The notes under the pieces: generated by a model
What the model was told of the DNA's origin: nothing
The model's input: only the letters and a program-made list of their open reading frames with translations
Database searches by the model: none
Translations under genes and position numbers: made by a program
In this document: positions 1-44,315 of the stretch, piece after piece
Numbering within the stretch: the first letter of the stretch is position 1
Layout: each line of letters opens with the position of its first letter
Assembly: GCF_040932005.1 (NCBI RefSeq)
Contig: NZ_CP162417.1
Span: 1 to 44,315 of the forward strand
Reading direction: 5' to 3'
Source: Aestuariibius sp. HNIBRBA575
GTDB taxonomy: Bacteria; Pseudomonadota; Alphaproteobacteria; Rhodobacterales; Rhodobacteraceae
Length of the DNA stretch: 44,315 nucleotides

Positions 1-705
1 GAAACATCCCGTTATGTGGTTGCTGATGCCGTATCAGATGCAGATTTGTTGCGTCTGGGCGAAGCGTTAAGCAGCGCCAAACTGATCACGGGTGGATCTG
101 GGATTGCGCTGGGTCTGCCTCGCAACATGATCCGCGCAGGTGCCAAAGGGGCTGCTTCTGGCGTTTTGACCAACGTCACCGGTCCAGAAGCGATCCTTGC
201 CGGGTCGTGTTCGGGGGCCACGCGCGGGCAGGTTGATCAGCATGCGCTGGATCATCCGACCCTTGCGATCGACGTTGAGGCCGTGATGCGCGGCGAAATG
301 GGCGAAGAGACACTTGTGGCGTTTTACGACGCTCATATGGGGCAGGCGCCGCTGGCATATTCCTCTGGAACGCCGGATGCAGTACGGGCGGTGCAACAGA
401 AATTTGGCCGCGAAGCGGTTGCTGCCCGGCTGGACCGACTGTTTGCTGAAACGGCCCGGCAACTGGTGCAGAAAGGCTATCAACGCATCGTTGTGGCGGG
501 TGGTGAAACATCTGGGGCGGTTGCACAGGCTATTGCAGAAACGCTTGGTGCGCCTGCAATGGTTGTCGGGGCCGAAATTGACCCCGGCGTCCCGGTCCTG
601 ACGCTTGGGAATGACACGCCCGTCGCGCTGGCGTTGAAATCCGGGAATTTCGGCGCACCGGACTTTTTCGTCAAAGCATTGCGCGCCATGGAAGGGCAAG
701 TATGA
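1..705 (+). CDS. otnK: OtnK-type four-carbon acid sugar kinase, C-terminal part (continues from window end)
   Basis: This is the C-terminal half of a DUF1537 kinase. The family phosphorylates 3-oxo-tetronate, or related sugar acids, at O4 in the cytoplasm. The frame is open from base 1, so the GTG at 16 is not the true start. GGSG (codons 26-29 counted from that GTG) and GGETSG near base 499 match the nucleotide-binding region of the family. The N-terminal half is at 43740-44315, in exactly the same codon phase, and the joined protein has 426 residues, near the usual ~420. The stop overlaps the start of otnC by four bases, indicating translational coupling. Substrate specificity within DUF1537 (3-oxo-tetronate, D-threonate or 3-oxo-isoapionate) cannot be read from the sequence. 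Confidence 0.93.
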   Translation, partial: ETSRYVVADAVSDADLLRLGEALSSAKLITGGSGIALGLPRNMIRAGAKGAASGVLTNVTGPEAILAGSCSGATRGQVDQHALDHPTLAIDVEAVMRGEMGEETLVAFYDAHMGQAPLAYSSGTPDAVRAVQQKFGREAVAARLDRLFAETARQLVQKGYQRIVVAGGETSGAVAQAIAETLGAPAMVVGAEIDPGVPVLTLGNDTPVALALKSGNFGAPDFFVKALRAMEGQV

Positions 706-1343
706 CCGATACCGAACAGAAATTGCGCCAGCAAATGTCGCAGCTTTGCGCATCACTTTTTGCGCGGGGCTATTCCGTTGGGACGGCCGGAAACGTTTCG
801 GCCCGTTTGGACGATGGCATTTTGATGACGCCAACCAATTCGACCCTTGGTGGGATCGACCCTGACCGCATTGCCAAAATCGATCTGAACGGCAACCACG
901 TGGCAGGGGACAAACCCACCAAAGAGGTTTTTCTACACCAAGCCTTTTATGACACACGCCCGCAAACAGGTGCCGTTGTGCATTTGCATTCCACCTATGC
1001 GACGGCGCTCTCTTGTTCAGAGGGGGTGGATCCCAATGATTGCGTCCCACCACTGACGCCCTATGTGGTCATGCGCGTGGGTACGGTTGCACGGGTTCCT
1101 TATGTGAAACCGGGGGATCCTAAATCGGGTGATTTGATCCGCGACCTTGGTGGTAAATATACCGCCGTTTTGCTGGCCAATCACGGACCGGTTGTTTCTG
1201 GCAAAGATCTGTTTTCAGCGGTTTGCGCGGCAGAAGAGCTGGAAGAAACCGCAAAGTTGTTGATCACGCTGCGCGGTCAGGAAACGCGGCTTTTGACGGG
1301 CCAAGACGTCCAAGATCTTAAAAATACTTTCAAATCCATGTGA
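702..1343 (+). CDS. otnC: OtnC-type 3-oxo-tetronate 4-phosphate decarboxylase (class II aldolase fold)
   Basis: This 213-residue class II aldolase/adducin-domain protein should decarboxylate 3-oxo-tetronate 4-phosphate to dihydroxyacetone phosphate and CO2, using a divalent metal. Metal-site residues are visible: H94 and H96 in the HLHSTYAT motif, H161 in NHGPVV, and a likely catalytic acid E75 in the PTKE segment. The ATG overlaps the otnK stop (ATGA), and the kinase-decarboxylase pair is the standard arrangement of the tetronate pathway. The usual companions LtnD (dehydrogenase) and OtnI (isomerase) are absent here. A fuculose-phosphate-type aldolase is the alternative reading, but the otnK coupling argues for OtnC. 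Confidence 0.88.
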   Translation: MTDTEQKLRQQMSQLCASLFARGYSVGTAGNVSARLDDGILMTPTNSTLGGIDPDRIAKIDLNGNHVAGDKPTKEVFLHQAFYDTRPQTGAVVHLHSTYATALSCSEGVDPNDCVPPLTPYVVMRVGTVARVPYVKPGDPKSGDLIRDLGGKYTAVLLANHGPVVSGKDLFSAVCAAEELEETAKLLITLRGQETRLLTGQDVQDLKNTFKSM

Positions 1344-1350
1344 GCAAGAT

Positions 1351-1824
1351 ATGAAAACGGCTGACCTAATTGACCATCACGCAGCGGACCTGACTTTGGT
1401 CCACCTTCCTTTTCAGCGGTTCGGCAAAAAGCCGTTTTTCGCAGGCCCGATCCAGACGGTGAAATGTTTTGAAGACAACACAGTTGTGCGTGCGCAGCTG
1501 GAAACCCCCGGCGAAGGGCGTGTTTTGGTTGTTGACGGCGGTGGATCGACCCGCATTGCGCTATTGGGGGACATTCTGGCGGATCTGGCGATCAAAAACG
1601 GATGGGCCGGGTTGGTCCTGAATGCCGCGATCCGAGACAGCGCAGAAATTGACGAAATGGATATTTCCGTGTTCGCTCTGGGGACCAGCCCTGTAAAAAG
1701 CGCCAAAGAAGGTTGGGGTAAAACCGACTGCAATATCAGCTTTGGCGGTGTTGAATTTAAGCCCGGAGACTGGGTTTACGGGGACGCAGACGGGGTGCTG
1801 TTTAGCCAAAAGAAACTGGTCTGA
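1351..1824 (+). CDS. RraA-like protein, possible 4-hydroxy-4-methyl-2-oxoglutarate-type aldolase
   Basis: The protein has 157 residues of the RraA/HMG-aldolase fold. Members either cleave 4-hydroxy-4-methyl-2-oxoglutarate-like acids to pyruvate, decarboxylate oxaloacetate, or bind RNase E. Visible family marks are the VVDGGGS segment, NAAIRDSAEID (the Arg-Asp pair lies in the position used for substrate and metal binding), and the C-terminal GDWVYGDADGVL. It lies seven bases after otnC in a catabolic operon, so a metabolic lyase or decarboxylase is more likely than an RNase E regulator. The protein is slightly shorter than many HMG aldolases (~220), closer to compact RraA proteins. Substrate unknown. 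Confidence 0.82.
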   Translation: MKTADLIDHHAADLTLVHLPFQRFGKKPFFAGPIQTVKCFEDNTVVRAQLETPGEGRVLVVDGGGSTRIALLGDILADLAIKNGWAGLVLNAAIRDSAEIDEMDISVFALGTSPVKSAKEGWGKTDCNISFGGVEFKPGDWVYGDADGVLFSQKKLV

Positions 1825-1850
1825 TTCCGCGGTTCGACACATATGGGCCC

Positions 1851-2879
1851 ATGTTTGCGACCGTAGTGACGGCGGCCCTGTCCGGGTGGCTTGTGTCGCG
1901 CACGGGGATCCCGCTGGGCTGGATGATCGGGGCCATGCTGGTGACGGCTGTGGCATCGCTGGCGCGACTTCCGGTGCGCAAACCGGACACGTTTATGGAT
2001 ATCATCCGCGCAACGATCGGGTTGATGTTGGGGGCGTCTATCACCGTTGAATTGATCGGCTCTGTTGCTGCGTGGTGGCCGACGCTGGTTTTGCTGATTG
2101 TATCGCTGGCGGTGATGTTTGGGGCCGGGTATTTGGCCCTGCGCAAAATTGCGCGATTTGACCCGATCACGGCCGGATTATGTGCCATGCCCGGCGGGAT
2201 CGCCGAAATGGTGCTGCTGTCTGAACGACAGGGCGCAGACCAAGCGCGGGTGGCGATTGTGCATGCGCTGCGCATTGCGCTCGCGATTTTGCTTATTCCG
2301 CTGTTGATTGGTCAGATTGCAACCATAGAGCCTGTGAATATGGGCGCTACAAACGCCATCGCCGCGTTGTCGATTGCCGATTGGGGCTGGATTGGGCTGT
2401 GTATTGCTGCTGGACTTGTGGCGCGGGGCAGGGTGCGTATGCCGGCCCCTATTGTGCTTGTGCCGATGATGGTCAGCGCCGCGTTGCACCTGCTGGGGCT
2501 CACCAGTTTCGAAGTGCCAGGTTCGATTACGGCGGTCATTCAGGTGTTCATCGGGATCAATGTGGGTGCACGGTTCGCCGGGGTGCCATTCACCAGCCTG
2601 ATCGCAGCCCTCGGTGCGGCCATTCTGGTGGTGGCATTGCAGATCGGAACCGCATTTTTCGGCGCGCTTTTGGTGGCAAAGGGGGTCGGTGTTGACCCCG
2701 TCGCGCTGACATTGGCCTATTCGCCCGGCGGCTTGGCGGAAATGTCGATTATCGCCCTGAGCTTTGACAGAGACGTGGCATTTGTCGGGGTGCATCACAT
2801 TTTCCGCGTCATGCTCGCTTTGATGTTGGCCCCGTTGCTTCTGTCATGGCTCGCGAAATCTACGAAAGTAAACAAATGA
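1851..2879 (+). CDS. AbrB-family (PF05145) integral membrane protein, possible transporter
   Basis: This is a very hydrophobic 342-residue protein with about ten predicted membrane segments and an internal duplication. PGGIAEMVLLS in the first half corresponds to PGGLAEMSIIALS in the second. This is the pattern of the membrane AbrB family, often mislabelled as ammonia monooxygenase or transcriptional regulator. The start chosen is the ATG at 1851, 26 bases after the RraA-like gene. Its stop overlaps the aconitase start (ATGA). Its place inside a catabolic operon that already carries a TctABC importer suggests that it moves a related metabolite, perhaps exporting an intermediate or product. 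Function is not established for the family. Confidence 0.82.
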   Translation: MFATVVTAALSGWLVSRTGIPLGWMIGAMLVTAVASLARLPVRKPDTFMDIIRATIGLMLGASITVELIGSVAAWWPTLVLLIVSLAVMFGAGYLALRKIARFDPITAGLCAMPGGIAEMVLLSERQGADQARVAIVHALRIALAILLIPLLIGQIATIEPVNMGATNAIAALSIADWGWIGLCIAAGLVARGRVRMPAPIVLVPMMVSAALHLLGLTSFEVPGSITAVIQVFIGINVGARFAGVPFTSLIAALGAAILVVALQIGTAFFGALLVAKGVGVDPVALTLAYSPGGLAEMSIIALSFDRDVAFVGVHHIFRVMLALMLAPLLLSWLAKSTKVNK

Positions 2880-5452
2880 CCTATCTGCCCGTCCGTTTTG
2901 GTGACCAGACCTTCCAAGTCATTGATCTGCCCAAACTTTTGGGAAATAAACTGTTTTCGCTTCCTGTTGTGGTGCGATTGCTGATTGAAAACCATGTCCG
3001 CGCTGGGGGGGCTTTGGACCCAGTGCTAGAAGCGTTGAACGGACAAAACCCGTCGCAATGTGAAATGCTGTTTCGGCCCAACCGCCTGCTGATGCATGAT
3101 ACGACCTGCACCCCCGCATTGGCCGATGTTGCTGGCATGCGTGATGCCGTCGCAGAGGCCGGGGGCGATCCCGCGATTTTATCCCCGACTTTGCCGGTTG
3201 ATGTCTCGGTTGATCATTCATTGGCCGTGGACACCTATGCCAGTGTTGATGCGTTCGGCCGGAATGCCAAAAACGAATATGCCCGCAATTCAGAACGATA
3301 CGCCTTTATGAAATGGGCATCACAGACCCTGCAGGGATTGCGCGTTCATCCGCCGGGCACGGGCATCATGCACACGATCAATCTGGAACAATTGGCGACA
3401 TTGCTGGAAATCAGCGACGACAATTTTGCGCATCCGGATATGTTATTGGGCACCGATAGCCACACGCCGATGATCAACGGGATTGGTGTGTTGGGCTGGG
3501 GCGTCGGCGGATTAGAGGCCGAAACCGTGATGTTTGGCCAAACGGTATCGCTCGCTTTGCCGAAAACGGTGGGCGTGCATCTGCACGGAACACTGGCCTC
3601 TGGTACTTTTGCAACGGACCTCGCACTTGAGATCACACATCGTCTGCGCGCGATGGATGTAACCGGCCAGTTCGTCGAATTCTTTGGGCCGGGGGTTTCC
3701 AGCCTCAGCGCTGATACCCGGGCTGTCATCGCCAATATGGCACCGGAATATGGGGCCTCTACAGGGTATTTCCCGGTGGATCAGAACACCCTCGCCTATC
3801 TCAGGCGCACCGGGCGCGATCCGGTGCATTGTGACCGGATCGAAACCGTATACCGGGCCATGGGGCTGTGGTTTGATCCAGATGCGTCGCCGGAATTCGA
3901 CCGGGTTATTGATATAGACCTGTCGACGATATCAACTGTTATTTCTGGACCGCAACGACCCCAGGACCGCTGTGCGCCCGCTGAGGCTGCAAAACGTGTG
4001 TCACAGACCATCGGACGCCCGTTGCACCCTGTCGACCAGAACGCAGATGTGATCCCTGACGGAGCGGTGGGAATCGCGGCCATCACCAGCTGTACCAATA
4101 CGTCTGATCCGTCGCTGCTGATTGCGGCGGGTATATTGGCACGCAATGCTCAGGCGCGTGGGTTGTCACCTGCGTCTTGGGTCAAAACATCGCTCGCACC
4201 GGGGTCGCCGTCGGCGCGGGGCATGTTGGAACGGGCGGGGCTGGACGCCAACCTGTCAGCGCTTGGTTTTGATGTCGTTGGCCACGGCTGCACCACATGT
4301 ATCGGGAATTCCGGGGCGCTGCCGGATGTCATCGAACAGGCGCTTGAGGACGGCAAAGCCATCGCAGCGGTCCTGTCGGGCAATCGCAATTTTCCGGGCC
4401 GGGTGCATCCAAAACTTGACCTCGGATTTTTGGCGTCGCCCCCCTTGGTTGTCGCCTATGCCCTAAAGGGCAACCTGCATGGCGATATAACAGCCGATGC
4501 TCTGGGCACCGATGCGGATGGTCAGCCGGTCTATCTGTCAGATATCTGGCCAGATCAGGATGAAATCGATCAGATATTTTCCCGGTCCCATGTGGATGGG
4601 GATGTTCCGCAATCTTTTGCGGCGGCCAGTCGCAGCAAGGCATGGGATGGAATCCAGACCCAGAAAACAGTGCGATTCCAATGGGATGAAACGTCACGCA
4701 ATCTAAGGCGCCCCAAATTTGCAACATCGCATCAGACCTCGCGGTTGGGTCATTATGTGGCAAAACCATTGATGGTTTTGGGCGATGATATAACCACAGA
4801 TCACATTTCACCCGCAGGCGCGATTTCTGCGGATAGCGCTGCTGGCGAATGGTTAATCCAACATGGCGCGCCGCCCACGGACCTGAATGTTTACGCGGCG
4901 TATCGCGGCAACTGGGAAGTGATGGTGCGCGGCTTGTTTACAAACAAACTGGTGCGCAACCATCTAAAACCGGGTCTGGCGCCGAACGAAACCATTCTTT
5001 CGTCTGGACAGGTTTTGCCCGTTTTCGAAGCCGCGCAGGTACTGGCCGATTCCGGCGAAAACACGCTGCTTTTGTCGGGTGAACGATACGGCATGGGGTC
5101 GAGCCGGGATTGGGCCGCCAAAGGCGTCGCGCTGTTGGGTGTTCGCACCGTCATCGCCCGCAGTTTTGAACGTATCCACAGAACCAATCTGATCGGGATG
5201 GGCATTCTGCCGCTTCAGATCAGTGGGGATTTTGACCCGCAAAATGCAGGCATCACGGCGGATGATTCATTTGCGATCAACGCCCCGGTTTCTGAGCTGC
5301 AGGTGCGCGCAAGTATGCCTGTTCAATGGATGCGACCAGATGGCACAGACCAGATTATCCCGTGCCACGCCGCCGTTGAAACCCAACAAGAAGTGGACCT
5401 TTTGCGGCTCGGGGGTGTCCTGCCCAGTATCTTGTCGACATGTTTGGATTGA
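2876..5452 (+). CDS. Aconitase/IRP1-type hydratase in a catabolic operon
   Basis: The 858-residue protein has the full AcnA/IRP1 architecture: three N-terminal [4Fe-4S]-binding domains and a C-terminal swivel domain. The cluster cysteines are C406 (in AITSCTNTS), C472 and C475 (in GHGCTTCIGNSG), with the spacing of 66 and 3 seen in AcnA/IRP1. The swivel carries GMGSSRDWAAKG and ARSFERIHRTNL. The start at 2876 is chosen over an ATG at 2846 because it overlaps the abrB-like stop as ATGA. It should catalyse hydroxyl migration on a citrate-like acid or hydration of an enoic acid. A housekeeping aconitase would normally be chromosomal, so this copy probably acts on the operon substrate. AcnD-type methylcitrate dehydratase is an alternative. 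Confidence 0.9.
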   Translation: MTYLPVRFGDQTFQVIDLPKLLGNKLFSLPVVVRLLIENHVRAGGALDPVLEALNGQNPSQCEMLFRPNRLLMHDTTCTPALADVAGMRDAVAEAGGDPAILSPTLPVDVSVDHSLAVDTYASVDAFGRNAKNEYARNSERYAFMKWASQTLQGLRVHPPGTGIMHTINLEQLATLLEISDDNFAHPDMLLGTDSHTPMINGIGVLGWGVGGLEAETVMFGQTVSLALPKTVGVHLHGTLASGTFATDLALEITHRLRAMDVTGQFVEFFGPGVSSLSADTRAVIANMAPEYGASTGYFPVDQNTLAYLRRTGRDPVHCDRIETVYRAMGLWFDPDASPEFDRVIDIDLSTISTVISGPQRPQDRCAPAEAAKRVSQTIGRPLHPVDQNADVIPDGAVGIAAITSCTNTSDPSLLIAAGILARNAQARGLSPASWVKTSLAPGSPSARGMLERAGLDANLSALGFDVVGHGCTTCIGNSGALPDVIEQALEDGKAIAAVLSGNRNFPGRVHPKLDLGFLASPPLVVAYALKGNLHGDITADALGTDADGQPVYLSDIWPDQDEIDQIFSRSHVDGDVPQSFAAASRSKAWDGIQTQKTVRFQWDETSRNLRRPKFATSHQTSRLGHYVAKPLMVLGDDITTDHISPAGAISADSAAGEWLIQHGAPPTDLNVYAAYRGNWEVMVRGLFTNKLVRNHLKPGLAPNETILSSGQVLPVFEAAQVLADSGENTLLLSGERYGMGSSRDWAAKGVALLGVRTVIARSFERIHRTNLIGMGILPLQISGDFDPQNAGITADDSFAINAPVSELQVRASMPVQWMRPDGTDQIIPCHAAVETQQEVDLLRLGGVLPSILSTCLD

Positions 5453-5457
5453 TTCAA

Positions 5458-5471
5458 AACTTGAATAAGTT
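5458..5471. promoter_or_regulatory. Inverted repeat upstream of the HutC-type GntR gene
   Basis: AACTT-GAAT-AAGTT is a perfect 5-bp inverted repeat, 87 bases before the gntR start. A related TTTAAGTT element follows at about 5490. A second inverted repeat with the same core lies between the two lactonase genes (7173-7187), so both may bind the GntR protein. No experimental basis; inference from shared sequence. Confidence 0.4.
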
Positions 5472-5557
5472 CGCCAAATGGCTACTCATTTAAGTTACAT
5501 TGATGACCAGTTAACAATGGTGATCCGTCAACGTGAACGCAATATTGGACCCGATAC

Positions 5558-6289
5558 ATGTCAGCAAAGCAGAAAATCTATGACAAGTTCGTTCAAGATA
5601 TTCGAAGCGGTGAGATAGCCACGGGAGCTCAACTTCCGACAGAAAAAGAAATCGCCGCAGCGTTTTCGGTCAGCCGATCAACCGTTCAGGCGGTAATGAT
5701 GCGGCTCGCCAATGAAGGCGTGGTTTCACGGCGTCCGGGGCGTGGGACATTTGCGTTGCGATCCTCTGACGACATGTCGGTCAAGGTTGCATTGGATGTG
5801 CACAATATCCAATCCTTCGAAAGCGAAATGGCCGTGGCCGGAGACCAAGTTTCATACCGGCTAATTTCTTTCGCCAAAACGCCGGCGCCCATGTATGTCG
5901 CGCGCAAGATCGGGGTTCCGGCAGAGACCGAGCTGATGTGTCTGTATCGGTTGAGATTTGCCAACCAAACTTGCATCGGGTCTGAGGTGCGATTTCTATC
6001 GCCAGAAATCACCTGGGATGTGTCCCTGAATGCGTTGGAAACACAAGGCGGCCACCAGATCATCCAAGAAGGTCTGGGGCTGCGCATTGGGCATATTGAG
6101 GCAGCGTTGCGCGCCGTTTGCGCAGATGAGACGCAAGCAAAAGACATGAACATCGCCGTCGGCGCGCCGCTCTTGGTGCGTTCACATACGATTATGACTG
6201 ATGACAATCAGGTCATTTTGCACGGCGAATCCTTTTATGTGGAACCGTTTTCGTTTCGCTACACTGCCAACATTGCGGGTGGGCGCTAA
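5558..6289 (+). CDS. GntR-family (HutC subfamily) transcriptional regulator
   Basis: The protein has 243 residues. The N-terminal winged helix (about 1-70) contains TGAQLPTEKEIAAAFSVSRS and the wing RRPGRGTF, typical of GntR. Residues ~85-235 form a UTRA ligand-binding domain, which in HutC-type members senses a small metabolite, often a sugar acid or its phosphate. The gene follows the aconitase with a 105-base gap and is convergent with the amidohydrolase, overlapping it by four bases. It likely controls the neighbouring lactonase and TRAP genes and possibly the upstream operon. The ATG at 5558 starts right at the domain boundary, so the start is plausible although its ribosome binding site is weak. 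Confidence 0.9.
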   Translation: MSAKQKIYDKFVQDIRSGEIATGAQLPTEKEIAAAFSVSRSTVQAVMMRLANEGVVSRRPGRGTFALRSSDDMSVKVALDVHNIQSFESEMAVAGDQVSYRLISFAKTPAPMYVARKIGVPAETELMCLYRLRFANQTCIGSEVRFLSPEITWDVSLNALETQGGHQIIQEGLGLRIGHIEAALRAVCADETQAKDMNIAVGAPLLVRSHTIMTDDNQVILHGESFYVEPFSFRYTANIAGGR

Positions 6290-7152
6290 AACCCAAAGAG
6301 ATCGTCGGCGGTTGATTTAGTAATCTCTTGAAAATGATTGTTATTTTCAGACCATCGTTGGATGTCTTTCAGGCCTTTCTGGTCGTCAATTTTCAAAAAT
6401 GGCTCGACCTCAGACAGGGGGCGTTTGGCGCGTTCTGCCGATTTTCCCGTATGCGGCCAATCGCTGCCCCAAATCACCCGACCCCGCGCTGTGGCAAATA
6501 GATCAGGGGCAAAATCATCCAGCGCGACAGCCGTCGCCGCATAATCCGTAACCCGACACGCGCCCGATACCTTTAGGAACACGTTCGACGCAGAGAGCAC
6601 ATCCGCAAGGCCAGCCATATCTGTGTCCAATGTGGGGCTGGATGTTTTCAGGCCTGCAAAGTGGTCCAGGATCACTGGCCGTCCCAATGATTTAAACAAT
6701 GGGGCCAGCGCGATGTTCACGTGGACCGGTAGAAAGACCTGCAAAATAAGATCCGTGCCCATCATCACCCGATCGAGGTCACGCAGCTGTTGGGCCGCGT
6801 TGTCGATGGCATCAATTCCGGCGGTTTTCAAGTTGGCGCGCAGACCACAAACCCCCAGATCGGCCAAGGCTTTGACGTCTTCTTTGGTTGTTGTTTTTGG
6901 GTCGATGACACAGACGCATTTTGCCCGGTCCCGCCCCAGATCCTGCACCGCCGTCAGGCTGGGCCGGTTATCGATTCCATGGGGGCTTGGCTGGACGATC
7001 ACAACGTTTTTGGCACCGATTCGCTCTAGGTGCGCTTCGAGATCCGCAACGTTGGCAGGTCCCGGAGTGTAAGAACGCACCTGTGTCAGCGGATATTTTT
7101 CTGGAAGGAAAACATGGACATGGGCATCCGTTATGGAGAAATGAGTGGTCAT
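6286..7152 (-). CDS. Amidohydrolase-superfamily lactonase (COG3618, PDC-hydrolase/galactarolactone group)
   Basis: The 288-residue TIM-barrel hydrolase has metal or active-site residues visible in the family pattern: H11 and H13 (DAHVHVF), H164 (ILDHFAG) and D231 (WGSDWPHTG). Relatives hydrolyse 2-pyrone-4,6-dicarboxylate (LigI) or isomerise and hydrolyse sugar-acid lactones. The gene is divergent from the SMP-30 lactonase, and its last four bases overlap the end of the convergent gntR. Two lactonase-type enzymes beside a TRAP importer and a GntR regulator suggest opening of an imported or oxidation-derived sugar lactone. The exact substrate cannot be told from sequence. Confidence 0.85.
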   Translation of the reverse strand: MTTHFSITDAHVHVFLPEKYPLTQVRSYTPGPANVADLEAHLERIGAKNVVIVQPSPHGIDNRPSLTAVQDLGRDRAKCVCVIDPKTTTKEDVKALADLGVCGLRANLKTAGIDAIDNAAQQLRDLDRVMMGTDLILQVFLPVHVNIALAPLFKSLGRPVILDHFAGLKTSSPTLDTDMAGLADVLSASNVFLKVSGACRVTDYAATAVALDDFAPDLFATARGRVIWGSDWPHTGKSAERAKRPLSEVEPFLKIDDQKGLKDIQRWSENNNHFQEITKSTADDLFGF

Positions 7153-7172
7153 TATGTTAAAGGACTACCTTT

Positions 7173-7187
7173 TTAAGTTGATCTTAA
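7173..7187. promoter_or_regulatory. Inverted repeat in the divergent lactonase promoter region
   Basis: TTAAG-TTGAT-CTTAA is a perfect 5-bp inverted repeat with a 5-base spacer. It lies between the divergent amidohydrolase start (7152) and the SMP-30 start (7234). It shares an AAGTT-containing core with the repeat before gntR at 5458, so it is a candidate GntR operator for both lactonase genes. Confidence 0.4.
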
Positions 7188-7233
7188 GTCACCTTTGCAT
7201 TTACGCTATTACAAAAGCAATCAGAGAGATCCT

Positions 7234-8157
7234 ATGTTTTTCCCGCCTCCTACCGACATAACCGCAGATGTTTTTGCGCGTGTCCCTGCCGAACTCGCGC
7301 CGAAGAGCTCTTCGGATTGGGGGAATGTGCAGCATCCGGGCAAAACATTTCGCGCCTTTCTAGAGGGCCCTTCATTTGATCGCGCCGGGAACCTTTATTG
7401 CGTGGATATTTGCCATGGACGCATTTTGCGATGCAGCCCAGAGGGTGAATTTTCGGTGGCTGCGGAATATGACGGGGAACCCAACGGGCTGAAAATTCAC
7501 AAAGATGGTCGAATTTTTATCGCCGATCACGCCCATGGCATCATGGTGATGGACCCGATTTCGGGAAAGGTCGAAAAATATCTGACCCGGCCGGGCCTGG
7601 AGCGGTTTCACGGCGTTAACGATCTGCATTTCACATCGAATGGGGATCTGTATTTCACCGACCAAGGTCAAAGCGGGCTTCATGCGCCATATGGCAGGTT
7701 GTTTTGCCAACGGGCCTCGGGCGAACTGGATTGCCTATTGTCCAATATCCCCAGCCCCAACGGGCTGGTCTTTAATGAAACGGAACAACAACTTTACCTT
7801 GCCGTCACCCGCATGAATGCGGTGTGGCGTGTTCGATTTCTCCCGGGTGGCCGGACCGTCGTTAAAACCGGCACGTTCATCCAGTTGTCAGGCGGGCTTG
7901 CCGGTCCTGACGGTCTGGCGCTCGGAGAGGGGGGGGAACTGATCATTGGCCATATGGGGCTGGGCACGGTTTGGGTCATGTCTCGATTGGGTGAGCCGAT
8001 GATACGGATCAGATCACCGCAAGGTATTCTAACCGCGAATTGTGCGTTTGGTGGCCCCGAGGGGCGTCACCTGTACATCACAGAGGCCGAAACATCGACA
8101 ATTTTGCGGGCAGAATTGCCATTTGCCGGCAACAAGATGTTTTCCCATTTGGACTAA
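7234..8157 (+). CDS. SMP-30/gluconolactonase family lactonase
   Basis: This is a 307-residue six-bladed beta-propeller lactonase. The metal-ligand motifs of the family are seen in order: an acidic residue in FLEGPSFD near the N-terminus, Asn in SPNGLVF near the middle, and Asp in GPDGLALGEGG in the C-terminal third. The ATG at 7234 follows an AGAGAG ribosome binding site. An upstream in-frame TTG at 7195 would add 13 residues with no conserved content. It probably hydrolyses an aldonolactone to its sugar acid. There is no signal peptide, so it acts in the cytoplasm. It leads a unit with the TRAP transporter genes (36 bases to dctQ). Confidence 0.9.
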   Translation: MFFPPPTDITADVFARVPAELAPKSSSDWGNVQHPGKTFRAFLEGPSFDRAGNLYCVDICHGRILRCSPEGEFSVAAEYDGEPNGLKIHKDGRIFIADHAHGIMVMDPISGKVEKYLTRPGLERFHGVNDLHFTSNGDLYFTDQGQSGLHAPYGRLFCQRASGELDCLLSNIPSPNGLVFNETEQQLYLAVTRMNAVWRVRFLPGGRTVVKTGTFIQLSGGLAGPDGLALGEGGELIIGHMGLGTVWVMSRLGEPMIRIRSPQGILTANCAFGGPEGRHLYITEAETSTILRAELPFAGNKMFSHLD

Positions 8158-8193
8158 TTTTTGCCGGGTAGGGCGGCAGTAAGGGAGGAATAC

Positions 8194-8736
8194 GTGATCA
8201 AGAAACTGGACAGATTGTTATCGACAATCGAAATCTGGTCGATGGTGACTCTGACGCTTGTAGGGCTGGCATTCGCCTTTCTGCAGGTGGTTTTGCGATA
8301 TGTCTTTAACACCGGAATCCATTGGTTAGAGGCCGGACTTGTGACGGCTTTGATCTGGGCGATGTTGATCGGGTCCGTGCGTGCCGTCAGAGAAGGATAC
8401 CACCCGCGGGTGGATTTGGTGCCCAACCTCGTCGGCCCAAAGGCGCGCGCAACATTGAATGTTCTGGCATTGGCCAGCGCGTTTCTACTGTCCTGCGTGT
8501 TCCTCTGGGACAGTGTATTTTACGCCAAATTCATCAACATGATCAACGCGTTACACCCAGAGCTTGGGATCAAGCAAGTTTACCCGTTTCTGATCGTTCC
8601 GATCATCACTTTTCTTATGTTGATCCGCTACGGTTTGGTTGCGTGGACGTTGGTCACTGACCCTTCCAGCCACGCGCCGGATGCAACATTCCGGCGGTCT
8701 GTCGGCGACTTGTCTGAAAAAGGGACCCTGGATTAA
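8194..8736 (+). CDS. dctQ: TRAP transporter small membrane subunit (DctQ family)
   Basis: The protein has about 180 residues with four predicted membrane helices. FLQVVLRYVFNTGIHWLEAG and the Trp-containing second helix match the DctQ family. The small subunit couples the periplasmic binding protein to the large permease in Na+-dependent uptake of organic acids. The GTG at 8194 is preferred because AGGGAGGA lies eight bases upstream. The longer frame from TTG 8161 would read through that ribosome binding site. The stop overlaps the dctM start by one base (TAATG), indicating coupling. Confidence 0.92.
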   Translation: MIKKLDRLLSTIEIWSMVTLTLVGLAFAFLQVVLRYVFNTGIHWLEAGLVTALIWAMLIGSVRAVREGYHPRVDLVPNLVGPKARATLNVLALASAFLLSCVFLWDSVFYAKFINMINALHPELGIKQVYPFLIVPIITFLMLIRYGLVAWTLVTDPSSHAPDATFRRSVGDLSEKGTLD

Positions 8737-10055
8737 TGGCATTTGCGACACTCATTATCGTATTTTTTGTGATTATTGCGGTTGGCGGCCCCATTGCGGT
8801 GGCGCTTGGCGGATCGGCAATTATTGCGTCCATGATTTTTGCTCCGATCCCGGATGGGATTGTAGGGCAGAAAATATTTTCCAACCTGAACCACTTCACC
8901 TTGATGGCCATTCCGTTTTTCTTTCTTGCGGCCGGTTTGATGGAAAAAGGCGGCTTGGTACAACGGCTGATCTCGCTGGCGCAGGCCTTGGTTGGGCATT
9001 TGCGCGCCGGTCTGGGGATGACGACCGTTCTGACCTGCATTTTCTTTGCAGCGATTTCAGGGTCAAGCCCCGCCACCGTGGCGGCGGTCGGCAACATTCT
9101 GTATCCATCGCTGCTAAAAGAGGGATATTCGTCCAAATACGCGGTGGGTGCGTTGGCCACTTCTGGGTCGATTGGCATTCTGATCCCCCCGTCGATCCCG
9201 CTTATTTTGTATGGATTTGTGACCGAAACCTCGATCCCTGCCTTGTTCCTGGCGGGCGTTATCCCCGGGATCATCTATGGGATGCTGCTGCTGTTCACCG
9301 CACGTTTCCTGGCGGGGCGTGAAGGGATCGCCGTCAAGGCGCGCGCAACATCCGGCGAATTGTCCCGTGCCTTCCGTTCCAGTTTGCCTGCGCTGGCGCT
9401 TCCGGTGTTTATCGTGTTTGGCATCTATGGGTTCCCTGAATTCGATTTGATGGGAATCTATTATGATGGCGGGGCGATCTTTACCCCAACCGAAGCGGCG
9501 GCCATCGCAGCAGTGCTGGCCATGCTCATCGGGTTGTTCATCTATCGGGAATTGTCCGTGCGCGATATTCTGCGGATCACTGCGGATACCGGACCACGTG
9601 TCGGCATGATTTTCTGGATCACCGCCAATGCGCTTTTGTTCGGGTTTTTCCTGACCAAGATCGGCCTGCCCGCAGCAATGGCACAAGCGGTGCTGGACAT
9701 GAACCTGTCGCCGATTGTGTTTTTGCTCTGCGTTAACTTGCTGTTGGTTGTGGTCGGTTTCTTTCTGGAAGGTGTGCCAACGATCCTGATCTTTGCACCG
9801 CTTCTGGTTCCGGCAGCCGAAAGTCTGGGCATCGATCCTGTGCATTTTGCGATCATCATGGTGGTCAATATCGAGCTGGGATTGATCACGCCGCCGGTTG
9901 GAATCAACTTGTTCGTTGCAAGCTCGATTTCAGGCATCCCACCGCTACAGGTGTTCCGTGCAACGCTGCCGTGGATGGGGGCCACAATCATCACGCTGCT
10001 GTTGGTGACGTACATACCCACGCTTTCATTGTTCTTACCCGGTCTCTCTCAATGA
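8736..10055 (+). CDS. dctM: TRAP transporter large permease subunit (DctM family)
   Basis: The 439-residue protein has about twelve membrane segments and the family features: GSSPATVAAVGNILYPSLLKEGY after the third or fourth helix, the SGSIGILIPPSIPLILYG loop, and ELGLITPPVGINLFV near the C-terminus. It is the ion-coupled translocation subunit. It lies between dctQ (one-base overlap) and dctP (43 bases). Length is normal for the family, with no sign of damage. Substrate is set by DctP and the context, here probably a sugar acid linked to the adjacent lactonases. Confidence 0.95.
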   Translation: MAFATLIIVFFVIIAVGGPIAVALGGSAIIASMIFAPIPDGIVGQKIFSNLNHFTLMAIPFFFLAAGLMEKGGLVQRLISLAQALVGHLRAGLGMTTVLTCIFFAAISGSSPATVAAVGNILYPSLLKEGYSSKYAVGALATSGSIGILIPPSIPLILYGFVTETSIPALFLAGVIPGIIYGMLLLFTARFLAGREGIAVKARATSGELSRAFRSSLPALALPVFIVFGIYGFPEFDLMGIYYDGGAIFTPTEAAAIAAVLAMLIGLFIYRELSVRDILRITADTGPRVGMIFWITANALLFGFFLTKIGLPAAMAQAVLDMNLSPIVFLLCVNLLLVVVGFFLEGVPTILIFAPLLVPAAESLGIDPVHFAIIMVVNIELGLITPPVGINLFVASSISGIPPLQVFRATLPWMGATIITLLLVTYIPTLSLFLPGLSQ

Positions 10056-10098
10056 GCCGGAATAAACCCCTAAATCAGATTATAAACGGAGGAAGAAA

Positions 10099-11100
10099 AT
10101 GTTCACACGCTCACTAAAACCAATGGTATTCATGGCCGCGATGGTCGTTGCGGCGGGGACCGCTTCGGCAGAAGTCGAAATGGTTATGTCCAATGATAAC
10201 AACGACAAAGGCCTAAAGGGGCAGACATTCAACTATCTGGTCGAACAGCTAGAGGAACGTCTGGGTGACCGGATCGATGTTGAAATGCATCATTCTGGCA
10301 CGCTGTTTGATCAGCAAAGCCAAATTCAGGGTCTGCAACTGGGTGGGACGCATCTTATTGCACCAACCGCCGGTATTTATAGCACGGTTGAGCCACGCGT
10401 TGCCGCGCTGCAGCTGCCCTTTATGTTGAACACGCCAGAAAAGATCCAAGAAGCGGTTGCCGATCCAACCATCCGGGATGCGATCATGCCGGGCCTCAAT
10501 GGTCAGAACATCGAAATCGTCGCCGTCTGGATGAACGGTCCGCGTGATCTGGGTTATAAGGGGCAGGATCCGATCCTGTTGCCAAGCGACGCAGAGGGCC
10601 TGAAGGTGCGCGTGCAATCTGCGCCGATCTTTGTGGAAACCTGGGAAGCTGTGGGGGCCAACCCCGTCGGTATCAACTGGTCAGAAGCCCCAACCGCGTT
10701 GCAACAGGGTGTGATCGATGCAGGTGAAGTAACGCCAAATTCATGGCGCGGATCGTCGACCTATCAGTTTGTGGATCACATCACGATGACGGATCACCAG
10801 TATTCGTTCTATCTGGTTGGGGCCAACAAACAGTGGTGGGACGCAATGCCAGACGATGTGAGAACCGAAGTGCAGGCTGCTCTGGCGGATGCGACAGAAT
10901 GGAACATGGCGATGAACACTGAAATCAACGGCGCTGCCGCTGAATTTATTGCCGGCGAAGGTGTCGGCGTTCACTACCTTAACGATGAACAGCGGGCCGC
11001 ATGGGCCGAAGCCATGAAACCTGTCTGGGAAGAGCTGGGCAATGAATTGGTTGGCGATGAAGTGATGGACCGGCTGAAGGAAATCGCAGGCGTCAACTGA
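10099..11100 (+). CDS. dctP: TRAP transporter periplasmic solute-binding protein (DctP family)
   Basis: The 333-residue protein starts with a Sec signal peptide (hydrophobic core MVFMAAMVVAAGTASA, cleavage after ASA). GLKVRVQSAPIFVETWEAVG carries the conserved Arg that pairs with the ligand carboxylate, and PTALQQGVIDAGEVTPNSW is the second ligand-contact segment. A strong GGAGG site precedes the ATG. It ends the lactonase-TRAP operon and is followed directly by a rho-independent terminator. Ligand is not determinable; a carboxylate such as a sugar acid is expected. Confidence 0.94.
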   Translation: MFTRSLKPMVFMAAMVVAAGTASAEVEMVMSNDNNDKGLKGQTFNYLVEQLEERLGDRIDVEMHHSGTLFDQQSQIQGLQLGGTHLIAPTAGIYSTVEPRVAALQLPFMLNTPEKIQEAVADPTIRDAIMPGLNGQNIEIVAVWMNGPRDLGYKGQDPILLPSDAEGLKVRVQSAPIFVETWEAVGANPVGINWSEAPTALQQGVIDAGEVTPNSWRGSSTYQFVDHITMTDHQYSFYLVGANKQWWDAMPDDVRTEVQAALADATEWNMAMNTEINGAAAEFIAGEGVGVHYLNDEQRAAWAEAMKPVWEELGNELVGDEVMDRLKEIAGVN

Positions 11101-11121
11101 CCTGTCATTTAGAAACCCATC

Positions 11122-11152
11122 AAAGGCGGCAATTCATTTGCCGCCTTTTTTG
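11122..11152 (+). terminator. Rho-independent terminator after dctP
   Basis: An 11-bp perfect stem (AAAGGCGGCAA with TTGCCGCCTTT, loop TTCAT) is followed by a T run, 22 bases after the dctP stop. Confidence 0.92.
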
Positions 11153-11271
11153 TTTGGCCTGTCTGAATTTTCGTAAATTCGCAGCGCTGTCGTGAAATTT
11201 TGATCTGGTAATACTTACCATAAGACCTATTACGCGGTCATTGATCCAAACCCAATAATTATACCGTAGAC

Positions 11272-11305
11272 AAAAAAGGACGCGCGCCGAGGCGAACGTC
11301 CTTTT
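11272..11305 (-). terminator. Terminator of the ABC transporter operon
   Basis: A 9-bp stem (AAAAGGACG with CGTCCTTTT) with an inner CGCC/GGCG pairing lies just after the ATPase stop. Read on the minus strand it ends in a run of six T. The T and A runs on both sides make it usable in both directions. Confidence 0.85.
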
Positions 11306-11325
11306 GCGATTTGTTCAAAGAAACG

Positions 11326-12081
11326 CTAGTGATCCAGCATCGCCCAAAGCCGACGTTTGATGTCCAAGAACTCATCCGTCAGGCGCATTTCATCGGTTCT
11401 GGGACGCGCCAGAGCCACGTCTTCGATGTGATGCACACGGCCGGGACGCGAAGAAAGCACAACGATTTTATCAGACAAGAAGATCGCCTCTTCGATGTCA
11501 TGGGTCACAAAGATGACGGTCTTTTTGGTTTTGGTCCACGTTTCCAATAGATCGGATTGCATCCGCTCTTTGGTTTGTGCGTCCAGCGCGCCAAAGGGTT
11601 CGTCCATCAGCAAAACATCGGGATCATTGGCATAGACCCGGCCAATATCAACCCGTTTGCGCATGCCGCCGGACAACTCCCGCGGCCAGCGATCCTCAAA
11701 CCCTTTGAGACCCACCATGTCGGTCCATTTGGCTTCGATTTCGGCCTGTTGCGCCTTAGAGGCCCCACGCAGGCGCGGTCCATAAGAGATGTTTTTGGCG
11801 ACCGTCATCCAAGGAAAAACCGCGTCCTGTTGAAACACCATCCCCCGTCGGCGGTCGGTGCCTTGGATCACGTCGCCATCCAATGTCATCGCGCCATCGG
11901 ACGGATCAAACAGCCCCGCCATCATTTTGAGCAATGTGGATTTGCCGCAGCCCGATGTGCCGATGATTGAATTGAAACTGCCGGATTCAAACGTCAGATC
12001 AATATCCTCAAGCACCGTCAGCGCGTCATGGCCACCTTTGCCAAAAGTATGGGTCAGATTGTTGGTTTTGATTTCGGGCAT
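11326..12081 (-). CDS. SsuB/TauB-type ABC transporter ATPase
   Basis: This 251-residue nucleotide-binding subunit powers uptake at the inner membrane. Walker A is GTSGCGKST, the Q-loop is in VFQQDAVFPWMTV, the signature is LSGGM (a variant of LSGGQ), Walker B is VLLMDEPFGALD, and the switch His is in VTHDIEEA. Similarity pattern and gene order (binding protein, permease, ATPase) fit the nitrate/sulfonate/taurine (SsuB/TauB) group. Its ATG overlaps the permease stop by one base. The probable SorC regulon operator lies upstream of the first gene. The group carries small organosulfur compounds in many cases, but also pyrimidines and other ligands. Confidence 0.92.
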   Translation of the reverse strand: MPEIKTNNLTHTFGKGGHDALTVLEDIDLTFESGSFNSIIGTSGCGKSTLLKMMAGLFDPSDGAMTLDGDVIQGTDRRRGMVFQQDAVFPWMTVAKNISYGPRLRGASKAQQAEIEAKWTDMVGLKGFEDRWPRELSGGMRKRVDIGRVYANDPDVLLMDEPFGALDAQTKERMQSDLLETWTKTKKTVIFVTHDIEEAIFLSDKIVVLSSRPGRVHHIEDVALARPRTDEMRLTDEFLDIKRRLWAMLDH

Positions 12082-12857
12082 TATTCACGCGCCTCCGACC
12101 ATTGCATGAGATAGGCTTGAATGCGGCGGAAAATCCGATCCATGATAAAGGCGCAACTGCCAATGATGACGATGATCATCATCACCTGATCCGTCAGGAA
12201 ATAACGACGCCCCTCTTGAAGCAAAAATCCCAATCCATTCTGCGCGGCCAGCAATTCAGAGGCCACAAGCGTGGTCCAAGCTGCCCCCAATGCGATGCGA
12301 TAGCCCGTGATAATAAAAGGAGTCGCGGCCGGAATGGCCACGGTGCGGAAAATCTGGAAACGATTGGCACCCATGGTCGCGGCCGCGTCCACATAGACTT
12401 GGGGGACGTTTTTCATACCCGCGATGACATTCACAACGCAGACCATGAAACAGGCGATCGAAATGATCAACACACGGCTAAATTCGTCGATGCCGAACCA
12501 GATGATAATGATCGGGATATAGGCCAGTGGCGGGATTGGGCGCAGGGCTTCGATCAGGGGATCAACCAGATATTCAACGGTTTTATACCAGCCGACCAAA
12601 CAGCCAACAATCAACGCCCCCGTGGTTCCAAAAAAGAAGCCAAGGAAAATGCGGTACAGGCTTGCCCCCAGCGCTTGGGTTAAGTTGCCGGATTCAAGAT
12701 TGACGAAAAAGGACTTTACGATGTCCGAAATCGGCGGCAGCAATGCCGGGTTATTGTCTGGCTGATTGGTCAACCAGACATAAGCCGCAAACACCAATGC
12801 CACCGACAAGACGCCCAATTGCAGGCGTCTTGAGGTTAATAGGTCTAAGATTTTCAT
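12081..12857 (-). CDS. SsuC/TauC-type ABC transporter permease
   Basis: The 258-residue permease has about six membrane helices and the BPD_transp_1 domain. The EAA-loop equivalent, which contacts the ATPase, includes AAATMGANRFQIFRTVAIPA. It is the middle gene of the ABC operon, one base after the binding-protein stop and with a one-base overlap into the ATPase. It belongs to the same group as SsuC and TauC. Nothing unusual is seen in length or motifs. Confidence 0.92.
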   Translation of the reverse strand: MKILDLLTSRRLQLGVLSVALVFAAYVWLTNQPDNNPALLPPISDIVKSFFVNLESGNLTQALGASLYRIFLGFFFGTTGALIVGCLVGWYKTVEYLVDPLIEALRPIPPLAYIPIIIIWFGIDEFSRVLIISIACFMVCVVNVIAGMKNVPQVYVDAAATMGANRFQIFRTVAIPAATPFIITGYRIALGAAWTTLVASELLAAQNGLGFLLQEGRRYFLTDQVMMIIVIIGSCAFIMDRIFRRIQAYLMQWSEARE

Positions 12858-12858
12858 T

Positions 12859-13893
12859 TCAGAGTTTGCTTACGATCTGATCGCTAACCAATGCATCCAG
12901 ATCAGGCATGTTGGGAATGCGATCATTGTCGACAAGGAACCGCGATTGCACGTCCAGTGCATTGTTCAGCACACCTTGGGCGTATACATCTTTGATTTCT
13001 TCAGTGTTGAAGTAGAAATAGCCATTCAACAGCGGTTCGACCTCTGGTGCGGTGACGCCTGCGCGGCCGACGCTTTCTTGCCATGCGATCATACGATCAA
13101 CAACCGCGGCATTGTCTTCGCGCAGCATTCCGACCGCTTCGTTGTGGAACGCAGCGACCGCTTGGGTCAGGGCCTCTTCTTTGGCGTCGATGGTTTGCTG
13201 GGTTGTCATAAAGACGTCCATGATCGACGGGCGGGCGTCGATGGGCATCGCGGATCCATCCGCCAACATGCTGGCACCGGGCAATTTGTCAAAGATCAAC
13301 TTTCGGGACGTGGCCAATGGTACGGTGGCATCCACAGCGCCGGCAATCAACGCGGCTTGGGCGTCAATTGGTTCCATGTTGATCCTGTTCAGCGGCATAT
13401 CCGCAAGGCCCGCCTGTTCCAGAGCAACCCCAAGGAAGAAGTCAAAGTTTGAACCAGAAGTGACGGCAATGGTTTTGCCTTCTAGGTCAGCCAGCGATTC
13501 AAGACCGGGTTTGCCAACAATCGTAAACAGGCCAGAGGCGTCGCCACAGATCGAAATTTCGCGGAAATCGGCAACCCGGCGGGCCATCGCAGCCAAAGGT
13601 GGCACGGATCCAACGGTGATGGCGTCAACAGACCCCCCTACCATTGCTTCGATCGCGGGTGGGCCGGATGGGAATACGCTGAATTCCATATCAACGCCGG
13701 GCGCAAAGCCCTGATCCTGAATCAGCCAATACAGCCCAAAGGAATAGGCGGGAATGATCCCGATCTTCAGCTTTTCGGTCGACGCATGGGCTTTGCCTAC
13801 AAAAAAGGTTGGGGCAGCCAAGGCAGCGCCAGCTGCGACACCACCTCTGAGCACGGTGCGGCGTGAAATGTAGCTTACTTTAGAATTCGACAT
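12859..13893 (-). CDS. SsuA/TauA-type ABC substrate-binding protein with Tat-like signal
   Basis: The 344-residue protein is of the NMT1/SsuA type. The start at 13893 follows a GGGAGGA site; an upstream in-frame ATG at 13950 adds only a non-conserved stretch. The N-terminus SRRTVLRGGVAAGAALAAP resembles a twin-arginine signal (S-R-R-x-x-L), with cleavage likely after AHA. The body has the SsuA pattern KIGIIPAYSFGLYWLIQDQG and later VTSGSNFDFFLG. It binds the imported ligand in the periplasm. The operator-like 31-mer at 13966 is 73 bases upstream, tying this transporter to the sulfatase and transketolase genes. An organosulfate or sulfonate ligand is plausible but unproven. Confidence 0.9.
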   Translation of the reverse strand: MSNSKVSYISRRTVLRGGVAAGAALAAPTFFVGKAHASTEKLKIGIIPAYSFGLYWLIQDQGFAPGVDMEFSVFPSGPPAIEAMVGGSVDAITVGSVPPLAAMARRVADFREISICGDASGLFTIVGKPGLESLADLEGKTIAVTSGSNFDFFLGVALEQAGLADMPLNRINMEPIDAQAALIAGAVDATVPLATSRKLIFDKLPGASMLADGSAMPIDARPSIMDVFMTTQQTIDAKEEALTQAVAAFHNEAVGMLREDNAAVVDRMIAWQESVGRAGVTAPEVEPLLNGYFYFNTEEIKDVYAQGVLNNALDVQSRFLVDNDRIPNMPDLDALVSDQIVSKL

Positions 13894-13965
13894 TCTATCC
13901 TCCCTTTGGATTTTACTGTCCAATGATCTCTGACCTCCCAGAGTTGCCACGAGCTTAGTTCCTGA

Positions 13966-13996
13966 CTTTTACATTTGTCAAATGTTTTGTCATAAG
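13966..13996. promoter_or_regulatory. Shared regulon operator, copy 1 (ABC transporter promoter)
   Basis: The 31-bp element begins CTTTTACATTTG and has TGTC at positions 23-26. It contains the perfect palindrome ACATTTG-T-CAAATGT (13971-13985). On the minus strand a TTGACA -35-like hexamer lies within the element, so a bound repressor would block the promoter. Nineteen of 31 positions are identical in all three copies (this one, 20635 and 25434). SorC (14084-15046) is the likely binder, by position only. Confidence 0.75.
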
Positions 13997-14083
13997 AAAG
14001 ATGAAGGTATGCAATACAGGTCCCAACAGACGGTCTGATTTTCCCGTCTATCCATCCGTTTTCATGTCATGAAAGGCGCGTGT

Positions 14084-15046
14084 TCAGCGGCTCAGCAAAA
14101 ATTCCGCGAGGCATTCGTCAACACATAAATGGGTGACGAGCCCGCCAGAAATGGCGGCTTCGACCGCTTCTACACGGTCATTCCCGGCTGCAACCAACAG
14201 TTTTCGCTCGGCTTTTTTCAGCTGCTCAATTTCAATCGCAATCAGCCGATCCTCTGGGGGTAACCCCAGGGCCTGTCCGTCACCCGAAATGTAGCGCCCA
14301 CATAAAACGCCCATCGCCCCTGCAGTGACGGCTTTGTCCAGCTCTTGGGCCTCGGCGATACCGGCGGCGACCAGATGAGTGTCAACTTTGGTATTGCCGA
14401 CAGAAAAAATCGCGACATCCAGATGTTGCAGCCGTTCCAGTTGCGCAGCAATGGTGGGTTCGTTGCGCAATGCGTCGGCCAATTCTGCCGAAGACAGAAC
14501 CGCAGGCGCATGCAATGTGTAGCAATCCCCGTTCAAAGATTTCGCAATCCTGATCGAACAATCTTCGGATGTGGGCACGCGGTCAGACACCATTGATCCG
14601 ATCATCTGACAAACGGTGACGTCCTGAAACCCGCTTTGGTTCATGGCCAGAGAAACCGCTTTGATGGTTTCCCCCCATGCCACGCCGACAACGTCGCCGG
14701 ATTTGACGATATCACTGACCGCCATTGCCCCAACCCGCGCGACCTGTGGTAGGGTTGCGGCGCGGGATTTGCCGGATTGCGCTTGGGCGACATAGGCGTC
14801 TTGTAGGCCAAATTTTTCGCAAAGCTGGCGCGACAGGTTTGACCCAGACAGAACATCCCCGCCGACGCGAATTTCTACGATCCCCCGTTCGCGACAATCG
14901 CGCAGCATATTCACCACTGTCGGTCTGGACACGCCGATGCGCTTTGCGATTTCGCTCTGTGTCAGGCCTTCGCCGTAATACAGCAAAGCAACATTCGCCA
15001 GTTGCGCATCTTTGTCTCTTTGACGGGTTTGATCGGATCGAGCCAT
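14084..15046 (-). CDS. SorC-family sugar-responsive transcriptional regulator
   Basis: The 320-residue protein has an N-terminal helix-turn-helix (GLTQSEIAKRIGVSRPTVVNML, about 29-50) and a C-terminal sugar-phosphate-binding domain of the SorC/DeoR type (GVAWGETI near residue 120, SVGN near 215, GDGQALGLPPEDR near 255). SorC regulators respond to phosphorylated sugars or polyols, consistent with the kinase in the same operon. It is the last gene of the molybdoenzyme-kinase-dehydrogenase-aldolase unit, starting one base after the aldolase stop. It probably binds the three 31-bp operators at 13966, 20635 and 25434. Confidence 0.92.
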   Translation of the reverse strand: MARSDQTRQRDKDAQLANVALLYYGEGLTQSEIAKRIGVSRPTVVNMLRDCRERGIVEIRVGGDVLSGSNLSRQLCEKFGLQDAYVAQAQSGKSRAATLPQVARVGAMAVSDIVKSGDVVGVAWGETIKAVSLAMNQSGFQDVTVCQMIGSMVSDRVPTSEDCSIRIAKSLNGDCYTLHAPAVLSSAELADALRNEPTIAAQLERLQHLDVAIFSVGNTKVDTHLVAAGIAEAQELDKAVTAGAMGVLCGRYISGDGQALGLPPEDRLIAIEIEQLKKAERKLLVAAGNDRVEAVEAAISGGLVTHLCVDECLAEFLLSR

Positions 15047-15047
15047 C

Positions 15048-15713
15048 CTATGCGTTTACTTTTTTCTGACCCTCTTGGCCATAGTTCTTGCGGAACCATT
15101 GGAAACATCGGTCTATTTCTTCCTGTGGCAATTCGTCCACCGGACCGCGACACATGGCCAGATGCGTCGTCATTGCGGCTTCTTCTAGATACATGGCGAT
15201 CGATGTGGCCTGAGTTGCTGATGTGCCCATCGTAAACACGCCATGCGCCTGAACCAGCGCCGCAAAGCCCCCATCCGCGGCGTCAACCACAGCCTGGCCT
15301 GTGTCAACTTCGCCCGGGGTGGCATAGCGGGAACAGGGCACATCGCGCCCCAACATATGGGTGATCGGTGTCAACACCGCTGGAATGCGTTCGCCGCGCG
15401 CAGCAAATGACGTGGCATAAGGGGAATGGGTGTGCGTGATGCCAAAAACGTCGGGGCGGTTTTTATAGATATAAAGATGCACGCCGGTATCCACGGACGG
15501 CTTCTTTTCGCCTTCGATCACGTTACCATCGATGTCGACAACAACCATGGTTTCGGGCGTCAGTTTGCTGAATTTCACGCCTGATGGCTTGATTACAATC
15601 AGGCCCGTTTCTGGATCACGACCTGATACATTGCCGCCCGACCCGACCACCAGCCCATTGGCTGGCAATTCATGGTTCTGGTCACAGACTTCTTGCTTTA
15701 ACGCCTCAAGCAT
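15048..15713 (-). CDS. AraD-like class II aldolase / L-ribulose-5-phosphate 4-epimerase family
   Basis: The 221-residue protein is of the zinc-dependent class II aldolase/epimerase family. Marks are SGGNVSGRD, VIKPSGVKFSKLTPE (phosphate and substrate loop), HTHSPYATSFAA (zinc His pair) and the later His in QAHGVF. The KPSGV and THSPYAT pattern is closest to L-ribulose-5-phosphate 4-epimerases, though fuculose-phosphate-type aldolases cannot be excluded. The ATG at 15713 is preferred over 15737 because GGAGG sits just upstream of it, inside the dehydrogenase gene. As an epimerase it would give D-xylulose 5-phosphate, which the split transketolase encoded divergently could use. Confidence 0.85.
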   Translation of the reverse strand: MLEALKQEVCDQNHELPANGLVVGSGGNVSGRDPETGLIVIKPSGVKFSKLTPETMVVVDIDGNVIEGEKKPSVDTGVHLYIYKNRPDVFGITHTHSPYATSFAARGERIPAVLTPITHMLGRDVPCSRYATPGEVDTGQAVVDAADGGFAALVQAHGVFTMGTSATQATSIAMYLEEAAMTTHLAMCRGPVDELPQEEIDRCFQWFRKNYGQEGQKKVNA

Positions 15714-16767
15714 CTTTTTGATCCTCCGGAATCCCATGGGGATATACGATAATTTTCAGAGATTTTTCGGCCTTGCGCAGCATTTCAAACGCCTCGGCAC
15801 TGTCTTTGATGTCAAAACGATGTGAAATCGCTTCGTCGGCCTTGATCCGCCCCGCTTCGAGCAGGCGAATATAGCTATAAGTATCTGTGTGATCAGAACT
15901 ATAGCGCGACGTGATCGTGATCTGATCAAAATAGGCCCGGCTGCCTTCGCGGACCCAATCGGTGCCCGGAGCCAAGGGCGCGCCCAGATGCAATGTGCCC
16001 CCGACCTCAACCAGTTTTTCCGCATCGGCCCAAGCCTGCGGGAACGGGGCGATCACGATCACCGTATCCGCCAAACGCCCGTTATTGGCGTCGCGTAGCG
16101 CCTGAACGGCATCTTGGGATTTTGGGTTGATCGTATGGGTCGCCCCAAAGAATTTCGCCTTTTCCAGACGCCAATCAGAAAAATCCAGCGCGATGACTTT
16201 GCCCGCACCAAAAAACGGCGCGAGATGGACAAACCCCTGCCCCATAAACCCTGCCCCCACGACGGCAACCGTATCGCCGGGTTGGATGTTGCACACTTTT
16301 AGCCCGGACATGACACAGGACCAGGGTTCAATCGTTACAGCCGCATCCGTTGAAATGTTATCCGGTAATTTATGGGCATCCATCCGCAAATGCTGGGCCG
16401 TGACGCGGTAATATTCGCAGACCCCGCCGGGGTCTAACTTCATTGAAGCATAAAACGGATCCCGTGTGAAATGTCCCCGACGCGACAGATGGCTATCCAC
16501 CCGACCCACATGATGGTTGATGAAAACCCGGTCACCGATCTGGTAATCCGTCACCTGCGCACCGACTTCGACCACTTCTCCGATGGGTTCATGGCCCAGC
16601 ACCTTGGGGTCGGACTTTTTGTACCACGCCATGGTTTCCCCACCACATAAGCCACATGCCAGCGTCTTGAGCAGCACTTCTTCGGGGCCAATTTCCGGCA
16701 CCGGACGCTCTTCGAGGCGGATATCATCAAGCGCGTGATAAACGGCGGCTTTCATCATGTTGGTCAT
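15706..16767 (-). CDS. Zinc-type MDR alcohol/polyol dehydrogenase lacking the structural zinc site
   Basis: The 353-residue medium-chain dehydrogenase has catalytic-zinc residues C38 (CGLCGGE), the GHE motif near residue 57 and a Glu in TIEPWSCVMSG. The Rossmann motif is VVGAGFMGQG. The usual four-cysteine structural zinc loop is replaced by a His/Arg-rich stretch (FINHHVGRVDSHLSRRG). It probably oxidises a sugar or polyol hydroxyl with NAD(P)+. The ATG overlaps the kinase stop by four bases (ATGA). A second ATG nine bases later is an alternative start. The substrate presumably belongs to the same route as the kinase and epimerase. Confidence 0.88.
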   Translation of the reverse strand: MTNMMKAAVYHALDDIRLEERPVPEIGPEEVLLKTLACGLCGGETMAWYKKSDPKVLGHEPIGEVVEVGAQVTDYQIGDRVFINHHVGRVDSHLSRRGHFTRDPFYASMKLDPGGVCEYYRVTAQHLRMDAHKLPDNISTDAAVTIEPWSCVMSGLKVCNIQPGDTVAVVGAGFMGQGFVHLAPFFGAGKVIALDFSDWRLEKAKFFGATHTINPKSQDAVQALRDANNGRLADTVIVIAPFPQAWADAEKLVEVGGTLHLGAPLAPGTDWVREGSRAYFDQITITSRYSSDHTDTYSYIRLLEAGRIKADEAISHRFDIKDSAEAFEMLRKAEKSLKIIVYPHGIPEDQKDA

Positions 16768-18287
16768 TGCATTTCCTTAGAGGGTTGAGTCCAAAGCGAT
16801 TGGGCCGCTGTTGAAAGAGTTCGATAAGTCGCAAAAGCCGCGTCATAGGCCGGACCATGTGCGGGGGTTGGATCATAGACGATGCTCTGTTCGGTGCGTT
16901 TGGCGATCTGGCTGGCGATGCCTTTGCCATTGGCCGCCGCCCCTAAACAGGCCGCGCCCCACAATCCGTGGTCGGACGCGCCGCTGACTTCTATGGGGAT
17001 TTGCATGACGTCCGCGATGATCTGACACCAAAGCGCATTTTTGGACCCGCCACCGGTCAGCCGAATGGTTGTTTTGGGCAGGTGGCCACATTCCGACATA
17101 TAACAATCACGCAGGCTAAAGGCCGTGCCTTCCATAACGGCGCGCCCCATATCTGCCTTGGTGCTGGTGGTGCGCAGACCAAAGAACACGCCGGTAGCGT
17201 CCGGTGCCACAAACGGGGCGCGTTCCCCGTTTAGATGCGGTAGAAACGTGACCCCATTTGCGCCCGCTGGCACGTCTTTGGCCAAGGCATTTAATTTGCC
17301 TGCGATTTCAGCGGGGGTTTCGCCGCCCAATGTTTGGGGATGCAGAGCGCAGAACCAGTCAAAGGCCGCAGCCCCCGTCGTCGGAGCAAGGATGCGCGTC
17401 AATGTCTGGCCGTTTGCGTGAAATGCCGTCGCGCCCACGGGGCGATCATCTGGGGTAATGCTGTCGGTCAAAATGTTAACCACGGCCGTTGTGCCGAGGA
17501 TCATCATTGTATCGCCGGGCTGATCCATGCCCATGCCAACGATCATGGCGGATAAATCCAACGTGCCGACAGAAACAGGCAGGCCCGCGGGCAGGCCACA
17601 TTCCAACGCGGCCTTGGCAGATATCAATCCCAGCTGCGTTTGCGCTGATTGAGGGGGCAACAGGGCTGATTTCAAGTCGCTGACCCGCAATGCCGCCAGC
17701 GCGCTGTCTGAATATCGGCCATCATGACTTTGACCATCGTGCAAATTCAAAAACGGGATAGAGGCATCTGAAAAATCCACCGCCATGTGACCGGTCAGAC
17801 AATAGCCAACCCAACCGGCGCAATGCATGATATGGGCCACATTCTGCGCGCGTTCTGGGGCGTTTTGTTTGAGCCAGCGATAGATTGGCCCAACGGTTCC
17901 GGGCCACAAAGACGTGTGACAGGCCTGCGCAATGACGGCCAGATCAGCCGCGCTGAGCTCCGCCAGATTGGCGGCCGCGCGCGTGTCATTCCACAAAATC
18001 GCAGGACCATTGGGGCGGCCATCGGCATCAAGGCTCCAGAAACCATCACCCTGCGCGGCCAATCCTACGCTTTCTATTCGGGCAACATCCACTGATTGCA
18101 CCGCCTGTTTCACCGCGCGGCACACGCCTTGCCACACTTGGTCCATATCCTGTTCGGACTGGCCGGGCTGGGGCGTTGCGACGTCACTTGCGCATTCGCC
18201 ATAGCTGACCTGAACACCGTCAGCGCCATAAAGCGCCGCCTTTATGGCCGTTGTTCCGACATCAATTCCAAGCCAAAGCGGCGTCAT
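16764..18287 (-). CDS. FGGY-family carbohydrate kinase (xylulokinase-like)
   Basis: The 507-residue two-domain kinase opens with the phosphate-1 loop GIDVGTTAIKAALY. A probable catalytic Asp is in SVGTLDLSA, and the FGGY C-terminal ATP-site segment is LTGGGSKNALWCQIIADVM, with family mark GERAPFVAPDATGVFFGL. It phosphorylates a ketose or polyol in the cytoplasm. AAGGAGA precedes the ATG, and the start overlaps the molybdoenzyme stop (ATGA). Xylulokinase-like enzymes share this pattern, but FGGY specificity is hard to predict; L-ribulose, L-xylulose, D-apulose or an alditol are equally open. Confidence 0.9.
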   Translation of the reverse strand: MTPLWLGIDVGTTAIKAALYGADGVQVSYGECASDVATPQPGQSEQDMDQVWQGVCRAVKQAVQSVDVARIESVGLAAQGDGFWSLDADGRPNGPAILWNDTRAAANLAELSAADLAVIAQACHTSLWPGTVGPIYRWLKQNAPERAQNVAHIMHCAGWVGYCLTGHMAVDFSDASIPFLNLHDGQSHDGRYSDSALAALRVSDLKSALLPPQSAQTQLGLISAKAALECGLPAGLPVSVGTLDLSAMIVGMGMDQPGDTMMILGTTAVVNILTDSITPDDRPVGATAFHANGQTLTRILAPTTGAAAFDWFCALHPQTLGGETPAEIAGKLNALAKDVPAGANGVTFLPHLNGERAPFVAPDATGVFFGLRTTSTKADMGRAVMEGTAFSLRDCYMSECGHLPKTTIRLTGGGSKNALWCQIIADVMQIPIEVSGASDHGLWGAACLGAAANGKGIASQIAKRTEQSIVYDPTPAHGPAYDAAFATYRTLSTAAQSLWTQPSKEMQ

Positions 18288-20623
18288 GTTGTGTCTCCTT
18301 GATGAGGGGGGCGCATGGGCGCAAATCGTGGCGGGTCAAAGACGCGGATATCCGGCAATGCACCCGTCCATTTTTCAACCGATACCAACGCGGTATGTGC
18401 GATGTTGCCCTGCGCCAGCTCTGACGTGCCTTTGTCGATTGTCAGCATGTTGGGATTTCCATGCACATCCAGGCGCCCTGCCCCGGTTGTTTGGATATCC
18501 AGCCATGCTCCGGTTGGCAGAACAACCACATCACGCCGCATTTGCGCATCCGTTTTCACCGCCGACAGGCAGGCCCCGCGCGTATTAAACAGCCGCACGA
18601 TGTCGCCGTCTTGCAGCCCCAGCGCCGCACATGTGTCCGGGTGCAGATGACAGGGTTCGCGGCCCTGAATTTTGCGCGCACGGCTTTCTGATCCGTTGTC
18701 CAACTGACTGTGTAGGCGCGTGTTTGGCTGATTGGAAATCAGATGCAATTGGCCGGGTTTTGCGGCGCCCAGCCATTCCTGCGGGGCAAACCATTTTGGA
18801 TGACCGGCACAATCAGGCAGGTTCATCTGGGCGATCTGTTGGCTAAAGAGTTCGATCCTACCGCTCGGAGTCGCAAGTGGGTTTTTGACAGGATCGGTGA
18901 TGAAGTCTTTGAATAGAATGCGCGACTGTTCCTGGTCAGGGATGACAAAATGGCCCGTCTGTTGAAATGTTTCATAGGACGGCAGCTCAAAGCCTTCGGA
19001 CTGGGCCACGGCCTGACATTGGGTCCACATCCAGTGTTTCCAACCGTTTTCGTCACGTCCTTCGGTGAATTGGTCCCGCAATCCCAACCGCTGGGATAAG
19101 GCGCTGAAAATGTCGTGGTCATGTCGCGCCTCGCCAAGGGGGGGCATCAATTGGCGCATGGCAATCAGGTTTGGATCCCGGCGGTTTAGAAACAGATCCT
19201 CACGTTCAAGCGGCGAAGTCGCGGGCAAAACAATATCCGCACGCCGGGCGGTTGCGGTCCAGCTGTGATCCTGCACGATCACCGTTTCAGGTTTCTGCCA
19301 CGCGGTTTCCAGCTGGTTCAAATCCTGATGATGATGGAACGGATTGCCACCGGCCCAATAGACCAGTTTGATGTCGGGATAATGCCGCGTTTCCCCCCGA
19401 TACCGATAAGTCGCGCCCGGGCTTTGCAACATATCCGCGATCCGAGAAACGGGAATGAAATCTTTGACCGGGTTGCGGCCCTGCGGCATGGCGGGCCAGC
19501 TGATAAATCGCTTGGGTCGGCCGGGTGGTGCCGTTGACCCATACCCAAATCCAAAACCCAGACCCGGCTGGCCGATCTGCCCTAATAGGCAGGCCAGCGC
19601 CAAGGCGCACCAGATCGGTTGTTCGCCGTGGTCTGATCGTTGCACCCCCCAAGCGACAGAAATCATCACCCGATGCGCGGCCAATTTGCGGGCCAGGGAC
19701 CGGATATCGCCCGGCGCGATGTCACAGATATCTGCCGCCCAATCTGGGGATTTGGCGATGCCGTCAGATTGGCCCGTGACATAGTTGATAAAAACGTCCG
19801 CGCCGGTTGTGTATCGATCCAGAAAGTCCTGATCCTGCAGGTCATTGCGGACCAATTCATAGGCCAGTGCTAGCATCAAAGCCACATCCGTGCCCGGTCG
19901 GATGGACAGCCAAGTTGTGCTATTTTGGCTCTGATAATCGGACCTAAGCGGCGATACATTGATCGTTTGCATGCCATTCTCTGCGGCTTGGCTGACCCAA
20001 TCGTCCACCTCGTGCGTCCACGTTCCCCCCGACGCAATCTGCGCGGTGCGGCCGGAAACCCCGCCAAAGGCCAAAAGCAACGTGCAATTATCCGCGATCA
20101 GGGGCCAACTGGTTGCGTTTTCTTCGGTCTCTTTGTTGGTCATGCCGGTGATATAGGGAAACAGAACCTCGGCGGCGGCATGTGAATAGGTGTCTTTTTG
20201 GCCGACATATCCGCCCGCGAGGTTCAAAAACCGTCGCAATTGCGAATGGCAATGATGAAACCGCCCCGCGCTGGCCCAGCCATAAGAACCGCCAAAAATC
20301 GCGGTGTTTCCATGATCCCGCGCAATGCGGGCAATTTCAGCGGCGGCCATATCCAGCGCTTCGTCCCAGGGCACAGCCACAAACGCATCGTCATTACGCG
20401 CCGCCCCTGCATCCCCGTTTAGCCAGCCCGCGCGCACAGCCGGTTGCAAAATGCGGGTGCGTTTGTCCTGCATCGCCGATTGCCAGCCGCGGCCAATAAC
20501 CGATGGTGTTGTGTCGCCTGGATTGGGCACCAGCTGTGCGCCATCCTTTGAATCGCGGATTTCATACCCGCCCCAATGCGCCACGGTTTTTAACGTTTTT
20601 GAGTGGCCGTCGTGATGCGTCAT
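18284..20623 (-). CDS. Cytoplasmic BisC/TorZ-type molybdopterin oxidoreductase
   Basis: The protein has about 779 residues of the DMSO-reductase family, closest in pattern to biotin-sulfoxide/TMAO reductases (BisC, TorA, TorZ). The active-site stretch SYGWASAGRFHHCHSQLRRF carries the Ser that ligates molybdenum in this clade. There is no N-terminal Cys motif for an Fe-S cluster and no Tat signal, so it is a single-subunit cytoplasmic bis-MGD enzyme. The C-terminal cofactor domain includes NQPNTRLHSQLDNG. The ATG at 20623 is chosen; a GTG at 20635 is possible but lies in the operator. Family members reduce S- or N-oxides. Heading a sugar-kinase operon is unusual, and its substrate here is unknown. 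Confidence 0.9.
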   Translation of the reverse strand: MTHHDGHSKTLKTVAHWGGYEIRDSKDGAQLVPNPGDTTPSVIGRGWQSAMQDKRTRILQPAVRAGWLNGDAGAARNDDAFVAVPWDEALDMAAAEIARIARDHGNTAIFGGSYGWASAGRFHHCHSQLRRFLNLAGGYVGQKDTYSHAAAEVLFPYITGMTNKETEENATSWPLIADNCTLLLAFGGVSGRTAQIASGGTWTHEVDDWVSQAAENGMQTINVSPLRSDYQSQNSTTWLSIRPGTDVALMLALAYELVRNDLQDQDFLDRYTTGADVFINYVTGQSDGIAKSPDWAADICDIAPGDIRSLARKLAAHRVMISVAWGVQRSDHGEQPIWCALALACLLGQIGQPGLGFGFGYGSTAPPGRPKRFISWPAMPQGRNPVKDFIPVSRIADMLQSPGATYRYRGETRHYPDIKLVYWAGGNPFHHHQDLNQLETAWQKPETVIVQDHSWTATARRADIVLPATSPLEREDLFLNRRDPNLIAMRQLMPPLGEARHDHDIFSALSQRLGLRDQFTEGRDENGWKHWMWTQCQAVAQSEGFELPSYETFQQTGHFVIPDQEQSRILFKDFITDPVKNPLATPSGRIELFSQQIAQMNLPDCAGHPKWFAPQEWLGAAKPGQLHLISNQPNTRLHSQLDNGSESRARKIQGREPCHLHPDTCAALGLQDGDIVRLFNTRGACLSAVKTDAQMRRDVVVLPTGAWLDIQTTGAGRLDVHGNPNMLTIDKGTSELAQGNIAHTALVSVEKWTGALPDIRVFDPPRFAPMRPPHQGDTT

Positions 20624-20634
20624 AAGATAATTCA

Positions 20635-20665
20635 CTTTTACATTTGTAAACTAATATGTCATATG
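20635..20665. promoter_or_regulatory. Shared regulon operator, copy 2 (divergent molybdoenzyme/transketolase promoter)
   Basis: Second copy of the 31-bp element: CTTTTACATTTG, ten positions, then TGTC. It includes TTTACA-TT-TGTAAA. It sits between the divergent genes, 12 bases from the molybdoenzyme ATG and 54 bases from the transketolase ATG, so one bound regulator could control both directions. Confidence 0.75.
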
Positions 20666-20718
20666 TTACGCAATTGGACAATATCGAATTCCTCATTTTT
20701 TGAATAGGAGGTCGCGCA

Positions 20719-21645
20719 ATGCGCAACGAAAAGACCACTGAAGAGGTCGCACTGGGCATCCGTCGCCGTGTTTTTGAACATTCCATGCGAAACAATGGGG
20801 GCTATCTGTCTCAGGCGTGTTCAGCGGGCGAACAGCTGGCTTGGCTTTATAACGAAGAGCTGAACCTGGGCGCGCCAACATTGCCGATGATCCCCAAAGA
20901 TTTCGAAGGCGTCCCCTCTGCGAGCAACCCAGATTACCACACAGGTGCAGGGTATAACGGCCCGGCCACCCCGGAATTTGATCGTCTGTTTATTGCCCCG
21001 GCGCATTACGCATTGGTCGCCTATGCAACATTGATCGAAGTGGGTCGAATGGCCCCCGAAGGGCTGGATATGTTTAACAAAGACGGCTCTAGCGTGGAAA
21101 TGATCGGCGCAGAACACAGTCCCGGCATGGAGGTGCATAACGGCACATTGGGCATCGGCCTATCCACCGGCGCGGGGCTGGCTTATGGGCGCAAACTGCG
21201 GGGCGATGCGGGCCGTACATGGGTCTTTATGTCAGATGGCGAAGTACAAGAAGGCCAAACCTGGGAAGCCGTGCAATCGGCCGCCCATCATGGCATCGAC
21301 AACCTGTTTGCCATCATGGATGTGAATGATCAGCAATGTGACGGCGCGATGGACAGCGTGATGGAAGTCGGTGATATCAAAACCAAATTCCAGAACTTTG
21401 GCGCGGCCTGTATCGAAATTGACGGGCATGATTTGACCGCAATGCGCGACGCCGCCCGTGAAAAACACGACGGCAAACCGCTGATTATTCTGGCCCGCAC
21501 CAATCCCTATAACGCGATGCCAATCCTACAAGAGCGATTCCCCCGTCTGCATTATGTCCGGTTCAAATCCGAAGACGAACGCGCCCGCATGAATGTATCG
21601 ATTGCCAAAGATCTTGGTGTCGATCCCATTGATTACGCACATTAA
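20719..21645 (+). CDS. Transketolase, N-terminal (TPP-binding) subunit of split enzyme
   Basis: The 308-residue protein corresponds to the first third of a transketolase. The thiamine diphosphate motif is SDGEVQEGQ (172-180) with N203-D204 closing the metal site. GTLGIGLSTGAGLA (142-155) and H96 match catalytic-region elements. AGGAGG lies six bases before the ATG. It pairs with the C-terminal subunit 12 bases downstream. Split transketolases occur in D-apiose (AptAB) and sulfoglycolytic (SqwGH) clusters as well as general ones. It would transfer a two-carbon unit between a ketose phosphate and an aldose acceptor. Confidence 0.92.
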   Translation: MRNEKTTEEVALGIRRRVFEHSMRNNGGYLSQACSAGEQLAWLYNEELNLGAPTLPMIPKDFEGVPSASNPDYHTGAGYNGPATPEFDRLFIAPAHYALVAYATLIEVGRMAPEGLDMFNKDGSSVEMIGAEHSPGMEVHNGTLGIGLSTGAGLAYGRKLRGDAGRTWVFMSDGEVQEGQTWEAVQSAAHHGIDNLFAIMDVNDQQCDGAMDSVMEVGDIKTKFQNFGAACIEIDGHDLTAMRDAAREKHDGKPLIILARTNPYNAMPILQERFPRLHYVRFKSEDERARMNVSIAKDLGVDPIDYAH

Positions 21646-21657
21646 GGAGCCTGAGAC

Positions 21658-22662
21658 ATGGTAGAAATGGTATCCCGCCCCTACGCCTCGGCCTTTGAAA
21701 AATTCGCCGCCGGAAACAAAGACATCCTGTGCCTCAGCGCTGATTTGACGTCGTCCTGTGAAATTGACGGTTTTCGCGATCGCCACCCGGATCAGTTCCT
21801 GTCGATGGGTATGGCCGAACAAAACATGCTGAGCTTTGCCGGGGGGCTGGGTCTGGCTGGGTTTCGCCCGTTTATCCATACCTTTGGGGTGTTTATGTAT
21901 CGCCGCCCTTATGATCAGCTGATGGCGTCTATTGCCTATCCCCGGCGCAAGGTCCGGCTGATGGGGTTTTTGCCCGGGGTCACCACACCCGGCGGCATGA
22001 CGCACCAATCAATAGAAGACATTTCCGTCATGCGGTCGATCCCGAATATGACCATCCTTGAAACCGGCGATGCCACCGAAGTTGAGAGCATCTGCGAAGC
22101 CGCAGACAGTATCGATGGCCCCGTTTGGTGCCGGGTTCTGCGCGGATCCGTGCCGCGATTGTTTGACACCCCAATCAAGGTCGGCGAAATGCGCGAATTG
22201 TCCTCAGGCAATGACATCCTTGTGGTCACATCCGGCATCTGCACAGAAGAGGCAATGCGCGCGCGTTCTGCGTTGCAAAAGGCAGGCCTGTCGATCCGTC
22301 ACCTGCATTTGCACACGATCAAACCCTTTGATTCCAAGGCTTTGCTGGATCACATTTCATCTGTGAAACACGGTGTGGTTACGCTTGAAAATCACGTCAC
22401 CGAAGGCGGCATCGGATCATTGGTTGCCGAAACGATGGCCGATGCGGGTGTTGGCAAACGTCTTGTGCGGTTGGGTCTGAACGACACCTACGCCCATGGC
22501 GGATCGCGGCCCTATCTGATGCGGTATTACGGTCTGGATGCAACGGCCATGGTGCGCGGCATTGAATCCTTGATGCAGCAGGAATTCGGGATCTCAGAAA
22601 GCGATCTGGACACCGCCCGTGTCGAAGATGTGCATTCGTTGGTCAAAGCAGAAGCGTTATAA
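21658..22662 (+). CDS. Transketolase, C-terminal (pyrimidine-binding) subunit of split enzyme
   Basis: The 334-residue protein contains the Pyr domain and the C-terminal domain of transketolase. E54 in MGMAEQNML is the conserved Glu that activates the TPP aminopyrimidine. The segment THQSIEDISVMRSIPNMTI is typical of the family. AAGGAG precedes the ATG, and the gene is followed by a rho-independent terminator, so the two subunits form a bicistronic unit from the operator at 20635. Both active-site halves look intact, so a functional heteromer is expected. Confidence 0.92.
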   Translation: MVEMVSRPYASAFEKFAAGNKDILCLSADLTSSCEIDGFRDRHPDQFLSMGMAEQNMLSFAGGLGLAGFRPFIHTFGVFMYRRPYDQLMASIAYPRRKVRLMGFLPGVTTPGGMTHQSIEDISVMRSIPNMTILETGDATEVESICEAADSIDGPVWCRVLRGSVPRLFDTPIKVGEMRELSSGNDILVVTSGICTEEAMRARSALQKAGLSIRHLHLHTIKPFDSKALLDHISSVKHGVVTLENHVTEGGIGSLVAETMADAGVGKRLVRLGLNDTYAHGGSRPYLMRYYGLDATAMVRGIESLMQQEFGISESDLDTARVEDVHSLVKAEAL

Positions 22663-22678
22663 TCAGGTTCTTTCCCTG

Positions 22679-22712
22679 ATCGGTCGCGCTCTAGGGGGCG
22701 CGGCCGTTTTTT
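22679..22712 (+). terminator. Rho-independent terminator after split transketolase
   Basis: A GC-rich hairpin (CGG-T-CGCGC pairing with GCGCG-G-CCG) is followed by TTTTTT, about 20 bases after the stop codon. Confidence 0.88.
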
Positions 22713-22745
22713 GACAAACCACACACCGCATGCCACTTCGGGTAA

Positions 22746-23606
22746 ATGCAAAAAACATCTTTTGACATCATCTGGTTTGACGGCGGCAAAAGCCATATCG
22801 GCACCAACCAGCCTGAAATCAAGACCGACGGCGAAAGCCCGGCCCGTAAGGTAACGCTTGCGTCTTTTGGGCTGGGATCGACGACCGTGACCTATGCCGA
22901 TTTCGCCGAGTTTATCGCCGCGACCCAGTATGTCACGGATGCAGAAACCTATGGGTGGTCGTTTGTGTTTCGTGGGTTGATGGATACACCGACCGCGCAA
23001 CAGGCCCCGGGATTGCCATGGTGGAACACGATAAACGGCGCAACTTGGCGCAGGCCTCTGGGGCCGGACAGTGACGGGCAATGTTGGCCTGATCATCCGG
23101 TTGTGCATGTGTCTTGGAACGATGCGCGCGCCTATGCGGACTGGCTGGGTGGGCGATTGCCAACCGAAGCGGAATGGGAACATGCCGCCCGCAGCGGGGC
23201 AGAGCCAAAACGTTATCCTTGGGGGGATGATGAACCCAGCGATACCAATGCCGGGCATTGCAATATCTGGCAGGGTAAATTCCCCGATCACAACACCCAA
23301 GCGGACGGATTTTACGGCACGGCCCCCGCCCAGAGTTTCCCGCCAAACGCGGCGGGATTGTATAATCTGTCCGGCAATGTCTGGGAATGGTGTGACGATC
23401 CGTTTAAAATTCGCTCTGTCAGTCCCAAGGCCAAGAAACGCAATCAGCTGGCCAAAAAAGACAATGAACGCGTTCTAAAAGGCGGCTCTTTTTTATGTCA
23501 TGCCTCAACCTGTTGGCGGTATCGCATCGCGGCGCGCAGCGGACGACAAGCCGATAACGGCGCGTCAAATTGTGGGTTTCGGGTGGCCTTTGACAGAGAA
23601 ACCTAG
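22746..23606 (+). CDS. Formylglycine-generating enzyme (sulfatase-maturing, SUMF1/FGE family)
   Basis: The 286-residue FGE-sulfatase-domain protein oxidises the sulfatase active-site Cys to C-alpha-formylglycine, using oxygen and copper. C251 and C256 in KGGSFLCHASTCWRYR match the paired active-site cysteines of true FGEs, which merely FGE-like proteins lack. NLSGNVWEWCDD and GGRLPTEAEWEHAAR are further family marks. There is no signal peptide, so it works on cytoplasmic sulfatases. Both sulfatases of this window have the C-x-P-x-R target. It sits after the transketolase terminator and so needs its own promoter, which I could not identify. Confidence 0.93.
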   Translation: MQKTSFDIIWFDGGKSHIGTNQPEIKTDGESPARKVTLASFGLGSTTVTYADFAEFIAATQYVTDAETYGWSFVFRGLMDTPTAQQAPGLPWWNTINGATWRRPLGPDSDGQCWPDHPVVHVSWNDARAYADWLGGRLPTEAEWEHAARSGAEPKRYPWGDDEPSDTNAGHCNIWQGKFPDHNTQADGFYGTAPAQSFPPNAAGLYNLSGNVWEWCDDPFKIRSVSPKAKKRNQLAKKDNERVLKGGSFLCHASTCWRYRIAARSGRQADNGASNCGFRVAFDRET

Positions 23607-23844
23607 AACCTACCAGATCAGCATGGTTTTCAGCTTTGTGCAATCCGTCGCGAGGGGTGCACCCTGCTCAGAGACAAAAAAGAGCGTTCCGCCCGGGTAG
23701 GTTTCGATGGTCATGACGAACAGTTCCGTGATGGCTAGGTTTGCAGCCGCCGACCTAAGCGAGCGGTGCAAAACTAATAGACCATCATGGGCGTCTTGTC
23801 ACAGCCGATGCCTGTTCAGGGGCAAGTTCTGACGCCGTCAAAGG

Positions 23845-25380
23845 TTACGCAGCTTCGAGATCGGCGTCGGTCATGCCCAATCGGTCCAATTGTTCGGCTG
23901 GATATCCTTCGGCATCCATCAATTTGCGCGCCAGTCGCAACATGCGTCGTTTTTGATCAGGGTCGCTGTCCCACAGATTGTGTTCCTGCGCGGGATCTTG
24001 GGCGCGATTATAAAGGAAACATTCATAGGTGCGCGGATCGATGGAAATCGGGGTTTTCCACAAAGGCAAATCCACCGATGTATCAAACAGGCCCTGTTCG
24101 GCGGGGGGTTCTGGGGGTTTGCCAACCCGGCCATCCACGGGATTATCGACAATCAAAGGTCTGAAAATCGCCGTTGAATAGGTGAATAATGGTTTGTCTT
24201 TGATTGGCGCCCGAAACAGGGTGTAATCCCCGTCCGTCACACACAGACCCTGGCCAAACGTGCCGTAAATCAGCGCTTCGTGGGGGCTCTGAGCGTCCTG
24301 GGTGATCATCGGCAGAAACGATTTGGCGTGCCGGTTTGCATCCGGGATATCCCCCCCAGCTGCATCAATCAGGGTGGCAAACAGATCCACCGTTTGCGTC
24401 AACCCGGAAACCCGTTTGCCCTGCCCCGGATTCTGGGGATGCCAAACGATCATGGGGATATTGGCATGGCTGTCATAATGCGGGAATTGTTTGCCAAAGG
24501 CGCGACGTTCCCCCAAATCGTGGCCATGGTCGGTTGTGAACACAACCATCGTATCGTCCCATAGATCCAAGGCATCCATCTTGGCCATAAACTTGCCCAG
24601 CCACGTATCCATCATCGTGACTTTGCCCATGTACTGCGCCTTCAGGAATGCCAGCTCTTCTGGGGTGGTTTCGGACATGAACCGTTCCAGATCGTCATAG
24701 ACCTGATAGGGCGGCCAGATGTTGTAATCATCTTTGTCGCCGTCCGTGTACATGCTGGCATAAGGTTCGGGGACCTCAAACGGTTCATGCACATCAAAAC
24801 ATTCGACCTGCAGGAAAAACGGTCCTTTCTCGGCATTGTCGTCCAGCCAATCCATCGCCCCTTGGAACACTTTGGGTGCGAAATAATCCGCCTCACCGTC
24901 AAAGTCTTTTACGTTGGCGGCGTATTGACGAATATGTTCGGCCGCGCGGTATTTCATGACGTTCTTCACCCATGGCGGATCGTCTTGGTTCGGGTCGTGC
25001 ATTTTCCAGCTGTCGACTTCGTGACCGCGGACCAATTGCAGATTGCCAAAGCCCTGCATGTAGCCGTTCGCCTCTTCTTCCCAATAATGATAATGATCCG
25101 TTACCATTGCGGTGTTCATACCGGTTTTGGCGATTTCTTTGGGCATACGCGGATCAAAAACCTCCATGCCCCCCCATGGACGCCAAAGGAATTCTTTGCG
25201 CCCGGCCATGATTTCACGGCGCGCCGGCATGCAGGGTAAGCTGCCGACATAATGGTCATCAAAGACATGCCCGCGATCCGCCAAAGCCTGTACATTCGGG
25301 GCCTTGCAAATTGTATCCGGATTATATGTGCGCAGGCATTCCTTGTTTAGACTGTCCACAAGCACCATTATAATATTCAT
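23845..25380 (-). CDS. Type I (formylglycine) sulfatase, cytoplasmic
   Basis: The 511-residue alkaline-phosphatase-fold sulfatase has its nucleophile in LPCMPARREIMAG: C50-x-P52-x-R54, the FGE target. Metal-binding residues include D9 (VLVDSLN) and the later TTDHGHDLGERR. There is no signal peptide, so the sulfate ester must be imported first. The gene is preceded by the third copy of the shared operator (25434), 54 bases from the ATG, which places it in the probable SorC regulon with the kinase, epimerase, transketolase and SsuABC-type transporter. The protein is not a close match to BetC in the parts I can compare. Substrate unknown; a carbohydrate or polyol sulfate is inferred from context. 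Confidence 0.9.
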   Translation of the reverse strand: MNIIMVLVDSLNKECLRTYNPDTICKAPNVQALADRGHVFDDHYVGSLPCMPARREIMAGRKEFLWRPWGGMEVFDPRMPKEIAKTGMNTAMVTDHYHYWEEEANGYMQGFGNLQLVRGHEVDSWKMHDPNQDDPPWVKNVMKYRAAEHIRQYAANVKDFDGEADYFAPKVFQGAMDWLDDNAEKGPFFLQVECFDVHEPFEVPEPYASMYTDGDKDDYNIWPPYQVYDDLERFMSETTPEELAFLKAQYMGKVTMMDTWLGKFMAKMDALDLWDDTMVVFTTDHGHDLGERRAFGKQFPHYDSHANIPMIVWHPQNPGQGKRVSGLTQTVDLFATLIDAAGGDIPDANRHAKSFLPMITQDAQSPHEALIYGTFGQGLCVTDGDYTLFRAPIKDKPLFTYSTAIFRPLIVDNPVDGRVGKPPEPPAEQGLFDTSVDLPLWKTPISIDPRTYECFLYNRAQDPAQEHNLWDSDPDQKRRMLRLARKLMDAEGYPAEQLDRLGMTDADLEAA

Positions 25381-25433
25381 GCCATTCTCCAGATAAGTCG
25401 ATCGCGTTGGGGGCAGTATAACGCCGGCCCTAT

Positions 25434-25464
25434 CTTTTACAATTGATAATTATATTGTCTATTG
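25434..25464. promoter_or_regulatory. Shared regulon operator, copy 3 (sulfatase promoter)
   Basis: Third copy of the 31-bp element: CTTTTACAATTG, ten positions, then TGTC. On the minus strand it overlaps TTGTAA, which has a TATACT 16 bases downstream; this is a plausible sulfatase promoter blocked by a bound regulator. It lies between the LysR stop and the sulfatase start, so the sulfatase is not simply read through from lysR. Confidence 0.72.
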
Positions 25465-25470
25465 TAGCAT

Positions 25471-26403
25471 TCAGTGAGCTTGCGCGGTTTGCGCGATTAT
25501 CCACTTTTGCACTTCGTGTGCCTTGGGGGTTTTGGGGTTCGCAGCCAGTCGGGCGAAATAGCCCACATTTGTCTGTACGTGATGCGGCATCAGCTCAACA
25601 ATCTGTCCATCCTCTAACAGTGGATCCACCAAAACACGCCATCCCAGCGCGACCCCCTGCCCGCCCTTGGCTGCGCGCATCACCATTTCATATGTGTTAA
25701 AAACCGTCTGCGGCACACCATGGTTCACTGCAATCCCCAAGCCCCGCAGCCATCCCCCCCAGCTGAGCCATGGCGTTTCAAGCGTGGGCGCGTTCAGATG
25801 CAGCAATGGCACGGCAGGATCCAACAAATCCGCCGGGGTCTGTAATTCGGGATGTTTGGCCAAAAAGAACGGACTGCAAATCGCGCAGACATCTTCGTTA
25901 AAGAGCAGGGTTGATCCCGGATCGGCCTGTTCTTGATTGGACATATAGATGGTGATGTCCGGGTCAGCCCCCTGTGGCTTCAACGGATCCTGAGAGGTGA
26001 TAATGCAAATGTCGGTCTGGCCCAGCTCTTCGCGCAGTTGCGGCAGCCGTTCCAGCAACCAGAAGGACGCAAAGGCATGATCCACAGATAAAACAACCCG
26101 GTCGGTTTTGGGTTGGTCCAGAAATTCGCCAAATTGCGTGACCAACGCGCCAAACGAAGCGCTGAGAGAATGATGCAGCGCCAGCCCGGCCGGGGTCATG
26201 GTCACACCCGTCGATTGGCGCACGAACAATTGTTGCCCCAATGTCAGTTCCAGATTCTTGATCCTCTGGCTCAGGCTGGGTTGGGTGATCTTCAAAACCT
26301 TTGCGGCCGCGGACAATTTTCCATGTTCACATACCAGCATGAACCCACATAGATCCGCCGCATTGCGAGAAAAGATGCTATAGTTTTTTCCGATGTCGGT
26401 CAT
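25471..26403 (-). CDS. LysR-family transcriptional regulator (divergent from BCCT 1)
   Basis: The 310-residue regulator has an N-terminal winged helix (KLSAAAKVLKITQPSLSQRI, about 29-48) and a periplasmic-binding-like effector domain. LSWGGWLRGLG near residue 205 resembles the WxxW region of GcvA-type LysR proteins, a group that includes choline-sulfate regulators. It is divergent from the first BCCT carrier, with a 127-base intergenic region containing an inverted repeat. It therefore most likely controls the BCCT-betC unit, with choline or a derivative as a possible inducer. Confidence 0.88.
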   Translation of the reverse strand: MTDIGKNYSIFSRNAADLCGFMLVCEHGKLSAAAKVLKITQPSLSQRIKNLELTLGQQLFVRQSTGVTMTPAGLALHHSLSASFGALVTQFGEFLDQPKTDRVVLSVDHAFASFWLLERLPQLREELGQTDICIITSQDPLKPQGADPDITIYMSNQEQADPGSTLLFNEDVCAICSPFFLAKHPELQTPADLLDPAVPLLHLNAPTLETPWLSWGGWLRGLGIAVNHGVPQTVFNTYEMVMRAAKGGQGVALGWRVLVDPLLEDGQIVELMPHHVQTNVGYFARLAANPKTPKAHEVQKWIIAQTAQAH

Positions 26404-26410
26404 ACCAAAA

Positions 26411-26425
26411 TCAAACTACATTTGA
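26411..26425. promoter_or_regulatory. Candidate LysR operator between lysR and BCCT 1
   Basis: TCAAA-CTACA-TTTGA is a perfect inverted repeat, flanked on the left by CAAAA and on the right by GG then TTTTG, which extends the symmetry. It lies just upstream of the lysR start and about 106 bases before the carrier start, the usual position for an autoregulatory LysR site. Confidence 0.45.
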
Positions 26426-26530
26426 GGTTTTGTTTCAATCATAATGGTCCGGTCATAGAGAAAATCTATGAAAGACGGCCATCTTTGACGTGCAACTCGA
26501 AGCGAGAGCCGCAAAATTCCGGGAGGGAAC

Positions 26531-28183
26531 ATGAAACCACCAGTTACTGATTTGCCCATCGAAACGGCCGATTCCGGCTTTTATTCGGGCTTTAGTGTCA
26601 ACGTCACGGTCACCTCGAAACTCGCCATTGGCGCGCTTGTTATTTGGGCGGTTGCCTTTCCAGATCAGGCCGGAGCGGTGTTGTCGGGCTTGAACAGCTT
26701 TATTCTGTCTAATTTTGGCACATGGTACATCTATGTCATGGCGTCGTTTGTGATCGTCTGCATGTTGCTGGCCCTATGGCCAACGGCGGGCCGATTGAAA
26801 CTAGGCCATGCAGATGACGTGCCGGAGTTTTCAAACTTTTCATGGTTTTCGATGATGTTTGGCGCCGGGATCGGTGTGGGCATGTTGACCTGGGCCGTGG
26901 CTGAACCGGTCTATCATTTCAACAACAACCCAGAAGTCATTCAAGGCCTGGTCGAAGGCGGCACGCCCGAAAACTTCATCAATGCCTATCAATGGTCCTA
27001 TCTGCATTGGGGGTTCTCGGCATGGGCATCATATGCCATTGCCGGGCTTGCATTGGCGTTTTTTGCCTATCGCCGCGGGCTTCCTTTGACCATTCGGTCG
27101 TCATTAACGCCGCTGTTCGGGAATAAACTGTCCGGCGTTTTGGGCAACATCGTTGATATTGTCGCCGTGATCGCCACGGTGCTTGGCGTTGCCCAGACTT
27201 TGGGCTTTGGGGTGGAACAATTCGTTGCAGGCCTCAGCCGGATCGGGATCGGCGATTGGCTGATCACCGAAGATGGCACCGCATCATCGTTGGGCATTAT
27301 CGTGGCGATCGTCATCATCATGGGTGCCTCAACTTTGTCGGCGCTATCGGGCGTTGGTAAAGGCATCAAATGGCTGTCCAATATCAATATGGGCCTGTCC
27401 ATTTTCTTGTTGGCGTTCCTGATGTTGTTTGGGGCGACTTGGTTCGGAATTCAGGCGCTGTTCATTGGGATGTGGGAATATATCCTCAATTTGCCGTCCA
27501 TGATGTTCACCGTGTATTCGGGCGATGGAACCGAAGGCGTCGCGGATAATCTGGAAAACTGGCAAGGTGCATGGTCCGTGTTCTATTGGGCATGGTGGGT
27601 CGCATTTGCGCCTTTCGTTGGGCTGTTTCTGGCACGAATTTCGCGCGGTCGCACCATTCGCGAATTTGTCTTGGGCGCATTGATTGTTCCCGCCATCATG
27701 TGTTTCGTCTGGTTTTCCTTTGCCGGCGGAACGGCAATTCAGATGGAATTGTCCGGCCAGGCCAATGGCGCGATTTTCGGCGCCCCGGATGGGGACAAAA
27801 TTTTTGCGATGACCGGATTGATGTTGGGGGATGTGCTGGGATGGTGCATGGCGGTGATCATTGTGGTCTTGCTCATGACTTATCTGGTCACATCGGCGGA
27901 TTCCGCGGTTTTGATCGTCAACACCATCAACGCCGCGGGCGATGAAGGCCCCAAAGCCCGCCCGCATATCATTTTCTGGGGTGTGGCGCTGGGGGCAGTG
28001 GTCACGGCGTTGCTGTTGGTTGGCGGCCTGAAAGCCATCCAAACCGCGATGGTGATTGGCGCGTTGCCCTTCTCTTTGGTTATGGTGTTGATGTGGATTG
28101 CGCTGATCAAAGCGATCTACAAAGATGGAAAGCGCCAAGAATTAGGTTTGGAAACAACGCACAACGTTGAATCCACTTCGTAA
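26531..28183 (+). CDS. BCCT-family choline/betaine-type transporter 1
   Basis: The 550-residue carrier has twelve predicted membrane helices. MFGAGIGVGMLTWAVAEPV is the glycine-rich segment of helix 3, and the Trp-rich region FYWAWWVAFAPFVGLFLARI with the following SRGRTIREF is the family signature. GGGAGG precedes the ATG. It lies 93 bases before betC on the same strand, so choline O-sulfate or choline is the likely substrate. The BetT long C-terminal osmosensory domain is absent, consistent with catabolic uptake rather than osmoregulation. It is strongly similar to the second carrier at 29835-31514. Confidence 0.93.
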   Translation: MKPPVTDLPIETADSGFYSGFSVNVTVTSKLAIGALVIWAVAFPDQAGAVLSGLNSFILSNFGTWYIYVMASFVIVCMLLALWPTAGRLKLGHADDVPEFSNFSWFSMMFGAGIGVGMLTWAVAEPVYHFNNNPEVIQGLVEGGTPENFINAYQWSYLHWGFSAWASYAIAGLALAFFAYRRGLPLTIRSSLTPLFGNKLSGVLGNIVDIVAVIATVLGVAQTLGFGVEQFVAGLSRIGIGDWLITEDGTASSLGIIVAIVIIMGASTLSALSGVGKGIKWLSNINMGLSIFLLAFLMLFGATWFGIQALFIGMWEYILNLPSMMFTVYSGDGTEGVADNLENWQGAWSVFYWAWWVAFAPFVGLFLARISRGRTIREFVLGALIVPAIMCFVWFSFAGGTAIQMELSGQANGAIFGAPDGDKIFAMTGLMLGDVLGWCMAVIIVVLLMTYLVTSADSAVLIVNTINAAGDEGPKARPHIIFWGVALGAVVTALLLVGGLKAIQTAMVIGALPFSLVMVLMWIALIKAIYKDGKRQELGLETTHNVESTS

Positions 28184-28190
28184 AATCTAT

Positions 28191-28215
28191 CCTGCGCCGA
28201 TCCGATCGGCGCAGG
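28191..28215 (+). terminator. Hairpin between BCCT 1 and betC (attenuator or terminator)
   Basis: A perfect 10-bp stem (CCTGCGCCGA with TCGGCGCAGG, loop TCCGA) is followed by only a short T stretch (TTTCT). It could be partial, setting carrier-to-BetC ratios, or protect the upstream mRNA end. Confidence 0.65.
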
Positions 28216-28276
28216 TTTCTAACATCAGGTACAAGCCTGCTGTTTCCTTTCACTTCAAATCTAGAAAGTATTTTGG

Positions 28277-29776
28277 ATGAATATCCTCGTCTTGATGGTC
28301 GACCAACTAAACGGCACATTATTCCCCGACGGCCCCGCCGATTGGCTGCATGCGCCCAATTTAAAACGGTTGGCCGAACGTTCTGCCCGGTTCAAAAACT
28401 GCTACACCGCCTCTCCACTTTGTGCGCCCGGTCGGGCGAGTTTCATGTCCGGGCAGCTGCCATCTGTGACGGGGGTTTACGACAATGCGGCCGAATTCCC
28501 GGCGGATTTGCCGACCTATGCACACCATTTGCGCCGCGCGGGCTATTACACATGTCTGTCCGGTAAAATGCATTTTGTCGGACCGGATCAAATGCACGGT
28601 TTTGAGGATCGCCTGACCACTGATATTTATCCGGCTGATTTTGGCTGGACGCCTGACTATCGCAAACCCGGTGAACGGATTGACTGGTGGTATCACAACC
28701 TCGGATCCGTCACCGGTGCGGGTGTGGCGGAAATCAGCAACCAAATGGAATATGACGACGAAGTTGCCTTTAATGCCTGTGCGAAATTATACGATCTGGC
28801 GCGCGGCCATGATGATCGGCCATGGTGTGTGACGGTCAGCTTTACCCATCCGCATGACCCTTATGTGGCGCGCAAAAAATATTGGGACCTCTACGAAGAT
28901 TGCGACCATTTGCTGCCTGAAATCCCAGCGATGGATTACGACGATCACGATCCCCATTCCAAACGGATTTTTGATGCCAATGACTGGCGCAGCTTTGACA
29001 TCAAAGACGACGATATTCGCAAATCCCGACGCGCCTATTTTGCCAATATCAGCTATTTGGATGACAAAATCGGTGAAATTCTGGACGTGCTGGACCGCAC
29101 CCGCCAAGAGGCGGCGATCCTGTTTGTGTCTGATCATGGGGACATGCTGGGGGAACGGGGTCTTTGGTTTAAGATGAGCATGTTCGAAGGCTCTGCACGC
29201 GTTCCGTTGATGATTTCTGCACCGGGCGTGACACCGGGTCTGATCGAAGCGCCCGTATCCGCCATCGACGTTTGCCCGACCTTGGCGGATCTGGCCGGGG
29301 TCAGCATGGAGGATGTCCAGCCATGGACCGAAGGCCAGAGCCTGATTGACGTGGCAAATGGGGACAAAGACCGTTCAGCGGTGGCGATCGAATATGCGGC
29401 AGAGGCATCGTATGCGCCTGTGGTTTGCCTGCGCGAAGGGACCTATAAATATGTCCGGTGCCACCTGGATCCGGACATGTTGTTTGATCTGAAATCAGAT
29501 CCAAATGAGCTGACAAATTTGGCAACGGATCCGGCCCATGCAGAAGCATTGGGTGATCTAAGCGCCAAGGCAGATGCGCGCTGGGATCTGGAGCGGTTTG
29601 ACCAAGAAGTCCGCCGGTCACAGGCGCGGCGTTGGGTTGTTTATGAGTCTTTGCGAAACGGGGCCTATTACCCATGGGACTATCAGCCCCTTCGCAAAGC
29701 GTCCGAACGGTTCATGCGCAACCATATGGACCTGAACGACGTCGAAGAAAACCAACGGTTCCCACGGGGCGAATAA
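28277..29776 (+). CDS. betC: Choline-sulfatase BetC
   Basis: The 499-residue cytoplasmic sulfatase hydrolyses choline O-sulfate to choline and sulfate. The nucleophile motif is ASPLCAPGRASFMSGQLPS: C49-x-P51-x-R53, matured by an FGE. Stretches conserved in choline-sulfatases are seen, such as YTCLSGKMHFVGPDQMHGF, WWYHNLGSVTGAG and the C-terminal NGAYYPWDYQPL. Length fits the family (~500). It follows the first BCCT carrier. BetA and BetB, needed to make glycine betaine, are not in this window and must be elsewhere. Confidence 0.94.
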   Translation: MNILVLMVDQLNGTLFPDGPADWLHAPNLKRLAERSARFKNCYTASPLCAPGRASFMSGQLPSVTGVYDNAAEFPADLPTYAHHLRRAGYYTCLSGKMHFVGPDQMHGFEDRLTTDIYPADFGWTPDYRKPGERIDWWYHNLGSVTGAGVAEISNQMEYDDEVAFNACAKLYDLARGHDDRPWCVTVSFTHPHDPYVARKKYWDLYEDCDHLLPEIPAMDYDDHDPHSKRIFDANDWRSFDIKDDDIRKSRRAYFANISYLDDKIGEILDVLDRTRQEAAILFVSDHGDMLGERGLWFKMSMFEGSARVPLMISAPGVTPGLIEAPVSAIDVCPTLADLAGVSMEDVQPWTEGQSLIDVANGDKDRSAVAIEYAAEASYAPVVCLREGTYKYVRCHLDPDMLFDLKSDPNELTNLATDPAHAEALGDLSAKADARWDLERFDQEVRRSQARRWVVYESLRNGAYYPWDYQPLRKASERFMRNHMDLNDVEENQRFPRGE

Positions 29777-29792
29777 CACCCCCTCAAACGCA

Positions 29793-29824
29793 AAAGGCCC
29801 GGACAAATGCCGGGCCTTTCACCG
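29793..29824. terminator. Bidirectional terminator between betC and BCCT 2
   Basis: A perfect 10-bp stem (AAAGGCCCGG with CCGGGCCTTT, 7-base loop), with A and T runs on the two sides, lies between the convergent betC and second carrier genes. Confidence 0.88.
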
Positions 29825-29834
29825 TTTTTAGTCC

Positions 29835-31514
29835 TTATTCTGCGGGCATTACCGAAGTTTCAGGATCAATGGTTGTCGCCACACCCAGTGCTTCGCGGCG
29901 GCCATCATTCCAGATTGCCTTGATCAGGGCGACACACATCAAAGCCATCACCACCGAAAACGGCAATGCTCCGATGACCATGGCGGTCTGGATGGCTCCG
30001 GTACCGCCGGAAATCAACAATCCCCCAACAACAAGCGCCAGCGCACCGCCCCAGAACATGATATGTGGACGCGACTTTGGACCTTCGTCACCTGCTGCGT
30101 TGATGGTGTTCACGATCAGAACCGCAGAATCCGCAGACGTCACAAGGAACGTCATCAACAGAACCACGATGATCACGGCCATGATCCAGGCCAACGCTTC
30201 GGCGATTGGGGCCAGCATGAATTCGGTCATGGCAAAGATTTTGTCACCATTGGCCGCGTTCAGGATCACGCCATTTGCGCCCCCGTTCAGTTCCAGATCG
30301 ATCGCAGTGCCCCCGGCCCAAGCGAACCAAACAAAACACATCAGCGACGGAACAATCATTGCACCCAATACGAATTCACGAATGGAACGCCCCCGTGAAA
30401 TCCGTGCGAGGAACAGACCCACAAATGGTGCAAATGCAATCCACCAAGCCCAGTAAAACACCGGCCACCAGCCTTGCCATTGTGTCAGCAGGAACGCTTC
30501 GGACCCTTCGACACCGTCAGAGCTGTAGACGTTGACGCTGAGCCAAGGCAGCGCAACCAGATAATCCCAGATGCCGACAAAGAATGCGGATGCGCCAAAG
30601 AAGGTCGCGCCAAAAATGATAAAGAAGCTGAGCAGGAAAATGGACAGAACCATATTGATGTTGGACAGCCATTTGATGCCTTTGCCCACACCAGACAGCG
30701 CAGACAATGTCGACGCGCCCATGATGACAGCCAAAGCGACAATGATCCCCATCGTTGTGGCGGATCCGTCCTCCATGGCGAGCCCGCCAATACCGATCCG
30801 GGTCAGGCCGGCAACAAATTGCTCCACGCCAAAGCCCAGCGTTTGTGCGACGCCCAAAATGGTGGCCACAACGGCTACGATATCGATCAAGTGACCGAAA
30901 TTGCCTGACAGGGATTTCCCAAACAACGGTGTCAGCGACGACCGAATTGTCAGCGGCAAACCACGGCGGTAGCTAAAGAACGCCAATGCCAGACCGGCAA
31001 TCGCGTAACAGGCCCATGCGCCCAATCCCCAATGCAGGTAGGACCAGACATAGGCAGTCCGCACATTGTCGACGTCTAGCGCTGTTGTGATGCCTTGGAT
31101 CACCGAAGGGTTGTTTTTGAAATGCGCCACCGGTTCAGCCACGGCCCAGGTCAACATGCCCACACCGATCCCGGCGCCGAACATCATCGAAAACCAAGAG
31201 AAATTGGAAAATTCGGGTTTTTCGCCATCGGCCCCAAGATTGAGCCGCCCAGCCGCTGGCCAGATTGCAAGCCCGATACACACAATCACAAACGCCGTAA
31301 CGACCCAGATATACCAAGCCGCAAACTGCGCCAGAATGGCAGTGTTCCACGCGCCCAGCACATTGCCAGCCTGCGTGGGCCACACGATGCACCATACAAC
31401 AAGTGCGGAAATGATAATTTTACTGACGACTGTAACATTAACACTGAACCCCCGATAAAAACCGCTATCTGCGGTTTTAATCGGAAGATCCGATAATGGA
31501 GGTTGAATTGACAT
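29835..31514 (-). CDS. BCCT-family choline/betaine-type transporter 2
   Basis: The 559-residue carrier is a close paralogue of the one at 26531-28183: the same opening (PPLSDLPIKTADSGFYRGFS), the same helix-3 segment and the same Trp-rich signature region. It has twelve predicted membrane helices and no long regulatory C-terminal tail. GGGGAGACC precedes the ATG. It is divergent from the second LysR gene and convergent with betC. Duplicate carriers suggest either different ligands (choline, choline sulfate, betaine, DMSP) or different regulation; sequence alone does not decide. Confidence 0.93.
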   Translation of the reverse strand: MSIQPPLSDLPIKTADSGFYRGFSVNVTVVSKIIISALVVWCIVWPTQAGNVLGAWNTAILAQFAAWYIWVVTAFVIVCIGLAIWPAAGRLNLGADGEKPEFSNFSWFSMMFGAGIGVGMLTWAVAEPVAHFKNNPSVIQGITTALDVDNVRTAYVWSYLHWGLGAWACYAIAGLALAFFSYRRGLPLTIRSSLTPLFGKSLSGNFGHLIDIVAVVATILGVAQTLGFGVEQFVAGLTRIGIGGLAMEDGSATTMGIIVALAVIMGASTLSALSGVGKGIKWLSNINMVLSIFLLSFFIIFGATFFGASAFFVGIWDYLVALPWLSVNVYSSDGVEGSEAFLLTQWQGWWPVFYWAWWIAFAPFVGLFLARISRGRSIREFVLGAMIVPSLMCFVWFAWAGGTAIDLELNGGANGVILNAANGDKIFAMTEFMLAPIAEALAWIMAVIIVVLLMTFLVTSADSAVLIVNTINAAGDEGPKSRPHIMFWGGALALVVGGLLISGGTGAIQTAMVIGALPFSVVMALMCVALIKAIWNDGRREALGVATTIDPETSVMPAE

Positions 31515-31572
31515 TTTGGTCTCCCCGTTTTTTGACGCGCCTTGCGCGCGTGATGGGGTGACAATAAAGATT

Positions 31573-31590
31573 GGTTAATGTTTTATAACC
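31573..31590. promoter_or_regulatory. Candidate LysR operator in the BCCT 2/lysR intergenic region (inner site)
   Basis: GGTTA, 8 bases, TAACC is a perfect inverted repeat lying about 60 bases from the BCCT 2 start and 43 from the lysR start. Confidence 0.45.
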
Positions 31591-31615
31591 TGAAACGTTT
31601 TAACGCATAGTTTCA
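31591..31615. promoter_or_regulatory. Second inverted repeat upstream of LysR 2
   Basis: TGAAAC, 13 bases, GTTTCA is a perfect 6-bp inverted repeat directly beside the 31573 repeat and ending 18 bases before the lysR start. Together the two repeats look like recognition and activation sites of a LysR regulator that also represses itself. Confidence 0.45.
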
Positions 31616-31632
31616 TTAACTGGAAACCTATC

Positions 31633-32574
31633 ATGGCCAAACGCGCAATGCTCCGCAGCCTGAGCGATGTTGATATCCGCTTGGTTCGGATATTTTTGAC
31701 CGTCACAGAATGCGGTGGATTTGCGGCATCCGAACTGGAACTGAATATCGGGCGTTCCACGATCTCCAAACACATTTCCGATCTGGAAATGCGGATCGGA
31801 TTAAAATTGTGCAACCGGGGACCGTCTGGGTTTTCGTTGACACGAGAAGGGGAACAAGTCCTTGAATCTGCGCGAAAACTTTTGGCCTCTATTGATGGAT
31901 TCCAATCGGAAATCGACAATATCCACACCCATTTGACCGGCACATTGCGGATTGGGCTGTTTGATCAATCCAGCACAAACCCAAACGCCCATATCCACAC
32001 AGCCATCCAGAAATTCGACGATATCGCCCCCGAAGTTTCCTTGGAAATCGCGCTTGATCCCCCCAGCGCGCTAGAGGCGCGGGTGTCGGACGGATCGATG
32101 GATGTTGCGATTGTGCCGGTGCATCGCCAATCAAACCTGCTGCATTATACGCCGCTATACCGGGAACATATGACGTTATATTGCGGCGAAGGTCATGCGC
32201 TGTTTGACGCGCCAAAGGCCGACATCACATTAGAAGACCACAAATATGCTGGCTACGGTTTCAACTCCCCAAACATGAAGGCGAGCCAGAAGCTTGGACT
32301 CCTTCGGGCCGCGCGGGTCCAAGAAGAAGAGGCGCTGTCGCTGCTGATCCAATCCGGGCGGTATCTGGGATATTTGGCAGATCACGTCGCCGAAACGTTT
32401 ATACGCAAAGGGACCGTGCGGCCAATCAATCTGCCCGATGCGCGCTATACCAGTGTTTTCGCGGCCATCACCCGCAAAAAACCGGAACCAGACCGCAAAA
32501 CCCAGGAATTTGTCACCTGCCTAAAGGCGGCACATCCTCAGACCGAGGATTTGTTCACCGCCAAGGCAGAGTAA
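31633..32574 (+). CDS. LysR-family transcriptional regulator (divergent from BCCT 2)
   Basis: The 313-residue protein has an N-terminal winged helix (GGFAASELELNIGRSTISKHI, about 28-48) and a type 2 periplasmic-binding-like effector domain (GTLRIGLFDQSS near residue 106). It is divergent from the second BCCT carrier with two inverted repeats between them, the usual arrangement for local control. It differs clearly from the first LysR protein, so the two carriers probably answer to different signals. Effector unknown. Confidence 0.9.
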   Translation: MAKRAMLRSLSDVDIRLVRIFLTVTECGGFAASELELNIGRSTISKHISDLEMRIGLKLCNRGPSGFSLTREGEQVLESARKLLASIDGFQSEIDNIHTHLTGTLRIGLFDQSSTNPNAHIHTAIQKFDDIAPEVSLEIALDPPSALEARVSDGSMDVAIVPVHRQSNLLHYTPLYREHMTLYCGEGHALFDAPKADITLEDHKYAGYGFNSPNMKASQKLGLLRAARVQEEEALSLLIQSGRYLGYLADHVAETFIRKGTVRPINLPDARYTSVFAAITRKKPEPDRKTQEFVTCLKAAHPQTEDLFTAKAE

Positions 32575-32611
32575 CCCCGCCCCGGGGGTGAAATGACCCG
32601 CGATGCCAACG

Positions 32612-33361
32612 CTAACAGGTATAGTTCAGCCCCAAACGCCCACCATCCACATAGATGGTTTCGCCGGTGATATAGCTTGATTTTTTGGAACACAAAAACG
32701 CAACCACATCGCCAATTTCGCGCGCGGAACCGGGACGTCCCAGCGGTGTGCGGGACATCGCCGCTTTGAAAGCGTCGGGGTTTGCATTCACGCCCGCCAT
32801 CATTTCGGTGTCAATGGAACCGGGGCCAACAGCGTTAACGCGGATGTTGTCTTTGGCCAGGGCCAATGCTGCAACTTTGGTCAATTGCATCACCCCCCCC
32901 TTTGAGGCGCAATAGGCCGGAATGGCCGGAATAGCGACCTGAGCGTTGATCGACGACATGTTCACAATTGCACCCTGAATTTTGTTCGCAACCATGTCGC
33001 GCGCGGCACGCTGCGTGGCCACAAACACCCCACGCAGGTTAATGTCGATCACCCGTTGGAATGTGTCGATGTCGTAGCTCAAAAAATCACCGGGCATCGC
33101 AACCCCGGCATTGTTGACCAGCGCATTCAACGGGCGGTGGTCCGCGGCAATTTGAGTAAACATCGCCTCGATCTGATCGAGGTCGCCCATGTCGCAAACA
33201 ATCCCAGCCACCGCGCCCAGCGATTGCGCTGAGGCCATCACACCTTCTGCGTTGATGTCTGACAAAATCACGTCAAAGCCGTCTTCGATCAGGGCTTCTG
33301 CGCAGGCATATCCGATCCCTTGGGCGGCACCCGTGATCAAAGCAAGTGGTTTTTGTGTCAT
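32612..33361 (-). CDS. SDR-family NAD(P)-dependent dehydrogenase
   Basis: The 249-residue classical short-chain dehydrogenase has the cofactor motif TGAAQGIG (10-17), NNAGVA near residue 90, catalytic Ser in the MSSINAQ segment and the YCASKGG motif (Tyr and Lys of the active site). The C-terminal end SSYITGETIYVDGG is typical. AAGGA precedes the ATG. It is convergent with the second LysR gene and stands alone before the replication genes. It would oxidise or reduce a secondary alcohol; the context does not show which. Confidence 0.92.
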   Translation of the reverse strand: MTQKPLALITGAAQGIGYACAEALIEDGFDVILSDINAEGVMASAQSLGAVAGIVCDMGDLDQIEAMFTQIAADHRPLNALVNNAGVAMPGDFLSYDIDTFQRVIDINLRGVFVATQRAARDMVANKIQGAIVNMSSINAQVAIPAIPAYCASKGGVMQLTKVAALALAKDNIRVNAVGPGSIDTEMMAGVNANPDAFKAAMSRTPLGRPGSAREIGDVVAFLCSKKSSYITGETIYVDGGRLGLNYTC

Positions 33362-33757
33362 ATTCAGTCCTTAAATCCGTCGTCATTTCTGGCTTGATCC
33401 ATCGTGATCAACCCGGCGCGTTTTTGCATCGCTATAGCCGCCCCCCGCCGGGCAGGCTCAGCCTAAGACGTTGCGTGTTTTTGATCAATTGCAACCCCAT
33501 CCCGCGCAGCTACAAGCCATCGTCCAAGCCCCCCTGCCCCGCCACCATCCGGCCTAGTATTGCGTCCGTGCAGGCAATGAGGTTCAAAAACATGCTGAAC
33601 TTGCTCATGTTTATATGTGCTAAGGATTGGCATATGTTGCGGATTCTGGCCCCTGCCCTGCCAGCAATAGACATTTTTCTTGACTTAGCTCAGTGAATCG
33701 CTGCCTAACGGTATCAAGTTGCGCAAATAAGCAACAAAATTCGGGAAAAGAGCAACC
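33362..33757. other. Intergenic region upstream of repABC
   Basis: These 396 bases between the divergent SDR gene and repA carry no convincing gene. A TTGACT hexamer at about 33680 may be part of the repA promoter, but no good -10 follows at the right distance. GTTGC, 8 bases, GCAAC (33718-33735) is a perfect inverted repeat 22 bases before the repA start and could bind RepA for autoregulation. Confidence 0.5.
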
Positions 33758-34942
33758 ATGTTTCAAACGGCCCCCATCTCTGCCTCTTCTCAGTCTGATG
33801 TGACCGAGCAAATGGCGGCACGCCTTAAGACGGCATTAACCACGCATTTAGAACAGGTTTATGCACCAGATCAACGTAAGAAACTGAGGCTTTTCAGTGC
33901 AACAGAGACTGCTGCGCTGTTGGGTGTGTCTGGCCAGTTTTTGCGTAAATGCCATAGCGACGGCACCTTGCCAGAGCCAGATGTCAACAAAGGTGGCAGA
34001 CGGTCCTATTCTGGTGACGATATCTGGGCGATGCGCCAAGCCCTGGAGGCGGGGTCGCGCAGCCCGGGCAAATATGTCCCCGGTCGGCGCAAAGGTGACA
34101 AGCTTCAGGTTATTCAGCTCATGAATTTCAAAGGCGGGTCGGCAAAGTCCACCGCCACCATTCATTTGTGTCACTATCTCGCCCTAAGTGGCTATCGTGT
34201 GCTAGCGGTTGATCTTGATCCGCAGGGCAGTTTGACCGGATTTTGCGGTCTGCAAACCGAGTTGGAATTTGACGGTCCGACCATCTATGACGCCCTGCGT
34301 TACGAAGACCCGTTGCCGATGTCGGATGTGGTTGTTGATACGTATTTTCCGGGTCTTGATTTGGCCCCTGCCCGCTTGATTCTAAGTGAGTTCGAGACTG
34401 AAACCGCCGTGAATGCCGGGCGCGGCGCGGCGTTCTTTGAACGTTTGTCCAGCGCATTAGAGCCAATTGAAAACAATTACGACATCGTTGTGATCGACAG
34501 CCCCCCTGCCCTCGGGTTTTTAACATTGACGGGGTTATTTGCGGCCACGTCCGTTCTGGTGCCCATGACGCCCAGCATGCTCGACCTTGCTTCGACGCAG
34601 CAATTCATTGAAATGACGTCGGCCTATATCGGTGTGATCGAAGATACCGGCGTACGGATGGACCACGACTTTTTCAGCTTTTTGATCACAAGAGATGACC
34701 CAAGCGACATTCCAAGCCAACAGATTGTATCGCTCATGCGGGCATTGTTTCAGGACAGAGTGATTCCGTCGACGGCGCTGCGCAGCACGGCGATTGGGGA
34801 TGCATCGATGCTCAAGATGTCGATTTATGAAGTTGCCCGCGCGGATATGACCCGCAGCACCTATGATCGCGCCAAAACGAGCATGGATGCAGTGGGCGCG
34901 GATGTTGCCCAGTTGGTGCAAAAAGCGTGGGGACGTGCGTGA
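33758..34942 (+). CDS. repA: Plasmid partitioning ATPase RepA (ParA family)
   Basis: The 394-residue RepABC-type ParA has an N-terminal DNA-binding helix-turn-helix (SATETAALLGVSGQFLRKC, about 47-65) and a deviant Walker A KGGSAKST (125-132), followed by AVDLDPQGSLTGF and VVIDSPPALGF. RepA drives plasmid segregation with RepB and represses the repABC operon. The stop overlaps the repB ATG by one base (TGATG). Length is normal for RepA. Compatibility group could be assigned only by phylogeny. Confidence 0.96.
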   Translation: MFQTAPISASSQSDVTEQMAARLKTALTTHLEQVYAPDQRKKLRLFSATETAALLGVSGQFLRKCHSDGTLPEPDVNKGGRRSYSGDDIWAMRQALEAGSRSPGKYVPGRRKGDKLQVIQLMNFKGGSAKSTATIHLCHYLALSGYRVLAVDLDPQGSLTGFCGLQTELEFDGPTIYDALRYEDPLPMSDVVVDTYFPGLDLAPARLILSEFETETAVNAGRGAAFFERLSSALEPIENNYDIVVIDSPPALGFLTLTGLFAATSVLVPMTPSMLDLASTQQFIEMTSAYIGVIEDTGVRMDHDFFSFLITRDDPSDIPSQQIVSLMRALFQDRVIPSTALRSTAIGDASMLKMSIYEVARADMTRSTYDRAKTSMDAVGADVAQLVQKAWGRA

Positions 34943-35913
34943 TGGCGTTAAACCGAAACAAAGCAGGCATTATGGCGGCGATCTCCGCCGCAACCGAGGG
35001 CAAAGCCCCGATTGGCCAAACCGCAGAAACATCGCGGGCGCATCGCACTTTGCCCAAGGGCACAGTTGGTTCGGTGCGCGCGGGGCTGGGGGGTATTCAG
35101 GACATTGATACCGCGCTGATATTGCCCTGGGGACCACAGGATCGGCTGGAGTTAACAGCTGTTAACACGCCCGACAAAGACGTTTTGGACCTGATTGACA
35201 GCATCCAAACCAGCGGCCAACAGGTGCCGGTTCTGTTGCGTCCAGCGCATCAACACGACGGCAAATTTGAGGTCATCTATGGACGTCGCCGTGTGTTGGC
35301 ATGCCAACAATTAGGCATCCCAATCAAAGCATTAATCCGAACATTGGATGACGGAGAAGCCTTGATCGCAAAGGGTTTGGAAAATGCCAGCAGGCAGGAT
35401 CTGAGCTTTTATGAACGGGCCCGATTTGCGCAGGCCATTTTGGATCAGGGCCATTCACGAGAAGAAGCGCAACAGGCATTGTCCATCAGCAAAAACACCC
35501 TGTCTCAGCTGGAACGCGTCGCGCGGTTGATTCCAGACGACGTGGGCAGTTTGATCGGCGCGGCCCACGGGGCAGGGCGCCCTAAATGGATGACATTGGC
35601 CGCGGCCTTTGATCAGGGGGCTGTTTCAAAGTCGGGTATAATCAAAACATTAAGCAACGTTCCGGACGGCACATCATCAGATGACCGTCTGCAAATTGTG
35701 ATCGAAAGCTTGTCAAAACGAGGTGCCAAGGAAACGCGATCTGCGGAACGCAGCCCGATATCGGGCACTGTCGTCAGGTCGACCAAATCATCCGTTTCGC
35801 TGACCGTCAAACGGGCTGGGGACACAGAGGCATTTGCAGATTGGCTGGATGATAATTTCGATCGTCTAATTAAGGAATCTTACCAGTCCTTCAAAAAGGA
35901 CGCTGGGAGATAG
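34942..35913 (+). CDS. repB: Partitioning protein RepB (ParB family)
   Basis: The 323-residue ParB-type centromere-binding protein has ParB nucleotide-box residues in VIYGRRRVLAC and ENASRQDLSFYERA, then a helix-turn-helix around EAQQALSISKNTLSQLERV. The start at 34942 overlaps the repA stop; an upstream GTG-type start at 34927 is less likely. One parS palindrome lies inside the gene (35151) and a second one follows it (35919). RepB loads at parS and is moved by RepA. Confidence 0.95.
   Translation: MALNRNKAGIMAAISAATEGKAPIGQTAETSRAHRTLPKGTVGSVRAGLGGIQDIDTALILPWGPQDRLELTAVNTPDKDVLDLIDSIQTSGQQVPVLLRPAHQHDGKFEVIYGRRRVLACQQLGIPIKALIRTLDDGEALIAKGLENASRQDLSFYERARFAQAILDQGHSREEAQQALSISKNTLSQLERVARLIPDDVGSLIGAAHGAGRPKWMTLAAAFDQGAVSKSGIIKTLSNVPDGTSSDDRLQIVIESLSKRGAKETRSAERSPISGTVVRSTKSSVSLTVKRAGDTEAFADWLDDNFDRLIKESYQSFKKDAGR
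35151..35166. promoter_or_regulatory. parS site 1, inside repB
   Basis: GTTAACAGCTGTTAAC is a perfect 16-bp palindrome that fits the RepABC parS consensus (GTT, four bases, GC, four bases, AAC). It is located within the repB coding sequence, where it encodes LTAVN. Confidence 0.9.
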
Positions 35914-35918
35914 TGCCA

Positions 35919-35934
35919 GTTAACAGCTGTTAAC
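35919..35934. promoter_or_regulatory. parS site 2, between repB and repC
   Basis: This is an identical 16-bp palindrome; three more symmetric base pairs flank it (CCA and TGG). It lies five bases after the repB stop. It is a centromere site for RepB and may also affect repC expression. Confidence 0.92.
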
Positions 35935-35981
35935 TGGGAGATTGAGGAAACGAGCAAAAAGGAGGCTAACACAAAAAGATA

Positions 35982-36005
35982 CCCTCGAAACCGGAGTTCC
36001 GAGGG
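35982..36005 (+). promoter_or_regulatory. Hairpin in the repC leader
   Basis: CCCTCG pairs with CGAGGG, with an inner AAC/GTT pairing, in the repB-repC intergenic region. RepABC leaders use alternative hairpins with the antisense RNA to limit repC expression, so this is a candidate for that switch. Confidence 0.5.
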
Positions 36006-36070
36006 CTGCAACGCCAAAGCGTCGATTGTTTTCGCACTTCAATCCTAGCAGTCCCCGAATCACCGCACAA

Positions 36071-36115
36071 CAAAAAACGCCCTTGGGCGAACGGGTATCT
36101 GATGTGTTTTTGAAT
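36071..36115 (-). ncRNA. Probable ctRNA (incompatibility antisense RNA)
   Basis: RepABC plasmids carry a small antisense RNA in the repB-repC gap on the strand opposite to repC. On the minus strand here, CATAAT at about 36113-36118 could be a -10 box (no good -35 is seen). An approximately 40-base transcript would end in the hairpin CGCCC-AA-GGGCG plus six T (36072-36089). The 5' end is an estimate. Confidence 0.55.
36072..36089 (-). terminator. Terminator of the probable ctRNA
   Basis: On the minus strand CGCCCAAGGGCG is followed by TTTTTT. This is a compact GC stem with a T run, as in RepABC ctRNAs. Confidence 0.7.
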
Positions 36116-36116
36116 T

Positions 36117-37412
36117 ATGGGATATATGACGCAGCACCCCACGGGGGAAACTGACCCGATCCGGGATCAGACCAGAAAATCTGTGCCAAATGGATGGCGC
36201 AAAGCATCACCAAAACATGCGCAAACCGCACATATGGTAGATCGGGTCAGGCTGAACTCTGTTCCGAAATCCCATGCGTTAATCGCGCTAAAGCGGGTAG
36301 GGGCCCATCTGGGGTTAAAGCCGGGTGATTTGATGCTTATCGACACGCTTTGTGCATTTTCACAAAGCCAGGATTGGCAATCACACCAACGTCCTGTGGT
36401 GTGGCCATCAAACGCATTATTGATGGAACAAACGGGCTATTCCTTGTCTGCATTAAAACGGCATATTCGCCGTCTGGCAGATGCGGGGGTCATCACATTC
36501 AAAGACAGCTCAAACGGCAAAAGATGGGGACGCAGGGACGCCGATGGAGCAATCATCGAGGCCTACGGGTTTGATCTATCCCCACTGAGCGACCGGGTGC
36601 CCGAGTTTGAAGACCTGCATGCTGAAATCAAAGCTGAGCGAGAGCGCTGCAAACATCTGAAACGTCAGATCACAATCGCCCGTCGCATGATCAGGTCCCT
36701 GATCGAAGACGCCATGAACAAGGCCAACACGGATGCATGGCAACACCTATTGGTCAAATTTGAATCCCTGCTAGCGAAACTCCCGCGTCAGCCAAAGGGG
36801 TCAGGATTTCTGCAGCAATTGCTAAGCCGGTTTGCGGATTTGAAATCACGGGTTGAACAAGCATTCCTGTTGGAAAATTCAGCGTTTAAACAAGAGGATA
36901 TCATCGCCCCACCGGTTCTAAAATCACAGGAAATGGACCCCAAGCAGTCCAAAAATGACCCCCATATACAAACTACTAATCAACTAGAATCTGTAAATAG
37001 TAAGCCAAGCCAGATTGAAAATTCAGGTTCCGGTCACGTGGATGTCATCGGGCAGGACCGCAAAAAAAGAACCGCGGGTTTGGACCTAAAAACAGCACTC
37101 AGGGCCTGTCCTGAATTTACGTCTTGGGCGCAAAACATTGGCGGATATCTAAACAACTGGCAGGATTTGCAGCGCATCGCGTCCCAATTGGCACCCATGA
37201 TTGGGATTCCTGAGCTTGCTTGGAAAAAGGCGCAAACAGGTCTAGGGCCGCATGCCGCGACTGCTGCGCTGATGTTGGTCTTTGACAAACATTGCACCGG
37301 AGAAGTTGCATCACCCGGCGGATATTTGCGTGGGATGATTGAAAAGAGCAGGGCAGGGGAGCTTCATCTGGAAAGGAGTTTTTATGGACGCTTGCATCGG
37401 CAAAGTCTTTGA
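36117..37412 (+). CDS. repC: Replication initiator RepC
   Basis: The protein has about 431 residues (428 from the ATG at 36126). Residues ~35-175 form the winged-helix initiator domain of RepC (WPSNALLMEQTGYSLSALKRHIRRLADAGVI). A charged, poorly conserved middle part and a second conserved domain (LGPHAATAALMLVFDK, SPGGYLRGMI) follow. RepC starts replication from an origin inside its own gene. The ribosome binding site is weak at both possible starts, as is usual when the antisense RNA controls expression. Length is normal, and no frameshift is visible. Confidence 0.95.
   Translation: MGYMTQHPTGETDPIRDQTRKSVPNGWRKASPKHAQTAHMVDRVRLNSVPKSHALIALKRVGAHLGLKPGDLMLIDTLCAFSQSQDWQSHQRPVVWPSNALLMEQTGYSLSALKRHIRRLADAGVITFKDSSNGKRWGRRDADGAIIEAYGFDLSPLSDRVPEFEDLHAEIKAERERCKHLKRQITIARRMIRSLIEDAMNKANTDAWQHLLVKFESLLAKLPRQPKGSGFLQQLLSRFADLKSRVEQAFLLENSAFKQEDIIAPPVLKSQEMDPKQSKNDPHIQTTNQLESVNSKPSQIENSGSGHVDVIGQDRKKRTAGLDLKTALRACPEFTSWAQNIGGYLNNWQDLQRIASQLAPMIGIPELAWKKAQTGLGPHAATAALMLVFDKHCTGEVASPGGYLRGMIEKSRAGELHLERSFYGRLHRQSL
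36955..37010. other. Probable oriV within repC
   Basis: This is an A+T-rich stretch (around 36963-37003) in an otherwise GC-rich gene. In RepABC plasmids the replication origin is mapped to an A+T-rich segment in the middle of repC. Assignment by analogy. Confidence 0.5.
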
Positions 37413-37540
37413 GAACTTGCGCTTTTACCGCGACGTCGATGCTGTGTTCCATTAGAGGTGCGGCTGCCAAAAAGGGATCGCTTTATGATGCAAACCGCGG
37501 CCATAACCGATCGATTGGACCCGATGAAATGGCTCTGCTT

Positions 37541-38455
37541 TTATTCGGCAGGTTCTTTTTTGCCCGCGGCCCAGTTCCATGTCAGGGGGGATTTACGTTT
37601 TAACGCCCCGCTGAGGTGCTGACGCATCTTATAAGAGGCATCCACAACGTCGCCCGCATCCAGCAATGACAGGATTTCTAGATGTTCGGTGCATTGTTCA
37701 ATCAACCGTTCGCGATTGACATCCGCGCGGTATTCCATCAGCCGCCGCATGCGATTGACCCGCTGAAGAGACATCAAAAAGAACGGATTTCTAGAGAGTT
37801 TGATAATCTCTTCGTGAAACATCGCCCCATTGTCCAGCAACGACTCGCCATGGGCAGAATTCAGGTCAATATCCAACATGCCTTGCTGAATACGGCGTTG
37901 TTCTTCCAGAACTTTTCGATCCAGCTCAAACGACGGCTCTAGCATCGCCGCTGGTTCAATCGCCATGCGGAACCGGTAAATTTCATCAAAGGCTTCGGGC
38001 GTTTTGGCCACCGGCAGAAACCGCCAGCCATATCCTTCTTTTCGCTCGGCCCAGCCTTCTCTTGCAGCGCGCACCAGCATGTCACTGGTTTTGCCTTTGG
38101 TCCAATCATAGCGCTGCCGCAGGAATTGTTCGGTGACCTCTTCGGGGATTTTGTTGGTCAACCAATCATTGGCAAGCAACTGGTATTCATCTGAATTTTC
38201 GGTACCGACATTGGCCAGGGTTTCTTTGATTTCCGCAGGCAATGACGTGGCGACAAAATAGCCGCGATTGGCTTGACGCAATAAAATCCGCTGTTCTTCT
38301 AGGGCGATCAGGGCCTCGCGGACCGGTGTTCTTGAAACGCCATATTTGTCGGCGACTTGTTGGGCGCTGATATGTTGACCAGCTTTGAGGGATCCTGAAA
38401 CAATATCCTGCAACAACTTGTTTGAAATCTTTGTGGATAGTTCACTGGAGCTCAC
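37541..38455 (-). CDS. GntR-family regulator with FCD domain, divergent from the tct operon
   Basis: The protein has about 304 residues. The winged helix includes AGQHISAQQVADKYGVSRTPVREAL, and the C-terminal half is a helical FCD-type effector domain (FRMAIEPAAMLEPSF and LMSLQRVNRMRRLMEY). There is no ATG at the N-terminus. A GTG at 38455 starts directly before the DNA-binding domain and is preferred over TTG codons at 38566 or 38587. An inverted repeat (GCACT, TTTC, AGTGC) lies just upstream of that GTG. FCD regulators usually respond to carboxylates, which fits control of the divergent tricarboxylate-type transporter operon. Confidence 0.88.
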   Translation of the reverse strand: MSSSELSTKISNKLLQDIVSGSLKAGQHISAQQVADKYGVSRTPVREALIALEEQRILLRQANRGYFVATSLPAEIKETLANVGTENSDEYQLLANDWLTNKIPEEVTEQFLRQRYDWTKGKTSDMLVRAAREGWAERKEGYGWRFLPVAKTPEAFDEIYRFRMAIEPAAMLEPSFELDRKVLEEQRRIQQGMLDIDLNSAHGESLLDNGAMFHEEIIKLSRNPFFLMSLQRVNRMRRLMEYRADVNRERLIEQCTEHLEILSLLDAGDVVDASYKMRQHLSGALKRKSPLTWNWAAGKKEPAE

Positions 38456-38824
38456 GGGTAGGGTGGCCTTTTCTTGGCACTTTTCAGTGCTTGGACTGCA
38501 TATTGCACCAATTATTAGACCAATTTTTTGGCTTTGTATATGTATAAAGCCAAGTTCAGGGCGCAAGGTGGCTTGTTCTGGATCCAAAATGTAAGGGAAA
38601 AAATGGATTTTTGCCCCTATATCGAAGACAATTCGACCATCCCAGAAAATAGAAATTACTGTTAAGTTAGAAGGGGATGAAGCAAGAAGGACAAATGAAC
38701 AACCTCCTAACTTTGGCTTTAAGGTGATAAAAAACCAATATTTGATTGGCTTTGAGCGGAGTAATGTGCAATTTTACCCGGAGCGCCAGATTCGCGCTCG
38801 CAAAAACTCTAGGGAGGACTCTTA
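38456..38824. promoter_or_regulatory. Divergent control region of gntR and the tct operon
   Basis: About 370 bases without a convincing gene. It contains a perfect 8-bp inverted repeat TTGGCTTT, 10 A+T-rich bases, AAAGCCAA (38528-38553), and two more TTGGCTTT copies at 38713 and 38746. The spacer of the inverted repeat reads GTATATGTAT, resembling the GTATAC-like cores of some FCD-regulator operators. GGGAGGAC at about 38810 is the tctC ribosome binding site. Confidence 0.55.
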
Positions 38825-39811
38825 ATGTTCATGAAATTTACTCGGATCGGGGTGATCGCCGCGGCCACTTTGGTTGGCGTTTCAGGGGCAACTGCCGAAG
38901 AATTCGAAGCAGAAAGCCCACAATGTATCGCACCATCTAACCCAGGCGGTGGCTGGGACTTCATTTGCCGTACCACAGCGAAATACCTGTTTGACCTCGG
39001 CGTTATCGAAGATTCCATGCAAGTGACAAACATGTCCGGCGGTGGCGGCGGTGTTGCATTTGCACATGTCACGCAGGAACGTAACGACGACAACAATCTG
39101 ATCGTTGCAGCATCGATGTCGACCAGTGCTCGTATCGCCCAAGGCATCTACGAAGGCGCTGTTCAGGACGACGTACATTTCCTGGCAACCTTTGGTGCTG
39201 AATATGGCGCAATCGCTGTGCGTGCAGATTCCCCGTTCCAGACTTTGGCTGACATGATGGACGCCATCCTGGAAGATCCACGTTCTGTTGGTATCGCTGG
39301 TGGTTCTTCTGTTGGTAGCTTTGACCACATCAAACCAATGCTGGTTGCCCGCGAAGCAGGCATGGATGACGTAACTCAGCTGAAATACGTTTCTTTTGAT
39401 GGTGGCGGCGAAGCGATGACAGGTTTGCTGTCTGGTGCAACCGAAGCGCTGTCAGGTGACTTCTCTGAAATGCTTGGTTTCCTGGAATCAGGTGACATTC
39501 GCATCATCGGTATCATGGCGCCTGAGCGTCTGGCCAACTACCCAGACATCCCAACAGCTCGCGAATTGGGATATGACGTTGTTGGTGCAAACTGGCGTGG
39601 TCTGTACATGCCTGCTGGTGCTTCTGACGAAGCAAAAGAATTCTGGACAGATGCAATCAAAACCATGGTTGCAGATCCTTCTTTCCAGGAAACACTAGAA
39701 GCAGCAGCAATCGCTCCTTTCAACAACTTCGACGAAGATATGTATAACTTTGTTGCGGGCAGCATCGCTGACGTTGAGAAGCTTTCACGTGAAATCGGCA
39801 TCATTGAATAA
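38825..39811 (+). CDS. tctC: Tripartite tricarboxylate transporter binding protein (TctC family)
   Basis: The 328-residue periplasmic protein has a Sec signal peptide (hydrophobic core VIAAATLVGVSGATA, cleavage near residue 24). PSNPGGGWDFICRTTAKYL is the ligand-contact segment of the Bug/TctC family, and YVSFDGGGEAMTGLLSG is the second one. Codon use shifts towards T-ending forms (ggt, cgt, tct) more than in neighbours, consistent with high expression. It is the first gene of the operon that continues to the aconitase across the window ends. Confidence 0.93.
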   Translation: MFMKFTRIGVIAAATLVGVSGATAEEFEAESPQCIAPSNPGGGWDFICRTTAKYLFDLGVIEDSMQVTNMSGGGGGVAFAHVTQERNDDNNLIVAASMSTSARIAQGIYEGAVQDDVHFLATFGAEYGAIAVRADSPFQTLADMMDAILEDPRSVGIAGGSSVGSFDHIKPMLVAREAGMDDVTQLKYVSFDGGGEAMTGLLSGATEALSGDFSEMLGFLESGDIRIIGIMAPERLANYPDIPTARELGYDVVGANWRGLYMPAGASDEAKEFWTDAIKTMVADPSFQETLEAAAIAPFNNFDEDMYNFVAGSIADVEKLSREIGIIE

Positions 39812-39873
39812 TGATCAACAGGGCTGTCCCGCTGTTGCGGGTCAGCCCAAATTATAAGACTTGGGAGGATACT

Positions 39874-40305
39874 ATGAGTGACCGCATATTCGGCGGATTT
39901 GGATTGGCGCTGGCCATTTTCTATATCTGGGCCGCGTCGATCATCAAAGATAGCTTCATGGTAGATGTGGTCGGCCCCAGAGCGTTCCCCTACATCGTCG
40001 GTTCAATAATCGGCCTTTGCTCGCTCTACTTTATTTTACGTCCTGATGATGAGCCTGATTGGCCCCACATCAGAGAATTCTCCGAGATCGTTTTCGCTGC
40101 CGCCGTGATGTTCATGTATTGCTGGGCGCTTCCTGAATTCGGTTTCTTGATTTCCACGGTTTTCGCAACGGCCTACCTGACATGGCGGTTGGGAACACAG
40201 CCCTTGTGGTCGCTTTTGGTCGGGGTGCTGACATCCGTTGGGATCTACGTCGTTTTCCATCTGATCCTCGGTCTTGCTTTGGCCAAAGGTCCACTGGGTT
40301 TTTGA
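39874..40305 (+). CDS. tctB: Tripartite tricarboxylate transporter small subunit (TctB family)
   Basis: The protein has about 143 residues and four predicted membrane helices (VGPRAFPYIVGSIIGL is the conserved first loop and second helix). The ATG at 39874 is preferred because GGGAGGA lies directly before it; the frame runs open upstream to 39811, but that part has no family similarity. It is the small membrane partner of TctA and lies 12 bases before it. Confidence 0.88.
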   Translation: MSDRIFGGFGLALAIFYIWAASIIKDSFMVDVVGPRAFPYIVGSIIGLCSLYFILRPDDEPDWPHIREFSEIVFAAAVMFMYCWALPEFGFLISTVFATAYLTWRLGTQPLWSLLVGVLTSVGIYVVFHLILGLALAKGPLGF

Positions 40306-40317
40306 GGAACAAAACTA

Positions 40318-41859
40318 ATGGAAATTCTATCACTACTCTTTGATGGGTTCGCGGTCGCGTTGACGCCGCAAAACCTGTTTCTCGCCGTTGTCGGGTGTTT
40401 CCTTGGAACGCTGATGGGCGCATTGCCGGGGCTTGGGCCTGCAAACGGCGTGGCGATCCTGATCCCGATTGCGTTTTCGATGGGGCTTGGACCTACCGCG
40501 TCACTCATCCTGCTGGTCAGTGTGTATTACGGCGCCATGTATGGGGGGCGGATCAGCTCGATCCTGCTCAATATTCCCGGTGATGAACCGGCGATGATGA
40601 CCTGCCTTGACGGCTATCCCATGGCACAGCAGGGCAAAGCTGGCGAAGCCTTGTCTTTGTCGGGTGTTGCATCCTTTGTCGGTGCGTTCTTTGCGACCTG
40701 TGGCTTGGTTCTGCTTGCACCTCAACTGGTTAAAATCGCTTTGCTCTTTGGTCCGGCCGAATATTTCGTCCTGTTCACCGTTGCCTTTGCGACCCTTGGC
40801 GGGATTTCATCCACCAACCAGGCGAAATCTGCATTTGCGGCGGCGCTTGGGCTGGGTATTGCAATGATCGGCAGTGACTCTCAGACGGGGTCTCAGCGGT
40901 TCACCTTTGACCATATCCACCTTTATGACGGGATTGATTTCCTGATCGCGATTGTGGGTCTGTTTGCGCTGAGCGAAGTGTTCATTTTCCTTGAACATCA
41001 TCGCGGCGGGGCTGTTGCATCTGCCAGCACCACCAAAGTTGGGCGCATTATGCCTGATTTCGGCATGATCAAACGCTGCATTCCTTCGATGGCACGCGGT
41101 ACAGGTCTGGGCTTTTTCGCGGGTGTTTTGCCGGGCGCGGGTGCGTCTTTGGGGTCTTTCCTTGCGTATTCACTAGAAAAGCAATCGGTGGACCGCGAAG
41201 GGAAAACATTCGGCAAAGGCGATCCACGTGGTGTTGCTGCCCCCGAAGCGGGTAACAACGCGGCATCTGGTGGCGCGCTTGTTCCGATGCTGGCACTTGG
41301 TGTTCCCGGATCTGGTACAACTGCGGTTCTGCTCGCTGTTTTGTTGCAGTTGAACATTACACCCGGGCCGTTGTTGTTCACCAAAAACCCAGACATCGTT
41401 TGGGGTCTGATCGCGGCATTGTTCCTGGCGAACTTCATCCTTCTGGCGATGAACATTCCGTTGGTGGGCATCTTTACCCGCGTTCTGATGATCCCGACAC
41501 GCATCCTGATGCCGATCGTTGCGATGATTTCCTTTGTCGGAATCTACAGCATCACCGGATCGTCGTTTGACGTGATGTTGATGGTTGGGTTTGGCATCGC
41601 CGGCTGGGTTCTGCGCAAGCTGGACGTTTCGCTGGTGCCGGTGATCCTTGGCATCCTGCTGGGCAACCAAATGGAAGTGAACCTGCGCCGCGCTATGACC
41701 ATTTCGGATGGTGACTGGCTTGTTCTGGTTGGCAGCCCCTTGGCAATCGTCCTTTGGGTCATCGCGATCACAGGCTTTGTCCTGCCCATGCTGATGGGGC
41801 GTCGCATGAAAAAACGGATGCATGCTGCGCGCAACGAAGAAGAATTCGTCGGCGATTAA
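40318..41859 (+). CDS. tctA: Tripartite tricarboxylate transporter permease (TctA family)
   Basis: The 513-residue membrane protein has about twelve helices. GTLMGALPGLGPANGVAILIP and the repeated internal GVLPGAGASLGSFLAY are the family signatures, with YGGRISSILLNIPGDE after the first. GAGGAAC precedes the ATG. It couples cation flow to import of the carboxylate bound by TctC. Known TctABC systems move citrate-like acids, and here the aconitase and isocitrate/isopropylmalate-type dehydrogenase in the same operon fit such a ligand. Confidence 0.94.
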   Translation: MEILSLLFDGFAVALTPQNLFLAVVGCFLGTLMGALPGLGPANGVAILIPIAFSMGLGPTASLILLVSVYYGAMYGGRISSILLNIPGDEPAMMTCLDGYPMAQQGKAGEALSLSGVASFVGAFFATCGLVLLAPQLVKIALLFGPAEYFVLFTVAFATLGGISSTNQAKSAFAAALGLGIAMIGSDSQTGSQRFTFDHIHLYDGIDFLIAIVGLFALSEVFIFLEHHRGGAVASASTTKVGRIMPDFGMIKRCIPSMARGTGLGFFAGVLPGAGASLGSFLAYSLEKQSVDREGKTFGKGDPRGVAAPEAGNNAASGGALVPMLALGVPGSGTTAVLLAVLLQLNITPGPLLFTKNPDIVWGLIAALFLANFILLAMNIPLVGIFTRVLMIPTRILMPIVAMISFVGIYSITGSSFDVMLMVGFGIAGWVLRKLDVSLVPVILGILLGNQMEVNLRRAMTISDGDWLVLVGSPLAIVLWVIAITGFVLPMLMGRRMKKRMHAARNEEEFVGD

Positions 41860-41907
41860 GCCGACGCACAAATAAACTTGGCCACCGGGCCAAATAAGGA
41901 GACAATT

Positions 41908-42993
41908 ATGCGAATTATGACATTACCCTGTGACGGCATCGGACCAGAAATCATGGCGGCCACATTGGACGTCATGGAAGCCGCCAACAAAAAATTCGAC
42001 CTCGCGTTGACCTTTCACGAAGAAGAATCTGGGTTTCCAAGCTTGGAAAAACACGGGATCACCTTGCGCGAAGAAGTGCTGGACCGGGCCCGTAACGAAT
42101 TTGACGGCGTCATTCTGGGCACACAATCGCACATGGATTACCCACCATTGGTCGAAGGCGGCCGCAATGTTTCGGCTGGCTTCCGCATTGGGCTTGACCT
42201 TTATGCCAACGTCCGCCCGGCACGCAGCCGTGATTTCCTGCCCAACAAGGCACCGGGCATGGATCTGGTGATCATGCGCGAAGCCACCGAAGGATTTTAC
42301 CCTGACCGCAACATGTATCGGGGTGTGGGCGAAATGATGCCCGATCCGGACATGGCGCTGTCTGTGCGTAAAATCACCCGTCATGGGTCAATGCGCATCT
42401 GCCGCGAAGCGTTTAAACTGGCCATGCAGCGCGACAAAAAAGTCGCTGCAATCCACAAGGCGAATTCGTTCCTGATGACCGATGGTTTGTTCCTGGAATG
42501 TTTCCGCGAAGTGGCCAAAGACTATCCAGAAGTCGAAACAGAAGAGCTGATTGTTGACGCCTTTGCTGCCCTTTTGGTGCGCAAACCTGAAACATATGAC
42601 GTTGTTGTTGCGACAAACTTCTATGGCGACATCCTGTCGGATCTGGCGTCGGAATTGTCTGGTTCTTTGGGGCTGGCTGGGTCGATCAATGCGAATGCGG
42701 AAACTGGATTGTGTTGTGCGCAGGCGCAGCATGGTTCGGCACCCGACATTCAGGGCCAAAACGTTGCCAACCCATCGTCGTTGATTTTGTCGGCAGCGAT
42801 GATGCTGACATGGTTGGGTGAACAGCGCAACGTGCCAAAACTGATGGAAGCGGGCAAAGCCATCGCAGATGCAGTGGACGCAGTGATCGACGATCCTGCC
42901 AAACGCACACGCGATCTGGGCGGCAGCACCAATTGTGACGCGTTTGGTCGCTTTGTTGCAGAAGCGGTCGCGCAGGAAACAGTTCCCGCCTAA
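41908..42993 (+). CDS. Isocitrate/isopropylmalate-type hydroxyacid dehydrogenase
   Basis: The 361-residue enzyme is of the beta-decarboxylating dehydrogenase family (isopropylmalate, isocitrate, tartrate/D-malate dehydrogenases). Seen are the N-terminal LPCDGIGPEIM, the REATEGFY segment, Lys in HKANSFLMTDGLF, the metal Asp residues in YGDILSDLASEL, and the adenine-binding HGSAPDIQGQNVANP. The ATG at 41908 follows AAGGAGA. It oxidises the alpha-hydroxyl of a 2-hydroxy acid and may decarboxylate it. It may provide the 3-oxo acid for OtnK, replacing LtnD and OtnI of the known pathway; this is inference. Confidence 0.88.
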   Translation: MRIMTLPCDGIGPEIMAATLDVMEAANKKFDLALTFHEEESGFPSLEKHGITLREEVLDRARNEFDGVILGTQSHMDYPPLVEGGRNVSAGFRIGLDLYANVRPARSRDFLPNKAPGMDLVIMREATEGFYPDRNMYRGVGEMMPDPDMALSVRKITRHGSMRICREAFKLAMQRDKKVAAIHKANSFLMTDGLFLECFREVAKDYPEVETEELIVDAFAALLVRKPETYDVVVATNFYGDILSDLASELSGSLGLAGSINANAETGLCCAQAQHGSAPDIQGQNVANPSSLILSAAMMLTWLGEQRNVPKLMEAGKAIADAVDAVIDDPAKRTRDLGGSTNCDAFGRFVAEAVAQETVPA

Positions 42994-43026
42994 GTTTTCT
43001 CCCGCGGGCAAATGTCCGCATATAAC

Positions 43027-43053
43027 GGTGGCATTGTGTTTCGCAATGCCACC
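43027..43053 (+). other. Intercistronic stem-loop
   Basis: A perfect 10-bp stem (GGTGGCATTG with CAATGCCACC, 7-base loop) lies in the 80-base gap between the dehydrogenase and the racemase-fold gene. There is no T run, so it is more likely an mRNA stability or processing element than a terminator. It may set expression of the upstream transporter and dehydrogenase part above the rest of the operon. Confidence 0.6.
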
Positions 43054-43073
43054 CAAAATTCTGAGATAGCGAG

Positions 43074-43739
43074 ATGACCAGACTTGCCCTGATCCACGCA
43101 ACACGGGTTGCAATCGAACCGATTGAAACGGCAGCGCAGGCCCTGTGGCCAGATGCTGAAACCATTTCCATCCTAGAAGAAGGCCTGTCCGTGGATCGTG
43201 CTGCGTCTGATACGCTTTCGCCTGATATGGCCCGTCGGATTATTGATCTTAGCCGATATGCCGAAGCCGCAGAGGCCGATGGTATTCTGTTCACCTGTTC
43301 TGCCTTTGGGGATGCGATTGATCGCGCAAATTCAGAAGCCTGCATTCCGGTCATGAAGCCAAATGAGGCGATGTTTGACGCCGCCTTTAACGAAGGTGAA
43401 CGGGTCGCGATGATTTATACGTTCCCACCCGCCGCCGGTGGCATGGAGCAAGAGTTCCTGCAAGCCGCCAAAGCGCGGGGCAGCGCGGCGATGATCAAAT
43501 CCTATTTCTGCGAAGGGGCCCTTGAGGCCAAACAATCCGGTGATGTGGCCACACATGACCGGCTGATTGCAGAAGTTGCCGCCGAAATCGAAGATGCCGA
43601 CGTGGTTTTGCTGGCCCAGTTTTCGATGGCAAGCGCGCTGGAATCTGTGCGCGAACGTGTCTCTATCCCTGTCCTCACCAGCCCCGACGCCGCCATTCAG
43701 GAAATCCGGCGCCGTATCGAAGCAAATAAGAAAGATTAA
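43074..43739 (+). CDS. Asp/Glu/hydantoin racemase-fold protein with one active-site Cys
   Basis: The 221-residue protein is of the Asp/Glu racemase superfamily. C75 in LFTCSAFGDA fills the first catalytic Cys position. The second Cys position reads LLAQFSMASA (Q181-F182-S183), so a two-cysteine racemase mechanism is unlikely. Related one-Cys proteins include decarboxylases and isomerases. The stop is followed at once by the otnK ATG, so the two are coupled. A role in isomerising, epimerising or decarboxylating an intermediate between the dehydrogenase and OtnK is plausible. Confidence 0.82.
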   Translation: MTRLALIHATRVAIEPIETAAQALWPDAETISILEEGLSVDRAASDTLSPDMARRIIDLSRYAEAAEADGILFTCSAFGDAIDRANSEACIPVMKPNEAMFDAAFNEGERVAMIYTFPPAAGGMEQEFLQAAKARGSAAMIKSYFCEGALEAKQSGDVATHDRLIAEVAAEIEDADVVLLAQFSMASALESVRERVSIPVLTSPDAAIQEIRRRIEANKKD

Positions 43740-44315
43740 ATGATGTTGATCGGCGTGATAGCAGACGATTTCACCGGCGCGAGCGATATTGCCAACACGC
43801 TGGCCAAAGGTGTCGCCCCCGAAGGCGGATTGCGCACAGCGCAGTTCCCCGGCATTCCGACCGCGGCAGTGTCCCCTGAAATTGAGGCCGGGGTGATTTC
43901 ACTCAAGAGCCGTTCTGCCCCAGTCAAAGAGGCCGTCAGCGAAAGTCTGGACGCGCTGAAATGGCTGCTGGACCAGGGCTGTCAGCAGATCATCTTCAAA
44001 TATTGTTCGACGTTTGATTCAACCCCTGCGGGCAATATTGGCCCGGTTGCGGATGCGTTGGCAGATGCGTTGAACGTGTCAGGCGTGGTGGTTTGCCCCG
44101 CCTTTCCTGGCACCGGGCGCACCATCTATCAGGGGCATTTGTTTGTCGGGGACGTGCTGTTGAACGAATCCGGCATGCAAAACCACCCCTTGACCCCCAT
44201 GACTGATCCCGACATTCGGCGCTGTCTGGGGCGGCAAACCCATCACGACGTCGCCCATGTTGCACTGGCGACTGTTGCTCAGGGCGGGGCTCCGCTTCGG
44301 TCTGCATTTGAACAG
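43740..44315 (+). CDS. otnK: OtnK-type four-carbon acid sugar kinase, N-terminal part (continues at base 1)
   Basis: These are the first 192 codons of a DUF1537 kinase. VIADDFTGASD (6-16) is the sugar-acid-binding motif, KYCSTFDSTPAGNIGP (87-102) and CPAFPGTGRTIYQG (~119-132) follow in family order. The frame is open to the last base and ends on a codon boundary; base 1 continues it without loss of family similarity, to the stop at 705. Either of two tandem ATGs (43740, 43743) may start it. It is the sixth gene of the operon beginning at tctC. Confidence 0.93.
   Translation, partial: MMLIGVIADDFTGASDIANTLAKGVAPEGGLRTAQFPGIPTAAVSPEIEAGVISLKSRSAPVKEAVSESLDALKWLLDQGCQQIIFKYCSTFDSTPAGNIGPVADALADALNVSGVVVCPAFPGTGRTIYQGHLFVGDVLLNESGMQNHPLTPMTDPDIRRCLGRQTHHDVAHVALATVAQGGAPLRSAFEQ

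Follow-up and report, generated by a model that had tools for sequence, protein, structure and literature searches.

Several described systems resemble parts of the locus reported here. In choline-O-sulfate utilization, the sulfatase BetC works with a betaine/choline transporter, apiose catabolism uses the kinase AplK together with the split transketolase AptAB, and sulfoglycolysis by transketolase (SqwGH) acts on a sulfonate substrate and is not known to involve a kinase or a sulfatase. Pentitol routes, in turn, run through L-ribulose 5-phosphate. The DHAP shunt for methylthioadenosine and 5-deoxyadenosine proceeds via MtnK, MtnA, and Ald2 (PMC10986504).

The window, that is, the whole 44,315-bp stretch of DNA analyzed, is a small circular plasmid of a marine bacterium. 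It carries a gene cluster that probably serves the catabolism of a small sugar or polyol sulfate ester, with a portable module of importer and cytoplasmic sulfatase. Searches of the open-access literature turned up no such pathway among the papers listed.

Gene content and promoter repeat

Pfam and NCBIfam scans confirmed the twelve genes at the positions originally given (Table 1). Because most scores fall below the NCBIfam cut-offs, exact functions were not assigned. The start of the AraD-like gene is listed at 15737, upstream of the start suggested by its orthologs, at about 15713; most of the orthologs listed have 221 aa.

Table 1. Genes of the cluster and copies of the operator-like repeat
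Feature	Position	Strand	Evidence or location
ABC transporter ATPase, Tau/Ssu class	11326..12081	-	PF00005; best NCBIfam model taurine ATPase, 226 bits, below cut-off
ABC permease, TauC/SsuC class	12081..12857	-	PF00528; TauC 177 bits, below cut-off
Periplasmic binding protein, SsuA/NMT1 family, Tat-type leader	12859..13950	-	TIGR01728 96 bits (cut-off 164), PF09084
Operator copy 1	13965..13994 (pattern match 13966)	+	Upstream of importer operon
SorC/DeoR-type sugar-binding regulator	14084..15046	-	PF04198 191 bits
AraD-like class II aldolase/epimerase	15048..15713 (ORF listed to 15737)	-	PF00596
Zinc MDR dehydrogenase, sorbitol/threonine dehydrogenase class	15706..16767	-	PF08240, PF00107
FGGY kinase, XylB-like	16764..18287	-	TIGR01312 280 bits (cut-off 380); PF00370, PF02782
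BisC-family S/N-oxide reductase	18284..20635	-	TIGR00509 873 bits (cut-off 1018); no leader seen
Operator copy 2	20634..20663 (pattern match 20635)	+	bisC/tktA divergent promoter
Split transketolase, thiamin-diphosphate subunit (TktA)	20719..21645	+	PF00456 63 bits
Split transketolase, pyrimidine/C-terminal subunit (TktB)	21658..22662	+	PF02779, PF02780
Formylglycine-generating enzyme (FGE)	22746..23606	+	PF03781 245 bits
Formylglycine-type sulfatase (CMPAR)	23845..25380	-	PF00884 117 bits; no leader seen
Operator copy 3	25433..25462 (pattern match 25434)	+	Upstream of sulfatase

The proposal that an operator links the importer, the sulfatase, the FGE, and the sugar enzymes is supported by the repeat at three promoters and by a conserved neighborhood in relatives, in line with one regulated unit. 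The pattern CTTTTACAWTTGW, allowing at most one mismatch, has three matches in the 44,315 bp against 0.13 expected, and three matches occurred in 0 of 100 shuffles; the pattern was derived from its own three sites, first found as the top repeat family. At the bisC/tktA promoter, the site recurs in 10 of the 12 relatives scanned (11-base core, at most one mismatch; 0.05 expected from base shuffles), being absent in L012 and L059. Control of the three promoters probably lies with the SorC-type regulator.

Related loci and module exchange

Among 38 kinase loci, the 11 with at least 49% identity were annotated, and the other 27 (24%–33%) were dropped. No count of relatives includes the loci of the window's own species (L004, L064, and L065). 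L012 and L058, which by length and content are one and the same contig, were counted once, and L063 (G209), with ADH and AraD-like genes only, was counted in neither type. Comparison of neighborhoods found the kinase–dehydrogenase–AraD-like core in 19 relatives, conserved with the sulfatase in 12 (type I) and without it in seven (type II); these labels follow sulfatase presence, and the counts independent of them are those over all 19 core-bearing relatives. In 11 of the 12, the sulfatase lies within the locus (63%–90% identity), and in one it is elsewhere in the genome (67%). Orthologous SsuABC genes accompany the core in 10 of 12 relatives with the sulfatase versus none of the seven without, absence being judged within the stretches read, and fge is present in seven of the 12. 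The SsuA-family binding protein of the window has counterparts of 72%–90% identity in 12 relatives, two of which do not carry the core. Its scores lie below both the SsuA and the TauA cut-offs, so another anion is possible as its ligand.

The original prediction had named homologous clusters that keep the other genes and lack the sulfatase and SsuABC as evidence against it. Such clusters do exist, in the seven type II relatives, but these carry an RbsABC-type sugar importer instead, and we read them as a module swap. The RbsABC-type binding protein was found in all seven sulfatase-free genomes versus one of the six tested with the sulfatase (G109; the window genome is among the six). TktB was not found in two of the seven sulfatase-free genomes, some of which are fragmented drafts. 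The tree of ADH and AraD forces at least two label changes, and the BisC tree alone, which left out L006 and L009, requires only one exchange.

A similar exchange surrounds a second core (type III), composed of an SDR, a PfkB kinase, and a FucA-type aldolase, with one locus each way. In G328 (L075) these genes stand with SsuABC and the sulfatase, while Sulfitobacter dubius (L089) has RbsABC with the FucA-type aldolase, PfkB, and SDR at 55%, 57%, and 62% identity to those of L075. Both type III loci encode an FMO-like oxygenase, and PhnF/PhnR are among the best models of their regulators, below cut-off. G014 has SsuABC and the sulfatase with no recognized sugar core beside them.

In 394 genomes of the family, the core marker was found in 11, the sulfatase in six, and both in four (p 5e-6); counted by genus, three were shared (p 1e-4). 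Leaving out the window's own species, two were shared of four and nine (p 0.003), a value that rests on two genomes. Samples of the class gave only the window's own matches, both for the AraD-like protein (385 genomes, E 1e-50) and for the sulfatase (372 genomes, 1e-120).

Active-site residues of the encoded enzymes

The sulfatase has CMPAR at residue 50, as do 13 of the 13 orthologs read, and this CxPxR motif together with PF00884 places it among the type I formylglycine sulfatases. Judged by eye, it has no N-terminal signal. It does not conform to the choline sulfatase BetC, as TIGR03417 gives 110 bits against a cut-off of 433 and the BetC C-terminal domain PF12411 was not found in it. The assignment of the FGE is based on PF03781 and on the segment GGSFLCHASTC, which aligns with the catalytic Cys pair of an FGE in the PDB (E 9e-83). 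Sulfatase relatives from Rhizobium and haloarchaea (38%–49% identity) were set aside as a clue to the substrate: in the five of 17 such records viewed, they lie in other neighborhoods and no substrate was identified. Two of the Rhizobium loci among these records adjoin sugar ABC genes.

The AraD-like protein is 71%–93% identical in 10 relatives. Compared with E. coli AraD, it keeps Asp76, the Zn-binding His residues, and Tyr229, while Asp120 is replaced by His and His218 by Cys, so that the full set of L-ribulose-5-phosphate 4-epimerase residues (Asp76, the three Zn His, Asp120, and Tyr229) is not present. The epimerization originally proposed agrees with Asp76 and Tyr229 but, given the His at Asp120, is only a possible activity. 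Nor does the protein have the residues of an L-fuculose-1-phosphate-type aldolase: Asp and Thr stand in place of Glu73 and Tyr113, both of which the type III aldolases encoded by L075 and L089 do possess.

For the MDR dehydrogenase, the best PDB match is sorbitol dehydrogenase (E 2e-32), and the closest solved relative of TktB is the split transketolase 6yaj (E 1e-52). Of the transketolase residues His26, His66, His100, and Asp469 (E. coli TktA numbering), only His66 is kept; His26 is Tyr and His100 is lost. Other split transketolases read share the same losses, for which reason these were dropped as a sign of an odd substrate, and TktAB may still be active.

BisC retains the S/N-oxide reductase active site in the segments GGSYGW and YSHAAA. 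The active-site Tyr and Trp of SYGW and the Mo-ligand Ser of BisC/DMSO reductases are kept in all 15 type I and II sequences compared. The enzyme is encoded in 12 of the 12 sulfatase-bearing relatives and was not found in three of the seven sulfatase-free core genomes, some of them fragmented drafts. The original prediction had given it no role in the pathway. Of the BisC paralogs L080 and L081, which served as context, the one in L081 adjoins a Cys/Met PLP enzyme.

Proposed route, candidate substrates, and known systems

From the gene content we infer a route in which the Ssu/Tau-class ABC transporter would take up the ester intact and the sulfatase, matured by the neighboring FGE, would strip the sulfate in the cytoplasm. 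Desulfation before carbon use, as first suggested, is still the simplest reading. The MDR dehydrogenase would then oxidize the desulfated compound and the FGGY kinase would phosphorylate it, in either order. The AraD-like enzyme would reshape the ketose phosphate, and the split transketolase would feed the product to the pentose-phosphate pool. BisC probably acts on the substrate as the reductase of an S- or N-oxide group. Importer and sulfatase appear to be portable, either swapped for an RbsABC-type importer or set beside the SDR/PfkB/FucA-type core. If this is true, the ability to take up sugar or polyol sulfates whole and desulfate them intracellularly would be a portable trait, traceable via one sulfatase–importer pair over different carbon pathways, and would provide a sequence handle on small dissolved marine organosulfates; the substrate could be tested by screening directly the two binding proteins, one for the sulfated and the other for the free form. 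Structure models of two binding proteins were dropped as too poor (mean pLDDT 64 and 39).

A plain pentitol, hexitol, or ketose sulfate with no heteroatom group, for which BisC would be an accessory in redox balance or repair, is a possible though not a probable substrate. The MDR, FGGY, and AraD-like enzymes fit a pentitol route, BisC was not found in three of the seven type II genomes, and the nearest PDB entries to the type II binding protein are 3l49 and 4wt7, the latter a structure solved with allitol. Several motifs of this protein are nevertheless unlike those of 4wt7 at the level of the alignment, and the presence of BisC in every sulfatase-bearing relative, under the repeat in 10, argues against a mere accessory. 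Somewhat unlikely, in our view, is a substrate related to methylthioribose, namely a 5-methylthio (or methylsulfinyl) pentose or pentitol that carries a sulfate ester and whose sulfoxide BisC would reduce. Type I and II cores would make a 1-methylthio-ketose 5-phosphate to be cleaved by TktAB, and the type III core a 5-methylthio-ketose 1-phosphate from which the FucA-type aldolase would release DHAP. The conserved S/N-oxide reductase segments, the FMO-like oxygenases of type III, and the PLP enzyme beside the L081 paralog are consistent with it. No natural sulfated methylthio-pentitol is known, however, and the cluster of 12 genes includes no mtn gene. In favor of this substrate, an ortholog of the type II binding protein (75%–77%) in Klebsiella pneumoniae lies between mtnC–mtnD and mtnB, beside genes for a PfkB, a BisC-family enzyme (46%), and an FGGY kinase that is 31% identical to that of the window. 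Yet a published survey (PMC3228920) attributes that context to some 15 genes inserted into the mtn cluster and regards a different ABC transporter as the probable importer of methylthioribose; genes like those of that transporter were seen in this analysis. In G1065, a set of the same transporter, PfkB, 2-hydroxyacid dehydrogenase, and FGGY stands beside a second acireductone dioxygenase (ARD) paralog (49%, PF03079), with mtnC and the closer mtnD on a different contig, but 28 kb of that genome yields only a 24% BisC-like match, a few kb off. The broader picture, in which marine alphaproteobacteria harvest such an undescribed sulfated compound by import, desulfation, sulfoxide reduction by a dedicated BisC-type enzyme, and cleavage of the 1-methylthio-ketose phosphate by the split thiamin enzyme, is in our view unlikely; were it true, carbon, sulfate, and reduced sulfur would come from a single molecule, implying an undescribed sulfur metabolite of phytoplankton or algae.

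Sulfatase-fold hydrolases can cleave phosphate and phosphonate esters too, and the PDB relatives of the sulfatase include phosphonate monoester hydrolases. Together with the PhnF/PhnR scores of the type III regulators, this would suit a phosphonate, phosphodiester, or sulfamate carried by the importer, which we consider decidedly improbable because the importer is of the sulfonate/taurine class and those scores may reflect merely the GntR-UTRA family. That the sulfatase and FGE are part of the neighboring choline-sulfate locus (LysR, BCCT genes, and BetC, TIGR03417, 876 bits), with the sugar cluster merely adjacent, is hardly credible. Both genes do adjoin that locus on the plasmid, and BetC, with CAPGR, would likewise need an FGE; but the sulfatase has the operator-like repeat, does not fit the choline-sulfatase model, and has an ortholog with the core in 11 relatives, with no close betC, bcct1, or lysR1 ortholog seen in the stretches read there. 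An arsenosugar sulfate, suggested by a weak ArsO score of the type III FMO, was rejected, there being no glycoside-cleaving enzyme among the 12 genes, and none of the literature matches listed dealt with it.

Set against known systems, a catabolic island for a sugar or polyol sulfate would combine features of several. Unlike aliphatic sulfonate use (Ssu), the cluster pairs an SsuABC-type importer with no SsuD-type flavin monooxygenase among its 12 genes. It shares an MDR dehydrogenase, an FGGY kinase, and an AraD-like enzyme with the pentitol routes but lacks AraD Asp120 and adds BisC, the sulfatase, and a dedicated transketolase. With the apiose route it shares an FGGY kinase and a two-subunit transketolase; no isomerase is present in the cluster of 12 genes, which adds the MDR dehydrogenase, the AraD-like enzyme, BisC, the sulfatase, and the importer. 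With SqwGH sulfoglycolysis, the cluster would have in common a sulfur-linked sugar and a split transketolase, although its substrate would be a sulfate ester rather than a sulfonate, and a kinase and a sulfatase are present. The kinase and FucA-type aldolase of the type III relatives would give DHAP as in the DHAP shunt, with PfkB and SDR replacing MtnK and MtnA (PMC10986504); the cluster of 12 genes contains no MtnK, MtnA, or Ald2, and the AraD-like protein of the window does not have the aldolase residues Glu73 and Tyr113. As in choline-O-sulfate utilization, a sulfate ester would enter the cell intact and there lose its sulfate to a formylglycine sulfatase, but here the importer is an ABC transporter rather than a BCCT, the sulfatase is outside the choline-sulfatase model, and the product would go to sugar enzymes.

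The sulfatase cluster and its plasmid

The predicted gene content was borne out, as twelve genes match the description: an SsuABC-type importer (sbp, abcB, abcA), a CMPAR sulfatase (sulf), an FGE (fge), an FGGY kinase (kin), an MDR dehydrogenase (adh), an AraD-like class II aldolase/epimerase (araD), a split transketolase (tktA, tktB), a BisC-family molybdoenzyme (bisC) and a SorC/DeoR-type regulator (deoR). The window spans a whole circular plasmid: the 44,392-bp contig G257:C15, of the same species, has a 77-base terminal overlap and the window's end-to-start junction, and ParA-, RepB- and RepC-type genes are present.

Features of the window and of related loci
Feature	Position	Strand	Remarks
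Cluster, twelve genes	11326-25380		
sbp-abcB-abcA		minus	apparent transcription unit
bisC-kin-adh-araD-deoR		minus	apparent transcription unit
tktA-tktB-fge		plus	apparent transcription unit
sulf		minus	apparent transcription unit, single gene
LysR gene	25471-26403		top model a choline-sulfate regulator, score below cut-off
Choline-sulfate locus adjoining the cluster	26531-32574		BetC (TIGR03417, 876 bits), two BCCT transporters, LysR genes
ParA-, RepB- and RepC-type genes	33758-37412		
Possible separate acid or lactone unit	1851-11100		AbrB-type protein, aconitase family, GntR-like gene, amidohydrolase, gluconolactonase-like gene, TRAP importer
Possible second organic-acid unit	38825-43739		TctA transporter, likely TctC-type gene, isocitrate/isopropylmalate dehydrogenase and Asp/Glu racemase family genes
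Importer of L059 (G201)	12132-15636		Tau-type, two permeases, 30-37% identity
BisC paralog (51-52%), L080 (genome of L014)	541-11171		follows Tct transporter, LysR gene and a further sulfatase; a 408-aa ORF matches no Pfam family
Second acireductone dioxygenase paralog, L105	12579-18834		divergent to sugar importer and PfkB, apart from closer mtnD/mtnC; possible variant methionine salvage route

An operator-like family ranks first among the repeats of the region. Its pattern CTTTTACAWTTGW, derived from the family itself, has three matches in the 44,315-bp window with at most one mismatch (0.13 expected; 0 of 100 shuffles reached three), one in front of sbp, one at bisC/tktA and one in front of sulf. 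Among type I relatives (defined below), 10 of 12 bear the repeat at the bisC/tktA promoter, against 0.05 expected from base shuffles. Type II loci L066 and L067 also carry repeat-like sites at the tktA/MDR2 promoter, and in L066 the importer is preceded by one as well; L013, L055 and L060 gave none. The island is real and conserved, and probably co-regulated.

Exchange of sulfatase and importer among relatives

Loci were taken from a kinase search over 84,980 species, which gave 38 related loci (11 with at least 49% identity, topped by one from the window's own species), from two plasmid loci and from 394 genomes of the family. The core of kinase, dehydrogenase and AraD-like protein is carried by 19 of the relatives read. 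The sulfatase is present in twelve (type I: L005-L012, L014, L053, L054 and L059, L012 being in genome G109): 11 have it in the locus itself (63-90% identity), and for L014 it is on another contig of the same genome (67%). It is absent from the other seven (type II: L013, G151, G250, G303, G207, G029 and G227). Orthologous SsuABC genes were present in the stretches read of 10 of the 12 type I but 0 of the 7 type II relatives; the two type I exceptions are L012, whose stretch stops at a contig edge, and L059, where a different importer is a third solution for the same cluster. FGE was found in 7 and BisC in all 12 type I loci. Because close orthologs of betC, BCCT and lysR1, the adjoining choline-sulfate genes, were not seen in the stretches read, the sulfatase belongs with the sugar genes and not with those of choline sulfate.

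Type II genomes have instead an RbsABC-type sugar importer, its binding protein matched in 7 of 7 (six aligned, with 82-91% identity to the first) and, of six tested genomes or records with the sulfatase, a set that takes in the window's own, in G109 alone. G109 combines a type I core and a tktA remnant with, on another contig, the type II importer and an intact tktAB. Where the stretch was long enough (L013, L066, L067), the type II order is tktAB / MDR2-bisC / RbsABC / kin-adh-araD, followed by deoR; G207 has the same pieces split over two contigs (L060, L079), and the remaining loci are interrupted by contig ends. TktB was found in five and BisC in four of the seven type II genomes, which counts against BisC being indispensable, although some of the others are fragmented drafts. 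On the ADH and AraD tree the type labels require four changes, at least two forced by well-supported branches; for the BisC tree alone a single exchange suffices.

Two genomes have the sulfatase without an AraD-like match. In G014 (L076) it lies with SsuABC and a GntR regulator, and none of the neighbours scanned is sugar-catabolic. Genome G328 (L075) has GntR, SsuABC (76-83%) and the sulfatase (64%) beside a second core (type III) of FucA-type aldolase, PfkB kinase and SDR, with an FMO-like oxygenase. In Sulfitobacter dubius (L089) the counterparts of the L075 proteins (GntR 39%, aldolase 55%, PfkB 57%, SDR 62%, FMO 49%) accompany RbsABC (binding protein 45%) in place of SsuABC; L089 additionally has a further SDR and an aldehyde dehydrogenase. 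The sulfate module and the free-form importer therefore alternate around two unrelated cores, for the second core in one locus of each kind. From gene content, we infer that the sulfatase would produce what the sugar importer takes up in free form, and this alternation is the strongest evidence. The central idea of the original prediction, a possible pathway for a sulfated sugar or polyol, is well supported in outline.

The trait is patchy. In the 394 family genomes the AraD-like protein (E 1e-60) occurs in 11, the sulfatase (E 1e-100) in 6 and both in 4 (hypergeometric p 5e-6); by genus, 3 are shared of 10 and 5, respectively (p 1e-4). With the window's own species excluded, since the cluster was found through it, two of four sulfatase genomes are among nine core genomes (p 0.003). 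Of 2,255 candidates, 1,562 were relatives of the AraD-like protein at E 1e-40; in the best 120 of these, the organism-named ones are mostly alphaproteobacteria, many from marine genera. At E 1e-50 a 385-genome class sample gave no match beyond the window's own genome.

Enzymes and candidate substrates

Of the E. coli AraD residues, Asp76, the Zn histidines and Tyr229 are retained in the AraD-like protein, with Asp120 replaced by His and His218 by Cys. The aldolase residues Glu73 and Tyr113, a pair present in the type III aldolases, are missing from it. Epimerase-like chemistry is favoured. In TktAB, His66 is the sole survivor of four transketolase residues, as in the other split transketolases read. 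BisC shares 39% identity with its E. coli namesake, and the SYGW and Ser-ligand segments are kept in 15 of 15 type I and II sequences. In the tree, a 100/100 branch sets the BisCs of the clusters, together with a BisC-family enzyme of Klebsiella and two paralogs, apart from BisC, TorZ and TorA of E. coli.

The closest PDB entries to the type II binding protein are 3l49 and 4wt7, the latter solved with allitol according to PMC10318746. Within the plasmid collection the type II protein is most closely matched (77%) by one in a Klebsiella pneumoniae record, encoded beside a BisC-family enzyme (46%), PfkB, an FGGY kinase (31% identical to that of the window) and a 2-hydroxyacid dehydrogenase, the importer set lying between mtnC-mtnD and mtnB of methionine salvage. 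In G1065, from the same phylum, this set of importer, PfkB, dehydrogenase and FGGY kinase recurs beside a second ARD paralog (PF03079, 49%), with mtnC and a closer mtnD on a different contig, which argues against the Klebsiella proximity being coincidence; Cys/Met and PALP-CBS enzymes are within a few kb. Taken together with BisC and the FMO, these neighbourhoods put a methylthio-type pentose or pentitol forward as a serious candidate substrate. The Klebsiella link is weakened by PMC3228920, which reports that about 15 genes were inserted at this place in the mtn cluster and gives a different ABC transporter as the probable methylthioribose importer; the Klebsiella record contains genes of that type. 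The sole BisC-like match in the G1065 stretch, a few kb off, is 24%. A plain polyol sulfate is no less likely.

Among the matches listed in open-access full text, from searches that in part addressed side questions, none described this pathway, and the exchange of importer and sulfatase is new to us.
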